A stretch of 64,000 nt of DNA, taken from NCBI GenBank assembly GCA_009801085.1, contig VNWV01000002.1, positions 2,852,001-2,916,000 on the forward strand. The letters are read 5' to 3'. The notes under the pieces were generated by a model that searched no databases, was not told where the DNA came from, and saw nothing but the letters and a program-made list of their open reading frames with translations. Below, one piece after another: positions 1 to 64,000 of the stretch (position 1 is the stretch's first letter; each line of letters starts with the position of its first letter). This DNA comes from Lasiodiplodia sp. COLG20 (taxonomy: Eukaryota > Ascomycota > Dothideomycetes > Botryosphaeriales > Botryosphaeriaceae). Position numbers and translations under genes: made by a program.

Positions 1-130
1 CTCCAGTGAGACGGTGATTACTGAACAACTACAACTAGCGCGCTAGTCCAAACGTAGTCCTCAGCACATGATCGGAGCTAATGGAAACGAAAGCTATGTT
101 ATACAAAGTCGCACTATTCGATACAGAACA

Positions 131-136
131 TATAAA
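131..136 (+). promoter_or_regulatory. TATA box candidate of the tautomerase gene
   Basis: A TATAAA hexamer lies 60 bp upstream of the ATG at 196. The position suits a core promoter with a short 5' untranslated leader. Sequence match only. Confidence 0.35.
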
Positions 137-195
137 GCAGCCAAGGTGGCGATTCTAGAAAGGACAACAACTACGACTCGCCTCAATACCTCAAC

Positions 196-683
196 ATGCC
201 TCTGTGGCGCATCTTCCACCCGGACAATACCTTCACTACCAAGGAGGAGCGTGACGCTCTTGCTGCCGACATCACCAAGCTCTACACTGGCGTTGGCCTC
301 CCGGCATTCTACGTCATCGTAATCTTCAACGCCGTGCCAGCAGAGAAGTTGTATGTCGGAGGAGTCTCGAATGACAAAGCTGGAGCTCCCTTCATTCGCA
401 TCGTGTTCGAGAACATCGCTCGCAGACTGGGCGATGAACGCAAGAGTGGCTGGCTTCAATTGGTCTGTATTCCTTTCATCCTTTGCACGATAGCATTCAC
501 TGATGGTCTGCACAGGTCGATGCCACTCTAAAGCCGCACATCGCCGACAAAGGTTACGACTGGGAATACCACGGCCTGGAGACGGATCGTGAGCTATGGA
601 AGATACAAGGCTTGGTGCCGCCGCCCACAGGCACCGAGGGAGAGCAACTCTGGGTCAAGGAGAACAAGGCGATCCCATACTAG
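196..683 (+). CDS. Tautomerase, cis-CaaD/4-oxalocrotonate tautomerase-like (144 aa)
   Basis: Two exons, 196-462 and 516-683, around a 53-bp phase-0 intron (GTCTGT...CACAG). The spliced protein has 144 residues. It starts MPLWRIFHP, so after Met removal it has the N-terminal proline that acts as catalytic base in this superfamily. The C-terminal exon carries a DWEYHG segment and WKIQGLVPPP, both typical of the fungal Tautomerase_3 group. Without splicing the frame stops after a non-homologous tail at 531, so the intron is well supported. Members are small oligomeric enzymes that tautomerise or hydrate unsaturated acids; the true substrate cannot be told from sequence. The stop lies only 30 bp from the convergent stop of the MFS gene. 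A link to breakdown of unsaturated sugar acids is possible given the neighbours, but is inference. Confidence 0.85.
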
Positions 684-713
684 GCATGACCTCATGATAT
701 TTAATTCTCTTCT

Positions 714-2426
714 CTAGCTCTCAAACATGAAGTCCAACCGCTTGTTCCCCAGATCCGTCGTGTTCGCCAAGTAATGCTGCTGTTGCTCTATAGTCATCGC
801 ATTCCACTTCGCTCTCTTTGTCTTATTCCGCCACAAGTAGTAGGCCTTGGCGAAGGCATACGCGGCGATGGTCCCGATAGTGATGCCGATGAGGTCCCTG
901 TTGCCGCGCCTGTACAGCGGTTTGTCATCGGCACGATAGATGTTCGACGAGGCGATGCCGGACAGCTGCACGGTGATGTTGTACAGGGCGGCGCTGAAGG
1001 CGCGGGTGCGCACGGCGTTGCTGAGGCGCGAGCACCAGCCGACCTGGGCGGCGTGCACCGACGGCTGGCCCAGCAGGAAGAGCAGCACGACGTACTGGCC
1101 CCAGTGCGACAGCGATCCGGCTGACGTGTACTCGATGACCAGCAGCGGCAGGATCCACAGCTGGGCGAGCAGGCCCAGCAGCGCGATCTGGCCGATGCGC
1201 TCCGTCAGCCACGTGATGAACAGCATGTTGAGGGCGGCGTAGACGGTGACGGGGATGCCGAGCAGCGTCGTCTCGACGGTGTTGAAGCCGATCTGGCGGA
1301 GCGTCAGGCTGAGGTAGGCCTTGGGCGGCGCCGACGGGATCTCGAACAGGATGCCGATGGCGTAGACGGGCCAGAGGTCGTAGTCGCGCAGGCTGCGCCA
1401 CAGCATGGGCAGGGTGAGGGCCTGGCGGTTGTGCATGTCGCCCTTGGACGGGTCGTCGCGCAGCACGCGGTTGACGATGACGCGCTCCTCCCGCTCGGAG
1501 AAGTAGCCGCGCGGATTCCACCACGTGCGCGTCTGCGTCGGGCCGGGGACCAGGAAGACGAAGCTGAGCAGGCCGATGGCCAGGCTGATGACGGCCTCGA
1601 CGAGGAACAGCCAGCGCCAGCCCTCGCGGCCGTGCACGCCGCGCATGTGCAGCACGCCGTACGCGATGAAGGACGCCACGACGCCCGACATGGAGTCGAC
1701 GAACCAGAAGAAGGCCAGCCGCATGGGCATCTCGGCCTTGGTGTAGAAGTACGACAGGTACAGCACCGCGTCCGGGATGAAGCCGCCCATGCACAGCCCG
1801 ATCAGGAAGCGGCACGCGAAGAAGCTCGCCTTCCCTGTCATCCAGAACTGCCCGCCCGACGCCACGCTCCAGAGCACGATCTGGCACGGGATCCACCGGT
1901 CCGGCCCCAGCCACTTACCGATCATCTGCGACGGGATCTCGCTGACCAGGAACCCCACCCGGTACATGTTCTGCGCGTTGTTGTAGTCGTTGGTGCTGAT
2001 GTTGATGTCGTCCAGCAGATTGTCCGCCACCGCGTTGGACAGGTTCCCGCGGTCGATGTTGAGCGCGAAGAACATGACCAGGATCCAGAGGAATATGCGG
2101 ATGTCCGTCTTGCGTCGGACCGACTGCTCTTCTCTGTACGTCCAGCGGAAGGGAATCGAGAAGCGGTGGATGTTCTCATGGTCGGACCGGGGCAGGTAGA
2201 AAGGTGCCAGCGCCGGATCATCAAAAACGCTGCGCTTAGTCGCCGTGGCATCGAGGTCAACCGGTTTGCGATTCTTCCTTTCCCAAAACCAGCGGGATGC
2301 GGAGTCAGCATCATCGGGTTCAACAAGGTCGTCAACCTCGTTGGTGTTGATATGGCCGGGATCTTTCTGCGATGCGCCATCTTCCCTTGTTGCTTCCGCT
2401 GAGCTTTTTTCCGCTGAAGGCGCCAT
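714..2426 (-). CDS. MFS transporter, allantoate permease (Dal5)/anion-cation symporter type (570 aa)
   Basis: Intronless 570-residue membrane protein. After a polar N-terminus of about 100 residues come roughly twelve hydrophobic segments. The first contains FALNIDRGNLSNAVADNL, the signature of the fungal Dal5/Tna1/Vht1 branch of the anion:cation symporter family. The motif after helix 2 (YRVGFLVSEIPSQMIGKWLG) and the GFIPDAVLYLSYFY segment also fit. Family members import organic anions such as allantoate, nicotinate, pantothenate or biotin precursors at the plasma membrane. The substrate here is not readable, but divergence from the PL26 exolyase suggests uptake of an acidic pectin fragment (inference). 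GC-rich third positions produce long antisense frames over the gene, which I treat as shadows. Confidence 0.88.
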   Translation of the reverse strand: MAPSAEKSSAEATREDGASQKDPGHINTNEVDDLVEPDDADSASRWFWERKNRKPVDLDATATKRSVFDDPALAPFYLPRSDHENIHRFSIPFRWTYREEQSVRRKTDIRIFLWILVMFFALNIDRGNLSNAVADNLLDDINISTNDYNNAQNMYRVGFLVSEIPSQMIGKWLGPDRWIPCQIVLWSVASGGQFWMTGKASFFACRFLIGLCMGGFIPDAVLYLSYFYTKAEMPMRLAFFWFVDSMSGVVASFIAYGVLHMRGVHGREGWRWLFLVEAVISLAIGLLSFVFLVPGPTQTRTWWNPRGYFSEREERVIVNRVLRDDPSKGDMHNRQALTLPMLWRSLRDYDLWPVYAIGILFEIPSAPPKAYLSLTLRQIGFNTVETTLLGIPVTVYAALNMLFITWLTERIGQIALLGLLAQLWILPLLVIEYTSAGSLSHWGQYVVLLFLLGQPSVHAAQVGWCSRLSNAVRTRAFSAALYNITVQLSGIASSNIYRADDKPLYRRGNRDLIGITIGTIAAYAFAKAYYLWRNKTKRAKWNAMTIEQQQHYLANTTDLGNKRLDFMFES

Positions 2427-2959
2427 TTTGCTGAGGCTCGAGCTGATGTCGTGGGCAAGTCACTGAAAGACCGCTTTGCATCAAGTTCATATCTAATTTA
2501 TTCTGCATGGCACGATCCTCCGGCACCTCGCGAACTTTCAGATGCAACACTGATCACGTCAAATTCCACGCCATGTACGTACAGATAACGCTCGATACTT
2601 TCACCGAAAACCGGCGGGTGGCGCATGGCCATTGCGACGGAGACACTTCTTGATTTCCCACTGACAAGCGGATAAATCCGTTTTTTCGGGCGGCATTACA
2701 GGAGCAGTTGGCATCACCAAGCCTTTCTTGGGTCGTTGCTTGGTGAGTAAGAAGTAAATGGTAGATCATTGCCGCAAACGAGAGGGTGATGCCATTGAGC
2801 CCCTCAAACGCGCAACCCCGCAAGCGAGCATCAACGGGTAAAAGACAACCGAACTATCGGAAACCGATAGGCGTTGTCAGCCGGCAAAAGTATGCTCTAT
2901 TCAACACCTCTAAATCTCCACGCCTTTACTCACAGTCGGTTCTTCAGGTTGCCAACGCC
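2427..2959. promoter_or_regulatory. Divergent promoter between MFS transporter and PL26 exolyase
   Basis: A 533-bp intergenic region separates the two start codons. An open frame runs into it from the PL26 side, but the segment before the methionine at 2960 does not resemble the enzyme family, so I treat it as leader and promoter. It contains the palindrome listed separately. Confidence 0.6.
2854..2870. promoter_or_regulatory. Perfect inverted repeat CTATCGG-AAA-CCGATAG, candidate Zn2Cys6 site
   Basis: Seven-base arms match perfectly around a 3-bp spacer, giving a CGG-N3-CCG core about 90 bp upstream of the PL26 start. Inverted CGG triplets with a fixed spacer are the usual target of fungal Zn2Cys6 binuclear-cluster regulators, and placement in a shared promoter suggests co-regulation of both genes. 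Binding is inferred, not shown. Confidence 0.45.
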
Positions 2960-5743
2960 ATGTCCTCCGGATCGAACTTCGTCAGATGGCTGGAGCCGCC
3001 GGATCATTACCAGTACGGAACAACATTCGGGCTACCTTGGGCACGAGGAAAATACAAATCAGGTGATACCACATACACTTGCAGCACCCACACCGGCGAA
3101 AATATTCCACTTCAGTCTTGGGTTCTCGCCTACTGGCCAGATGACTCGATCAAATGGACGGCGCATGCAATTCCTGCCGGCAATGCACCAAAAGATGGAT
3201 ACATCGTTCATGCCACAGTAAACGATGAAAACAAGCCATCTCAAGAACCACCAAAAGGCATCAGCATCCAAGACTCCGACGACTCCATCACCGTCTCGAC
3301 CGGAGCAATCACCGCCACCTTCCCCAAAAGCGGACGCACCCTCATCTCCAGCATCACCAACAACACCGGCCGCACCGTCAGCACAAACGGCCACCTCGTC
3401 CTGCTCACCCAGTCCTCCATCCTCGACGGCGACCTCCCATCCGAACCAATCACCCACCACAAACTCACCAGCACCATCACCTCCACCACCCTCGAGCGCA
3501 CCGGCCCCATCCGCACCACCATCAAAATAACCGGCCACCACTCCCATTCCCCTCCCCACCACCACGAAGAAACCCTCCTCCCCTTCACCCTCCGCATCCA
3601 CCTCCACGCCTCCTCCCCCCTCCTCCGCCTGCACCTCACCCACGTCCTCAACCACCCCGTCCTCCTCAACCACGGCCAGCAGCACATCCGCGGCTTGGCC
3701 CTCCGCCTCACCGCCCCCCTCTCTCCCGCGCCCCCCTACGACCAGCACATCCGCCTCACCACCGCCTCGGGCGCCACCCTCCTCGCCGAAGCCGCACAGG
3801 GCCTAACCGGCCTCTGGAAAGACCCGGGCGCAGCAGTGCGCGCGGCGCAGGTATCCGGACAGCCCGTTCCACCACCGCAGACGTGGGATGCTGAGGGTGA
3901 GATGTCGGGCGGAGAGGGGCTGCGCTGGGTCCCCGTGTGGCGGCAGTGGCGGCTGGCGCAGGTAGGGACGGATGGGTACACGTTGCGGAAAAGGACGGGG
4001 GAGGGGAGGGCGTGGGTGGGGGTGCCGCCGAGGGCTGGGGGGACGAAGGTCGGGGGAGAAGGAGAAGGGGGAGAAGGGCGGAAGGCCGGGGGCGTGGCGT
4101 ACGTGGGCGCGGCGGGGAGGGGCGGGGTGGCGGTTGGTGTGCGGTGGTTTTGGGAGAGGTGGCCGACGGGGTTGGACGTCCGTGCTGGTGCTGGCGGGGA
4201 CGATGATGGGGAGGGAGAGATTACGGCTTGGTTGTGGGCGCCGGAGGGCGGGCCGATGGATTTGCGGCCGTGGCGGGGGAGTTTGGGGGAGGAGGGCAGT
4301 TACGACGAGCAGTTGGAGGCGATGCGGGTGACGTATGAGGACTGGGAAGAGGGTATGGGGAGTGCGGAGGGCGTGGCGCGGACGAGCGAGCTGTGCTTGT
4401 TGGCGACGGATGGGACGCCGGGCGAGGAGGAGCTGGCGGCGCTGACGAGGTGCGTGCGGAGCCCGCCGGTGCTGGTGGCGCGTTCGGAGCGGATTCGCGA
4501 GACTGGGGCGTTGGGGACGTACTGGTGTCCGTCGTTGCAGGAGCCGGAGTGTGGCAGCTTGCAGAGCGATCTGGATTCGAAACTGGACTTCCTGTTCAAC
4601 TTTTACAAGGGGCAGGTGCAGCAGCGGAAATGGTACGGCTTCTGGGACCACGGAGATATCATGCACACTTATGATGCAGACCGGCGGACCTGGAGATATG
4701 ACGTCGGCGGTTATGCTTGGGACAACTCGGAGCTGTCCCCAGATCTGTGGCTCTGGTTGTATTTTCTGCGCACCGGTAGGGTAGACGTATATCGCATGGC
4801 CGAGGCGCTGACCAGACATACCGGAGAGGTTGATGTGTATCACCTGGGGAAGTATAAAGGTCTTGGGACGCGACACGGTGTACAACACTGGAGTGACAGC
4901 TGCAAACAGGCCCGTATCTCTAATGCCTTGTACCGAAGGTTCTTCTATTATCTCTCTGGGGGAGACGAGAGGATTGGCGACCTGATGGAAGAAACACTAG
5001 AGACAGAGAAGGCTTTCCTTACCTTGGACCCATACCGTAAGGTGAGGAAAGATAGGGCTACATATCGGCCTGACCCAAAGGCACTCACCATCTCTCTGGG
5101 CACAGACTGGTCTGCGCTTGCTGCCGCGTGGTTCATTGAATGGGAGAGACGCGGCTCCTTGTGGGAGGAAGCAAAAAGCAAATTGCTCACCACAACAAGG
5201 GGGATTGGTTCCCTCGCCAATGGCTTTGTTACTGGCCAGGTGACTTACAATCTTCTCACGGGAGAGATTTTCCCGCCGGTTGAGGACCCAGAAAATAAAG
5301 GCGTTGTGAAGGTATCCCACCTCTCGGCCATGTTCGGACTGTTTGAGATTTGTGCCGACATCCTAGATTCACTGGCAACAGATACACCTCCAGGGTTCAA
5401 AGAAGCCTGGCTATCTTACTGCCGCTATTTCAACGCTCCAGCCGACGAGCAGATCGAGCGGTTCGGAGTCAGTTTTGGGAACCTACAGTTAAAACAAGGT
5501 CACTCTCGACTGACTGCATACGTCTCCCGAGAGCTTGATGATCCATCTTTAGCCTCGCGTGCCTGGAAAGAGCTCTTGTCCAGCGATGGATACAGAGCGG
5601 ATGCACCATGGACTACTCAAAGGATTGACAGTGATGGACCAACAAACTCAGTTGAGGAAGCTCCGTGGATTTCAACCAACATAACCTCCTTATACGGGCT
5701 GGCAGCAATTCAGAATTTAGCTATCATAGGAAAGAGTATCTGA
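2960..5743 (+). CDS. Exo-rhamnogalacturonan lyase-like protein, PL26 (PcRGLX/YetA-like), 927 aa
   Basis: Single exon of 927 residues from the ATG at 2960 (MSSGSNF). The N-terminal part (PWARGKYKSGDTTYTC near residues 25-40, then SWVLAYWPDDSIKWTAHAI) matches the beta-sandwich domain of the PcRGLX/YetA-like family. The C-terminal half holds an all-helical catalytic-type region rich in aromatic residues (KWYGFWDHGDIMHTYD, GYAWDNSELSPDLWLWLYF, GTRHGVQHWSD). Family enzymes cleave the rhamnogalacturonan-I backbone from its end by beta-elimination, releasing unsaturated products. No signal peptide is visible, which suggests an intracellular enzyme acting on imported oligomers and agrees with the adjacent transporter. 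The middle (residues about 190-450) is low in complexity and may be a poorly conserved linker. An upstream in-frame ATG at 2789 exists but adds unrelated residues. Confidence 0.82.
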   Translation: MSSGSNFVRWLEPPDHYQYGTTFGLPWARGKYKSGDTTYTCSTHTGENIPLQSWVLAYWPDDSIKWTAHAIPAGNAPKDGYIVHATVNDENKPSQEPPKGISIQDSDDSITVSTGAITATFPKSGRTLISSITNNTGRTVSTNGHLVLLTQSSILDGDLPSEPITHHKLTSTITSTTLERTGPIRTTIKITGHHSHSPPHHHEETLLPFTLRIHLHASSPLLRLHLTHVLNHPVLLNHGQQHIRGLALRLTAPLSPAPPYDQHIRLTTASGATLLAEAAQGLTGLWKDPGAAVRAAQVSGQPVPPPQTWDAEGEMSGGEGLRWVPVWRQWRLAQVGTDGYTLRKRTGEGRAWVGVPPRAGGTKVGGEGEGGEGRKAGGVAYVGAAGRGGVAVGVRWFWERWPTGLDVRAGAGGDDDGEGEITAWLWAPEGGPMDLRPWRGSLGEEGSYDEQLEAMRVTYEDWEEGMGSAEGVARTSELCLLATDGTPGEEELAALTRCVRSPPVLVARSERIRETGALGTYWCPSLQEPECGSLQSDLDSKLDFLFNFYKGQVQQRKWYGFWDHGDIMHTYDADRRTWRYDVGGYAWDNSELSPDLWLWLYFLRTGRVDVYRMAEALTRHTGEVDVYHLGKYKGLGTRHGVQHWSDSCKQARISNALYRRFFYYLSGGDERIGDLMEETLETEKAFLTLDPYRKVRKDRATYRPDPKALTISLGTDWSALAAAWFIEWERRGSLWEEAKSKLLTTTRGIGSLANGFVTGQVTYNLLTGEIFPPVEDPENKGVVKVSHLSAMFGLFEICADILDSLATDTPPGFKEAWLSYCRYFNAPADEQIERFGVSFGNLQLKQGHSRLTAYVSRELDDPSLASRAWKELLSSDGYRADAPWTTQRIDSDGPTNSVEEAPWISTNITSLYGLAAIQNLAIIGKSI

Positions 5744-5875
5744 GTAGCAAATTCCCCAAAGAATGTAGAGACTCTTTGTAAAACGGAAATAGTTCAGAGT
5801 CTGTTTTCAAAAGTACCTCTAAATTTATAAAATACCTTCCTAAAATCATTTATTGCCATAAAATCTCTCTCTCTC

Positions 5876-5895
5876 AAAAAAAAAAAAAAAAAAAA
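5876..5895 (+). repeat. Poly-A tract (20 A)
   Basis: Uninterrupted run of A preceded by CT repeats, about 130 bp after the PL26 stop. Confidence 0.9.
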
Positions 5896-6060
5896 CACCG
5901 AAGCAATGAGAAAATTAGTTCAAAAGCCCCAGAAACCAAAAATTCTTATCATTCAGTATCTCAAAAAGAAAGGAAAGAAAGGAAGAATAATTGAACATCA
6001 GTAATCATCTTTTAACGTCCCCTCCTTTCAAGCCCGAACCGAACGACTAGCTCGCGAGAC

Positions 6061-6267
6061 TCAACATCTATGAATTACTTTAGTCTGTTTCGTTTCAGAC
6101 CTCGTATTGATATTGGAAGCATTACCCGATGATTGGGGACCCACTCTTTGGGAGCGCAAGGTAAGGTAGGCAAAGCTTGTTGAAACGACACCGAAAACAA
6201 ATGCTACAACAACTCCAACGATGTTGATTTCGTCGGAAGCTGTGAGAGAGCGTGGGAGGAGAGGCAT
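6061..6267 (-). CDS. Small single-pass membrane protein, candidate (68 aa)
   Basis: A 68-residue frame with a true ATG. A short polar N-terminus (MPLLPRSLTASDE) precedes one clear hydrophobic helix (INIVGVVVAFVFGVVSTSFAYL), followed by a basic, Ser/Asn-rich tail. I do not recognise a named family. The layout (short polar head, one helix, positively charged stop-transfer residues) is not what random A/T-rich DNA usually gives. A similar architecture occurs at 42458-42799. No introns are obvious. It could be one exon of a longer gene or a spurious frame. Confidence 0.35.
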   Translation of the reverse strand: MPLLPRSLTASDEINIVGVVVAFVFGVVSTSFAYLTLRSQRVGPQSSGNASNINTRSETKQTKVIHRC

Positions 6268-8442
6268 CTTTGTGGAAATCTATTCAAATTAGCTTGTGGT
6301 CTCTCTTCGTTGAAAAAGGCAACGAATTGGCCGATGACTTTGGCAGAACTTGATAGGGAGGAAGAAAATTTGAGAGCAAGTTGCTGGTGTAAGAAGTGTA
6401 GAAAATATAAAAGTACTGGAAACCAGTGAACTATCAGAGCAGGTATACGAAATAACTTCTTACTGAAGGACCAATAGATGAATAGGTAAAAGTAGGGCAA
6501 GGCTTGTACCTATATATTCTTTCCGAAATAGAGCAGGATAATGGCAGGTGGTGTCTAGGTGGGGCCGGAGATGCGTCGCCAATCGTACTAGAAATGGCGC
6601 AGCGAGGCAGCCTGTAACCGGAGTTTGTGACGGCAGGCCTCTGCCTCTAAGGATCCAAACACCAAAGAGGGTGGAAGCCTGTTGAAAGGGTTTGCCTTGA
6701 GTGGGTACAAGAAGAGGGTTGGGAACGAAGTGAGTAAGTATCGCGACTGAGCACTGCATGTGCGAAGGCCGTGTTACCATTAGAGTCCAAATTCTATTGT
6801 TGAAGTTGACCACGAAGGTCAAAGCTATCTAAGGCGTGTGTTTATATACATGTAGGAGAGTTGACGATCTGGTATTTTGATCTGTTTGATCTGTGGTTCC
6901 CGGTGGGATTTGCCACAGAGCAGACAGAGCACTTCCTTGGCGTCACGTGGGTCCTTTTCACGCCGTACGAGTGCACCCCACTTCTTCCCTTATTCTGTTG
7001 TTCCTTAACCCCGTGGAGGCTGTGCCGTAACAGAGTTTAGTTGTGTAAGATGGCTCATGGGCATCTCATGTTAAAGCTGCTTACTTAAATATCAGTCAAG
7101 ACCCATCCATCTCGCAAGTAAACATTTCGGCACAACTGGCGCCAGCTCATGCGTACATGCTGTTCGCTGGTAGGCAAGCTGGGCCACCGTTAAGGATAGC
7201 ATCACGAATAACCTCTTACACGAAGGACCTGTGCAGAAGTCCGTGTCAAAGGCCGTGTGATAGGAGATTCAGGACTGAGTAGTGCGTAAAGTGTTTTAGA
7301 TCTGCTGCGGGATAGAAGAATCGCTGTTATGACCTTTTTGAATTATCCTTTTGTCCTTTGCAGTGGCGTAGTTTGATCACCATCTCCATCTTGTCCAGTG
7401 AATAGGCACCATCCAGAACCTCGTCCGGGGTGAAGTAGAGGCTGAAAAGGAAAGGACAAAAAAAAAAAAGGAATGACTGTCGATGAAAATGGCAAAACTG
7501 AACCCTGCTACATGCAGGTTAAGCTCAGAAAGACTCCTTGGGACCGTCTTTTTTGTCTTCCCTAGCTCGTTTTCGAACCTTCGACCTCTTTATTACCCAC
7601 AGAGGACGGGTGGAAACTTGGACTGCCTTACATAAACCTTCAGGCTCTCATTTAACCAAGCACCACCTCTTCGAGCGTCACTAGCATATCAGAAGGGCTT
7701 GACTTACTGGCTTATATGCTGCAACAGCCTCCCAGTAACCTAAGATGGAAATAGGGTCCGNCCCACCTGTTTTTTTTTAACTTTCCAATTAACAATTTTA
7801 AGCTTCGAGACCCCCTTTTTCCCTTGGCGATCACACAGGACTGTGGGTCTCGGGGGAGGATTCGGCCATGCCGAAACCCCGTTGACCTCGCCGCAAGCGG
7901 TGTCTAAGACATGGATTGGGGGCGCGGCGCCAGCCGAACGGGCGGCTTATGTAGGGTCACGAGCAGGGATCTCTGCAGTGGTTCGGGAGCAGCAGTGCTA
8001 GCGTTGATAAAAAAAAAAATTGGGGGGGACGTTTCATGGTTCGCTTCTCTTGGGTGGAAGGGAAGCGGCATTGCGGTGGGAGGAGGGAACGGCGGAATAT
8101 CCTTGGAGGGGATTTTTTTTTTGCTTTTTCTCTTTTTTTTATTGGCGACCCTGGTTCCGTTGTTTCGTACTCAGGGTTACTATATAGCGTTGCAAGTCAA
8201 CTCTGGGTCCGGGTGTTGGAGCTTTTATTTGTGTCATGTCGTTTTTATTATCCCCATTCGATTTTATGCAGGTGTTCATATTTTCCCACGCCCTTGTTGA
8301 CAAGCGGCAGAGCTATGGCAGCGGGTATGATCAAATCTCAACGCCTTTGAGTGCAAAAGGACATTGCGGCTAAGGGCCAGTGCCGAGAAGAAAAGGACCT
8401 TAGAATGGAGAGGGGGTTTCACAATGTTTACGAGAAATTATC

Positions 8443-8588
8443 CGACTTACGTGGACCATTGAAGCTACCGTCTGGACGTGAACAATTATGAGTTCAACAT
8501 CTTCGTCCGGATGGTAAATCCAAGTATTCACGTAAGTCGAATTAATAATTATACATTCACACCCAGACGGTAGCTTCAACTACCCACG
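8443..8588. mobile_element. Hairpin repeat element, copy A (MITE-like, composite)
   Basis: Inverted 33-base arms lie at 8450-8482 and 8556-8588 and agree at 27 positions; the core TTGAAGCTACCGTCTGG is identical in both. A second, perfect 11-base inverted repeat (CGACTTACGTG, 8443-8453 and 8529-8539) is nested in the same segment, so this copy looks composite or rearranged. The outer arm sequence recurs in copies B, C and D. No coding capacity. It lies about 180 bp beyond the stop of the rvt gene. Confidence 0.7.
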
Positions 8589-8770
8589 ACATCACAGATT
8601 TCATAGTTGAAGTGAGGTTCCTTCCATTGTCTGCTTTGGTATCGTACAGTGAGTAGTTAATGTTGTTTAAGTAATGTAAGCGGCGTAGTGAGTGCTATAA
8701 TACAAAAAGGGAAAGTCATATACACGGTAATACACTTCGTAATCGTGCCGTCTGTTCATCGCCTCAGTTT

Positions 8771-11599
8771 TCAACCCTGCCACCTGACCCTCTCGCTCCG
8801 CAAGATGCTGACCAAACCAAGCGGCAGAAGACCCTTCTCGCAGATAGCCAAGCCTCCGAATCGCTTCTCCGTCTCGCCAGCGTAAAGGGCAAGGATCCAC
8901 TTCCAGTAGGGGCTCATCTGGGCCCAATAAGAGTTCATGCCGGGGGTGCTGAACCGCTCATCCGGGAGCTTCTTCAGGGCAAAGGCGACCTTATTGGGCA
9001 GGTCAACGTGTTTCTCTTCGATGGGTTTCATGCAACGCTTGTACGCTGCGCTGAGCTCGCTCGAGGTTTGCTCGACGAAGCGCATGTACTCGTCCAGGCT
9101 CATGAATGATTCGTCTTCGATGTTCTTGGGTGTCGTCTGGTCAACCGGGACCTCGCCAGCTTCGAAACGTTCCTTGGCGTCTTCGTAGCCCTCTTCCTCC
9201 CTTTCGAGCGCCAAGTTGATCTCGTCGGTCTTGTACTCACGTACAGAGCGGCGACGCATCGCATTCAGCTGGATAAAGGGGTTCAGCACGCCGAGGCCAC
9301 CCAGCTCAACCGGGAAGTGGAAGAAGGCGTCCGGAATCGGACGACCACCTTTGATAGCTTCGGTATTGGCAAACCGCTTCGTGATGACGTTGCGAAGGTA
9401 CTCGACCACGTTGGCAGCGCCCAAGTCAGCGAAGAGGGAGCGCTGGATACGCTCGAACGCCTCGATGCACATTGCTACATGCTCGCGGCCCAGACAGTGC
9501 GCTGGCTGACCAAAGTTGGTCGAGAAGAAACGCCCAACATAGCCGTTCCAGGCTTGCACCCACCCAAAAACACTGTCGCATGACTTCAGCTGACGCTGAA
9601 GCTCCTCGACGTGTTCATCCACTTGCTCCTGGTCGATAACCCAGCGGCGTTCATTGGGATCCAGCTTCAAGAAGCCCCATCGAACCGTTCCCTTTGGCAG
9701 CGCCTGATGGAGCGGGGCCAAGGATGACTTTTCGGGGCTCACAATCTTTACTGCTGCAGTCTTCTCCTCGTTCAGTTCCAGACCCATGACTGTGGAAAAC
9801 TCCTGCAGAGCCTTCCACGCCTGGACGCAAGTGCTTTCCTGGCCCCAGAACCAGAGGTCGTCATGGAAGCGGTACAGAACAGCACCGTCGGTCTTGCGAT
9901 GAACAGCGAAGTCAAGACAGAACAGAACCGCCTCGCTGAGAGCATCTGCGAGTACGTGGCCCATGGGAATGCCGTTCTTCCGGACCTTGGGCTCGGCGTT
10001 GGGGCCGTCTTGGGTGAAGATCAGAGGAGCGGCAAGGAACTTCTTGATGAAGTCAAGCCAGCCTTGGTTGAAACCAAAGTACTCGAGCACCGCAAAGATG
10101 GTCGCATGAGGGAGTGCCGGACCGAACCACTTGAAATCGCTGGCCAGGATTGTGAATTCACCATACAGCTTGGTGTTGATGAGCATCTCGGTGGAGGCCA
10201 GGCGAAGCAGCTGCTGTTTGATGGCAAGTGGGGACTTGCTGTCTGCGGCGTCTTCCTCGGCATTGTCCGCATTGTAGTCGCGGTTGCCTTCGTTCACTTT
10301 TGATGGAAGCTGTGTCATGAAGAAGTCATCCCGGAACTCGGAGAAGCGAATGTCACGCACCGAGTCCTGTCCGCGCGGCGTTTGAATGTTATCTTTGCCC
10401 AGGAAATAGTGGCGACGTTGCCTGTCCACCCTTTTCATGGCACGGAAAGGAGCTTGAACCCAAGCACCGGAATAGTAATGGGCCTTGAAAGCATGCTTTA
10501 GCATGACAGCCATGTGAGCACCGATGACGTGCACAAGAATGGCGGTGTGGATCTCCTCATCCATGTACGCGCGATACTTTCCGTTCAGCTGACGACGGAG
10601 GAGAACGGGAACAGGTCCAGGCCACTTCCAGTTCTGCAGGGACACGAAGTCCATGCGGAGTACATCGACCATTTCTTTGATGACCTCCGGACGGGATTGC
10701 AAGTCAACAAGAATCTCGCGCTTGGGGCCGGTAAAGAGATCGCCCTTCAGGATGCCCTTGATGGCCCAACGGATGGTAGGTTCGCTGATATCGATATCCT
10801 TTTCCCAGTATTTTTCAACGTCCTCGCGCAGGTGCTCCAGAGGAGTCTTGTCGGCCCGTTTTGATTTCTTGGTAGCAACGAAAAGGTCGTCGAGGTACTT
10901 CTTGATGGCAGCAGTGTCGATCTTGGGCTCGTGGAAGATGTATTGCTCGAGCGTTTGGCGCTGCTCGTGCATTTCTTTGCGTCCAACCATGTCGAAAGAA
11001 TCGGAACCACCGTCGGAGGAACTTCCAGAGGGGTCTTCCTGGGCCTTGGGCGAATGCCCGTTGAGCTGCTTCACGGCGGCGTTTGGGTTCTCAATCCACT
11101 CAGTGACCAGTCTGCCGAAGAGATCGGCGTAGTTGTACTTGTCCGTCTGGATGTTGAGGTTCTGTTCAAGCCAGTCCTTCCATTCGGCCAGCAGAGTGGG
11201 TGACACGGAAGGATCGTGACGAGCCTGTTCAAGGAAGCGTTTGATGTTCTTCACAGCGTCGCCGCCTTCATCGACTGTGATGTGGTGCTTCTCGAAGCCA
11301 GCCATCAGAATTCTCACCTTTTCAGCAGCATCGTCGGTCTTGCTGGAGGCGTCCAACATTTCGGCCTTCTGGGCCTCAAAGGCCTGCTGGTTCTCGGCCA
11401 GCTTGGCGAGCTTCCGGTCGGTGACATGGCGCAAAGTGGAGGTAACAGCTCCTCCAGACATGGTGATGGGTTTGGTGACGGTCGAGAAAGGCCGATCGTT
11501 TGGGGCTGGGGGATGAATGCCTCTACCTCTGCCAAAGCCTCCTCTGCCTCTGAAGAAGCCTCTTGTTGCTCTGCCTCGGCTGTTTGCTCTGGAATCCAT
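8771..11599 (-). CDS. rvt: rvt: non-mobile cellular reverse transcriptase-related gene (942 aa)
   Basis: Single-exon protein of 942 residues. The N-terminus is RG-rich (RGFFRGRGGFGRGRG, about residues 13-27), followed by a helical, probably coiled-coil region. The polymerase core shows the RT motifs in order: motif A SDFKWFGPA with Asp near 488, motif B GIPMGHVLADALSEAV near 543, motif C RFHDDLWFWG near 577-586 (catalytic Asp pair kept), motif D GLELNEEKT and motif E VRWGFLKLD near 640. A long insertion lies between the finger motifs and motif A. There is no endonuclease, RNase H, gag or terminal repeat. This matches the rvt family of domesticated reverse transcriptases described from fungi, rotifers and some bacteria. 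I chose the ATG at 11599, not the in-frame ATG at 11803, because a TATA box and a CT-rich tract lie between them. The biological role of the family is unresolved. Confidence 0.85.
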   Translation of the reverse strand: MDSRANSRGRATRGFFRGRGGFGRGRGIHPPAPNDRPFSTVTKPITMSGGAVTSTLRHVTDRKLAKLAENQQAFEAQKAEMLDASSKTDDAAEKVRILMAGFEKHHITVDEGGDAVKNIKRFLEQARHDPSVSPTLLAEWKDWLEQNLNIQTDKYNYADLFGRLVTEWIENPNAAVKQLNGHSPKAQEDPSGSSSDGGSDSFDMVGRKEMHEQRQTLEQYIFHEPKIDTAAIKKYLDDLFVATKKSKRADKTPLEHLREDVEKYWEKDIDISEPTIRWAIKGILKGDLFTGPKREILVDLQSRPEVIKEMVDVLRMDFVSLQNWKWPGPVPVLLRRQLNGKYRAYMDEEIHTAILVHVIGAHMAVMLKHAFKAHYYSGAWVQAPFRAMKRVDRQRRHYFLGKDNIQTPRGQDSVRDIRFSEFRDDFFMTQLPSKVNEGNRDYNADNAEEDAADSKSPLAIKQQLLRLASTEMLINTKLYGEFTILASDFKWFGPALPHATIFAVLEYFGFNQGWLDFIKKFLAAPLIFTQDGPNAEPKVRKNGIPMGHVLADALSEAVLFCLDFAVHRKTDGAVLYRFHDDLWFWGQESTCVQAWKALQEFSTVMGLELNEEKTAAVKIVSPEKSSLAPLHQALPKGTVRWGFLKLDPNERRWVIDQEQVDEHVEELQRQLKSCDSVFGWVQAWNGYVGRFFSTNFGQPAHCLGREHVAMCIEAFERIQRSLFADLGAANVVEYLRNVITKRFANTEAIKGGRPIPDAFFHFPVELGGLGVLNPFIQLNAMRRRSVREYKTDEINLALEREEEGYEDAKERFEAGEVPVDQTTPKNIEDESFMSLDEYMRFVEQTSSELSAAYKRCMKPIEEKHVDLPNKVAFALKKLPDERFSTPGMNSYWAQMSPYWKWILALYAGETEKRFGGLAICEKGLLPLGLVSILRSERVRWQG

Positions 11600-11727
11600 G
11601 TCAATGGCTGGGCGCGGTTTCTCGTACGCTGCTGTGGCTGACCTGAAACTGTGCGGTTCGAGCGAGGAGACGGCGCTGTGATGGTAACGATGATGAGGAA
11701 GAAGAAGATGAGAGGAGCTGTAGCGGG

Positions 11728-11734
11728 ATTTATA
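11728..11734 (-). promoter_or_regulatory. TATA box of the rvt gene
   Basis: TATAAAT on the minus strand, 130 bp upstream of the ATG at 11599 and followed by a CT-rich tract (about 11685-11712), the usual fungal core-promoter arrangement. It argues for translation starting at 11599. Confidence 0.5.
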
Positions 11735-12046
11735 CGCCAAGGAAGCTGCGAGGTTGGTGGAAGGCACGCCGCAAGCGCTGCGGCAAACTAATGCGGACAC
11801 CATGGCGATCGCCGTGAGTCAATGCGCCGCGGCTTCCTACAGCTGTTCCGCGCGAAACATGACTTTCTTCACCGCAGAGCAAACTAGGCGGGTGCATTGT
11901 CGTCAGCTCAAGTAGGCACAGCAGGCAGCGGGGCGCAGGCAGCACCTCCAGGCAACAGGCAGGAGAAATGGGTCCTTGAAGCGTCGGGACAGATCCCTGC
12001 GCCAATCTCTCGCTAGCGCCCCTGTGCCAGCAGTTTTCACCCATGT

Positions 12047-12222
12047 CATGGGTAGTTGAAGCTATCATCCGGATGTTAATATCGAATTGACAATTATACA
12101 TTCACGTCTGACATAGCTTCAATTGCCCATATATGTTGTTTTACCAAATAAAATAAAAAACAGGGTGGAGGCAGAATGATGCTATTCTTTGCGCTAGCTT
12201 TCGGCTGCAATACCCCACCGCA
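12047..12222 (+). mobile_element. Hairpin repeat element, copy B (hairpin plus tail)
   Basis: Left arm 12047-12076 (CATGGGTAGTTGAAGCTATC start) pairs with right arm 12101-12131. An A-rich stretch and a tail follow; the tail (GATGCTATTCTTTGCGCTAG, 12178-12197, then CGGCTGCAATACCCC) is shared with copy C and, in reverse complement, with copy D. It lies about 450 bp upstream of the rvt start, so copies A and B bracket that gene. Confidence 0.72.
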
Positions 12223-12352
12223 AGATCATCACCGTCTCCCCGCCACCTGCATCTTCGGTGTCGCCAATTGCGCCCCATCCTCACACGACACCGCACAGCT
12301 GCCTTCCCTGGAGCTTAGCTTTGCACAACCAAAGTCTTGCACTGATGACGTC

Positions 12353-13307
12353 ATGACCATTTGCAAGTGAGTGCTGCAGCATGTCTCTTCGTGCCATCTC
12401 CGACCAACTAACCTTTGCCCACAGAATCGTCCAATGCGGTCGCCGCATCCCCAGTGCTGTGATCCGAGTGCGTGGAAAGCCCTGGAGGCCACATCACGCA
12501 ACGACCGGCGTCAACCCCTCTCGTCAGATCCGTTCCTACGCCTCGTTCAGTCACAGCATCTCTGTTAACCTTGATGCGGCGTCGCGCTCGATGGCCGAAC
12601 CGCAGATTCTTGCGGGATGCCGAAATGTCCAGCTCGCTCTGACAGACAAAGACTGGCCGAAATGGGATCCCGATGCAAAACCCCACGATCCAAGGTGCCA
12701 CTCCAAGCTTTCGCACATCATTGGTGCCCTCGATTCCAGTCCAAATATTGATTTTGTATTTCTGGCCCTGTCCGACATACTCAAGCTGCCTCTTGTCCAC
12801 CAGTCACTTCCAATCAAGCAAGAACGTACCCCCACCACCATTTTCAGCACCATTGCCGTCCATGTAGAACCCGTGGACCTCGGTTTCTGGAATCTTCCCG
12901 ATTACCCCTCGATATTCATTAGGGATGTGGATACTATGCGTGTGTTGCAGCAGGCTCGGGCCTACAAAAGGGATGCTGTTGCCTGGCAGCGAGTCATTGC
13001 AAATGCGAGTCCTGTCTACCAGGCGTATGACTACACAGCCAGCTTCCACGCGATTGACTTGGCCATCAGGAACAATATTCCATTGGCGTCTATGCGCACC
13101 GTCGATTTCGGTCCCTATGGTTCTGGGTCATGCGCGACCAGCGATTTGGACTCTTTGAGCACCTGTTTTGCGGATGACCTAGCCCATAATATACGCCATT
13201 TCAAGCTCGGAAATCCATGGTTTCCTAACCTGTATGATCACATCAAGAAGGAAAGTGGCGGGGCTGTGAGTTCGAAGCTTGGATACAAATCAGAAGATAC
13301 AGCATAA
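12353..13307 (+). CDS. Orphan protein, possibly mitochondrial (298 aa)
   Basis: Proposed exons 12353-12366 and 12425-13307. The 58-bp intron has strong signals (GTGAGT donor, ACTAAC branch site, CCCACAG acceptor), giving a 298-residue protein. Another ATG at 12381 lies inside this intron and would give a 308-residue version; the methionine at 12592 is a third option. The first 60 residues are rich in Arg and Ser with almost no acidic residues and include RQIRSYASF, like a mitochondrial presequence. The rest is a soluble alpha/beta-type sequence with PKWDPDAKPHDPRCHSKL, IDFVFLALSDIL and YPSIFIRDVDTM. I recognise no domain. It sits between the rvt gene and the GT25 gene, just beyond hairpin copy B. 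Confidence 0.55.
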
Positions 13308-13577
13308 GCTTCGTCTCCTGATTTCCTCAAACGATGGGTCCGCACCATCCTGTCAAAATCCTGGATGACCACGTCTCTCTTCATCCTTTCCACCTTGTTT
13401 CGACCATATACTACTGACAAGCAGCGCCAGGCATGCTTTCCCAAAGGCCAATAACTTGCCTGTTTGCTTGGTTTCCCCAACGGGCTGACCACGTTTGCAC
13501 CAACCCGCCGCACTCACTAATTGAACATGTTTTCGCATTACTCTATCAATTCCAGTGCCAAAAGCTACCAGGACCCA

Positions 13578-14882
13578 TCAGAACTCTACAGGATCCTCAC
13601 CGTCTCTAAACAAGTCAATGTAATCCGTCCTCCCGTCCACCAACCTCGGGAAGTTCAACCGCGTGCTCCAACGAACATTCAGGGTGAAGGGCTGGGCATT
13701 GTAGTCGTCGCCGTGGTCGGAGATGTCGCTGAAGGCGAGCTTGGAGCCGGCGGGGCGGTGGTGCTGGAACAGCTGGGGCTGGACGGTGAGGCAGGTGCGC
13801 AGGGGGAAGCCGTCGACGCCGTCACAAATGGCGCGGAACATCATGTCCGCGTTGTCCGTCATGCGGTGCACGCCCATCTCGTACAGCAGCCGGCGCGCGC
13901 CCGGCTGCGACAGCCCGTAGCCCAGCGTGCAGGTGCCGACGCGCACCCGCGACACGACGCGCGTGTGCGCCGGGTACTCGCGCCGCAGCTCGTCGCTGCC
14001 GTACAGCTGGTCGAGGTGCTGCGGCTCCGGCACCGTCGAGTCGTTCGCCAGCACCACCCGGCCCAGCGGCGCGTTGTGGTCGGAGGCGTGCGGGAAGCGG
14101 ACGCCGCAGTGGCCGAGCCAGAGGACGTCCCACCGGTCGATGTCGCCGTAGGGCGAGGTGGTGGGCCGCGTGGTTACGTTGTCGCTGAGCATGAAGTTCG
14201 CGGCGTGCGCTCCTGCTGCCGGAGAGGGGTACGTGGGATCTAGAAACTGATCGGACGTGCCGGCGAGAGGTTGGACGAGCATTCGCGAGGCTCGTGCAAA
14301 GTCTCGCAGCTGTGATTTTATGCGCAAATCCCAATCGGCATCGTCCTCGAGGACGAGTGCGGTAGTGAGGTTCTGCTCGACGATTCTGTCTTGTGTGTCA
14401 GCCAGTTCGATTATTGAGTCGAAGTCCTGGCGTACGTACTTTCTCATCACATTAACATGTGCGCGCCAGGCACCTAGGTTCCCTTTGTTCAGGTTTGTCT
14501 CCTTCCCACCGGGCGGCAAGGTTTTCTCCAGGACATCAGTGACACCATCGATGTATTCAATATCTAGGTCTGATAGGGCCGCAGCTAGGGACATGGAATC
14601 CCGATGGTCTGTCCGTGATGGTAAATTAATTACGAAAATTTTTTGAAACTGCAGTTTTGTCAATCAATACTGTGACGTCAAGACAGCTGGTATACTGACT
14701 CCAAGTGTTCGATTAAAGACATCTCCGAGGTTGTCAGATGTATCTGAAGTAGTCGAAGAAGTTGTTTTCAGGGGCTGAAGAGATGAATTGTGATTGCTGA
14801 AGCCAAATAAAAGAAAGAAAAATATGGCAAGGCTACCAGCGCCGGCCAATGCACTTCGTATGTGGAGAGAGGGTGTAGGCAT
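13578..14882 (-). CDS. Glycosyltransferase family 25 protein, type II membrane (417 aa)
   Basis: Two exons, 14700-14882 and 13578-14648, joined across a 51-bp phase-0 intron (GTCAGT...CTGCAG); the spliced product has 417 residues. The N-terminus has a single signal-anchor helix (about residues 10-28, AGAGSLAIFFFLLFGF), so a Golgi type II topology is likely. The catalytic domain starts FQKIFVINLPSRTDHRDSM, the typical GT25 opening, and carries LVLEDDADWD with the acidic motif for metal and nucleotide-sugar binding. Later features are DVLWLGHCG and TLGYGLSQPGARRLLYEM. The family includes LPS-type glycosyltransferases and collagen galactosyltransferases; the sugar and acceptor are unknown. Fungal members of this type are common but largely uncharacterised. 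Confidence 0.87.
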
Positions 14883-15583
14883 TTAGTCGGCTGTGTGGAT
14901 GACTTGTCGAGTGGAACCCGAGGACTTTTAAAGATAGAGCGCCGTAGATAAAAATAAAGAGCTCTTCGGATGGCGGAGATGTGATAGCGTGACGGCTGTG
15001 CCGCATAGGGAGTCAGAGCAATAGAGACCATTCTGTCCAATGGCAGGATAGAAAAAGTTGGGTTCTAGCTTTCAGATAGGCGCGCATACCATTCAGTCGG
15101 CGACTGTGGGTTCAGAGGAAGGCTGTGATTGGTTCTGCCAGTTGCTTTGCCGCCGGCCTAGTCAGTGACAACCGCGCCGCACAAGGGGGGTTGGCAACGA
15201 TCTTCATTAGTTAAGCGAGATTTATGAGCGCTGGAGATTGACTGTGAGGTTAAGAGCTGCGTATTAGCTTTTTCTTCTGCGTCTAATTTGAATATTGTGG
15301 TGCACGCTGAAAGCTTATCTCTGTGAGGGATCAAACATCTACAATATTAGACGTAAGCTTTGATCTACCCCCAATAGTCAACGTTCCCAACGAATCAAGG
15401 GCTACTCAGCTTAGGTTGCAGATTTTGGCTTCAAGTTACCTTAAAGGTCCTACCTTCTTCATTCCGGGATAACTCTATATCTCTGTACTTTCATCTTTTG
15501 TAGCCTTTACGATATACCTTGTTTCCTCGTATCCCAAACCAACGCTCAAACACTATCTTTTTTTTTTTCCTACGCCACCCCCT
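14883..15583. other. Intergenic, promoter of the GT25 gene
   Basis: About 700 bp between the GT25 start and the GNAT stop, both on the minus strand. No open frame with family features was found. The GNAT 3' region (15540-15583) is pyrimidine-rich. Confidence 0.5.
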
Positions 15584-16291
15584 TCACCTACCCTTCCTCT
15601 CCTCTTCCCACTCCTCCCTCAGCAATCCAAACATATCCAAATCCCGCCACACGCCCTTCTTCCATATCGCCTTCCTCTGCTTCCCTTCTCGGCGGAACCC
15701 AACCTTCTCCAGCACCCGCATGCTCGCCGCATTACCGCCGTACACGCACCCGCTCAAGCGCTCCACGCCGGGAACGGTCTCGAAGACCCAAGCGACGTAC
15801 CCGGCGGCGGCCTCTGTGGCGATGCCACGGCCCCACGCGGCCTCGCCCAGCCAGTAGCCCACCTCGGCGGAGCGAGCCTGCACGTCGGCACCAGGCTTGA
15901 CGCCGATGCTGCCGACGCATTCATCGTCGACGCAGATGGCGAAGTTGGTGATCGCAGGCCAGTTCACGGGCGGTTCGGCGGGAGCAGGCAGTGGCGCGAC
16001 TGTCGGCGCGGTGGATGTGGGTTGCTGCGCGAGGGGGTCATTTGCGGCGGCGGGCTCTTTGCTCTCTTTCTCTTTGGGGCGGTTCATGGCGATCCACTCG
16101 TGGGCTTTGTCGATGGTGTACGGGTGCGGAAACATGTTCGTCATCCATTGGGCGATTAGAGGGTTGTTTCCATGTTTTGCCATGCTGGCGGCGTCATTGG
16201 GGTGGTAAGGGCGGATGGTGCAGCTTTTGAGAGTGAGCAGAGGAGGAGGCGGGAATGGAAGTGTCGCATCGTTGCTGCTACTGCTCTCCAT
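15584..16291 (-). CDS. GNAT family N-acetyltransferase, RimJ/RimL-like (235 aa)
   Basis: Single exon of 235 residues from the ATG at 16291. It matches the Acetyltransf_3 (ribosomal-protein or spermidine acetyltransferase-like) group: IRPYHPNDAASMAKHGNNPLI at the N-terminus, FAICVDDECVGSIGV as central strands, the acetyl-CoA-binding segment AEVGYWLGEAAWGRGIATEA with the GRGIAT turn, and NAASMRVLEKVGFRREGKQR at the C-terminus. An Ala/Pro-rich insertion of about 40 residues (near residues 73-110) interrupts the fold between the first helices and the central sheet. The acetyl acceptor is unknown; fungal relatives are often annotated simply as GNAT proteins. Confidence 0.88.
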   Translation of the reverse strand: MESSSSNDATLPFPPPPLLTLKSCTIRPYHPNDAASMAKHGNNPLIAQWMTNMFPHPYTIDKAHEWIAMNRPKEKESKEPAAANDPLAQQPTSTAPTVAPLPAPAEPPVNWPAITNFAICVDDECVGSIGVKPGADVQARSAEVGYWLGEAAWGRGIATEAAAGYVAWVFETVPGVERLSGCVYGGNAASMRVLEKVGFRREGKQRKAIWKKGVWRDLDMFGLLREEWEEERKGR

Positions 16292-16777
16292 TGCGTGAGG
16301 GTTGTTCAAGGCGTCTTTCTTTGGTGGTATTGTTGAAGTGGCTGAGAGTTGTCAGTGGCACAAGGAAACGGGTACGCTTGAGAAGAGGCTATCATGAGGT
16401 TAAAAGCTGTTGACTGCAGCCTGGCAGGTGCTGGAAATGGAAGGTGCAGAAGCCGTGGCTGAGTCACAAGATTGATATCATAATCAGCCCTAGTGGAGGA
16501 TTGCATCGCTTTATTTAGATTGGGTTGCACTCGTGATTGCAATGGTGCCTATCGGTTGATTAGGCACCGCGTAGGATGCGACTGATGTGTCGTAGGACGA
16601 AAGGCGGGGAGCAGATATCGTGGCCGAGCTAAGGCCAGAGCTCGGCCCACCTTCCCTCTTAACGCGTTTCTCGTGCGCGACGCGTCTCCCCGACGCGTCT
16701 TCCTCGCGCAACCCACATCCCTACACTTTGAGGCTACATTATTCTGGCGCATTGCGCCACACGCCCGCTATACAACC

Positions 16778-18295
16778 ATGAAGACCTACTCGCGGCTCAA
16801 ACGGGCATCCCATCCTTCCTCCGAGCCGCTAACCAAAAGACGCCGCATCCTCGACGACGACGCCTTATCCCCATCCAGCGACGCCGCCCTCCTCCGCAGC
16901 GATGCCGCCTGCTCACCACCTCGCACCAGCCCACCTCGCGAAACCACGCTTGTGTCGTCAACACCACCTTCTTCTCCACCCCCACCTGTTCAAGCGACTG
17001 CCGAATCCACATCCCCGCTACATCTACCAAAGCGCAAAACCACTTTCTCTTTCTTCACCCGCAGAGCAGAAGCAGCAGCAAGAACAGCGACAACGACTAA
17101 AACCAGCCCCCAGCCCCTAGCCGAGCAGCGCAACGCCCACAATGCTCAAGCCAGCAGCCCCGCGTCCTCTCCAACCATCCCGGCCGTCGTACCCTCGGGG
17201 AAAAGCAACGGCAAGGGCAGAGATAACAAGCAGCAGCCGCAACGACGTCTGACGCAGCTACAGCTCGACCTCGGTGTCACTCCAGTCCAGCGCACGTGCA
17301 AGACGTGCGGCATGGCGTACGTGCCGTCGAACGCTGAAGATGCGGCGCTGCACAAGCGCTTCCACGCCATGAACGTCGGGGGCGTGGATGTGGGCAAGGG
17401 CTTTTTCCTGTCGAAAAGTGGAGGCGGGGGAGGGGGAGGGGGAGAGGTGGTATGGGAGAAGGGTGTGGATGGGGATTTTGTGGTTGCCGTGGGAAGAAGG
17501 GGAAAGGCGGCGGCGAAGACGAGGGTGAGGAAGGTGTTGGAGGTTGTGGAGAGGGAATTGGGAGCGGTGGAGATCCCGGAAGACGAGTTGTGGGACCAGC
17601 TTGTGGTAGAGGGAGAGGCGGGAGGCAAAGGTGCACGGAAAGAGGAGGGAACGAGAGACGGACAAAAGACGGATGTCAACGATGGGGTTGAGCCCAAGCC
17701 GCAGAGAGCTGCTGGGGGCAATGGAAACAGCCAGAGCAGAGCACGTGGGGAGACTGTGACGCGTGCAGATCGCTTCAAGGCATATCTCTACATCAGAGGC
17801 TCAAAGTGCATTGGCCTTTGTCTCGCGGAGCGTATCACCGAAGCACACCGCGTCGTAGCTCCACCCATCGACAGCCCAAATCTATCAAACTCGACAGTTG
17901 TGGCAACAATGGAGGATTCGGGAGGCCAAAAGGACTCCAAGGACACCACTCAACCACAAACCGACACCCCGTCCAACCAGCACTCCACAAAAACTCCGCC
18001 GACAACCACACCTGGAACGCTCACGACCTCCCCCACTACGCACCCAGCCGATCTCGGCATCTCGCGCATCTGGGTATCCTCCTCACACCGGCGGCACGGC
18101 ATCGCCATCGCACTCCTCGATGCCGTCGCTCGTGATTTTTGCGCCTACCGCTGCGAAGAATACGACGCCAACGGTGACGAGAACGGCAAGCGTCTGCCAA
18201 AAGAGCGCATCGCTTTCAGCCAGCCCACGGACGGCGGGGCCAGACTGGCGCGGAAGTGGTTCCGCGCGGAGACCGGATGGGGCGTCTATTGGTGA
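16778..18295 (+). CDS. eco1: Sister-chromatid cohesion N-acetyltransferase Eco1/ESCO (505 aa)
   Basis: Single exon of 505 residues. A long, basic, disordered N-terminus (MKTYSRLKRA..., KRKTTFSFFTRR) is followed by the conserved QLDLG segment and a C2H2 finger, CKTCGMAYVPSNAEDAALHK then RFH, near residues 173-195. The C-terminal acetyltransferase part contains LGISRIWVSSSHRRHGIA and RIAFSQPTDGGARLARKWF (about 424-497), diagnostic for Eco1/ESCO. The enzyme acetylates cohesin Smc3 during S phase in the nucleus. A poly-Gly stretch after the finger is encoded by a G-run (about 17421-17450), and the region between finger and acetyltransferase domain is long and poorly conserved. The start at 16778 is the first ATG that leads directly into the conserved MKTYS-type opening. 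Confidence 0.9.
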   Translation: MKTYSRLKRASHPSSEPLTKRRRILDDDALSPSSDAALLRSDAACSPPRTSPPRETTLVSSTPPSSPPPPVQATAESTSPLHLPKRKTTFSFFTRRAEAAARTATTTKTSPQPLAEQRNAHNAQASSPASSPTIPAVVPSGKSNGKGRDNKQQPQRRLTQLQLDLGVTPVQRTCKTCGMAYVPSNAEDAALHKRFHAMNVGGVDVGKGFFLSKSGGGGGGGGEVVWEKGVDGDFVVAVGRRGKAAAKTRVRKVLEVVERELGAVEIPEDELWDQLVVEGEAGGKGARKEEGTRDGQKTDVNDGVEPKPQRAAGGNGNSQSRARGETVTRADRFKAYLYIRGSKCIGLCLAERITEAHRVVAPPIDSPNLSNSTVVATMEDSGGQKDSKDTTQPQTDTPSNQHSTKTPPTTTPGTLTTSPTTHPADLGISRIWVSSSHRRHGIAIALLDAVARDFCAYRCEEYDANGDENGKRLPKERIAFSQPTDGGARLARKWFRAETGWGVYW

Positions 18296-19155
18296 GTGTG
18301 TTTGCGGGAGTGATAGGACTTATGCACATCCACATGTGACATCGTTGTTATGATTACGAGAGACCATGAATACGAGGTGAACGAAGAGATCAGGCAGAGA
18401 GCTGGAGATGAATCTAAGACCAGAGAAATATAGACGTAGAGCACGGAAGCGTCAATTACGATACCCACAATTTAGAAAGAAAAATGTCAGTTTGTACGGC
18501 ATCAAGGGAAAGAAAATGAAAAGGCTCTGTAGCAGAGCGCGTGTGTGTGCTATTCATCGAAATTCATTACACCTGGATCAGCGTACACAAGTTCACATTC
18601 ATTTGCACCTTTCGAAAGAAAGGCCGAGGAAAATAATCTTCTTCTTCTCATTGACACCACATATCTTTAGGACGCATAATGCGGGCCGTGAAAAGGAAAT
18701 GGACCACATGAAAAAGGAAATAAAAAAAGAGAGAGAAAAAAAGGGGGTGTATTCGGCCAAGGATCCAAAGCATGGGTGAATGGAGGAACTATGGATGCGT
18801 ATCATCCTCTTCCCCTTTCCTACGGTATTCTCTCTAACTCCTACGAAGGGTGGTGAAACTGATACGATGAACCTACTCTCTTTGGGCATATCTTGGGATA
18901 GAAGGGAATCACAAGGTCAAGCAATGATGGAGAGGGGTTTGTAATGGAGAGAAACAATATGAAACGTGGAGAGGACACACGTACCGAGAGAGGCGATGGA
19001 ACAATGCAACGGGGGGGACTTGGACACTTCCAGAAAAAGCTATACCCAGTGACATAAACACACGCTCTGTACCATGATCAGTGCTAATTCCTTTATCCAA
19101 GCCAACCAGATCCATTCCGATGCCGATTATACTCCAATTCGCGAGTCGCTGAAAA
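18296..19155. other. Convergent 3' region between Eco1 and the proline-rich protein gene
   Basis: About 860 bp with purine-rich tracts (for example 18690-18750) and no supportable gene. It probably holds the two 3' untranslated regions. Confidence 0.5.
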
Positions 19156-20992
19156 CTATGCCTTCGTGGTCGACTTCTGCCTCAAGGCCTCGACTTCCCG
19201 CTGCAGCTTGTCCAACTCACTCAGCAGATCCGTCTCTCCAACCCCACCCGCGGCATTCGGGCTCGTCAGATCCTCCTCCTTCACAGCGTACTCGCCCAAC
19301 ACTCTCTCACTTGCACCACTCGCCGTACGACTCCTGTTCTTAAACTCGCCGCTGCTTCGCCTACCCTCACCTATGGCGGCTGCCAGTACGCTTGCGCTTG
19401 GGCGCTGCATCTCGAAACTGCTCTTACTACTTCCACGGCGGGGAGGGGGAGGAGGGGGACCGGCGCCAGTCGGACTTGTAATGTCGAGCGCAGAGCCGGA
19501 AAGACGGTTGGAGCGGATATTTAGGGAGGGATTCTGCATGGAACTGGCGGTGGAGCGGCGAGATGAAGATCGGCTCAATGCATTGAGGTCCACAGTAGAT
19601 GAAGAAGTAGCGCCGGAACGGCGGGTAGGTGGGGGTGGCGGTGGTTTGTTGAAGGCAGTGGATGGGGCTGACGCTGTGGGAGGTTGCTCTGCAGGTGAGA
19701 GGGGCGCCTCTGGCTGGGATGACATTGTTGCCGCCGAATTGCTGCGCGAACGGGCGTCGGACGACTTGAGCTGGCTGTGCCGCCGGGCTATGGGCGGGGT
19801 TGGGGGTTTGCGCCGCTGTGGCGCAGAGACCTCCGGGGTCTTGACAGGTGGAGAATTCTCCATCGCTCCATCCGAGGATTCCGGTGACTCAGCAGTATCC
19901 TTGGCAGGTACAGGCTCCACTGGTGGTGATGAGGGGTGATCCTTTTGTTTCTGGCCTGAAGGGACGCGGGGTCGTGGAGGGAGCGGCTTTTGGCCATTTG
20001 ACGATGTTCGCTTTGGAACATCTGATTTCGCGGTTGGGGAGACGACGGACGGAGAAAAGTCAGAAAAGGATACGGTCTGTGGTGCACGTGTTATGGATTT
20101 GCCGTGTCTGTGTTTCGGAGGCGGCGGCTTCTGTTTCGCCCGTGTTTGTTCTGCCCCGATGAGTGTTGACCGGTCGTCCTCGTTGGCGCCATCAAACGAG
20201 GTCCTCTCAAGCGAGCTCCGGGGCGTGTCATCGTGGGCTCGGAGGACGGAATCAAACATGGAGTTCTTGGACGCGGAGGAAGCATCAGTCCCACTGCTGG
20301 TGTCGCCACCTATGGTGATGTTTGCCCTCGGCTGTGCTTCCGAGGGTATAGATTCGTCTGCAGAAGGCAAATGAGCGCTGCCGGTCATCAGTAGCCGTTT
20401 GAATGAGTCCACGTCCATTGATCCCTTCGTCTTGTGACCGACCGACCGACCCGCTCCGTCCGGATTGGTCCTTTCCGACTCGAGGTCCTCCTGGCGCGTA
20501 GAAGGGTCGATGTTTGCCAGTGTGCGCTCAAACGGATTGGGCACGCCTGAGGAGCGCCCCCCTCTCGCAACTTGTCCGGAAGCGGCAGGCGTCAGCGGCG
20601 CATTGTCGTCTGGGGAGTCTTGGTCGACGGGGCTCTCGTCGGACAGCTCCTGCACGATGCCGCCGTCAGAGTCGCTGGAGTCCGCAGGCGGGGGCGGAGA
20701 AGGAGCATGGCGAGCGGCGCCCAGGCGTCTTGCGAGGTGGTTGTCTATTTCCGGGCTCGACGGTTCCGGCGGAGAAGCCGGAGGGGATGCTAGACGAACA
20801 TGCTTCTTTGTCCGCGCAGGCGCTGTGGACATTGAGTCAACATGGAGCTGGGAGGCAGGGCAGGAGGACAGGGCAAGCTGTACCCTTCTGGTCGGCGGCA
20901 GGCAGCTGTTCGGCGGATGGGCGGAAACCGTCGGGGCTGGCGGGATGCAGCGCAGGCGGCGGCTGGGAGCGGCGGAAGGGGTTGCCTGACAT
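19156..20992 (-). CDS. Disordered proline-rich protein with C-terminal coiled coil (591 aa)
   Basis: Two exons, 20884-20992 and 19156-20822, around a 61-bp phase-1 intron (GTACAG...CCACAG). The spliced protein has 591 residues and starts MSGNPFRRSQPPPALHP, a typical opening for this conserved ascomycete group, then runs into TKKHVRLASPPASPPEP. Without splicing, the frame appears to start at an internal methionine that belongs to the intron boundary. Almost the whole chain is low in complexity: Ser/Thr/Pro with repeated polyproline runs (KPPPPPPTRR, GPPPPPPRRG, KPLPPRPRVP) that look like SH3- or profilin-binding sites. The last 40 residues (TDLLSELDKLQREVEALRQK) form a short coiled coil. Function is unknown; a role at actin or cell-cortex sites is only suggested by the proline motifs. 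Confidence 0.75.
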
Positions 20993-21510
20993 GGCGGCGT
21001 CGGGGCGGCGATTTGTTCAGCAGAGCATTATAAGTACAGCAGCAGACGTGTGGACATGGCGGGCGCGGCAGGAAGGAGTCGGGAAGAGGTGGTGAGGCTT
21101 GGTCGCTGATTATCAAGTCGGTCTCTCGGGGCCTTCGTCCATCCCACGTCACATCCCTGCTCGCCGTTCTCGACCCCGCCACGGAGCCACCTCAGAACCC
21201 CACCGGCTCGCTCGGCCTTTGCGCAATCCGCCCATGATTCTCTCCGCCATGGCCTCTCGATACACTTTCTTGGCACGTCCTAAACCATCGCCTGATGCAA
21301 GCATGCCGCTGCCGCCTCTTCTGGGCCGACGCTTGCCTAATGCGGCAGCTGTCGTCAGGTACCGGGAAGCGCAGGAGCGCTGGAGCCAAGGATCTGGTCT
21401 TTGAGCGTGTCCGATGGATCGGATCCTTCCGCACCGGTTCTCGCAGCTCACTAGTGCAACACCGCGCAATTGACGTCTTCTCTTATTTACAGCAAGCTGG
21501 CTAACCGGAC
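20993..21510. other. Intergenic, promoter of the proline-rich protein gene
   Basis: About 520 bp between two minus-strand genes. Small frames here have no family features. Confidence 0.4.
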
Positions 21511-22500
21511 CTACCTGCCTTTGAATACCGGCTTCCTCTTCTCTCTGAACGCCGCGAGAGCCTCGTACCTGTCCTCCGTGTCCACAACAGCGTTATACAT
21601 CTCATTCTCCACCGCTTCTCCACCAGCGCAGCCCTCAACAGCCGCCAACCCGGCCCTGATAGCAATGGGCGCCCCTTCGCAGATCTCCATGGCCACCCTC
21701 ACTGCTTCGTCCAGTACCTTCTTTCGCGCAACACCCTCCTGGCCAATTTCCTCCGGCAGCACCTGCACGAGCCTGTCGCACAGTCCCAGGAAATACGCCT
21801 CTGGGCCGCTGACGCGACGGCCGGTCAGGACGAGGTCGCGCGCGCGGTTCAACCCAATCAGCGCGGGCAGCCGGTAGGTGCCGCCGGCCCCGGGTATGAT
21901 GCCGAGACGCGTCTCGGGCAGTGCTACCGTGGCGTTGCTGCTGAAGACGCGCAGGTGCGTCGTGAGAGCGAGCTCGAGGCCGCCACCAAAGGCGAGCGAC
22001 GAGATGGCGGAGATGGTCGGGACGGGCAGCTGGGAAATGGACGTGAAGGCGCCACGGAGCTTCGACAGGAACTCGGCCGTCCTGTGGATGAGTAAGATGG
22101 CATTGTCAGCATACATTCCGTGCGAAAACGTTGCTTGGATTCACGGTGGGCTGGCTCACTCATCCTGAGTGAAGGTCGCTCTCTCCTTCAGATCCGCACC
22201 GGCACAGAAACTGGTGTCGATTTCGCTGGCTATGATGAGGGCACGAGTGGTGGGCTTGGTCCCCTCGTGATGGATGTCATTGACGTGCCGGATGAGCTCT
22301 GAAAGCAGAGCCTTCGAGATGGCGTTGCGGGTCTCCGGCCGGTTCAGCGAGAGCACGCGAATGGTGCCGCTGTGAGGTGCGGGGATGTTGGTGAGCTTGA
22401 TCAGGGGCTGCGCAGAGCTCGAACTCGCCCGACAGTTGACAGGCACATTGCGCAGGAGAGTGCGTGCAAAGAGCGGCGCGCGGTTGAGTACTGGCGGCAT
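21511..22500 (-). CDS. Mitochondrial enoyl-CoA hydratase/isomerase, AUH (methylglutaconyl-CoA hydratase)-like (303 aa)
   Basis: Two exons, 22160-22500 and 21511-22081, around a 78-bp phase-2 intron (GTGAGC...CCACAG); 303 residues. The N-terminus (MPPVLNRAPLFARTLLRNVP) is an Arg-rich presequence. The crotonase fold follows: RVLSLNRPETRNAISKALL, the oxyanion segment SFCAGADLKERATF, then AFGGGLELALTTHLRVFS and LPETRLGIIPGAGGTYRLP with the catalytic glutamate position and GAGGT turn. The closest named group is AUH/methylglutaconyl-CoA hydratase of leucine breakdown, in the mitochondrial matrix. Substrate assignment is by resemblance only; other crotonases share these motifs. Confidence 0.88.
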
Positions 22501-23617
22501 GTTGTGAAGATGTTAGAAGCTCGGCTGAAGCTCTGATGCGAAGCAATGTGGGGAAGCTGCTGCGTGCCGTGCCTAAGGCCGACGGTTTCCGCGGCACGCT
22601 CCAGAAACTAACACCATGGCTGCAGCATCTTGTACACAATCTTGCATGAATAATTACGGAAGCGCTCTTCCAATAAAGCAATTTTTGTACAACAAATAAG
22701 CACTAGTCTTCTTGATGCTACACAACTGATAACACCTGCAGGAGTCACCGTACCATTTCACAAAGACACTTCCCAGGAGCTGGTTTGATAGTAACATCCT
22801 CTTCGAAATGCAGAGTCCGACTACTTGCAGTGAATAATCAATTGTTCTTTTCCATACTGACAGAGGAGAAAATATGGCATAATTTGACATTCCTTGTATC
22901 GAGGTAAGCTAGCGAGATAGGACCATTAGAACGGCACAAATGATTCTAGACTCAGCTTACATGACGCCGGCGGAAACTACAACCAAGGTCCTTGTAAGCT
23001 TATCGACGTCATTAGCTATAATTTCCAGCACTACGTTACCATAGAGAAGGTAGAAAAATAGACCATCAATTTGGAACCCAAAGCTGTTGGGGGAAAAGGC
23101 GGGCTGCTTAACCCATTGACAGCTGGCCCGTTCCACAATCCGGATTTTATCTGGAGAGATCAAAGTGGGCAACACCAATAACACCAGAACTAAAATAGGA
23201 AGTGACATTTGCACTACAGTCGACAAGGTAAACCCTGGTGTTGGTATAATATTGTGTTCATAAGTATAGACATGTGGCTGAAGATCATTGATCGTCAACC
23301 AGCGCGATTACGGTAATCAGGCGGATAATCCTGAGTGTTAGCCATACGAGACCTTGAAAATAGGAAGCGTCGAGCACTGGCCTATTGGAGATGAAGCCTT
23401 ATGACTCTGTACGTTGACCTACAGTCGGGACCATCGGCAGATGACGTATACCCTATAATATCGTAAGCCTCGTATTAGCCTCACAATTAGATACGTCGTG
23501 CAAAAAGGTAACGAAAACAACGGATGCATTTCCCACACAGAGGCTATCTACTCAAGTCAAAGCTATCCGGCGCATGGAGCAAAAAGGGAAAAAGAGCACG
23601 TGCGAATTCAGAGATCC
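22501..23617. other. A/T-rich intergenic region
   Basis: About 1.1 kb between the hydratase start and the AcrB stop. It is A/T-richer than its surroundings. Apart from a weak membrane-protein candidate (22957-23208) nothing was recognised. Confidence 0.45.
22957..23208 (-). CDS. Possible small membrane protein exon (83 aa), weak
   Basis: From the ATG at 23208 the frame begins MSLPILVLVLLVLPTLIS, a signal-anchor-like helix, then a mixed segment and a second hydrophobic stretch (GLFFYLLYGNVVLEIIA). The frame ends at a point that overlaps a GTAAGC donor-like sequence, so it could be the first exon of a longer gene. No family was recognised and A/T-rich DNA can produce such frames by chance. Confidence 0.2.
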   Translation of the reverse strand: MSLPILVLVLLVLPTLISPDKIRIVERASCQWVKQPAFSPNSFGFQIDGLFFYLLYGNVVLEIIANDVDKLTRTLVVVSAGVM

Positions 23618-26600
23618 TTAGGGACCACCGACAACACCAGGACCCACAGGCACAGTCGTCGAACCAACCGGACTAGACGTCTTGTTCACTGGGCTGGTCG
23701 GGTCTCTCTGGCTGCCTGGCGCACTGCCACTTCCTGAACCGGTGCCGCTGCCACCACTGCTGCCACTGCTGCCCTTGCGCGCCTTAGTTCCGTTCACCAT
23801 CGGTGCGTTGAACGCGCCGAACTGGCCGTTACCAAATGCACCGGGAGCAAAGGAGAAATTAGGCGCAGCAATGGGCGCATAGGCTGGTGGAGGGTCCACA
23901 TTGTGATCAGTGAAGCCAGACATGTCAGAGAGCATAGAGCTGGACCGGCCTCGACCCTCGCGAGGAACGGAGCTAGGCGTGCCGTTCAATTGCCCGGCAA
24001 GCGGCGGGAACTGGAACACCGGCGTGTAATTGTGCGAGGCGGATCCGGTAGTACCAGGGAGCGGGCCTTCGGGCGTGGTCGGAACTGACGGCGGGCTGGG
24101 ATTCTGCTGCTGCTGGAGCATCGCCTGCAGATGCTGGATCTGCTGGTTGATGTACATTGTCTTGCTCTGAATGTCCATGGCATTGTGCTCGTTGTTGATG
24201 ATCTGGCCGAGGTACTGCGACTCGTGCTGAGCTCGTGTAGCCATCAATGCCGCGCGTTCGTTGAGTTTCCGGGCCTGCGCGTCTTGATCCTGGGCGTTCA
24301 TCGAACTGAGGCGCTCGTGCTGCTCATTGAGCTTCGCCTGCCGCGCCTGGAGACGTTCGCGTTTCTTCACAATCGAAGCGTACTCAGACTCAGCATTGGA
24401 AACCTCCTTGTCAGCCTCAGCTTTGCAGCGCTCGAACTCCTCAGTAGCAGCAGTCAAGCGGTCTTTCTCCTGGCGCCATTTACGTCCCTCGGTCTTGAAT
24501 TCGGCCAGATCTTCCTCCGGAATGTTGGCTAGGTTTGAGTTCTGAGAAGACATGTCTGAGGCTGCTTCTTCCGCTTGGCGAATTGCCTCAGACAATTGTC
24601 TCTTCTTCTGCTTCAACCTGTCATCGTTGCCACCCGAAGTCTGTATCTTGCCTTCCACCGTATCGACTTCTTTTTTCGCCGCTGCAAGGGCCTTGCCATG
24701 GGATCTCTGGTTCCGCTTTTGCTGCATCTTCAATTCCTGGAGCTCGTGTTCGAGGTTGGTGACGTTGTTCCGAAGCAGAGTCCTGGGAGACTGCGGTCGA
24801 AGGGTCTGATGCGCTGGAGGAGAAACGGCCGAGGCTGTTCCACAAAGATCAGAAAAGTCACAGGTAGTCGGTAAAGAGCACATACCTTGCTCGGCGCTTG
24901 GAGCAGCCTGGGTGATGAGACTGGTAGAATGTATGGTGGCCCGATCATCCGTCCTCACGAACTCGCACTTGTAGTTCTGCTGAGACGTGAGACCAAAGAT
25001 CTTGCCGGACCACATCCCCAGTGTGCCATCACCCGCCTTCTGGTCCTGACCGGCCGACGCGATGTACGTAGACGCCCAATTAGTGCCATTGAGACGCACG
25101 TAGAACGGCTTCGACTTGTCGATGCCTGCTCCAAGGCTTGATTCTTGCTCCTCCCCCCCGTTTTCCTTCACCGTGCTCTTTTCGACCACGCTAGCACCAA
25201 ACGAGATCTCCGTTGCGCCGACGTCCAAAATCCACACCCTATCCTCCCCGGTTTTGAAATGAGCGTTGCCAATGTGATTAACATCCGTTGAATTCGCCTC
25301 ATGACTGTCAGCAGACTCGCTGCTCTGCTGCACTTCCTTCCAAAAAGTAACTTTTGTGCTCGCAATAGCGGCCCAAAAAGGTTGTTGACTCCGAACCTGA
25401 GTCGCCTGCCTTTTCTTTTTCTTAGAAACAGAACTGAAAGATCTCTCTCGACCATCGACGCCTGAAGGAGAGGGCCCGGGATGCCGGCCGTCGGCTGCAG
25501 CTCCTGTGCTGCTGTCTATCCCGGAGTCCGGGATGGAACGGGGCAGCTGCGGAGCGGCCACGGTGTCGACATCGGTCCTCCTGCTCGACGTTGTTGTCGG
25601 GAGTCGGTCTTGCTTGGCTATAAACCAACGCCGGCCAAGCCGAAGTATTCCCTGCGACAAAATATGCAATCCTAGCACGGAGCGCGGCCAGCCGTGGGAT
25701 ACGTGTGCGGACTCCGGGTAGATCGAATCGGAGGATGGAGGGGTAAAGATATCGAATCCGCCCCTGGACAATACGAAATGGAGGTAACGGAGGACGTAGG
25801 TGCGGATTGTACGGTGACGATAGGCGTGAGAAAAGAAGATGATGCCTCCGCAGACAAGCACGCTCTGCGAGACGCCGCCTTTTCCGGCGGCGGCGCCTCC
25901 CAGCGAAATTGCGATGACGGCCTGAGCTAGGTCGAAGGCGATGCCTTGGGCGAACATGGGAAGGAAACCCCATATGATCAAGGCAAACAGATCACAAAGC
26001 ACGATGGTGCCTAGAGAAGGCATGCCTTGGGATCCCTTGAAGACCTCGCTGAAGCTAGGGAGACTGGACAGCGAAGCGGTGCTGCTCGGAGGCACGAATG
26101 TGAGGGTAGCGAAGAGTAAATGAATGACGGTGAGGACGGTCGAGGGCAGCTGCAAAAGGATGATGAGGATGGCGACAACATCCCACACGGGGCACGAGGA
26201 GATGATGGTCATGGCCGTCGAGGCGGGGCTGCCCTTGTGGCCCATCTGGCTGCGGTGCTGGTGCACGGCGGCGCGGTGCAGCGACAGGCGCGAGTGTCCA
26301 TCGGCGGAGCCGTTCTGGGGCTCGACAGAGCCAGCGTCGGAGGCGTCGTGGGAGGCCTCAGAGACGGTGCGGCCCCTCGCGAGCAGCGGGCGCCGGTCGT
26401 CTGGCATCTGTGTTTCCGGGAGAGTCGCGTGCACTGGGGCATTGCCAGGAGCCGGGCAGCTCGGGAGGGTGCTTAGGTCTGGCGGCGGCAGCGGCGGAGA
26501 GCTCTGCGGGGGCTTTCCATTTGCGTGGCCGTTGAGAGCGGGATTGGAGCGTTGCTTGGGGATGCGCTTTCCGGGCGCCGCGAGGCCGTTCTCATGCCGC

Positions 26601-26644
26601 TTGTCGTGTGTGTTCGCCGCGCTCCTCTTGCCCTTCGGTGGCAT
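23618..26644 (-). CDS. acrB: Ubiquitination network signalling protein AcrB (991 aa)
   Basis: Two exons, 24886-26644 and 23618-24834. The intron is 51 bp (GTATGT...AACAG) and in frame, so it can be read through by mistake as 17 extra residues; its strong donor favours splicing, giving 991 residues. The N-terminus is polar (MPPKGKRSAANTHDKRH); about four hydrophobic segments follow near residues 145-290. The C-terminal half holds a long coiled coil (LRNNVTNLEHELQELKMQQK onward, roughly residues 620-830) and a Gly/Ser-rich tail. This architecture fits AcrB of Aspergillus nidulans, a coiled-coil membrane protein tied genetically to acriflavine resistance and to the CreB/CreD deubiquitination and carbon-repression network. 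The molecular activity is not known. Confidence 0.8.
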   Translation of the reverse strand: MPPKGKRSAANTHDKRHENGLAAPGKRIPKQRSNPALNGHANGKPPQSSPPLPPPDLSTLPSCPAPGNAPVHATLPETQMPDDRRPLLARGRTVSEASHDASDAGSVEPQNGSADGHSRLSLHRAAVHQHRSQMGHKGSPASTAMTIISSCPVWDVVAILIILLQLPSTVLTVIHLLFATLTFVPPSSTASLSSLPSFSEVFKGSQGMPSLGTIVLCDLFALIIWGFLPMFAQGIAFDLAQAVIAISLGGAAAGKGGVSQSVLVCGGIIFFSHAYRHRTIRTYVLRYLHFVLSRGGFDIFTPPSSDSIYPESAHVSHGWPRSVLGLHILSQGILRLGRRWFIAKQDRLPTTTSSRRTDVDTVAAPQLPRSIPDSGIDSSTGAAADGRHPGPSPSGVDGRERSFSSVSKKKKRQATQVRSQQPFWAAIASTKVTFWKEVQQSSESADSHEANSTDVNHIGNAHFKTGEDRVWILDVGATEISFGASVVEKSTVKENGGEEQESSLGAGIDKSKPFYVRLNGTNWASTYIASAGQDQKAGDGTLGMWSGKIFGLTSQQNYKCEFVRTDDRATIHSTSLITQAAPSAEQGMCSLPTTCDFSDLCGTASAVSPPAHQTLRPQSPRTLLRNNVTNLEHELQELKMQQKRNQRSHGKALAAAKKEVDTVEGKIQTSGGNDDRLKQKKRQLSEAIRQAEEAASDMSSQNSNLANIPEEDLAEFKTEGRKWRQEKDRLTAATEEFERCKAEADKEVSNAESEYASIVKKRERLQARQAKLNEQHERLSSMNAQDQDAQARKLNERAALMATRAQHESQYLGQIINNEHNAMDIQSKTMYINQQIQHLQAMLQQQQNPSPPSVPTTPEGPLPGTTGSASHNYTPVFQFPPLAGQLNGTPSSVPREGRGRSSSMLSDMSGFTDHNVDPPPAYAPIAAPNFSFAPGAFGNGQFGAFNAPMVNGTKARKGSSGSSGGSGTGSGSGSAPGSQRDPTSPVNKTSSPVGSTTVPVGPGVVGGP

Positions 26645-27781
26645 CAGCGGGCCGCGGTGACGGCTTCAGGTCCCAGGGCCGGCTCGACGAGGTGCCCTCT
26701 GAGCCCGGCGCAGGAACAGAACCGCAGGAAGAAAGAAACAGGGTCCGGTGGGGGGGCGGCGGGTGGGCGGGGCGTGGTGTCGCTGGCTGGGAGCGGTGCC
26801 GTGGGAGCGATGGAGTGGAGGGTTTTTTGAAACGAGACAGACAGCGGAGGGCCATGACTGCGCTAGGCTGCGCTACAGGCCTGGCGATTTGCATACAGGC
26901 GCATCCACCGGCCTAGCGCCCCCCAAACACTAGGTTTGCACCACCGCGAAACAAGCTCGCCGCCCGCACCCGCCGGCCCATGCCTGCAGCAGCCAGCCAG
27001 CTGAGGGCGCTCGCGTGCGACGCCCTCTTCCTCGCACCACGGCCAGCGCGCAGAAATTCCCGGCCGTCGCTCGGCAGCACATGACGCCTAACGAGTCGCC
27101 GGCGCAGCGTCGATCGCGGAAGGCTTGCGAGACGGATACGGCCTAGCAGCGCCTTATTGCACGCGCCCGATCAACCTCCAGCGCATCGGCGGCCTCCATC
27201 AGGCGGTCGTGACTGTCTGGGAGAGAGGCGATTCGCGCGCCCGCAGAGGCTGCCCCGCCCAGTGCAGAGAACCAAGAACGGCCGTCTATCGTGAGATTGC
27301 CCGTCGAATAGGAGCCCGGCGCCGTTTGCCAGGACGCCGACTGCCGCCGAACGGGACTAGCTGCTGGCCCTGCTGCCCCTTGATCCTGGGTGCTTAAACA
27401 AGCTCTTGGGTAAGGATCACCGCGAAAATTCACAAATGGCCTGCCTGCGTTTGCCCTTCCGCGGACTGTCAGCCCGCAGTGGGTCCTGCAATGTGAAGAG
27501 TCAAGACTTCTTGATCACGCGCGAAAGTGCTTCGTCCTGCGCCGCCGTCTTGTCTTCTCCGCAATCTCTCTCCCGCCCCGGCGTGTTGTTTCGACGCCAG
27601 CGCACGCGAGCCGTTGAACTGAAGTCATCCACGCACAGAGCTCTCATAACCTATGCCCGATATAGCTGCCTAGAGATCTGCCCAATCGCTATTCTTGTCC
27701 CATCTCCAGCCGCGTCGCACACGTGAATTCCCGCGCCGATGACTATCGGTTCGATGCTGCTTTGTAAGGCTCTAGTGCCGT
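26645..27781. other. Intergenic, promoter of acrB
   Basis: About 1.1 kb of GC-rich DNA between two minus-strand genes. Several open frames exist but none has family features or plausible splice structure. Confidence 0.45.
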
Positions 27782-28921
27782 TCAAGCGCCGGCGCTGCCA
27801 AAGTCCTCTTTTGCGTCTGGTCGGTCCCAGCTGGACGTCTCCAGCGCCCTAACCTGCTTTGACAGCACGTCAACCCTGGCGCTGTACTTCTGCTTGGCGG
27901 CCTCCTGCAGCGCAAACGTCTCCCGGAATTGCTTCAGCATGAATGGCTTGAGAGGCGTCTTCTTGCCCCGCCGGTAGTCATACACGACAATGTCCTCTAC
28001 ACAGCGTGCGGCTGGCCTCCGGTGCCGCTCGGACAGGATGACGACATCCAGAATGAACGAATCTGTTTCATCCGTGGGCTCAGAGCGCAGCTTGTGCAAC
28101 ACGGTTACACGGTCTGGATAGGTCATCGGCTGAGATGTAGAGTGCAGTCAGCACGCAGATGCCCATCGGCCGAAGATAAGACAACGCGCGGACACGCGTC
28201 CGAAACAGAAGTACGCACAAACTTGTAGTCAGTTCGGATACTTCGTAGAATGAGTCCGTCTGCCTTCGGGGTCATGATTTCAGCCCATTCTTTCCGGTGT
28301 GCTGGGTCGTGGACGTTGGCAAAATTGAGCCCCCAATTGACGCGCGCCGACTCGGCATATCGGTTGTAGACGACATTGTTTACATGGCCTGCAGCATGTC
28401 AATATATAATGCGGAGCTGGTGACCGTACGCTTGCGTTGGCGCATACCCTTTGCGGAACCCAGTCAGCGTTATCTGTTTTGGATTGACTGCCGTCAGGAT
28501 GGAACTCACCATGCTATCCTGCACACCGCCCAAACAATACTCATCAGCCTATGTTCTGTATTTGCTTGTCATGACACGGAGCGCGGACCATTTCTCCCCA
28601 CACGACGTCCTGCCGGTAGAGTCCCCTCCTGCTCTTCTCTGTCAGGAAACCTTCGCTTCCCGCAACAAGCTCCCTCCAATCGCGAGCCAGCTCCTCCAAC
28701 ATACGGCCGGCAGTTTGGGTCTGTTCAGGCTTCAGGCCAAATGTGATACATTTCCCGATGCGGGATTTGACGTCCGAGAGCCATCGCGGGCTCAATGAAG
28801 CGGCAGGAGGCGGAGACGGATCGCCAGATGCGGAAGAATAGTATGCGCAGGGAGACCGTCGGTATGCCGGAAGAGGTGACGCGAGATGCGCGAGCAGCGG
28901 GCGGGCGGCAGGGTGTCTCAT
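27782..28921 (-). CDS. Hotdog-fold thioesterase (4HBT/YbgC type), mitochondrial, with a frame conflict (about 286 aa)
   Basis: Exons 28589-28921, a micro-exon at 28510-28518, 28219-28388 and 27782-28129. The N-terminus is presequence-like (MRHPAARPLLAHLASPLPAY). Conserved segments are WLSDVKSRIGKCITFGLKP, FLTEKSRRGLYRQDVVWGEM, HVNNVVYNRYAESARVNW and MTYPDRVTVLHKLRSEP. The family signature W-G-E-x-D-S-x-G-H-V-N-N, holding the active-site Asp, spans the micro-exon. Using the 9-base exon (GATAGCATG, encoding DSM) the total is one base short of an open frame; one more G before GTGAGT would restore the signature. A 4-base exon (CATG, 28510-28513) keeps the frame with canonical sites but loses Asp. 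So either one base is missing from the assembly, or the allele is damaged, or splicing is unusual. It is divergent from the LYR gene, 350 bp away. Confidence 0.72.
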
Positions 28922-29270
28922 CGTCGGGGACAGGTACCAATGGCAAAGGGCGGGGGTTAGGCGATACGGATGAGGCGGGGGGCCAACTGCCAACAAGCGG
29001 TGATACTAGGGACAGCTGCACGTTGGTTCAGACAAAGTTCGAAATGATGGACACGTCCCGCGGGGAAGTCGCGCGAGCGATGGCGCCAGGGACCCGAGAG
29101 GGACGCAGGACCCGCCCGCCACGCTTCCTCGGCCCCGCCGCATCTACGACGTCAGCCTCTTCCGAAACAGCAAGCTCATCCACGAACCCTTCTGCGTCCG
29201 CTCGCCTTCATTCCGAGCTGGCTGCGCTACCTCCCTAAGTGCATAACGGCGGATCTGCAGCCGTCCAAAT

Positions 29271-29712
29271 ATGTCTTCGATCAACCCAGGATTGCGCTAT
29301 CAGGTCATCCGGATCTACAAAGGTGGGTTGAACTCTACCGCATGATGAGTGGCCAAGCGCTGATCCAGAGTAGAGTTACTGTACCTCGGCAGGGAGTACC
29401 CGCAGGGTTACAACTTCTTCCGAACACGCCTTCACAAGGCGTTTGCAAGCCAAGCCGGGTTGAGAGACGAGGACCAGATCAAGCAAAGAATCAAAAGAGC
29501 CGAATTCGTGAAGAAAGGTGCGGCCTACTGCCTCCGAGTCTCCGCAGCCTGCTGACGGTCGTCTCGCAGAGATCGAGGCATTGTAGGTTTGCTCGGGGCT
29601 GCAGGCACCATGTGTGGACGCATCGTGCCGGTAGTTCTTATGCGACTGACAAACATACAGATACTATTTGAAGAGATACCGCGCACTGCGTCAGCGGTAT
29701 GACAAGGCCTGA
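29271..29712 (+). CDS. LYR-motif protein, ETFRF1/LYRM5-like (86 aa)
   Basis: Four exons, 29271-29322, 29374-29517, 29570-29582 and 29661-29712, total 261 nt and 86 residues. Introns are 51, 52 and 78 bp, with CTGAC branch sites in the second and third. The third exon is only 13 nt. The protein opens [20 protein letters not shown] and continues [40 protein letters not shown] and [17 protein letters not shown], closely paralleling LYRM5/ETFRF1 with its L-Y-(L/R) element and FVKKEIEAL(Y)xL(K/R)KYRA end. Family members are small mitochondrial matrix proteins that bind the acyl-carrier protein; human LYRM5 removes FAD from electron-transfer flavoprotein. Automated callers could easily miss this gene because no exon exceeds 144 nt. 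Confidence 0.85.
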
Positions 29713-29804
29713 GAGAGCTCAGGTTCTCGTCTTTTTGTAAAGCTACCAAGGGTATGAGGAAAAGCAAGCAAGCGGGATAGAGAGTATAATGGGTATAATG
29801 CTTC

Positions 29805-30968
29805 TCAGATCTTCTCAGCCCACCAAGCACCGAGTTCCAGGCACTCTCCGCTCGAGGCACCTTTCTGCTGAAGAAGATCGTCCATCATCCAGCCCCACCA
29901 TCTCTGCCATTCCTCTTGGTTCTTTCCACTGACTTCCTTCAACAATGGCTCCAAGCTTTCAATGAACTGAATGACGACGGTGAGCGCAGTGCTTCTCAGA
30001 GCAGCTTGCTCCTCGGTCAAAATGGAGTCTTCGCCCGATTTCAATTTCGCTGCCAGCTCGCTGTCCCTGCGCTTCAGCGGCCTCTTCTCACCACTCATTT
30101 CTCTTTCCCAGCGCATCTCCCCCAGGGGAATGGCCACTCGGCGATAGTCGACGTCCTTTAAAGTCTCAGTTTCCTGCAGGAGCAACTGCAGGATACGCGA
30201 GCACGGCATCGTGTACAGCTGCCGCTTTTCGACAGCATCCTGTATCCAGTCGCTCGCGTCTTGTAGGTACTTGTTTTGACAGCTGGCGAATGGCGTCGAA
30301 GGCGAAATCAAGAACGTCGCAGTCTTCGCGCACTGATCTTCATCCCCCTGATTGTGGCGCAGCGGCGGGGGAGGATGGGGTAGAAGGGAGCGAATGACAG
30401 AGTCGACGTCCCAGCACTCCAGGTCACCTCCCTTCCTGACGCACCGGATAAACTCCTCCAGCGCCTTTTGGGAGGGAACGCCAGTGGGGATCACGAGTCC
30501 GAGATCCTTGCAGACCACGATATCGAACTCTTCATCCTCAAAGGGCAAGGGGAACCTGCGCAGGTCATGCTGGATGAAGCGCCACTTGACACCCTGCTTG
30601 TTCAAGTCGGCAGCCATAGGGACGATGTCGATGCCGGTAAACTCGACGTCGGTGAAGCCGAGTCCGGAGAGATACTCGTGGGCCAGCGACGTCCAGTATG
30701 CGCTCCCGCACGCGATCTCCAGTACCTTCTTCGGGGCTATCTCCTTGATGCGCGGCGTCAATATGGGCTTGCCGACTGCGGTGACGGCGAGCAGTGTGGA
30801 CAGGTTCTGGCGCTGCAGCTCAGGGAGGTCGCAAGGGAGTGGATAGGGCAGATCTTTGAGGTAACGGCGGCCATGGCGGATGACGAAGGGGGACAGCAGC
30901 GGCTGGTGGCTGTCGCCGCTGCTGTGGGTGGACTGGGAGCTGGATGTGGAGCCGCGCGCGACCTCCAT
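29805..30968 (-). CDS. SAM-dependent methyltransferase domain protein (387 aa)
   Basis: Single exon. I start at the ATG at 30968 because its context (GCCGCCATGG) is ideal; the frame stays open further upstream but only with non-ATG codons until a stop near 31100. A Ser-rich N-terminus precedes RHGRRYLKDLPYPLPCDLPE. The methyltransferase fold has motif I VLEIACGSAYWTSLA (normally E/D-x-G-x-G), then FTGIDIVP, WRFIQHDLRRFPLPFEDEEF and DIVVCKDLG. The Ala-Cys-Gly-Ser variant of the glycine loop is seen in a fungal group annotated only as SAM-binding proteins. The C-terminal half has a helical region ending WWGWMMDDLLQQK. Target unknown. Confidence 0.82.
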   Translation of the reverse strand: MEVARGSTSSSQSTHSSGDSHQPLLSPFVIRHGRRYLKDLPYPLPCDLPELQRQNLSTLLAVTAVGKPILTPRIKEIAPKKVLEIACGSAYWTSLAHEYLSGLGFTDVEFTGIDIVPMAADLNKQGVKWRFIQHDLRRFPLPFEDEEFDIVVCKDLGLVIPTGVPSQKALEEFIRCVRKGGDLECWDVDSVIRSLLPHPPPPLRHNQGDEDQCAKTATFLISPSTPFASCQNKYLQDASDWIQDAVEKRQLYTMPCSRILQLLLQETETLKDVDYRRVAIPLGEMRWEREMSGEKRPLKRRDSELAAKLKSGEDSILTEEQAALRSTALTVVIQFIESLEPLLKEVSGKNQEEWQRWWGWMMDDLLQQKGASSGECLELGAWWAEKI

Positions 30969-32497
30969 GGCGGCCAATGATGAGCTCACGTTGCTGGATG
31001 CGACGATGGAATTTCGACTCAGCAGGCCCTCCAAGTCGTCTGCGGCAGCGGTTCTGGGGCGCTGTAGCTGGGAGGAGGGGACATTTTGGTAGCGGTACTA
31101 GTCTCGGGCTTAGCATTAAGCCATGATCCGCGTAGTGGAAACGGCCCCCTGATGCGTGCAAAGGGTGATTCTTTACCATGTACCATTCCATCCTAAGCTG
31201 TCGGCCCGTGGCCCGTATCCCAGTCTATCGACCTTCCCCACTGTATCGGACTTATTAAGGCGGCGCTCGAGCGTCGGTGAATGGCCCGCTGGCCGCGGCA
31301 CGGCGGAATGCGAGAGAGCTGCCTGGAGAGCGCCGCCCGAGGCATGGACGGCGGGACGAGTGCGTTGAGCGCGGAGGGTGGCGGGCGAGGAGCGTGAAAA
31401 GCGTGCGCAGCTGTGAATCGCGGCGAGCTTCAGCCTCAGGTGAGACTGTTCGAGCTTCACATTCGCAGCCCCTCGCGCCGACGTATGAGCCTCAGCGAAG
31501 CCGAGGTGGCGACGCTCCAATCAGCCTGGGTGCGAGAGGCCCGCTGTGGCGCCTGAGCTTGACTTGACTGCGACCGTCTCTCACCAGCCCAAGGCGCTGG
31601 AGCTGCCGCGACCGGGAGGGTGACAGCTACTAGCAGAGAGCGGCGTCCTGTCAAAGGCCCAGCAAACGCAGCAGCGTCACGCAAGCGCAGGCGCATGAAC
31701 AGGTGATGGCAGGCATTGCGCGCGAGACGCCGAGGGCCTGATGATCCCACCAGGCGGGCCCGTCCCGCCGCCGCTGCGGTCGCGCTCAGAAGCGGGCGGG
31801 CCAAGGTCGTCTGGCCTGAGGCCGCGGGTCACGTGCATTCCCGATCTGTGCTCGTCTGTGAGCTGGAGACTACCTCCAAGCCCGCCGCCAACCACCCCAT
31901 CGTGCACCTCCACTGCCCACGCCATTCTTTGCGCCTGCGTCCCGCTCCCATTGATTCCAGCTCGGCCGCCCGACTCCCGCGCTGCTAGCACCGACGCCCA
32001 GCCCAGTGCCCTGCTGCCCCAAAGGTCCGTCCGGCGAAACAGTCTCGTCATCCCAGACCACCCGCCTCCCAGCCAAACACTGCTCCGGCTCTGGCTCTTG
32101 CTCACGCGTCTGTCTTGCTCTAGCTCCTCGCCGCCCGTCACTGCGACCGCATAACATCCGGCGACCCTGCTCCCCCCCGCCACCGCGCGCAAACTCCCCA
32201 TACCCTCCAGCCTCGGTCCCGCCCGCACAAACACGCCCGCGCTGCTCGTTTGCCTGGCTGACACCTTGGCCTTGTTGGCGCGCCATCGCGGACCGCGCTG
32301 CGGCGGATCTTCTCCTGCATTCATTTGATGAGTGTCGGCTGCGCGGTTGCTCATGTTCAGGCGAAGAAGACACCACCGTCCCCAGCCTCTTCCGCTCACT
32401 TAACGCCCGCACCGAACACCCTCTGCATCCCCGCACCCCCATTCATAGCGGCATACGGCTTACCCGGCACATCCTCGAGGTTATCTCTCCACTGTAG
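30969..32497. promoter_or_regulatory. Divergent promoter between methyltransferase and CCR4 genes
   Basis: About 1.5 kb of GC- and CT-rich DNA. Open frames in it are short or purely compositional. It probably contains a long CCR4 5' leader. No motif could be assigned. Confidence 0.4.
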
Positions 32498-34883
32498 ATG
32501 GCCGATGGTCCATACCGGTTCCAGCAAGGAGCCGGGCAGTTCTTCTTCAACCAACAAGCACACCTCCCTAGAAATCTCCCCCGCACAGGATCGCCGGTCA
32601 CGAGCGGTGGCAGAATAGGCTTCAATCCCGACACGCCTTCGCCATCACGCTCGCCTGGGCCGCAGTCGCCCGCGCACAACCCCTTCAGCATGTATAATCA
32701 GACGCACGCGCAACAAGGACAGCACGGCATGCTGAACGGCAACTCTCACCAGCGCTTTGCGATGCAGATGAACCTGGCCAAGTTCCAGCAGCACCAGAAC
32801 CATCAGCATCAGAACCACCAGCACCCCCAGCACCAAGACCACGGTGCGCACGGCGGACACGGAGCAAACTTTGGCAACCACCAGCACAACATTTCGAATG
32901 GAGTTCTGGGAAACACGACACCGCACTTTGGGGCCAATCACTTGCAAAATGGCACTCCAGGAAGCGTCCACAGTAGCTTGGCAAAGGCGCCCAACGAGCA
33001 CTGGGCGCTGCAGCTGCAGTATGCGCAGCATGCCCGTGAGATGACCATGTCTCACTCCCACGCTCGTAACCACCCATCGACAAACAAGGGAGTAGCGGCT
33101 GCACAGGCAAATGGAATTGCGAAGGAGCCTGAGAAGGAAGAGCGCCATCGAGCTGCAAAGGACAACAATGACAAGGATGACTCGCAGATATGGAAGGCCC
33201 TGGATCTCGGTGGCCAGAATCTCAAAGTTCTCTCTCCGGCTCTTTTTGACTACACCTTCCTTACTAAGCTTTATCTGAACTTCAACAAGCTCACTTTCCT
33301 CTCTCCCGCTATTGGAAGGCTTAGAAACTTGAGGGAGTTGGATCTATCCTTAAATGACCTCCGTACGCTTCCTCCTGAAATCGGTATGCTAGTCAATCTT
33401 CGTGAGCTTTTGCTCTTCGACAATAACATTGAGACCCTGCCCTACGAGATGGGCTCCTTGTATCAATTGGAAATGCTCGGTATCGAGGGCAACCCCAATC
33501 TTGATGATCAGCTAAAGGGCATCATCGTCGAGCACGGCACAACCGAGCTCGTCAAGTACCTGCGCGAGCAAGCGCCGGGTAAGTGCCAGTTTGCCTATTG
33601 CTTGTATTTTACATTCTAACGTCACCCAAAGGACCGGATCCGCCCACGGAACGTGACTGGATCGTCCTCGATGACACACCGGCTAGCCCGGAAGACAAGT
33701 TCCAGGTTCTCAGCTACAACATTCTTTGCGATCGGATGGCTACACAGTCGCACTACGGATACACGCCATCTGGAGCCTTGTCTTGGGAGCATAGAAGGGA
33801 TCTCATCCTGCAGGAACTGCGCAGTCGCCAACCCGACATCATCTGCCTCCAAGAGATCGACTCCGAGAGCTACAATGAGTACTTCCGCCCGGCACTGGCT
33901 CACAACGACTACAAGGGCGTCTACTGGCAGAAGTCGAGGTCTAGGACTATGGCTGAAAAGGAAGCCAAGTTTGTGGACGGATGCTGTATCTTCTACAAGA
34001 ACAGCAAGTAGGTCTCACCGTGTCTTTTCACTCTTTTGCTTGATTGACTAACAGATACAGGTTCATCCTCCTTGACAAAAAGCTCCTCGACTTTGCCAAC
34101 TTGGCCATCAATCGACCTGATATGAAGGGCGAGCACGACATTTTCAACCGTGTCATGCCCAAGGACAACATCGCTGTGTCAGCATTCTTTGAGAACCGCC
34201 AAACCGGAGCGCGCCTCATGGTAGTGAACGCGCACGTCTACTGGGACCCTATCTTCAAGGATGTCAAGGTCATCCAGGCGGCCATTCTTATGGAACAGAT
34301 CCACAAAAATGCGGAGGAGTATGTCACATTCAAACCATGCACCGACAAGGCCCTCTACAAATATGCCAATGGTGACAGCGATGGTGACGGGGAAGCTGCG
34401 GAACCCTTGCCAGAACCAGCGCCTTCAATGGTTTATACGGAGGCTCAGCAAATTCCGCTGGTGCTGTGCGGCGATTTCAACTCGACACCTGACTCTGGAG
34501 TCTACGAGCTGATTGCCCAGGGAGCCCTCTCCAGCGGCCACGCTGATCTTGGCAACTACAAGTATGGCCAGTTCACGAAGCAAGGAATGTCTCATCCTTT
34601 CAGCCTCAAGTCTAGCTACTCGAACATCGGCGAGCTCAGCTTCACCAACTACACGCCCGGCTTCACCGGGGTCATCGACTACATCTTCTACGCGACAAAT
34701 GCGCTCAACGCCACCGGCCTCCTGGGAGAAGTCGACAAGGAGTACATGCAACGTGTGCCCGGATTCCCGAACTTCCACTTCCCCAGCGATCACTTGGCGC
34801 TGCTGGCAGAGTTCGTGTTCAAAAGCCGAAAAGAGAGAAAGACTGTAGAGGCAGACTTTGGGCCGCAACGAGACCGTCGTTAG
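32498..34883 (+). CDS. ccr4: CCR4-NOT poly(A) deadenylase catalytic subunit Ccr4 (761 aa)
   Basis: Three exons, 32498-33578, 33632-34007 and 34055-34883; introns of 53 and 47 bp, total 761 residues. The N-terminus is Gln/His/Asn-rich (FQQHQNHQHQNHQHPQHQD). Leucine-rich repeats follow (LDLGGQNLKVLSPALF through LFDNNIETLPYEMGSLYQLE, about residues 230-345), which bind the NOT scaffold. The exonuclease-endonuclease-phosphatase domain contains VLSYNILCDRMAT, CLQEIDSESYNEYF with catalytic Glu near 434, NAHVYWDP, LCGDFNSTPDSGVYEL and the terminal FPSDHLALLAEF with the Asp-His pair. All expected catalytic residues are present. The protein shortens mRNA poly(A) tails in the cytoplasm. The second intron ends TTGACTAACAG, a clear branch-acceptor pair. 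Confidence 0.93.
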
Positions 34884-35957
34884 GCACGAAACTTCCAATT
34901 TCCTCTTTGCATGTCAAGCGGTTCAGCACGCTGGATTTGTATGGCCAGCAGTTGGGTATCATACGGATGGCGCTGCGGTACAATGGGTGTTCGTATCGTC
35001 TTACGCGAATGCCTTTCCTCTTCCGTACGAATGAAGCGGTGTTATGGGTTTCTGATGCTTTGTGGGTTTGCTTTTCCGCAAGTCTCCGGTGCTGGTGGCT
35101 AGGAGAGGACTGAACGGGAGGCGCGATAAAGCATTCAAGAGGTCTCTTAGGGCTCTTTCGACTTAACAAAAGAGGGGCCTGGAGGTAGAGCGGGTGTGGA
35201 GCAAACGCAGCTTGCGGGGTAAAGACGTCGTTGCAATATGCCCCTGGCTGGCCTTGCCTCGTCCCACACACTCTTTCTGTCTCGTTCGGGTTGAAAGGTG
35301 GCTGAGCAAGCTCGGTGCAGCGTTGCTCAGCTCAACCTCCTCACTTTTCTTTCTGGGGAATCAGGCGCCGGTTTACCAGGTTCACTGCGTTCATTTCGGT
35401 TTTCCGCCTCGCCCCCACGTCTTTCTTTGCGGGCCGGCAGTGCCAAGGTGTCACACCGGTCCAGCTTGAATGTCTACGGTCTGGATAGGGGGTTCTTTTG
35501 CATTACGTTGCAGTCCTCGTTTGGTGTAGCTGGGCGACTTTTTTTTTTTTCTCATTTCTTTGTAACGATGTACTAGGTAGTTTGTTCGTCCGTCTGGCGT
35601 GAAATCGATAGCCCGCTCAGGACAGAGCGAGGCCTTGAATCTTACGGATGCCAATGCGCGCTGTGACGTGTGTATAGGGCGGCGGGAAGCACTCAAGGGT
35701 GCGGTTAAAGTGGACGCGGGTTCACCCGTGAGATCCGTCATTGTGGATCTGCGGCGACTCATGCAGGTCCCTGTCTGTCCGCGGCGCACATCCGCGCTAA
35801 TGCGACTCTCTGCTATCTGACACTGAACACCTCCGCCAGCCTCGCTCCCACCACGCGCCCCCAACTTACTTCCACTTCCGCCCGCAAGAGCGCCATGTAG
35901 CGCGCCCCCACCTCGAGCCTCGCACAACCTGGGAACTCCGACGCTCACTCGCCCGCC
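34884..35957. other. Intergenic between CCR4 and ubp8
   Basis: About 1.1 kb, tandem arrangement. It includes CCR4 3' sequences and the ubp8 promoter. Small frames show no family features. Confidence 0.45.
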
Positions 35958-38142
35958 ATGGACACCGTTACCGTGACCCCGAAGTCAGCAGGGCCGGCTG
36001 CGAACAACAAGGTCACCAAGGGCAAGCTGCTCACAGGCACGAGCAACTTGCCCCAGATACTCTACGGCTGTGGTGAGTTCTAAGCTGTGGCGTGGCCGGC
36101 AAGCGCTCAGCGGCGTGTGTCGCGTGCGCGCGCGACCGTTGGTGAAAGGGTTCGTCGCGAACTGACATTCGCCGCCTCTGTTGTCCAGAACACCTAGAGC
36201 CGCTGTTCGCCGAGCGGCGCAAGGTGTTGGTGCAGCAGTACACCAACATCATCCAGACAATCCACGACCGCCACAGCATAATACCTCAGACCCATCGATC
36301 GAGCCTCAACAGCGACAGCCGCCCCGTCCTTTCGCTCAAGCCGACGTACATGTGCCTGCAGTGCGTTGGCGTCTTTACAGCAGAGCTACGCGACGAACAT
36401 TTCGAGGCGAAGAAGCATGCTTTCTGTATGTTTGCCCGGTGCGCAATACCAGCTTGGTTGGCCATGATACTGAACGTTGGCGGACAGCTGTGGAATCGAA
36501 GCAGGGCTGCGTGTACTGCCAACAATGCAAGGATTTTATCTATGACCCGATGCTGGAGAATGTACGCTTGCTGCAAGGTAGGTGCCCATTGGATCACCTC
36601 AGGGAATCCACTTTGTGCTAATCGTCGGCAGGCCGCAAAAAGAGAAGGTTAGAAGAGACCATGACGCCAGAAGATCACCGCCTCGTCGCTCAGAACTCTA
36701 CATTCGCACCTTGCCGCGCCATTGGACTGCGAGGATTGTATAACATGGGCCAGACATGCTTCATGAGCGTGATCTTGCAGTGTCTGATACACAACCCCTT
36801 CATCAAAGCGTTCTACCTGGGCGAGGGCCACACGTCAAAAGACTGTGATAGAGAGTCGTGTACTAGTTGTGCGTTGGATGAAATATTTACGGAATATTAC
36901 TCGCTGGAGAAGACGGAGGGATACGGTGCCGTGAGCATGCTGCTGGGTAGCTGGTCCGGCGCGCAGGTACGCCTCTCCCAGAGGGCCATTGCTGTAGTGG
37001 AGGAATGCCGCGTGGGAACTCAAGAGAGGTTTGGATTAAGCTAGCGTCTATATGATGTTAGCTTTATCCTGGCCACCTCTTCAGCTATCCTCCGCAGGTC
37101 CATCACTACCGCATGGCTTCCAAGTCTGTCTCCACTCGGGGATAGCGTCTGAATATCAAGGTCATCGTGCTGATATGACTACAGGCTCTCGCAGGCTACC
37201 AGCAACAGGACGCTCATGAGTACATGCAGTTTATCCTCAACAATCTGCATGTCGAAAACGACGGTACTGAAAACAACGGCAAGGACGGCGATGAAGAGTG
37301 CACATGCCTCATTCACAAAACCTTTTCCGGCAAGCTCCAGAGTACAGTCACTTGCGACAAGTGTCACAATGTGACGACGGCAATTGATCCGGTCATGGAC
37401 CTTTCGTTGGATCTGCGCTCGCAAGCGAAGAAGCGGAAGTTGGAAAACGACTCTGCAGAGAAAAACCCAGCAATTGACCTGAGAGATTGCTTGGATCGCT
37501 TCACAGGAAAAGAAAAGCTGCCCGCAGCGGAGTACTCTTGCGAAAAGTGCGGCGGTACGCAGCAGAGTGCCACGAAGCAATTGAGCATCAAGAAGCTACC
37601 GCCGGTGCTCCCAATTCACCTCAAGGTATGTTAGAAACTGGAGCCATTGGAGTCAACAATCATCACAGAATGGTCTCATTTTTCTCAAATTGAGAGACGC
37701 GCAAGACATCGCCACTTTACAGGTCCGCGTGTTTCTTATAAAAGGGGCATTTCCGCTAACGATGGCTCTCCTACAGCGCTTCGAGACCTCAAAGTCAACA
37801 TCCACCAAGCTCGAAACTAAAATCGCGTTCCCCACGTCTCTCGATCTCTACCCGTACACCACTCGTGCCCGCAGCTCGTCAAAGGATTCGGCAAACGGCA
37901 CCAAGGACTCGAAAGCCACCGTCGGCAATGGCGCCATCCCGCCGCCTACTTGCATGTACGAGCTCGCCAGCGTCATTGTGCACAAGGGCAAGATAGATTC
38001 GGGCCACTATGTAAGCTATGCACGCAAAGGCGGCGACTGGTTCCTTTTCGACGACAGCAAGGTCGTGCTAGCGAGCGAGGCGGACGTGTTGAGGGCCGAG
38101 GCGTACTTGTTGGTCTACGTTGTGCGCAATTTGGAGGGTTGA
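35958..38142 (+). CDS. ubp8: SAGA-type ubiquitin C-terminal hydrolase Ubp8 (USP22 family), 527 aa
   Basis: Six exons: 35958-36072, 36189-36425, 36488-36577, 36632-36966, 37185-37625 and 37777-38142; 527 residues. The N-terminal UBP zinc finger runs from CEHLEPLF through MCLQCVGVF and HAFSVESKQGCVYCQQC. The peptidase domain opens IGLRGLYNMGQTCFMSVILQ with catalytic Cys near 189, then YQQQDAHEYMQFIL, the zinc ribbon CDKCHNV...CEKCGG, and the His box IDSGHYVSYARKGGDWFLFDD with His near 481. This order and the finger identify the deubiquitinase of the SAGA coactivator, which removes ubiquitin from histone H2B. The last intron (151 bp) contains an internal TTACAG|GTCCGC junction at 37722/37723 that could act as a recursive splice site. 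Confidence 0.92.
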
Positions 38143-38881
38143 GAGACCTCCCGGAAGAATCTGAAGAAAATTCTTCGAGATGTAGGAACAGAGGGAGGGG
38201 GATACCCCGTAGGCCGAAGGGGTTCGCGTCAACCTTATTTCACTTTTACTTTGCTAATCTGTTCTGACTTGCTACCAAGTTTCTGATATTATTTCAGGTT
38301 TCGATTTGGGATTCTCATCTCATTTCCCCTGATTATTTTACGTTGGGTTTTTTTTTTTTAATTTTCGTTTTCTGTTCTTCCACTGCGTTGTTCACATCGC
38401 GAGTCTATCGTTAGAGTACTCGTTGAACAAATGCGGCGAAGGCGGAAGGGATTCACGGATGGTATGTTGGGGCAGACTGAGCCACGGCTCAGATCTTAGG
38501 TTTTCCTTCGATTCAGTAGTTTAGCATAAGCGACAGGGCGTTGTTCTCACATGGAAAGGTACCTTCCTGTGTCTTTGCGATAGTAAACGTGGCGGTGGGT
38601 TTGTGAAGGCTTGGTGAGCTTAGAACTCAGTTAAGCACCGCACACATCGCTTCAGCATACGTCGTCCGAACTTGATCTTTTTCGAGCTTCATTTCGCCTG
38701 TATGGTCGCCTCTCCTACAAGTACAGGGCAGCCAGAAACCGCGCTTGCCTTGTTTTATATACACACAAAATGGCTTCCTTCCTTTCTTTCTTATTCTTCG
38801 ATTCTTGGCGCTTTGAAACCCAATCCATCCTGGAAAAATAAACTAATAACGGATGCACTCAAGGGAAAATGGTGGTGGAAA
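38143..38881. other. Convergent 3' region between ubp8 and NDUFA9 gene
   Basis: About 740 bp with T-rich tracts (for example near 38345-38362). Nothing coding was recognised. Confidence 0.5.
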
Positions 38882-40321
38882 TCACTGGTCGTCCAGGACG
38901 TGGAGGTACTTGCGCTCCTCGCGCTTCTCACGCTCGGTCTGAGGCGGGAGATCGTAGTAGGTGGAGCTGCGGTAGCTCTTGAGGTAGTGGTAGAGGACGC
39001 TCTTGATCTCAACGGGCTCGATGTCAAGGTCCTTGAAGGTCTTGGCGGTGCGGTCGATTTGCTGGTCAATGAACTCGCGCTCAATCTCATCCCGCGACGT
39101 GATGGGCCACCACAAAGCCTTGTTGAGGATCTCAGCGACAGGCTGGAGCAGCTGCTTGGGAATGTTGATGTGACGGCGGTGCTTGAGGATTTCCTTGTCG
39201 ACCAGCTCGGCGAGCTCGGCGGTGCTGTAGTTGGTGGGACCGTACAGCTCGTAAGTCTCCGAGGCGGTGTTATCGTTGTGCAGCATGTGCTCGAGCGCCA
39301 TGCCGACATCGATGGCGTGCACAGGCCAGTAGCGCTCCTGCATGTTGTTGGAGGTGATGACGTTGGTGGGACCGGCCAGCCGGTTCAGAAGGCGGTCTTC
39401 GTAACCGAACATGGGGGCGGGGCGGACGATGGTAGTCTCAGGGAAGATGTTGCGCGCAACCTCCTCGCCACGAGCCTTGGTCCGGAAGAACTCAGAAGGA
39501 GAGCTCGTGCTGGCGTTGTACGTCGAAACGTGAACGTAGCGGTCGACATCGTACTTCGCAACGGCGTCGGCAATGCGTCGGGTACCCTCGACGTGCACAT
39601 CCTCAAGGTCGAAGTTCCTGTCCCACTGCCATTAACATTGTCCCGAACTCAAGACTGCTCGCTCACTGACTTGGTGGGGTAGTCACGGCCAATGAGGTTG
39701 TAGACAATGTCCGAGTGCCTGACACTTTCCTCAATGGATTGAGTGTTGCGCAGGTCGTACTCCTGCGCGTGCATCAGTCACAATGCCATGCACTCGTTTG
39801 TATGAAGAATTCCTTACGATGAAGACAACCCTGCCGAGATCACCGGCAACCTTCAGGTGACGCTTGGCCATCTCCTCCCGGAATGGAACGACAACGGTAA
39901 CACCTTGGCGTGCTGTTCAATTCCCATGTCAGCGCATGCCTTCCAAGACTACGCGCGGTAGATCGTACCCAGTCTGTTGACGATATATCTTCCCAGAAAG
40001 CCGGTAGCGCCAAAAACGGTTGCGGTGTGGCCTTGCGAAGGAGTCAGTCGCGGTTGGATGGAAAGGCGGGCTATGCGTGGATCAAACCTCCAAGCGACGA
40101 TCTGTGTTGCGACAAGTCAGCACCAGCTTTATATCCAGCAGAATTTCTCGGCAGACTCACCTGCCACCGGGTATCCTGATGATGGGCTTGCCGGTGCGAG
40201 TGATCGCGACATCGTGCACCTGGCGGCGGGCGGGACGGGCGAAGGAGGCGGAGAGGCGAGGAGCAGCCAATGCCTTGGCCAGGCCGGCGCTGGGGCCAGA
40301 GCAGCTCCTGGAAAGGGCCAT
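38882..40321 (-). CDS. NADH:ubiquinone oxidoreductase 39/40 kDa subunit, NDUFA9-like (386 aa)
   Basis: Six exons: 40161-40321, 40088-40101 (14 nt), 39969-40031, 39818-39912, 39671-39762 and 38882-39617; total 386 residues. The start at 40321 gives an Arg-rich mitochondrial presequence (MALSRSCSGPSAGLAKALAA). The mature part has IIRIPGGR, SSLGGHTATVFGATGFLGRY with the Rossmann GATGFLG loop, VVPFREEMAKRHLKVAGDLG, SDIVYNLIGRDYPTKNFDLE and YVHVSTYNASTSSPSEFFRT. These are characteristic of the atypical SDR subunit NDUFA9/NUO-40, which binds NADPH in the peripheral arm of complex I. The acceptor of the last intron is the second of two nearby AG sites; only it keeps the KNFD frame. An upstream in-frame ATG at 40453 exists. 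Divergent from rpn9 with 285 bp between starts. Confidence 0.92.
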
Positions 40322-40606
40322 GGTGCGGGGTGAGAGAGCGGAGAGCGGCGGGAGGGTGGTTGTCGATGCGGAGGGCGCGCTGGTGGTTGCTCTGGGCTTG
40401 GCCGGCACCGTCGGCGGCCGGAGATATGTCAGCCCGATCGTCGGCGAGCTCATTGGAAGCTACGACTAGAGGCCATGGCGGCTGCGAAGCTCGCCGCAGC
40501 TCCACTAGCACCGACATCACCAACCCACCACCGACAACGCCCTCCAACCGCCATATATCGTCCCCCGTCCACCCACCAGTCTTCCTCTTCGCACACCATC
40601 TCCACG

Positions 40607-41866
40607 ATGGCGGGACCGACGGCCAAAGACCTGGAGATGATTCCGGACTACCTCGCCGAGCAGCGCGACGCCGCTCCCGATGACCTGCAGCCCTTCTTCC
40701 TGAACTTCGAGGACTACTGGGAGCGCAAGCTGTGGCACGAGCTTACCGACTCTTTGGTCGAGTTCTACAGCCACCCGCAGAGCGCCCCCCAGCGGATAAA
40801 CCTGTTCAACACCTTCGTTCGCACCTTCGCCGAGAAGATCAACCAGCTGAAGCTCGTCACCCTGGGCCTGAGCGCTGCGTCGCAGTTCAAGGGTATGCAC
40901 GCCCACATCTCTTCTAGAAGCAAGCTAAAACAAGTCATGTAGATGACAAGGAGCGCCTGACCTTCCTCCAGAGCCTTGCCGACAAGGCCAACAAGCCTGC
41001 CTCTCAAGATGCATACGTTTACGCTACCGTCGCCGTGGCGAGTGTCCAACTACAGCTGCGCGACTTCCCCGCCTCACGGAAGAAGCTCGATGAGAGTGAG
41101 CGAATTCTGGACTCGTTTGACACGGTTGAGACGGTCGTTCACGCATCCTTCTACCGCGTGAACGCCGAATACTACAAGGTACCACTTCTGCTGTTATCTT
41201 AGATGATGCAGCTGACATTTTCAGTCGCAACACGAGTTTGCCTCGTACTACAAGAACGCTCTGCTCTTCCTCGCATGCGTCGACATTTCCGAGCTGCCCC
41301 GCGAGGAAACCATGCAGCGTGCTTACGACCTAAGCATTGCTGCTCTCGTCTCAGACTCCATCTACAACTTCGGAGAGCTTCTTCTCCACCCCATTCTCGA
41401 CTCCCTTACCAACACTCCTCACGCCTGGCTCCGCGACCTCCTCTTCGCCTTCAACCGCGGCGACCTGGCCGCTTACGACGTCCTCTCCGGAAACATCTCC
41501 AAGAACAACCTCCTCAAGGAGCACCAACAGTTCCTTTACCAGAAGATCTCTCTGGCCGCCCTTACCGAGACGGTCTTCCGCCGCCCGCCTCAGGACCGCG
41601 CCATGACCTTCCAGGCCATCTCCCAGGAAACCAAGGTGCCCATCGACCAAATTGAGCACCTGATCATGAAGGCGTTGAGTTTGGGTCTGCTGAAGGGAAC
41701 AATTGACCAGGTGGATCAGATTGCTAAGATCAACTGGGTTCAGCCGAAGGTGCTGGACATGAAGCAGATCGAGGGCATGAGGACTAGGCTGAGGGACTGG
41801 GATTCGAGCGTCAATCAGTTGGGTAACTGGATCGAGACCGCCGGAAAGGATGTGTGGGCTGCTTAG
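40607..41866 (+). CDS. rpn9: 26S proteasome regulatory subunit Rpn9/PSMD13 (387 aa)
   Basis: Three exons, 40607-40892, 40943-41178 and 41225-41866; 387 residues. The start MAGPTAKDLEMIPDYLAEQR fits the family length; an in-frame ATG at 40475 would add a low-complexity leader. Conserved segments include YWERKLWHELTDSLVEFYSH, INLFNTFVRTFAEKINQLKL and, in the C-terminal PCI domain, FQAISQETKVPIDQIEHLIM followed by LGLLKGTIDQVDQIAKINWV and the final helix with LRDWDSSV. Rpn9 is a non-ATPase lid subunit that helps assemble the 26S proteasome. Introns are 50 and 46 bp. Confidence 0.93.
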
Positions 41867-42457
41867 AGAAAGATACGCTCATTGCCGCTGCACAGTTTAG
41901 ACGAGACTTTATGGCATAATGGATGGCTCAGAAGAGTGGGAAGTAGGTGAAGTGGTCATGGCTCGTCCTCTGCCCTCGAAGACAGGATGAGCCTTGTGTG
42001 TATGATGGTGGCAATATGGTTCTTGGTTCTCAGTATTCCGAACTATGTGGGCCAAAAATAGAAAGCGCTTCTCCGGCTGCGCTAATGAAATGACAGCAAA
42101 TAATCGACGATCATACCTTGGATCATGCGGGAGTTGAGGTCGATGATGTCGCGGTGAAAAGGGTTTCTTCCTCGGAGTCCTATCAGTAATTGACAAGGAG
42201 AACCGCCCGTTTTAATATCAGCCATAAGCATCAATGGATACACAACTTTTCGTTCACATGGTAGCGAACGGAAGGATGTAGGCGAGCGAAACCGAGAGGC
42301 TATTTCTAAAGATAAGCTAACGGACAGTCCTCAATTTTGATGCAAACCAATCATTCCCCGATCCTTTACGATTCATCCCGCTACATCCTCCTCGTACGGC
42401 CGACGTATCCGCAGGGCCGATAACTCGTCCCACTCAAGCCTCTCCCGCATGGATGCC
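41867..42457. other. Intergenic downstream of rpn9
   Basis: About 590 bp; no feature recognised. Confidence 0.4.
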
Positions 42458-42799
42458 TCAAAAGGCGAGTCGACATAAAAGAGAGGGAGTAGATCGGGCC
42501 CATTGTTGTTCGTACCTATTTGCTCTACTCAGCCTAGCCTTGATCATGGGCCACCGGCACTTCATACCATGGATGTTGTCAAAGATTGGAAAGCCAAAAG
42601 GTCGACTGAAGAAGCTTCTTACGTTCCGACGGATTATGTAGGTGATACATGGGATAACCATCATGAGAACGACGGCCACGAGCGATAAAATGGCCTCGTT
42701 TGACCATGGCAATGATGTGCTGCCACTCTCCGCTTGTTGTGTGGTAGACACTGAAGGGTAAGCATATTGCTTTTACTCTACAGCTGCATAGAACTTACT
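42458..42799 (-). CDS. Small single-pass membrane protein, start codon possibly split by an intron (97 aa)
   Basis: The main frame (42458-42750) has no ATG at its beginning. Upstream is a good 48-bp intron (GTAAGT donor at 42798, CTTCAG acceptor at 42751), and splicing joins A (42799) to TG, creating ATG for a 97-residue protein that begins MSTTQQAESGSTSLPWSNEA. One hydrophobic helix (ILSLVAVVLMMVIPCITYII) is followed by RRNVRSFF and a basic tail. The architecture resembles the candidate at 6061-6267. No family was named. The frame may be spurious, or translation may start elsewhere in an upstream exon. Confidence 0.35.
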
Positions 42800-44280
42800 G
42801 TGGTATGCTAGAAGGCCCAGAATTTGTAGAGAAAGCTGTGAAATCCGTAAATAGCTAATCCGGCGTCAGTATGTGCGTGTAAAGACTGGAGGATCAGGTC
42901 GAAGCATAAGCTGAATTTATATGCCGGCTACTAGCTTGGCGAGCCGCAGAAAAGGGCCCGTTGACACACCCATCAGATGCGTGGCATACAAGACATAGAG
43001 TTTCCTGACTGTCAAGTTGTGGTTTGATAATGGGGCTCTCCAGATGACGCCAAATGGGCAGCGAGCAGCCACGCCGACCTCTCCGATCAAAGGCTCGATC
43101 GCCATCCGCCCTCCCACGCACACCCAATCAGCAGCCCCACCCCCCCACACCTATTCGAGCGGCGCGCAGCACGGCACGCCTCTTCCAGCCCGCACGCCGC
43201 CGCGACCCTCCCACCCGCACGCCTCCTCCAACCCGCACGCCGCGGCAACCCTCCCCGGCCGAAGCAGCGAACGTTTGGTGTCGTCGGAATAGCTGCCTTA
43301 TTGCTCGATTCCACCGGTGTGGCCCTTGTAAGCCCCTCCTGCGAGCACTAGGGATGCAGCATGCAAGCCTTTTCGACGAACCGCCCGCTGTTAGAAAGCA
43401 AGCCGCGCAAAAGCAGGCAAACTTCCAGAAGGTACCAAGCAAAGAACAGCCTAGCCATTAAAATACTGGCAACTGAATACAATCACCATGCGATCAAGTC
43501 TAACTTCTGCCCAATGTCTGAAGCCCTTGCAGCAGGTATGGGGTAGCAGTGATACCCAATTATTTGAGGGCCCGCTCGCCGGCCACATGCGAGCAAGGAC
43601 GACGACATGCGGTAGACTCACGTCAGACGCTCTGGCGGACAGCCGACACATGTCCTAGCAGGCATCAGACGACCGGAATGCCACATTGGTGTGGCTCGGT
43701 GGTTTTACCCTGCATCTGTACGAAGCTTTGATCTTCCGGATGCAAGAGATAGTGTGGGCACCAATGACACCTATTTCCAGCCAGCGGCTCAGTTCTGCGC
43801 TGGCTGCGACCCGCCGGCCTCTAGCTAGGTTCATCAAGCATAGCGATTCTTCCCAGCTGAAGAAATATCCCGGGCATCAGTGTATAACAAGAATGCCTCG
43901 ACGACAGCTTCCACTGGCCAGGGAAGTCTAGTGCAAGATGATCGCAAAAGATTATTTACTCTGAAACTTACAGTATTGCAGCATTTTCAACTTCCAGCCT
44001 CGCACAGGCCTGAGCTTCGGCGTTGAGGCCGCAGTGGGAAATGAAGTAACATCTTCAACAAGGTTAGTACTGAGTCTCGAGCCATCGCGAGTATTCAGGG
44101 TGCTTCTGCAGCATCCAGGGCCAGACAAGAGTGTTGTCGAGTTAGAACGGTGAGATCTCGTACAGCTTAGGCATCCTCACAGATGAAATTATCGCGTTGG
44201 GTTGATGGTGCCTGGCTAGAGCTGCTTACAGGTAAGTATTGCAGCCGACAGTCAGTGTGAATTTATTTTCCGCTTATAGC

Positions 44281-44465
44281 ATGCGTAGTTGAAGCTATCA
44301 TATGGATGTCAGTGTGGAATTATAAATTCACGTCCGGGCGATGGCTTCAACTATCCACGTTCTTTTTTATCAAAAAAAAAAAAAAAAAAAAAAAACGGGG
44401 CAGATTTACGCTATGTTCTAGAGTCCTGCTATTCTTTGCGCTAGCCATCGACTACAGCATCCCTC
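44281..44465 (+). mobile_element. Hairpin repeat element, copy C (hairpin, poly-A and tail)
   Basis: Left arm 44283-44309 (GTAGTTGAAGCTATCATATG...) pairs with right arm 44327-44359 (ending GGCTTCAACTATCCACG in plus orientation). Then come TTCTTTTTTATC, 24 A residues (44372-44395) and a tail (TTACGCTATGTTCTAGAGTC, then CCTGCTATTCTTTGCGCTAG) shared with copies B and D. This is the clearest full-length copy, about 180 bp, with no coding capacity. Confidence 0.75.
44372..44395 (+). repeat. Poly-A tract (24 A)
   Basis: Uninterrupted A run inside hairpin element copy C, between hairpin and tail. The A-rich stretch is also present but interrupted in copy B. Confidence 0.9.
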
Positions 44466-45025
44466 TGTATGGATCACGTTGCAGACAAAGAAGACCGAGT
44501 GGGAAATGCTGGGAATTGGCGGTTGCCTCATCAGCGCAGAGCTAAGCAGTTTTCGGGCATGTGAAAGGCCGGAAAAACACGATCGCTTATTAGGCAGATA
44601 AATCGACGCCGCCACGGCAGTTTGCCAAGAATTTGGGAATTGCGACCGCGCAATCGAGGTCGAGTGTTGAGGGGGATAACGTAGAGATGAGGTTATGAAG
44701 TGCTGAGGAGGCCGGGGTACAGAGAGAACGGGGCAGAAGGAGGCTTTGCGGTGTGGGGATAGCAGGGATGGTGGCGTGCGGAATGATGGCATTTGAGCGA
44801 ATCGCGATGACGCACGGCCCGCCCAAGCTAAGCTCCCTTGTGCTGCATACAACTGACGTCAGTCGCGATCTGTATACATCTACTGCCTCTTCCCCCTCCC
44901 ATTCTTTCTAATTCCTCAACCGACTGCTGCTCTCATCTCACTACCTCGCTCTTCATCCAGGAATAAGCTCTTCTTTGCGAATTCTCTACCTACCTTTCAT
45001 ACACGACACACTCCAAGCTTCCACA

Positions 45026-45448
45026 ATGCTTCGCGCCACCGTTGCCCGCAACGCCCGCCTCTTCACCACCTCGGCTCGTTTCCAGAAGAGCACCGTCGAC
45101 AGTGTCAAGGACGCCGCGAAGAAGGTCGACAGGACCGTTTCCAATGCAGCCGTGAAGGGCATTGAGAAGGGCGGTACGTCATCAACACATCATTACATGC
45201 CACCTTAGCTTGGAGCAGGTCTATGCGGCCAATGCATTGAATTCTCGAGCTGATCTTGTTTCTTGCATGCAGAGGAAGCCGCCGGCAAGGTCAAGGACGC
45301 TACCGGCGTTGGCAAGCAGAAGGCAGACGGCCTCGCCTCCGAGGCAAAGGGCAAGGCACACGAGGTGGCCGGCGAGGCCAAGGGCAAGGCTAATGAGCTC
45401 AGCGGCAAGGCGAAGGGTGCAGCTGAGGAGGCGAAGGGCAAGTTGTAA
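45026..45448 (+). CDS. Mitochondrial LEA-like/amphipathic repeat protein (107 aa)
   Basis: Two exons, 45026-45173 and 45273-45448, around a 99-bp phase-1 intron (GTACGT...ATGCAG); 107 residues. The N-terminus (MLRATVARNARLFTTSARFQ) is a typical cleavable presequence. The rest is a run of Lys/Ala/Glu/Gly-rich 11-residue-like repeats (KVKDATGVGKQKADGLASEA, KGKAHEVAGEAKGKANELSG), the pattern of group 3 LEA proteins and of CsbD-like stress proteins. Such chains are disordered in water and become helical on drying or at membranes. A protective role in the matrix under desiccation or stress is inferred from family behaviour. Confidence 0.82.
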
Positions 45449-46267
45449 AGCAATTCACATCACGACGAGGAGATGAGTTCACCTGGGGGAAAAGTATGGC
45501 ATACCTCTTAATGATCGACACAATTGTAATCAATTCACTCGAAATTCTTTGATTCAGATTCCATGTTCGATTTGCTCTCGGTCTTTGCTTTGTCTCAAGG
45601 GCAGATAAGCTGGCATAGGAAGGCGAGGGTACATTCGTCACGGGCTTCTGAGTTAGCGTGCAACTTCTATTTTAAAGGTACCGCATGTTCGTGTACTGTA
45701 TCTTCTGCATTATCAAGGAAACTGAATTGTTAAACGAGTATGGTATTAACAAGCCATTGAGCACGTGAAGTTAAACCACTCTATTATTGAGAAGTGTAAC
45801 GAATGTAGCAAAGGAAAAGAGAGATTCACTAGTTTCGAAGTGCTTTCGGTGTGCTTTAAACCTTACATTCGAGGGGCCTTTTAATATTTGTTGAGCGTGG
45901 AGATGCTTAAGGTCTTCGTAAATGTCAAGATCTGGGGCAGCTGCTTATTGCCAATCAATCTAGCCGGCTTAGCTAGAAAAGCAAAATAATCGGTTGCTTG
46001 TGCAAGAAAACCATATCTGGCGAATTTCTACCTTTGAGCAACGCGGGGTTGCGCCATCAGAAGTCGTTGCCGGCGCGTCGGTCGGCTTGAGCTTCACCCG
46101 ACGACTTTGCGTGAACGTGTCCGATTGACGTCCGGGAGCTGCGCACGAGCTGCGCAACACACCTCCACCACCGACAGCCCGCTGTGCTCTCCCCCACCTT
46201 CCTCTGCCCATGCAGATGGATATCTCGCGCTACCAAGTCTTGCTTTGATTTGCACAGGCTCGCCATC
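45449..46267. other. Intergenic between LEA-like gene and hrd1
   Basis: About 820 bp. A/T-rich first half, GC-rich near the hrd1 start. No feature recognised. Confidence 0.4.
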
Positions 46268-49081
46268 ATGCGGATCGCCGCCTACGTTGGGGTAAGCTGC
46301 ACCGCTATAGCTCTCGCCGCCGCGCTCCGCAATGCGCTGATGTGCTGATCTTGTCGCAACAGACCTCCGTGGCCCTGGCAGCCTCGGTGCTGCTGCGCGC
46401 CGCATACGAAAGGCCCAATTTCTACTCCGCATGCGTCTATCTCTCACAATCAAATGCCTGTCTTATGGTGCGCCGCTCCCGAGCTTCCGAACCCGCCTCG
46501 TCGTGTCCTAATGCCTGTGGTAGATCCTCACGAATCTCGTACTCCTCCTTACAGCTTCCTTTATGTACGCCCTCCAGCGCCTTCTCTACGGCCCGCTCCG
46601 CCCCATGGAAGTCGAGCGCCTCTACGAACACGCCTGGTTCGCCATCACCGAGACACTGCTGGCTATGACCATCTTCCGTGACGATGTGGGCGTGCGGTTC
46701 TTTGTCATGTTTGTCAGCCTCATTGCTGGCAAGATTTGGCAGTGGATTGGTGCTGGCCGGGTTGAATTTGTTGAGCAACAACCTCCGACCTCCAACGAGA
46801 TCTTCTTCCACTCCCGCCTGGCGTCTTCGCTGCTGCTGTCGATTGTATACGACATGGTGATGCTCGGATACTGCGTGAACACCGTCCTGCGGCAGGCACG
46901 ACCCAACATGATCGTCATGTTCGGTTTCGAGTACGCTCTGCTGCTCATTGAGTCCTTCGCTACCTTCTTCCGGCATATCCTGTGCCTCGTTGATCTAACG
47001 GTCCAATCCAAGCAGACAGAGGCCAAGAGGCAGGAGATGTTGGAGGAGAGGAGAGCTGAGAGACAGCATCAGCGGGAGGCCGCCGGCGAAGGCGTGCTTA
47101 CAGAGGCGGAGCTGGCTGCTGAAGACATCGAGGTTGACGACAACGAGATCGACGTGCCTGGGTGGGAGGGCAAGGGCCGCTGGGTCTTTTACTTGGACCT
47201 CGCAAAGGACTTTGCTAAGTTGACCATTTACATGGCATTCTTCGTCATCCTCATGACCTTCCACGGCCTGCCTATTCATATCATGAGAGATGTTCTCTTG
47301 ACATTCCGCTCGTTCCACAAGCGCATCTACGACTTCTTGCGTTACCGCAACGCTACACGGGACATGAACTCTCGCTATCCTGACGCTACGACCGAGGACC
47401 TTGGGGAGAACAACATCTGCATCATATGCCGCGAGGAGATGCGTCCATGGACAACACCGGAGCAAGCCCAACCTCCCGCTGGCGGCGCTCCGCCAGCACC
47501 GACTCCGCAGCGTCCCATCGACGAGCGTCACCGGGCGAAGAAGCTACCCTGTGGTCATTGTCTCCACATCAGTTGTTTGCGCAGCTGGCTCGAACGCCAA
47601 CAGGCTTGCCCCACTTGTCGCCAGCCGGTACTAGTTGAAGAGACCCGGCAACGTCAACAGGCCAACCGAGCCAACCCAGCCGTCAATGCTGGTGCACAAC
47701 CCGGACTTCAGCAAGGTGCTCAAAACGGCATACCGCAAGACGGAAATGCTCAGCAGCCAGCACTGCCCCGCATGCGCCAGATTCAATTTGGCCCGTTCCG
47801 CATTGGATACGGTGTCCGCGCAGTGAACCTGAATAATGCACAGGCAGAAAATCCGCTCGCCCAGATACTGGAACAAGGACGACAACAACAAGAGCAGCTC
47901 CATCAGCAGCAACAGCAGCGCGGAGGCCAGAGCGACCGCTCGGCCCGTGCACTCCTGCGTGAAGCGACGGCAGATCCACTCCGGGCGAATTCCGTGGTCG
48001 CGCAAACCATGTGGTTGGACCAGCTGGAACGCCGCCTGGTGAGCGAGATACAGGCTCTGAATGTGGCACAACATCAACTGCATCTTGTCCGAGCACTGCA
48101 GGCAGAGTATATGCGTCTCCGTCGTGTAGCAGCAGCTGCTGCTGTCGGTGGTGCTCAGCCAGTGCAAGATGCCCAGTCCCCGCTTGCGAACATGTTTGCC
48201 GGTCTGAACACTGACGGCTTCAACCTCAACGCGCCGTTAGCGCACGACTTGAACCAGCCACGACTTTTCAACCCCAGCGCAGATCAGCCTGTCCTAGAAG
48301 CACACGACCCCAATCTTCCGCAAGGCTTAACTCTACCACCGGGATGGACTTTGTTGCCGCTTCATAGGGCTGATGCTACTCCGGGCCAAGATTCAGGGAG
48401 TCAAGGGCCGAATCATGCTTCTACTCCTCGCTCAACAGCACAGTCTGCTACAGATGCTGCGGCTTCTCTCCAAACCTGGAACGACACCATGACTCGAACA
48501 CTTGAAGAGGCTCGAAACCGCAACTACACACCCTCAGACTCTTCAGCCCAGGCACCTCCAACCACCACGACCACTAATGGAACTGGTATGTAAACCATTT
48601 TGAGTAAGCTTGACAGCAGTGCTAATACGACCCAGAAACTGCTCCTCCGGGGTTTCGCGAGATTCCTATCAGTCCCAACGACCCTGGTGCGACTGTGCAG
48701 ACTACCCTTGGCCCTCAGAGGTTTCCAACCAACATAGCCAACCAACTCCTCGCTCAGCATGGCAACGAACCCGTTCCTATCGGTTCTGCCGCTCACGTTC
48801 CTACATCTTCTGGACCGGCAAATTCTGGTGGCTCGAACACCTTGTCTTCCTCAGCTCATTCATCACATCCGGTTGCCACTGGACCTTCAGAAGTATCGAC
48901 CGACACAGTGCCTACAGCTGGTTCTGAAGAAAGCTCTGCCAAGGCACAGAGACCCAATACTACTGATGCCCACGATTCTGCTGTTCAGGGTGAAGGAGCC
49001 AGCAGCTCCACCCACGCTGACGAGCAACAAGCTCCATCTCTGCAGCCGACTGTTGAAGATGGAGAGGATGATGAAAATTAG
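46268..49081 (+). CDS. hrd1: ERAD RING E3 ubiquitin ligase Hrd1/synoviolin (878 aa)
   Basis: Four exons, 46268-46291 (24 nt), 46363-46467, 46524-48585 and 48636-49081; 878 residues. The N-terminal half is a multi-span membrane domain beginning [20 protein letters not shown] and containing [20 protein letters not shown] and [20 protein letters not shown]. An RING-H2 finger follows (CIICREEM near 342, then [20 protein letters not shown] and PTCRQPV), with a Pro-rich insertion between the first and second cysteine pairs. The tail is long, Gln-rich and disordered. Hrd1 sits in the ER membrane and ubiquitinates misfolded proteins for retrotranslocation. The second intron has a GTGCGC donor. The final exon is found only by splicing out a 50-bp intron (GTATGT...CCCAG). 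Confidence 0.92.
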
Positions 49082-50310
49082 GCCATCCTTTTCGAGTTGG
49101 ATGACATAGAGGAGCGAGCGGCGAGTAGACCCTTACAAAAATCGTTGCAGCTTTTAGCGCACCTTGCTTTTCTGAAACCCCGGTTTACTCTCGATTCAGC
49201 ATGATCTTCGCTAGGCCGAAGTCGAGGGCAAAGGCTTCTCTGTAATTATACCCTTTATTTGCATAGCGATGGCGCAGCAGGAATAAACACGATGGACGTG
49301 ACTTCTCCCTCTCACCGCCCGATTGAATCCCTCTGATGCTGCCAGATAGTGCTGCCCGTTGAAGTATTAGTGACGCATTGCCCATACTAGAGTGACGCAG
49401 TTTGCATGCCATCAGGCTCATCGTTAATAGTGGACCGAGTTGACCTGAGGTAGCGACTTCCATAGGTAGGGCTAGACTACGTAGGCCGGATTTTCGCCGA
49501 CCTAGCCAATGAACTAGTCTGAATCCCGGCTAAAAAGTGGGAAGTCGGCACGGACGAGGAGCAAAAAAGAAAATTCGAAACTCGCGCAGCGAGCTCAAAA
49601 CGAGAATCGACCACACGAGGTGGTGTTCCGTTTTAGTTCCAAAGATTCTTAAATGGCGTTTAGTGGCAGCTACACGGTCACTTCTGGTAAAAGGCAAGAA
49701 ATGAATTCATTATAGCTTACCACGCCAATGAATCGGAATTGCAGACTGTGTTTATATACCCACCCATAAATCCATCCCATCGCCCCGCTCCGGAGCATGG
49801 ATGACCAACTGCATGCGCCACCCGACCACGGTCATAAACAACATTCGCAATAGCAGGAACAATTCGCAGAGTGAAGGAAACTTGGTTTCACGACCGATTC
49901 CAGTTGCCACCCCCAACAATCAACAGCAGTCACTTGTAACCATCGTGCAGCAGATCTAGAGAGGAGTTCTACAGCCAATGGCTGGCGCGAAGAATAGCAG
50001 GGCCCTAGAATATAGCGTAAGTCAGCTCTTTCTTCTTTTAATGAAAAAGAACATTTATGGATTAAATTATACATTCACATCCGGACGATAGGTTCAACTA
50101 CTCATGGTATGAGCGTAAAATTCACACTAACCATCGGCTGCACTACCTTCCTGTACCGCTTCAAGTCACCTCGAGATATTCAGTAGCTCATTAAAACATG
50201 TTTCATTTCCTTGACCCTGGTTCCTACTGTGGCTCAGCAGTAGGTCTAATATCTACCCCTGTGAAAAGCTAACCTACTTTCTCCCTCCTGCCCTGATGTC
50301 ATCTCCACGC
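49082..50310. other. Convergent region between hrd1 and pup1, with hairpin copy D
   Basis: About 1.2 kb. Apart from hairpin copy D nothing was recognised. Confidence 0.45.
49965..50106 (-). mobile_element. Hairpin repeat element, copy D (truncated, minus orientation)
   Basis: The arm at 50071-50106 is the reverse complement of the TAGTTGAAC...TCCGGATGTGAATGT arm. To its left, 49965-50058 is the reverse complement of the tail seen in copy C (for example CCTAGAATATAGCGTAAGTC against TTACGCTATGTTCTAGAGTC). The second arm and the poly-A are missing or reduced, so this copy is degraded. Confidence 0.62.
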
Positions 50311-51200
50311 TTATGCGTCGACATCCATCCTCTCCGCAGTCTGCTCACCCTCTGCGAGCTCATGTACAGTCACGTACTTGCTGATGTCCTCCTTCTTGAT
50401 GATCTTCTCGTTGAGCACAGCGGTGGTACCGCGGGGGAAGCGGTAGTTGCGCTGCTTCTGCTCACGTTGGTTGGGTTGGATGTAGTTCCGCATGACGGTG
50501 GTCTTGTCCTCGGTGATGACGGCGACGTCGACGTTGCTACCGGATCCCAGATCGTTGAAGATACCAGCCAGGATGGCGTCGGAGCACAGCTTGACGGCCT
50601 GGTCGCGGTTGAGCGACGGTTGCCACTGCGTTTCGAAGACGGACATGGCGGCCAGCGAACCCGAGCCCATGGTCACGTAGGGAAGCTTGTCGGTCGAGCC
50701 GTGGGCGTGGACGGTGAAGAGGTGGGCGCCGGTCGGGTCGACACCAGCGACAACGAGGTAGGCGCCGATGTGGCCCTGGTACCGGAACAGGTGCTGCTTG
50801 AGCATCGTCATGCACGTCACGACACGCGGCTTGCGGCCCGTCGACAGCGCGTGCAGCTCCAGGTTCGACGACATCAGCGCCGTGGTGAACTCCGTGTCAG
50901 CCGCCGTGCCGGCACCTGCGCACCAGATCTGCGGGGCGATGTAGTGCAGCTTCTCGCAGTTCTGCAGTCCGTCGAGTTAGCCGTGCCTCCTCCGGTGTCT
51001 CCCTGCGATGAAGCTCTCCAACGCACCTTGTCAGCTACTATGGGGCCGCTGGTAGCTCTGGTATCGGCAGCGATGACGACGCCGCCATCGAACAGGCATC
51101 CGACAATGGTGGTACCGGTGCTAGTCGCCTTGGGAAGCGGAACGCCCTGTGCGTGCAGCGCCGCATTGCGGTTGTAATTCGAGAAGTCGAAGCCCGGCAT
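50311..51200 (-). CDS. pup1: 20S proteasome subunit beta-2 (Pup1/PSMB7), 274 aa
   Basis: Two exons, 51027-51200 and 50311-50961, around a 65-bp phase-0 intron (GTGCGT...CTGCAG); 274 residues. The propeptide ([29 protein letters not shown]) ends before [11 protein letters not shown], so autolysis at Gly-Thr exposes the catalytic N-terminal threonine. Further features are [20 protein letters not shown] with the active-site Asp and Lys, [17 protein letters not shown] and the C-terminal TTAVLNEKI arm that wraps around beta-3. This subunit provides the trypsin-like activity of the proteasome. It is divergent from nup159 with 658 bp between starts. Confidence 0.94.
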
Positions 51201-51858
51201 TGTGGTGGCAGATGTGGGTGGTGGGTGTGGTGGCAGTTACGGTTAGCCCGGCGGCGTGAGGTCGAAAGGTTTGCGTCGAGAATGTTCGTGCGATGCACGG
51301 AAGCTGGTGAGGTGGTAGACAGTTGTTGGAGATGGTGGTGGTTATGCTGGCAGGTCTGAGCTCCAGGCAGACGTCCGAACAACTTTTGGCCGCGTCTTCT
51401 ACGACCTCTGCGGGTCAAGCGTGGGCGAGTGGCCCAAAATTGAAACACGTGGCCGCGAAAGCTCGAAATATGTGGCCGCTTCACGTAACCGTGGTCCGAG
51501 CTTCTGAGGCAACAGGCAACGCGCCGACCGACGCAGGCAGGCGGGCCGAGCGCTTCACTTCACCGCGCCGCGTCCATCCAGCCCGCCGATGCACCACAAC
51601 AGCTTCTAATCCCCGCTTCGCCCAGGAGTGCCAGCTCCTTCCACAACTCCGCCGCCTGAGCTCCTCCTCGCCCGAGCCTGCCCAGGCTCCCGCGATTGCG
51701 CGCCCTTTTCTTCTCCACCGCGAGCTTGTTCTCTCGTTTTCCTTGTCCTCCCAAAACATTGCGCCGTCGCGAAAAGCGCATTCTGAGCGCGCCGAAACGG
51801 ACTCCACCTCGTCCAATCCGCCTACGCGTGGAAGGCGACTCTGATACCCCCGAGCAAA
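51201..51858. promoter_or_regulatory. Divergent promoter between pup1 and nup159
   Basis: A 658-bp shared promoter. Two GGTGGCAG octamers (51204-51211 and 51229-51236) next to the pup1 start partly match the yeast proteasome control element GGTGGCAAA but lack its A-rich end. CT-rich DNA precedes nup159. Confidence 0.4.
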
Positions 51859-54800
51859 ATGGCTTTCTCCACGGGTGGCATGGCTGGCGCCATGGGAGGC
51901 GCGCAAGCTCAACAGGCCGCTGAAATCGAGGACATTCAAACAGAGGTACTGCGACTGCTTCCAATTACCAGCTGCAAAAGACAGCACGACAATGCTTTCG
52001 CCAAGATCAGCCCTTTGCATGCTAACCCGCATCTACAGCACCTCGGATTCGCCTCCATCGCCGGCCGTGACGTGAGAACTAAAATCACGAACAAGCTCAA
52101 GCTGCTACCGTCGCCATGGCCCGCCGAGGACTTGCCCCCGTCCGAGTCCAACCTGTTCACCGCAGCTCCAAGAAAAGGTGTTGTTGCTGCTGCCGGTCCA
52201 GACTGCCTGATTATCGCTTCCGCCGATAGCATCCGCGCTGCCCTGGCCTCTGGGCGTGATGAATCAAACAAGGATCCCGTCGTTCCTTTCAGCCCGGAGC
52301 TTACCATTCCTCTGCCGCGTCTGTCGCAGATCGCATTCACCTCGGACGAGCAGTATCTGGTTATATCGGCGCAACAGGGTGGAGGACTGGCAATACACGA
52401 GGTCGCCGCGCTTTCGCAAAAGGATACCAATCCAGCCTTCCAAATGCCAACGCAGAGCACGGCCTTGCGGGCGCTGGTACCCAATCCGGCACCTGAGCTG
52501 GCCGAGTATATTGCCATGGTCACGGCGAAGGGTCAATTGATGATTGCGAATCTGAAGCAGAGGGACTTTGTTCAGACACAGAATGGTGCTGTGCTCAAAG
52601 ACAACGTGAGCTGCGTGACTTGGAGTAACAAGGGCAAGCAGTTGGTCGCTGGTCTGGCCGATGGTACAGTCATGCAGATGAAGCCAGATGGCTCTCCGCA
52701 AGCACTCATCCCGCGGCCCCCGGAGCTCGTGGGCGATCAATACGGTATGTATGCTCACCATCTCAGACCGAACCGCGATGCTTACAGAAACAGTTTCCTG
52801 CATCTCATGGTTAACAAACGACGACTTCTTCATTGTTCACGCGCCCACGAGCACTGAACAGGGTAGTCCTTCTGAAATGACTTACCACATCGTCTCACGC
52901 GAGAAGAACACCCATAATTATACCTTCCGCAAGTTCATTCTGGGCGCATGCGACGGCTTTGGCTTTATTCGTAACTCACCGCCTCACTACTTCGTTTCTC
53001 GCCTAAGGAACTGGAAGCCTAGCTTGGACGACCTCGTACTGGTGTCTTCCACCGGAGGCGTAGAGCTCGGCGTGATCACAAAAAGCTCTCAGCCTCTCTC
53101 ACGAGAAAACCCGGTCACAAACAGTTACGTTCCGACAGTCATGGCGGACGATTCCAGAAAGGCATCTATGCCCGGCACTGTCGATGAAGACGCGTACCCG
53201 GACATGCCCGATTCATCTCCACTTGGTCTTGCGCTTGACTTATCTAGCAAGGACAAGGTGTACAAGCCCATCGCCGGTAGTGACATCGAATGGTCAAAGA
53301 CGCCCCTCCCTGCAATCATGATCCTGAACCATGAAGGTTACCTCAACGCCTGGTGGATAGTCTACGATGGATCAGTTGAGGCGGGCACTGCTTACGAAGG
53401 TCTTGCTGCAGCAGGTGGCGCTCAATCTGCACCCATGCCACAGCAAAGTCAGCCGGCGGCTCCTGCTACATCAAGTCCATTTGGTAAATCTGCCTTTGGT
53501 CAGAGCTCTGGCTTTGGTAACGCATCTCCTATGGGTCAGAGCAAGTCTCCTTGGGCATCTGCCAGCACAGGCGGTTCACCTGCCTTTGGCCAGCCAAGTT
53601 TTGGGTCAGCATCAAAGCCGGGCGCTCCAGCTTTTGGGAAGGCGACATTTGGGTCACCCTCCCAGCCTGGTGCTGGTGCGGCTTTTGGTTCAGCTGGTGG
53701 CCTGGGCCAAAAGACTTCTCCATGGGGAAACACATCGACGCCTTCTCAGATTCCCAAGCCTAGTGGAGGCTTTGGTAGTTCGGGTTCGAGTGAGTCTGGG
53801 TTTGCTAAGTTTCAGCAGAACGCATCGCCATTTAGCGCGGCAGCCAAGCAAGGTTCGCAGGCAACATTTGGAGGATTGGCGGCAAGCAAGCCTGGACAGT
53901 CGGTATTTAGTAGCGGCTCTACTTTCGGTGGTACGCCAAACCAAAGCTTCGGTCTAACAACCGAACCTAGTTTTGGATCAACGGTCTCACTAAATTCGAC
54001 AACAGGCGGCTCGACAATCAAATCCCCATCCTTCGGAGCTCCAGCGCAATCATCGACGAGCGTGTTCGGTCAGCAGAAGAAGCCGGATCAACCCCAGTCT
54101 CAAGAGTCGGACATGGGCGATGCGGATGATGCCAATGGAGATGCAACTCCAAAGGAGCCTGCGAAGCCGGGCCCCTTTGGGTTGGGCGCCAGTGGTTTCA
54201 AGCTCGACTCTGCGTTCAAAGGAGATGGATCTGCGAAGGATGATTTGCCGAAGCCTGAGACAGGATCCAGCTTTGGCAGTTTCGGTCTTGGGTCGTCTTT
54301 TGGTGCAGCTTTGGGTGATGCCCAGAAGACGGAAGAGAAGCCGCAAAACAAGACTTTTGGATCGTCCCTGTTTGGAACTAAGACAGAAAGTACGGCCCCC
54401 AAGGATGCTCCTAAGACCGGCGGTAGTCTGTTTGGTTTCAATAAGCCTGCCTCATCAGCGTCTCCGTTCGCGTCCACCGGATCCAGTATTTTCGGCAAGC
54501 CTGCAGAGAAGGCCAAGTCCCCTACCCCGGAAGAGCCTAAAAAGGAAGAAAGGAAGCCCGAGGCGGCCCCCCTGCCGCCGGACTTCATCAAGAAGCCTGC
54601 GAAGGAGTACGACTCCCAGCCCGAAGCGGCTCCTCTACCGCCAGACTTTATAACGAAAACACCCAAGAAGGACGAGTCAAAGCCAGAAGATGCCCCCCTT
54701 CCTCCCGACTTTACTCTTCCCAAGGCGAAAAAGGATGAGCCTGAAGAGGAGGACCTGCCTCCAATTGCAGGCAGCCCTCCTGTCAAGGTCGAAAAGCCGG

Positions 54801-56494
54801 AGTCGCCTTCCCTTTCGGAAATCCCAGAGAAGAAGGACGAGCCTGCACCAGTACCCTCAGCGCCTGCCGCGAGCAACAACGCCTGGAGCTTCCCTCCCGT
54901 AGAGAAGACTCGTTCAGACTCGCGGTCCAGGCCGATGGCTCAGCCCAAATCCCGCAGCCCGTCTCGTTCTCCAAGTCGGAATGCTTTCGCCGCGTCCACG
55001 ACCCCCGCCGGCATGCCCAGGCACATTGGGCCCGCACCTTCTTTCCCTCAACCGTCGTTCACCCAGCGTGATGAGCCTCTCCGGTCACCCAGTCCGGTTC
55101 GCACGGCTTCTGCATCGATACTCAGTCCTGGTCCTAGGCGGCAGGCAGTGACAATACCACCTCCGACTCCGATCTCTCGTGCAACATCGCGACTTCAACA
55201 GCCTGCAGAGCAGGATCCCGTCTTCCAGGATTTGGGTGACGATCAAGAGTTCGAGGCAACAAGGCAAATTCTGTCTTCATCGCCCCGCGCAACCAAGACG
55301 TTGGAGGAATTTTACGTGCATCAGGACTACGCCGGAAGGACCGGCCCCTCTAGTGTGTCTGGGTCAATTGAACAGCTTTACCGGGACATGCAGAGCATGA
55401 TCGATACGGTTGGCCTCAACGCACACAATCTGGCGGGCTTTATAAAGGGCCACAATGAAGTCACTCACGAGGGCCGTTCACGCGATGACCTTGACGTCAA
55501 CGTGGATGACCCTGAAGACAATGACTGGATCCTTACCGAGATCGAGGATCTCTCCAAGGTTGAGAACAGCCTCGAACGTTCGCTAGACACAGGCCGTGTT
55601 GTCGACGTTCAAAACAAGATCCGCGACCTGATTCGCCTGTCTAAGGATGTTGGCCAGCTGCGCAGGCGCCTCAATGACGTACGCAAGTCAATCGAACAGC
55701 GCCGCGACCCGTCCAAGCTCGCCGTCACGCGCGCAACGCCCCTCTCAGAAGAGCAGGGCGCACAGCAAGCACAGCTCCGCTCAGCCTTCGCGCAGACACA
55801 GAAGCTGCTCGCCCAGGCCGAAGAAGGCATAGTTCTCCTCAAGACGCGCATTTCGTCCGCGCAGGCTAGCAAGGCCGGCGGCACCAGCAACTCGTCGGCC
55901 ACGCCTACGGCCGAGGCGGTCGAGAACACCATCAAGAAGATGACGAGCATGATCGAGCACAAGAGCGGCGACCTCGACGTGTTGGAGAACCAACTCCGGA
56001 AGCTACGCCTCCTCGGCGGCGACGGCGACGAATCAGAGCATCCCGCGGAGGGTCAGACGACGGAGGAGGATGGCGATGATGACATTGCTGCCGGCCTGAA
56101 CTCCATGTCACTCCGCAGCTCTGGCCGCTTCAGCCGCGAGGCCAGCCCGGCCGTCTTCGCCACGCCGCCCTCGGGTATGCGCAGGGGCTACCGCAGCCGC
56201 GATGGCACGCCGTTCAGCGCCGACAGCGCCCGCAGGCGCCTGTTTTTCACGCCCGACAGGTACGGCTCGGCCAGCCCGGGTCTGCTGAGGAGCAGCGTTG
56301 GGCCTGGAGCCGGCTCGGAGCTCGTGCTCCGCAGCGTCGAGGACGCGGCTTTCGGTGGCGAGCACCTGGTCGGAAGGGACGAGGTCAGGGTGTACGTGCG
56401 CAAGGTGGAGAAGAAGGCCATCGTCAAAGACAAGCTGAAGGAGGCCATCGCCAAGAGGGGACCGAGGGTCACGAAGATGGCTGGTGCGAAATAA
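51859..56494 (+). CDS. nup159: FG-nucleoporin Nup159 (1499 aa)
   Basis: Three exons, 51859-51945, 52039-52744 and 52788-56494; 1499 residues. The first intron is 93 bp and in frame (GTACTG...GCTAACCCGCATCTACAG); removing it joins EIEDIQTE to HLGFASIAG, which fits the beta-propeller start better than the unspliced reading. The propeller covers about residues 30-430. FG repeats (SPFGKSAFGQSSGFG, many SxFG/FG units) cover about 490-835. Three tandem copies of an APLPPDF unit lie near 857-908. The C-terminal coiled coil (about 1180-1335, KVENSLERSLDTGRVVDVQN) would join the Nup82 complex. Nup159 sits on the cytoplasmic face of the pore and recruits and activates the helicase Dbp5 for mRNA export. 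Confidence 0.9.
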
Positions 56495-57031
56495 GAGTGT
56501 TGCTTTCCCTTTTTCTTTTCTTTTTTCCCCCTCATAGCAGGATCAAAGGGGTAGTGTAAAGCGTGCCTGGGGGATGGATGGTTTGAGGTTCTTTTTGTAC
56601 TGCATCTGAAGACGAAAGAAAAACGGCAGTTGGGAAAATGCGTTGTGGTATTGGAGAGTAAGTTGTAGGATAGGCTGAACAGAAGCTTTATCAACAAAGA
56701 TGCTGGCGTGCGTATATCTGTGATCAATCCTTCGAAATCATCTTCGTACTCTACACCCTTCGACATCTCCTTCTCTTCCTTTCATACAGGTGAGAATGGA
56801 TAGGTGGAACATGGATACGCCTGCAGATTCCTGAGGTGTCATTGAAAGTCGCAGTGTTTCCCCGGTTCTTTGATGGTACACAAGCAACATGTCTAGTCCA
56901 ATTCTACCACCCAAAATTGACGAAAGCGAACGACAAAAAAACACAGTACTACAAGTAAGACAATAACCAACACAACTATTCACTCAGCCCTCACATCTTA
57001 CAAAAGAGAGCGACGACAACGTCCTGTCCGT
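56495..57031. other. Convergent 3' region between nup159 and the GTPase gene
   Basis: About 540 bp; nothing coding recognised. Confidence 0.45.
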
Positions 57032-59926
57032 TCATCCAAACCACTCAACCACCCTCCCAACGAAGCCCTCCAAGCCGACCACGCTCCTCTCCGACCTATC
57101 CGCCACCTCCCTTTGCCTCCTGCCGCCCTCCATGACCAACACCTGCGCACCCACCTCGATGAACTCCCGCGTCGCCACGAACTGGAAAGTCACGAGCGTG
57201 CTCTCCCCGTCATCGTCGTCGTCTCCGCGCTTCTGTTTGCCGACGTCGTCCACCTCGCCGCTGCTCTCTTCGCCCTCCTCGCTCTCGTCGAACGAGAAGC
57301 CGAAAGCGTCGTCGTCCTTGGCCGCTGCCTTCTTTTTCTTCTTGGTGTTGGCGTCCTTCCACGCCTTCCGCTTGCCGTCGCCGTCGTCGATGGCAATGGC
57401 CACGACCTTGGAGCTCGCCCGCACGCTAGCGATGTACGTGACGGCCAGGCTGCCCACGATCAGGTTGCGCACGCCCTCTCCCGTAAATCGTGCGACGAAG
57501 GCGCGGCAGGATTGCGGCGGCGTGGCGCTGATGCTGTTGTTGTCGCCGCCGTCGCTCGGGCGGACGAGTACCATGCCTTTGCGGATGCGGCCTTGTAGCG
57601 CGGCGGCGGCGGCGGCGGCGGCAGAGGCTACACCCCTAGAAGAGGACGTGGATGAAGACAGAGCTGCCGAGGTGGCGGCGGCGGCATTGTTCGCATTGTC
57701 GTCGAGCGGAAGGACGCCGAGCGAGCCAACTTGCCCGGCGAACAGAGTTCGAACCGGTAGGCGCAGGTTTCGTATGCTCGTGATGCGGACGCGGCGCCAT
57801 TCGTGCTGCTTGGGTGCGCGTGATGATGCTTGACGGTACGGAAGGGTCAAGTTCTTGTGGAGAGCACCAGGGAAAGACCGGCTCGTCGGAGCACTAGAGG
57901 CGCTTGGCCTTAGAGGAGCGGGAGAGCCGCTGCTGTCGCTACCATCTTCGGCGGCTAGTGCGGCTGCTGCGATGCTGCCAACCGGATACGGGCCGAGGAG
58001 GAGTTCGTCCCCCAGATGAAAGGTGCCATAATCAAGTCGGCCGCTGACGATGGAGATTTCAGAAGCCTCGAGCGTAGCATCATCATTGGAGTTGAGTCTC
58101 CAAACATCTTCAATATGGTAAAGCGCAGAGAGTGGAGTGTTGCTCTTGGAATCTGGAGGGGAGCCAGGCTGCACGGTAACTCCAACTTTCGAAGGCGCTG
58201 CCGCCGGAGGAATTGAAATCTCGTGCAGAAGGGCATGCAATTTGCGGATGCCCATTCCACTCAGAGCGCTGGTCAGGACTATCGGTACCACGAGAGGGTC
58301 GTGCAGGAGCTCGTTCGTAGCCTTCGCTCGCACGAGCTCGAGATCTGAAGCTGGCACGACAGCGAGATCATCCTCTGTCACCGTCGTAGACGAATCAGGT
58401 ATGATACTAGGTTTTCTCCCAGCCTTTTTCAAGAATGTAAGCAGTTTAGATAAAGTCTTCTTTATCCCGCTTTTCGAGGCTAGATCCAATTTGGTGACCA
58501 CGACAATCAGCGGCAGTTCCAGCTTGAGACAGAGTTCCAGATGCGCCTCTGAGAGGTCAACATCAGCCGCAGCAGCGCCTAGAACTTCCTCAGAAGATGG
58601 AGTACTACCGACTCTGCCGGACGTATCCTCGTCGTTATCTGCCGGCACACAAAGCAAGGTCCAGTGCGGCGCCCAGCCCATCAGGCCGCGGACAGTGGTC
58701 CGCCTGTAACGTGGGTGACCCGCAGAATCAGAAAGAAAGACGAGGCGGCCGGACTGGCAAGCAGCATGGACATCGTTCCATGAATCGACATTGCCTGAAG
58801 CATAGTTGATCACATTCACATCCTTAGACTCCTCAGGCGAGCCCGCGTATCCGATGAGCTCCTGGGTGACGGAACTAGTCATTCCAGATGCAATTTCATG
58901 TCTGTGTTTCAGTAAGCTGAGTCGAGATTTGCCCCGTCCGTTGTCCAAAGTTGCGGTGGACAGACTTCCGAGCAGACTGGACTTGCCAGACATGGTTGCT
59001 CCGGTCAGGGAGACTCGGAGCTGCTCGGATGCAGATGTGCTGTCATCGAGGCTGATCTGCGAAAGTGGCTGTGCGACATGATGTTGGTGTGCAGTGGGGC
59101 CTGAATCCTGCGAGCCGTTGACCTCGGGCTTGACGAAAGCCTCTGCAACCCACAGCTTGCCAGAGTGCGCCGTGTCGTCAAAGTCGTCGGTCCAGGCGCA
59201 TTCGCCCACGGGGATCATGCGCAGGACCTTGACTGTGCAACCGAGGCTGGCTGCCATGGCGCGCAGATTGGTCAAGCTCTCCTCCATCTCATCCTCGGCG
59301 AGCCCCACAAAAGTGCCATCGTCTGCAACGCCAATCTCGTACAATGCACCTTTGCTCTCCTCTAAGCCTGGCAGCAACCTTGCAAGGGAGGGCGGTGCCC
59401 TGAGCTGTTCGGCAGCTTCAGGCAACTGCGGAACGACGAGCTCATTGGCCGAGGTGGAATGGTATGGTGACGATTGCTGCAGCCGCCACAGCAGCTGCGT
59501 GGTCAGCTGTTCCAGACGATGCTGGCGTGATTGGCTGGAAGTAGCTTTGGGTGGAGTGCTGGCGGGAGTGCGCGATACGGCCGTCTCGGAGACACTGCGA
59601 GGTGTTGGAATTCCGAGACTCGAACGATGCGAGCCCGCCACGTGACGGGCGGTCGTCGAGGTGGTGAAAGATCGCCGCGGGCGCAGCAGGAGGTGCAGTT
59701 TGTACTCAGTAGGGCCCTCCTGGGGCTCTGCGTCCAACTTGGTAACAGCACGGTCTGTTTCGAGCACAGCCCTAGGCTCAAGGCCGCCACCCGTAGCGAA
59801 GGATGCGCCGAACGGATGGTTTGACAGGCCGGGTCCAGGGGGCTGGCGCGGCGTCAACGAGCGCGGGGTGGACCACGGCGAGGCCACGCGCGGCGGGTCG
59901 GGGTCGAAAGTGAAGATGGAGGCCAT
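57032..59926 (-). CDS. GTPBP1/GTPBP2-like translational GTPase (964 aa)
   Basis: Single exon of 964 residues. A disordered N-terminus (about 1-140) precedes a conserved domain with KGALYEIGVADDGTFVGLAE and LGCTVKVLRMIPVGE, seen in GTPBP1/2 proteins. The G domain has G1 GATMSGKSSLLGSL near 309, G3-like LSDSAGHPRYRRTTVRGLMG near 403 (DSAG in place of the usual DxxG with Leu-Ala) and G4 VVTKLDLAS near 476. EF-Tu-like beta-barrel domains follow (VSGRLDYGTFHLGDELLLGP, VFAGQVGSLGVL-type segment). An Ala-run encoded by GCGGCG repeats (57600-57625) and an acidic stretch near 900 are compositional inserts. Human GTPBP1/2 act in ribosome rescue and mRNA decay; the fungal role is little studied. Confidence 0.85.
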   Translation of the reverse strand: MASIFTFDPDPPRVASPWSTPRSLTPRQPPGPGLSNHPFGASFATGGGLEPRAVLETDRAVTKLDAEPQEGPTEYKLHLLLRPRRSFTTSTTARHVAGSHRSSLGIPTPRSVSETAVSRTPASTPPKATSSQSRQHRLEQLTTQLLWRLQQSSPYHSTSANELVVPQLPEAAEQLRAPPSLARLLPGLEESKGALYEIGVADDGTFVGLAEDEMEESLTNLRAMAASLGCTVKVLRMIPVGECAWTDDFDDTAHSGKLWVAEAFVKPEVNGSQDSGPTAHQHHVAQPLSQISLDDSTSASEQLRVSLTGATMSGKSSLLGSLSTATLDNGRGKSRLSLLKHRHEIASGMTSSVTQELIGYAGSPEESKDVNVINYASGNVDSWNDVHAACQSGRLVFLSDSAGHPRYRRTTVRGLMGWAPHWTLLCVPADNDEDTSGRVGSTPSSEEVLGAAAADVDLSEAHLELCLKLELPLIVVVTKLDLASKSGIKKTLSKLLTFLKKAGRKPSIIPDSSTTVTEDDLAVVPASDLELVRAKATNELLHDPLVVPIVLTSALSGMGIRKLHALLHEISIPPAAAPSKVGVTVQPGSPPDSKSNTPLSALYHIEDVWRLNSNDDATLEASEISIVSGRLDYGTFHLGDELLLGPYPVGSIAAAALAAEDGSDSSGSPAPLRPSASSAPTSRSFPGALHKNLTLPYRQASSRAPKQHEWRRVRITSIRNLRLPVRTLFAGQVGSLGVLPLDDNANNAAAATSAALSSSTSSSRGVASAAAAAAAALQGRIRKGMVLVRPSDGGDNNSISATPPQSCRAFVARFTGEGVRNLIVGSLAVTYIASVRASSKVVAIAIDDGDGKRKAWKDANTKKKKKAAAKDDDAFGFSFDESEEGEESSGEVDDVGKQKRGDDDDDGESTLVTFQFVATREFIEVGAQVLVMEGGRRQREVADRSERSVVGLEGFVGRVVEWFG

Positions 59927-61865
59927 GATGAGGCACTATGAGGCACGATGATGCACTTCACGTCCCTTGCTCGGGGGCGCTCGACGATCCGGCGGTGTGC
60001 ACGGCGGCTCGAGGGCAGTGGCAACTCAGCGCAAACGGAATAGGATGCCCGACAAGCTCCTGTAGGTCGATAATGAAGGCCGTATTCGGTATGAGGTTGA
60101 GGATAATGGTAACATCTTGGCTGATTCAGCAAGGGGCAATATGGGTCGCTGGGCGAGGCGGATCTAGCCGTAGGTTGGCAGGGTGGGCGGCCAAACAACT
60201 AGCAGAACGACATGGCGGACATGGTGCAATACGAGCGCGGTGGTGAAGGGGGCAGCAGTGGTGGTGTTGATGGAAAGAAGCCTCGTTGGCGCATATGGAA
60301 GTCGAGGCCTGGTCGATGACTCCTCCCGCTCCTTCCCAGAGCGGCGGGCGGTAAGGGTCGGCGTGGAGAAATGCCTCTCCGGGCAGCTCGCGGGCCCGGG
60401 GCATCATCACATCACGACTGGCATCGGATGCTATTCCATGCTGGCCACGTGAATGCAGGCAGCGCGCGGCTAATGGGTTCGCAGCGTCGAGTGGAGCCCG
60501 TTGGGCCGCGGAGACGGCCTCGACTGTCGGAACTGCGGGGACAGCACGGAGTGGCAGCGGGGCAGGACACGCAGCCGGCTGCGCCGCAGAGTTGCATCTA
60601 AACTAGCGACTTGGGGGCTACCGCGATCGGGCAGCATCTGATGGAGCCGAAGCAGCCAGAGGTGGTGCAACGCGGGGCTTCGCCGTCCGCTTCACCGCCT
60701 GCCTTGCTGCCTTGGTGGGTGCCTGGCGCCCATCCCCACAGCCGGGTCTTCTCGAAGTCATCCTTAGGGCCTCCGCGATACCGCTCGTGACGATCGCCAA
60801 CCCCCAGCCCCGGATGCACGATGCACGAGCGCCAGCGCAGCTGACTGATGCCTTGGGTACCTTGCGCCAGCGTGCAGGGCCAGGGCTGAGCGCAAAGGTT
60901 GTTCTCCGGGTAAGCAATGCCCTCGCTAATGCGGTGACCTCCGAACCAACCGTTGTGCGGCTGAGAGACTCGATAACTCGAGGCAGATCGCTGCGCCGCT
61001 AAGCGCGGCTCGAAGCGAGACAACCAGCCTATATGAGACCAATATCCAGACCCTCCACTCGTACCATTCATCCAAGGCCTGCGCGCTCATACCACTTGCG
61101 GCCGCCCATGTCAGCCTGCAGCTGCGCCAAATGGCCAGCGCGCCGGCACAGTCAGCACTCTGTTTTGACGCCTGCGCTAACGTGCCCTCGCTGCCAAAAA
61201 TAATGTACCTGGCTGCCCTGCTACGCGAGGATCTGCCTCGGGACTGATGCATGCGGTAAGTGAACGAGCCCCTCGCGGCCAAGCCGCGGTGAGCAGCACC
61301 TACCAAAGCAGATGATGACATCGCAAACCTGCCCGCTTCCGGCACCCTTGCGGCCCGGAGGATGACGATGGTGCTTATGACGATGCTGATGATGCTGATG
61401 ATGATGATGATGATTTGCATTCAATAGTGGTATGTAATTGTGTGCTGAGAAACGAAGTAACGGAGTTGGTATCTTAGGGAGGCAGCCGCCGCCGCTGCTG
61501 CCTCTGCTGCGCCGAATAACGAAGGATGTCGTCTCGCCTCGGCCCAGCTTCTGCTGTTCGTCCGAGGCGAGATGGGAAATGCCTGCCCGCCCGACCCCCG
61601 CCGCCCCCGTCCAACGCCGTGGAAAAATGCTCAAACGAACCCAAAAATGCCCTCCAGAACACCGCGCCATGCTGCTCGAGATTTTGCCGTCTCGGAATGA
61701 GGAAAATAAGATCAGGCTCCCCGCTGCTAAGCGAGCGGCTGAGAGCCAGCTGATGCGACGCTGGCCGCAAAAAGAAGAAGATCATGCATGTCATACGTGG
61801 TTTGCCCCGTGCGCTGTCTTCGAAGCCGGCAACGCACGTCACTGCTTTTCTTTCTGTGTGCCTCT
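59927..61865. other. Intergenic region, promoter of the GTPase gene and 3' flank of the zinc-finger gene
   Basis: About 1.9 kb of GC-rich DNA. I found no supportable gene. A GAT-rich repeat lies at 61361-61414 and a CT/AG-mixed promoter-like segment near 59930-60060. Open frames are compositional. Confidence 0.45.
61361..61414 (+). repeat. Imperfect (GAT)n microsatellite
   Basis: A run of GAT units with occasional GAC, GCT and GGT variants; the last part is six pure units. Noncoding context. Confidence 0.85.
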
Positions 61866-63206
61866 TCATGATGCGTCCGACGTCTTGCGTGGCTTACACT
61901 TGTCATGCGCCATGTGCCCGTTGCGTGCCGTCGTCCGCGTGAACTCTGCGCCGCACCGCGGACAGTATGACTTGGCCGCCGTGCCCGACTTCTCGCGCTG
62001 GTGCCGCAGGAGGTTGCTGAAGGTCGAGAACTGGCGCCCGTTACACCCGTGCTCCCAGCACTGCGGCTTTGGCCTGGAGTTCAGCACGCGCACCCCTCGG
62101 TCGGCTCCGAGCTGTGCTGACGGGTCCGCTGCGCTGCCCGCGGCGTACGGTGGTTGGTACTGCGCGCCCGCGCCGGCGTACATGGGCGGCGCTGCTGCTG
62201 GCGTCTGTCCGTATGGAACCCCGTATCCTGCGTTGGTACCGTACTGGGCCGGTTGGCTGTCTATTGTTAGGGCTTACGCTGGGCTCGTGTTTGGAACAGA
62301 TCTCTTACGTCGAGTAGTTGGCCCCGTAAGGCGCCGACATGTTCGGATGGATGGGCGGGTACGGCGACGCCTGCGCGCTCGCCCCCGGCATGGCGCCGTC
62401 GCTGGAGACGGGCACGTAGCCGCCCGATGTCGAGCTTGCTATCGAGCCGTGGCGGGAGGGGTACTCGGCGCCGGGGCTGCTCCGGAGCACGGTGGGAGGG
62501 TACGACTGCATGTACGGCGAGGGCGCGCCGCTGCTCTGCGTGTAGGCCTGGTGCTGCGGCGACGACTGCTGGGTCTGATCCGGCGCGTAACCTAGTCATC
62601 GCTATCAGCCCCCGCTCTGTTCTTTCCAAAAGCCCCGAGAGTGCGCCGACGAGCCAGGACTATCCCACGAGGTCCGTCTCTTTCTGGTCCACAGGTCCCC
62701 CGCGCCGCAAACACTTCAGCGCTTCCCGCCGGCGCCGAGCGCGGGGCCCGCTTTTTTCCTCGCCTCTGGCATGGTCGTGGCTCCGGAAGTGGATCAACTT
62801 ACCATAGGGATCGTAACTGGGCCCTGGAGGAGGGAAGGAGCCGTACTGCGAGGGCATCATGAAGCCGAGAGAGCTGCAGAGCGGATGAGTCTTGGGCGGC
62901 GGCCGGGGAGGTTTGGAGTCCGGGTTACCTCATGTCTTGTTCACTCGGCGGGCTGTGGCAGGGTTGGTCGGCTTGGCTGGAGTCCAGGTCGTAGTTGAAA
63001 TCCAGAGACGAGGAGGCACCAAGCAGGTCGAGGTCCTGAGCCGTGCCGTCAAAGGCAGGGTCCAGGAGGTGTTGAGGATAGGACGCGCCGCGCGCTGCGG
63101 GGAAGGATGGACTATGGGGCGCGAAGGAGTCTCGGGAGAGGCTTGAATGGCGGGGATCTGATGCGGTCTCGGGATCTGGGCGAGAGGAGGATCTGGGGGG
63201 AGCCAT
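61866..63206 (-). CDS. Zinc-finger protein with atypical C2H2-like fingers (340 aa)
   Basis: Four exons: 62929-63206, 62803-62873, 62309-62591 and 61866-62256; 340 residues. The start is [20 protein letters not shown]. The middle is Ser/Pro/Tyr/Gln-rich ([28 protein letters not shown]), an activation-domain-like composition. The C-terminus has [20 protein letters not shown] followed by [20 protein letters not shown] and AHDKC. The first finger has a C-x4-C pair and one clear His; the second ends H-x2-H or H-Cys. This arrangement recurs in fungal proteins annotated as C2H2 transcription factors. The acceptor of the last intron is the second of two AG sites and is fixed by frame. Target genes unknown. 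Nuclear location inferred. Confidence 0.78.
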
Positions 63207-64000
63207 GATCAGTATCGGCAGCGAGGTGATGGGGCTGCCACGCCGCAACGCTCTTACCTTGGGCTTTATTCGGCAAGATATGATGTCTTATATCACGGCG
63301 TAGATGGGCGATGGAAGCTCGTAGGTTGGGAGAACAGCTAAAAACGTTCACTCTCGGACAACAGCTGCCTGCGCCATGTCCGGGGGCGAGGGTACATCAT
63401 ATAGATGTCTACAACATGGTGGAAGAACCAACACTCGCCTGGTTGGCTCCGTGCGCGTGAAGGATTCACCCCCCTGTTCGCACGCTTGGGGGAAAACCCG
63501 TGCGGGCCATGATTTTAGTGTGGGCATAGGATATGATGCCACCTGCGTGCCTGGCACCTGCACGTCTGTCAACGCTGGGACGGGAGATTGGTACAAGCTT
63601 TGGGCTGGGCGGGCGGCGCATGGTACGCTTGCCCGCGTGCTTTGTCAGGCCGTGTAGCTGCGGTGACACTGAGCAGCTCTGGCGAGCCCTGGGTTTACCG
63701 CCATTGGGCCAGGGGCTTGGGCCCAGTCACGCGTGTTGGTGGCGCTCGAGGCGGCCGCATTCTCTGGAGATGCGCGCAGACGGGTCGTTTCAGCGCGTGA
63801 GGGCCGCCCAGCGGGTGTTTCGCTGCCGGCCCAAAATAGGGCGCACGCCTGCGAGCCTCCCGCCGGCCGGCGCGGCGGGCCTCGAGGGCTCGACGCAGCA
63901 GGCCGGTCGCGGCGGTGGCCAGAAAGCGGGCGTGTGGGCAGTGATCGATCTCGACAGCCCCGCTGTGCGGCCACTGCGCCACGGCCGGCGTCTTTCTTTA
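63207..64000. other. Promoter of the zinc-finger gene and window edge
   Basis: About 790 bp of GC-rich DNA. No gene supported; a gene may start beyond the window. Confidence 0.4.

What the first reader, a model, noticed from the sequence alone, without database searches (positions are those of the whole stretch)
8771..11599. A domesticated rvt-type reverse transcriptase with an RG-rich N-terminus
The sequence shows complete RT motifs A to E in order with the catalytic Asp residues kept, a long insertion between fingers and motif A, and no endonuclease, RNase H or repeats. This is the hallmark of the rvt family, cellular reverse transcriptases kept by selection outside transposons. Their natural template and role are unresolved. 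The RG-rich head near residues 13-27 suggests direct RNA binding.
Basis: partly seen in the sequence, partly recalled or inferred. Interest (0 to 1): 0.75.

Follow-up and report, generated by a model that had tools for sequence, protein, structure and literature searches.

The report
Fungal rvt-type cellular reverse transcriptase gene
This is an intact, single-copy fungal member of the rvt family, a little-understood class of reverse-transcriptase-like cell genes found in fungi and a few bacteria, and its active site carries a glycine that may explain why such fungal enzymes can build RNA rather than DNA.

Summary
Window 8771-11599 (-) encodes an intact 942-aa protein with RT motifs A-E, catalytic Asp kept, a large insertion between fingers and motif A, an RG-rich head, and RVT_1 as its only significant Pfam domain. 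It is single-copy, while 52 of 55 scored RVT_1 matches in the same genome contain stops. The rvt reading is supported: the best library match is UG37 (E 1.6e-61; group II RT 2.7e-8), the model that a Herpetosiphon aurantiacus ORF (HaRVT, as recalled) matches end to end, and our protein aligns to that ORF over nearly its whole length. Bacterial carriers are rare (11 of 1316 genomes). New, as far as I could search: the RT steric-gate position (motif A Asp+5) is Gly in 188 of 188 fungal-type sequences and Tyr/Phe in 23 of 23 bacterial-type ones, fitting recalled reports that fungal RVT prefers NTPs and bacterial RVT dNTPs. The RG head recurs in four listed relatives. dN/dS of the fungal gene was not testable here; Herpetosiphon orthologs gave 0.066-0.153. 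No Neurospora RVT sequence was retrieved.

The parts
8771..11599 (-). rvt gene: 942-aa reverse-transcriptase-related protein (stop codon included)
   Evidence: ORF; RVT_1; UG37 over residues 53-780; single copy
11600..11803 (-). in-frame upstream extension to an earlier ATG; probably not translated from the main transcript
   Evidence: open frame but codon score -0.085 against +0.496 for the main ORF on which the score was trained; TATA-like box inside it
11729..11734 (-). TATA-like box followed by a CT-rich stretch; candidate core promoter
   Evidence: sequence; no other ATG between it and 11599
11462..11599 (-). RG-rich head, residues 1-46, predicted disordered
   Evidence: pLDDT about 30; RG cluster at the N-terminus in 5 of 188 sequences, 3 of those without an internal start Met; against: codon score does not look coding (-0.298)
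10700..11461 (-). N-terminal all-helical domain (residues 47-300), starting at the Met from which most listed relatives are annotated
   Evidence: aligns to the start of bacterial rvt proteins; model pLDDT 82.7, pTM 0.53, no PDB match at E<=0.001
10562..10612 (-). fingers beta-hairpin (residues 330-346) with R335, R343
   Evidence: strands 330-336 and 342-346; both Arg 188 of 188
10232..10462 (-). insertion 'loop 2a' (residues 380-456) between fingers and motif A
   Evidence: model secondary structure; spacing in relatives
10106..10153 (-). motif A (residues 483-498), catalytic D488
10121..10123 (-). codon of G493 (motif A Asp+5, the RT steric-gate position)
   Evidence: Gly 188 of 188 fungal-type; Tyr/Phe 23 of 23 bacterial-type
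9944..9982 (-). motif B (residues 540-552)
9842..9877 (-). motif C (residues 575-586), RFHDD
   Evidence: D580 and D581 188 of 188
9758..9793 (-). motif D (residues 603-614), NEEKT
   Evidence: K613 188 of 188
9662..9682 (-). motif E (residues 640-646), WGFL
   Evidence: G642 188 of 188
8774..9622 (-). thumb and C-terminal region (residues 660-942), alignable to the Herpetosiphon protein to residue 931

Best explanation
SHOWN: the gene is an intact, single-copy rvt-type gene, a cellular reverse-transcriptase-related polymerase homologous over nearly its full length to the bacterial UG37/rvt protein, with a complete catalytic core, loop 2a, and matching N-terminal and C-terminal regions. INFERRED: as reported for other rvt proteins, it works as a non-templated (terminal-transferase-like or protein-primed), probably multimeric nucleotide polymerase that is induced and useful when protein synthesis is blocked or amino acids run out. 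In this fungal clade the aromatic steric gate of motif A is replaced by an invariant glycine (G493), so the pocket should accept ribonucleotides, and the product is more likely an RNA tail or short RNA than cDNA. The RG-rich head of this branch probably helps hold RNA.
For: UG37 E 1.6e-61; all 45 sequences of the alignment, window included, hit UG37. In Herpetosiphon aurantiacus the fungal profile matches one ORF in three colinear pieces, N-terminus, RT and C-terminus; BLASTP E 2e-34 over residues 52-931; hhalign probability 100 over 740 columns; that ORF scores 1234 bits to UG37. Catalytic residues invariant. Gly at Asp+5 in 188 of 188 fungal-type against Y/F in 23 of 23 bacterial-type sequences; the genome's own telomerase, identified by its RNA-binding domain, keeps Phe there, read by eye from the ORF. 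Single copy. Function from print: N. crassa RVT non-essential, dramatically up-regulated when protein synthesis is inhibited, terminal transferase activity (PMC3520738, one passage); rvt helps against amino-acid starvation and certain antibiotics, non-templated polymerisation, catalytic residues required (PMC10680173, one passage). N. crassa RVT preferring NTPs and being multimeric, and HaRVT preferring dNTPs, are recalled from abstracts not seen here.
Against: No Neurospora RVT sequence was retrieved, so the link to the best-studied eukaryotic protein is indirect. That the Herpetosiphon ORF is the published HaRVT is recalled. The 187 relatives are the best-scoring listed hits (of 205 and 671), so invariance is shown for the nearer part of the family only. 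Another residue (W491 or F492) could serve as a substitute gate. dN/dS, synteny, introns and expression of the fungal gene are untested. The RG head's codon statistics do not look coding (-0.298). In fold, the nearest solved proteins are retrotransposon RTs. A simple heptad count of the N-terminal helix gave no clear coiled coil (best 45% hydrophobic a/d).
Confidence: 0.7

Rival explanations
1. It is an rvt but polymerises deoxynucleotides, as recalled for the bacterial enzyme; G493 is compensated by another bulky residue (W491, F492), so there is no shift to ribonucleotides.
For: Neighbouring W491 and F492 are conserved (180 and 183 of 188); motif C and the rest of the core look like a normal RT.
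Against: The bacterial-type sequences also have an aromatic residue at Asp+4, so it is Asp+5 that differs. The N. crassa protein is recalled to prefer NTPs.
Confidence: 0.2
2. It is a recently immobilised retrotransposon RT (R2/LINE- or group II-like) with no settled cellular role.
Against: No sequence match comparable to UG37; single copy; full-length orthologs in at least three fungal classes; no endonuclease or RNase H domain found; the flanking repeats are self-contained palindromes found all over the genome.
Confidence: 0.03
3. It is an anti-virus enzyme like the bacterial DRT systems, since UG37 is filed among candidate DRTs.
For: UG37 is labelled DRT in PADLOC; a DRT9 chain is the best profile match in the PDB (E 5.8e-4).
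Against: That label is a catalogue class, not a test. In Herpetosiphon the gene lies between ORFs that look like ordinary metabolic genes (my reading, no domain search run on them). Printed work ties rvt to starvation and antibiotic stress.
Confidence: 0.1

Closest known systems
rvt (RVT) genes, fungal branch (Neurospora crassa RVT as reference protein)
   Same: Single-copy cellular RT with loop 2a and no mobile-element parts, in fungi (PMC5718144 and PMC3520738 passages)
   Different: No direct sequence comparison with N. crassa RVT was possible here; whether that protein has an RG-rich head is unknown to me
Bacterial rvt of Herpetosiphon aurantiacus, the same class as UG37 in PADLOC
   Same: Colinear homology over nearly the full length, same motif order, similar fingers-to-motif-A spacing (145 against 150 residues)
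   Different: Tyr instead of Gly at motif A Asp+5; FVDD instead of FHDD in motif C; begins at the shared start without a head; 786 against 942 aa
R2 and LINE-1 retrotransposon RTs
   Different: 10-14% identity; no endonuclease domain found; not repeated
Telomerase reverse transcriptase (TERT)
   Same: Host RT, also present in this genome (L064)
   Different: No telomerase RNA-binding domain found in the rvt protein; TERT keeps the aromatic gate
DRT9 and other antiviral RTs
   Same: RT core with weak profile similarity (E 5.8e-4); protein-primed synthesis as a theme (title of PMC12483538; seen only in listing and one passage)
   Different: Much lower score than UG37 (Drt9 1e-7 against 1.6e-61)

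Membership tests
rvt | Homology to known bacterial rvt over the protein, not only the RT core | tested here: met
   that the Herpetosiphon ORF is the published HaRVT is recalled
[quoted passage not shown]
   Residues 380-456 in the model; spacing 145, bacterial-type 115-189 in 23 rows
rvt | Single copy, not part of a repeat | tested here: met
   One match by protein and one by DNA in the 43.5-Mb assembly
rvt | No endonuclease, RNase H or integrase | tested here: met
   RVT_1 the only Pfam match over its cut-off
rvt | Present in both bacteria and eukaryotes | tested here: met
   Fungi and bacteria
rvt | Intact catalytic aspartates | tested here: met
   D488, D580, D581 in 188 of 188
rvt | Conserved N-terminal domain with a coiled coil that drives multimerisation (recalled) | tested here: inconclusive
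   Domain and its long helix conserved; heptad count unclear; multimerisation not testable
rvt | Purifying selection | tested here: inconclusive
   Not computed for the fungal gene (no relative's DNA at hand); six Herpetosiphon orthologs 0.066-0.153
rvt | Conserved introns and synteny (recalled) | not testable with these tools
   No fungal relative's DNA at hand; this gene shows one uninterrupted ORF
rvt | Induction by translation inhibitors or amino-acid starvation; non-templated polymerisation | not testable with these tools
   Reported for other members
rvt | Direct similarity to the characterised N. crassa RVT | not tested
   Its sequence did not appear among the listed hits
LINE/R2 retrotransposon RT | Endonuclease and multiple copies | tested here: not met
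Telomerase (TERT) | Telomerase RNA-binding domain | tested here: not met
   Absent; found in the genome's separate TERT
DRT antiviral RT | Demonstrated antiviral function | not testable with these tools
   Only the catalogue class UG37

The most novel reading that the evidence does not exclude
Fungal rvt proteins have turned from DNA to RNA synthesis by losing the steric gate: one invariant Gly at motif A Asp+5, where bacterial rvt and telomerase keep an aromatic residue. They then act as stress-induced, non-templated RNA polymerases, directed to RNA by lineage-specific basic heads: RG-rich in some Dothideomycetes, and presequence-like (possibly mitochondrial) in others.
Probability: 0.4. Interest if true: 0.68.

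Novelty: new member of a known kind. Interest (0 to 1): 0.48.

Why it matters
rvt genes are described as the only RT class with both bacterial and eukaryotic members (PMC5718144, passage), and what they make in the cell is still unclear. A single residue that separates all bacterial-type from all fungal-type sequences examined here gives a direct test of whether the fungal branch makes RNA. It also follows that bacterial rvt and UG37, a class filed with antiviral DRTs, are the same thing; I found no held paper that says so (a search for UG37 with reverse transcriptase returned seven papers, none recognisably about this class from their listings; no UG37 in PMC8934634), although two DRT papers do cite rvt work.

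Tried and rejected
Transposon origin: no second copy, no direct repeats within 6500-14500. The inverted repeats at 8540-8592 and 12043-12095 first looked like terminal repeats of a 3.5-kb unit; they proved to be copies of a dispersed palindromic element of about 90 bp, so this was rejected.

Long protein from ATG 11803: rejected as the main form (TATA-like box inside, non-coding codon statistics).

Searches that gave no relatives: plasmids gave 14 records with weak RT-core matches, E 3e-3 to 7e-3, annotated as group II RT, as an RT-domain protein or not at all; phages none; viral contigs by pattern none; bacterial genome contigs by pattern none. The UG37 search was empty in 395 and 386 genomes drawn from the phyla of a Flavobacteriales and a Scytonema genome, where nothing rang in the control genomes either, so this does not prove absence. 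Haliscomenobacter, which I vaguely recall as an rvt carrier, was not specifically searched.

N-terminal domain alone: no PDB match at E<=0.001. Viral structure library: RTs and RNA-virus polymerases dominate the 50 rows shown, with a few other or unnamed entries. No entry titled rvt is among the rows shown; absence there proves nothing.

Mistakes and rows dropped: the row L062 was an antisense ORF; it was replaced by the right frame. One listed relative (P0044) is labelled as a plant, Carpinus fangiana, which I take for fungal contamination; it was kept.

Literature: the two main rvt papers were not seen (PNAS 2011 looked up, not held; Curr Genet 2018 seen only in reference lists; the UG/Abi classification paper not held). 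So the steric-gate difference may already be in print; a search for rvt + steric gate + reverse transcriptase found 0 papers. Other searches.

Full report
WHAT IS THERE. On the minus strand, 11599 down to 8771, lies an uninterrupted 942-codon ORF. The frame is also open to an ATG at 11803, but a TATA-like box at 11734-11729 lies inside that extension, and the first ATG after it is 11599, followed by 11461. A codon score trained on the main ORF gives +0.496 for that ORF in its own frame, -0.085 for 11600-11803 and -0.298 for the RG head, 11462-11599, whose second frame scores +0.091. So codon statistics support neither upstream piece; for the head this is weak evidence, since RG-rich sequence is unlike the globular part that trained the score. 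The host is a Botryosphaeriaceae-like fungus: the closest relatives are an unnamed protein at 97% and two Diplodia proteins at 78-79%.

RT ANATOMY. RVT_1 is the only Pfam domain over its cut-off (E 2.2e-9). I aligned 188 sequences: the window protein and the 187 relatives listed, which show the best 120 of 205 and the best 120 of 671 hits. D488, D580, D581, K613, R335, R343, G493 and G642 are identical in all 188. The AlphaFold2 model made with 45 sequences has mean pLDDT 82.0 and pTM 0.81: residues 1-49 disordered, a fingers hairpin at 330-346, a helical insertion at 380-456, and the motif A strand at 481-489. Foldseek and VIA-align place it nearest R2, LINE-1, group II intron RTs, DRT9/DRT2 and Prp8 at 9-16% identity. 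I read this as the general RT fold.

FAMILY. PADLOC's RT_UG37 matches at E 1.6e-61 over residues 53-780, the next model at 3.4e-8, and all 45 sequences of the alignment, window included, match it. To learn what UG37 is, I searched Herpetosiphon aurantiacus, recalled as the source of the characterised bacterial RVT. The fungal profile finds one ORF there, in three colinear pieces: N-terminus, RT and C-terminus. That ORF (786 aa) matches UG37 at 1234 bits end to end and our protein at BLASTP E 2e-34 (20% identity, residues 52-931) and hhalign probability 100 over 740 columns. So UG37 is the bacterial rvt class, if the recalled identity of this ORF is right, and the window protein is its fungal homolog. 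This agrees with the printed description: domesticated genes on a very long branch with a big loop 2a between RT motifs 2 and 3, the only RT group in both bacteria and eukaryotes (PMC5718144, passages).

DISTRIBUTION AND COPY NUMBER. Named relatives come from Dothideomycetes, Lecanoromycetes and Eurotiomycetes among others (classes by my reading of organism names; many listed relatives are unnamed and one is labelled as a plant). UG37 at E<=1e-30: 8 of 158 genomes in the class of Herpetosiphon, 3 of 377 in the phylum of a Polyangiaceae genome, 0 of 395 and 0 of 386 in two other phyla. A profile of seven bacterial proteins found 16 proteins in the 5.8-billion collection, a lower bound because only 7996 candidates were scored. 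In the window's own genome the gene is single by protein and DNA. Of 55 scored RVT_1 matches there, 52 contain stops; the three without are this gene, a locus carrying a telomerase RNA-binding domain, and one short match not followed up.

STERIC GATE. The residue five after the motif A aspartate is the steric gate of RTs (recalled: Tyr115 in HIV-1 RT, Tyr717 in human TERT). The stretch aligns without gaps: fungal S-D-F-K-W-F-G-P, Herpetosiphon T-D-F-R-D-Y-Y-P. It is Gly in 188 of 188 fungal-type sequences and Tyr (21) or Phe (2) in 23 of 23 bacterial-type ones. The genome's own TERT reads V-D-V-K-S-C-F, aromatic, by eye. Loss of the gate predicts acceptance of ribonucleotides. From recalled abstracts, N. 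crassa RVT prefers NTPs and the Herpetosiphon protein dNTPs. I could open neither paper, and the difference may already be described there. A search for rvt with 'steric gate' in the held library found none.

RG HEAD. A cluster of at least 4 RG in 20 residues lies at the N-terminus in 5 of 188 sequences: the window, P0014, P0017, P0019 and P0140. In P0017, P0019 and P0140 no internal start Met exists, so the head must be translated if these gene models are right. Two others (P0069, P0105) carry RG clusters in loop 2a instead. Most other entries have little or nothing before the conserved block (159 of 188 under 20 residues), so their lack of a head says little.

SELECTION. I had no DNA of fungal relatives, so dN/dS of this gene was not computed. 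For six Herpetosiphon orthologs all 15 pairs give 0.066-0.153: purifying selection in that branch of the family. For the fungal gene there is only the protein-level conservation above.

FUNCTION. Printed: N. crassa RVT is non-essential for growth, dramatically up-regulated when protein synthesis is inhibited, and has terminal transferase activity in vitro (PMC3520738, one passage); rvt genes help bacteria, fungi and rotifers overcome amino-acid starvation or certain antibiotics, with non-templated polymerisation and a need for intact catalytic residues (PMC10680173, one passage). Both are meeting reports. I therefore commit to a stress-induced, non-templated nucleotide polymerase, ribonucleotide-using in fungi; the last step is inference.

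JUDGEMENT. An ordinary member of a known and unusual family, with two useful additions: the fungal/bacterial split at the steric gate, and the identity of UG37 with bacterial rvt.

Noticed in passing
window 8450-8592 and about 12034-12130; also 44280-44334 and 50065-50119: A palindromic MITE-like element of about 90 bp sits on both sides of the rvt gene and is dispersed through the genome: each search scored only the 40 best of 241 and 529 first-look candidates and gave 65 and 67 matching rows, the query itself and both strands of the palindrome included.
   Followed up: partly
relatives' N-termini (P0021, P0036, P0101, P0119, P0014 and others); window residues 31-46: Many fungal rvt extensions carry a mitochondrial-presequence-like motif (R-x-[FYLI]-[HYSTA]) in the last 16 residues before the conserved start: 14 of 25 extensions tested against a shuffle mean of 3.2, none of 5000 shuffles reaching 14. 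The motif was chosen after looking, 4 of 29 extensions were left out and several lichen sequences are related, so it is a lead only.
   Followed up: partly
G000:C78:1677500-1683500 (L064): The genome's telomerase gene: RVT_1 on one ORF and Telomerase_RBD on the next, an RT gene without stops in its RT match besides rvt.
   Followed up: partly
G000 contigs C45, C41, C16, C88, C1 and others: 52 of 55 scored RVT_1 matches contain stops, nearly all TAG or TAA, as expected of RIP-degraded retrotransposons; many lie on C41 and C45.
   Followed up: no
G000:C1:1552510-1552827: A third RVT_1 match without stops (149-aa open frame); its region was fetched (L065) but not analysed.
   Followed up: no
P0069 and P0105, loop 2a: RG-rich segments have also arisen inside loop 2a of other fungal rvt proteins.
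   Followed up: partly
P0202: A JGI protein that looks intermediate between bacterial-type and fungal-type rvt: aromatic gate and MVDD, but a fungal-like DDIWF and a His in motif B; source organism unknown.
   Followed up: no
window 714-59926: Neighbouring ORFs by Pfam: MFS transporter 714-2426, PcRGLX-like protein 2786-5743, ESCO-type acetyltransferase 16673-18295, methyltransferase 29805-31034, synoviolin-like E3 ligase 46563-48593, Nup159/214 propeller 51859-56494, EF-Tu-type GTPase 57032-59926.
   Followed up: partly
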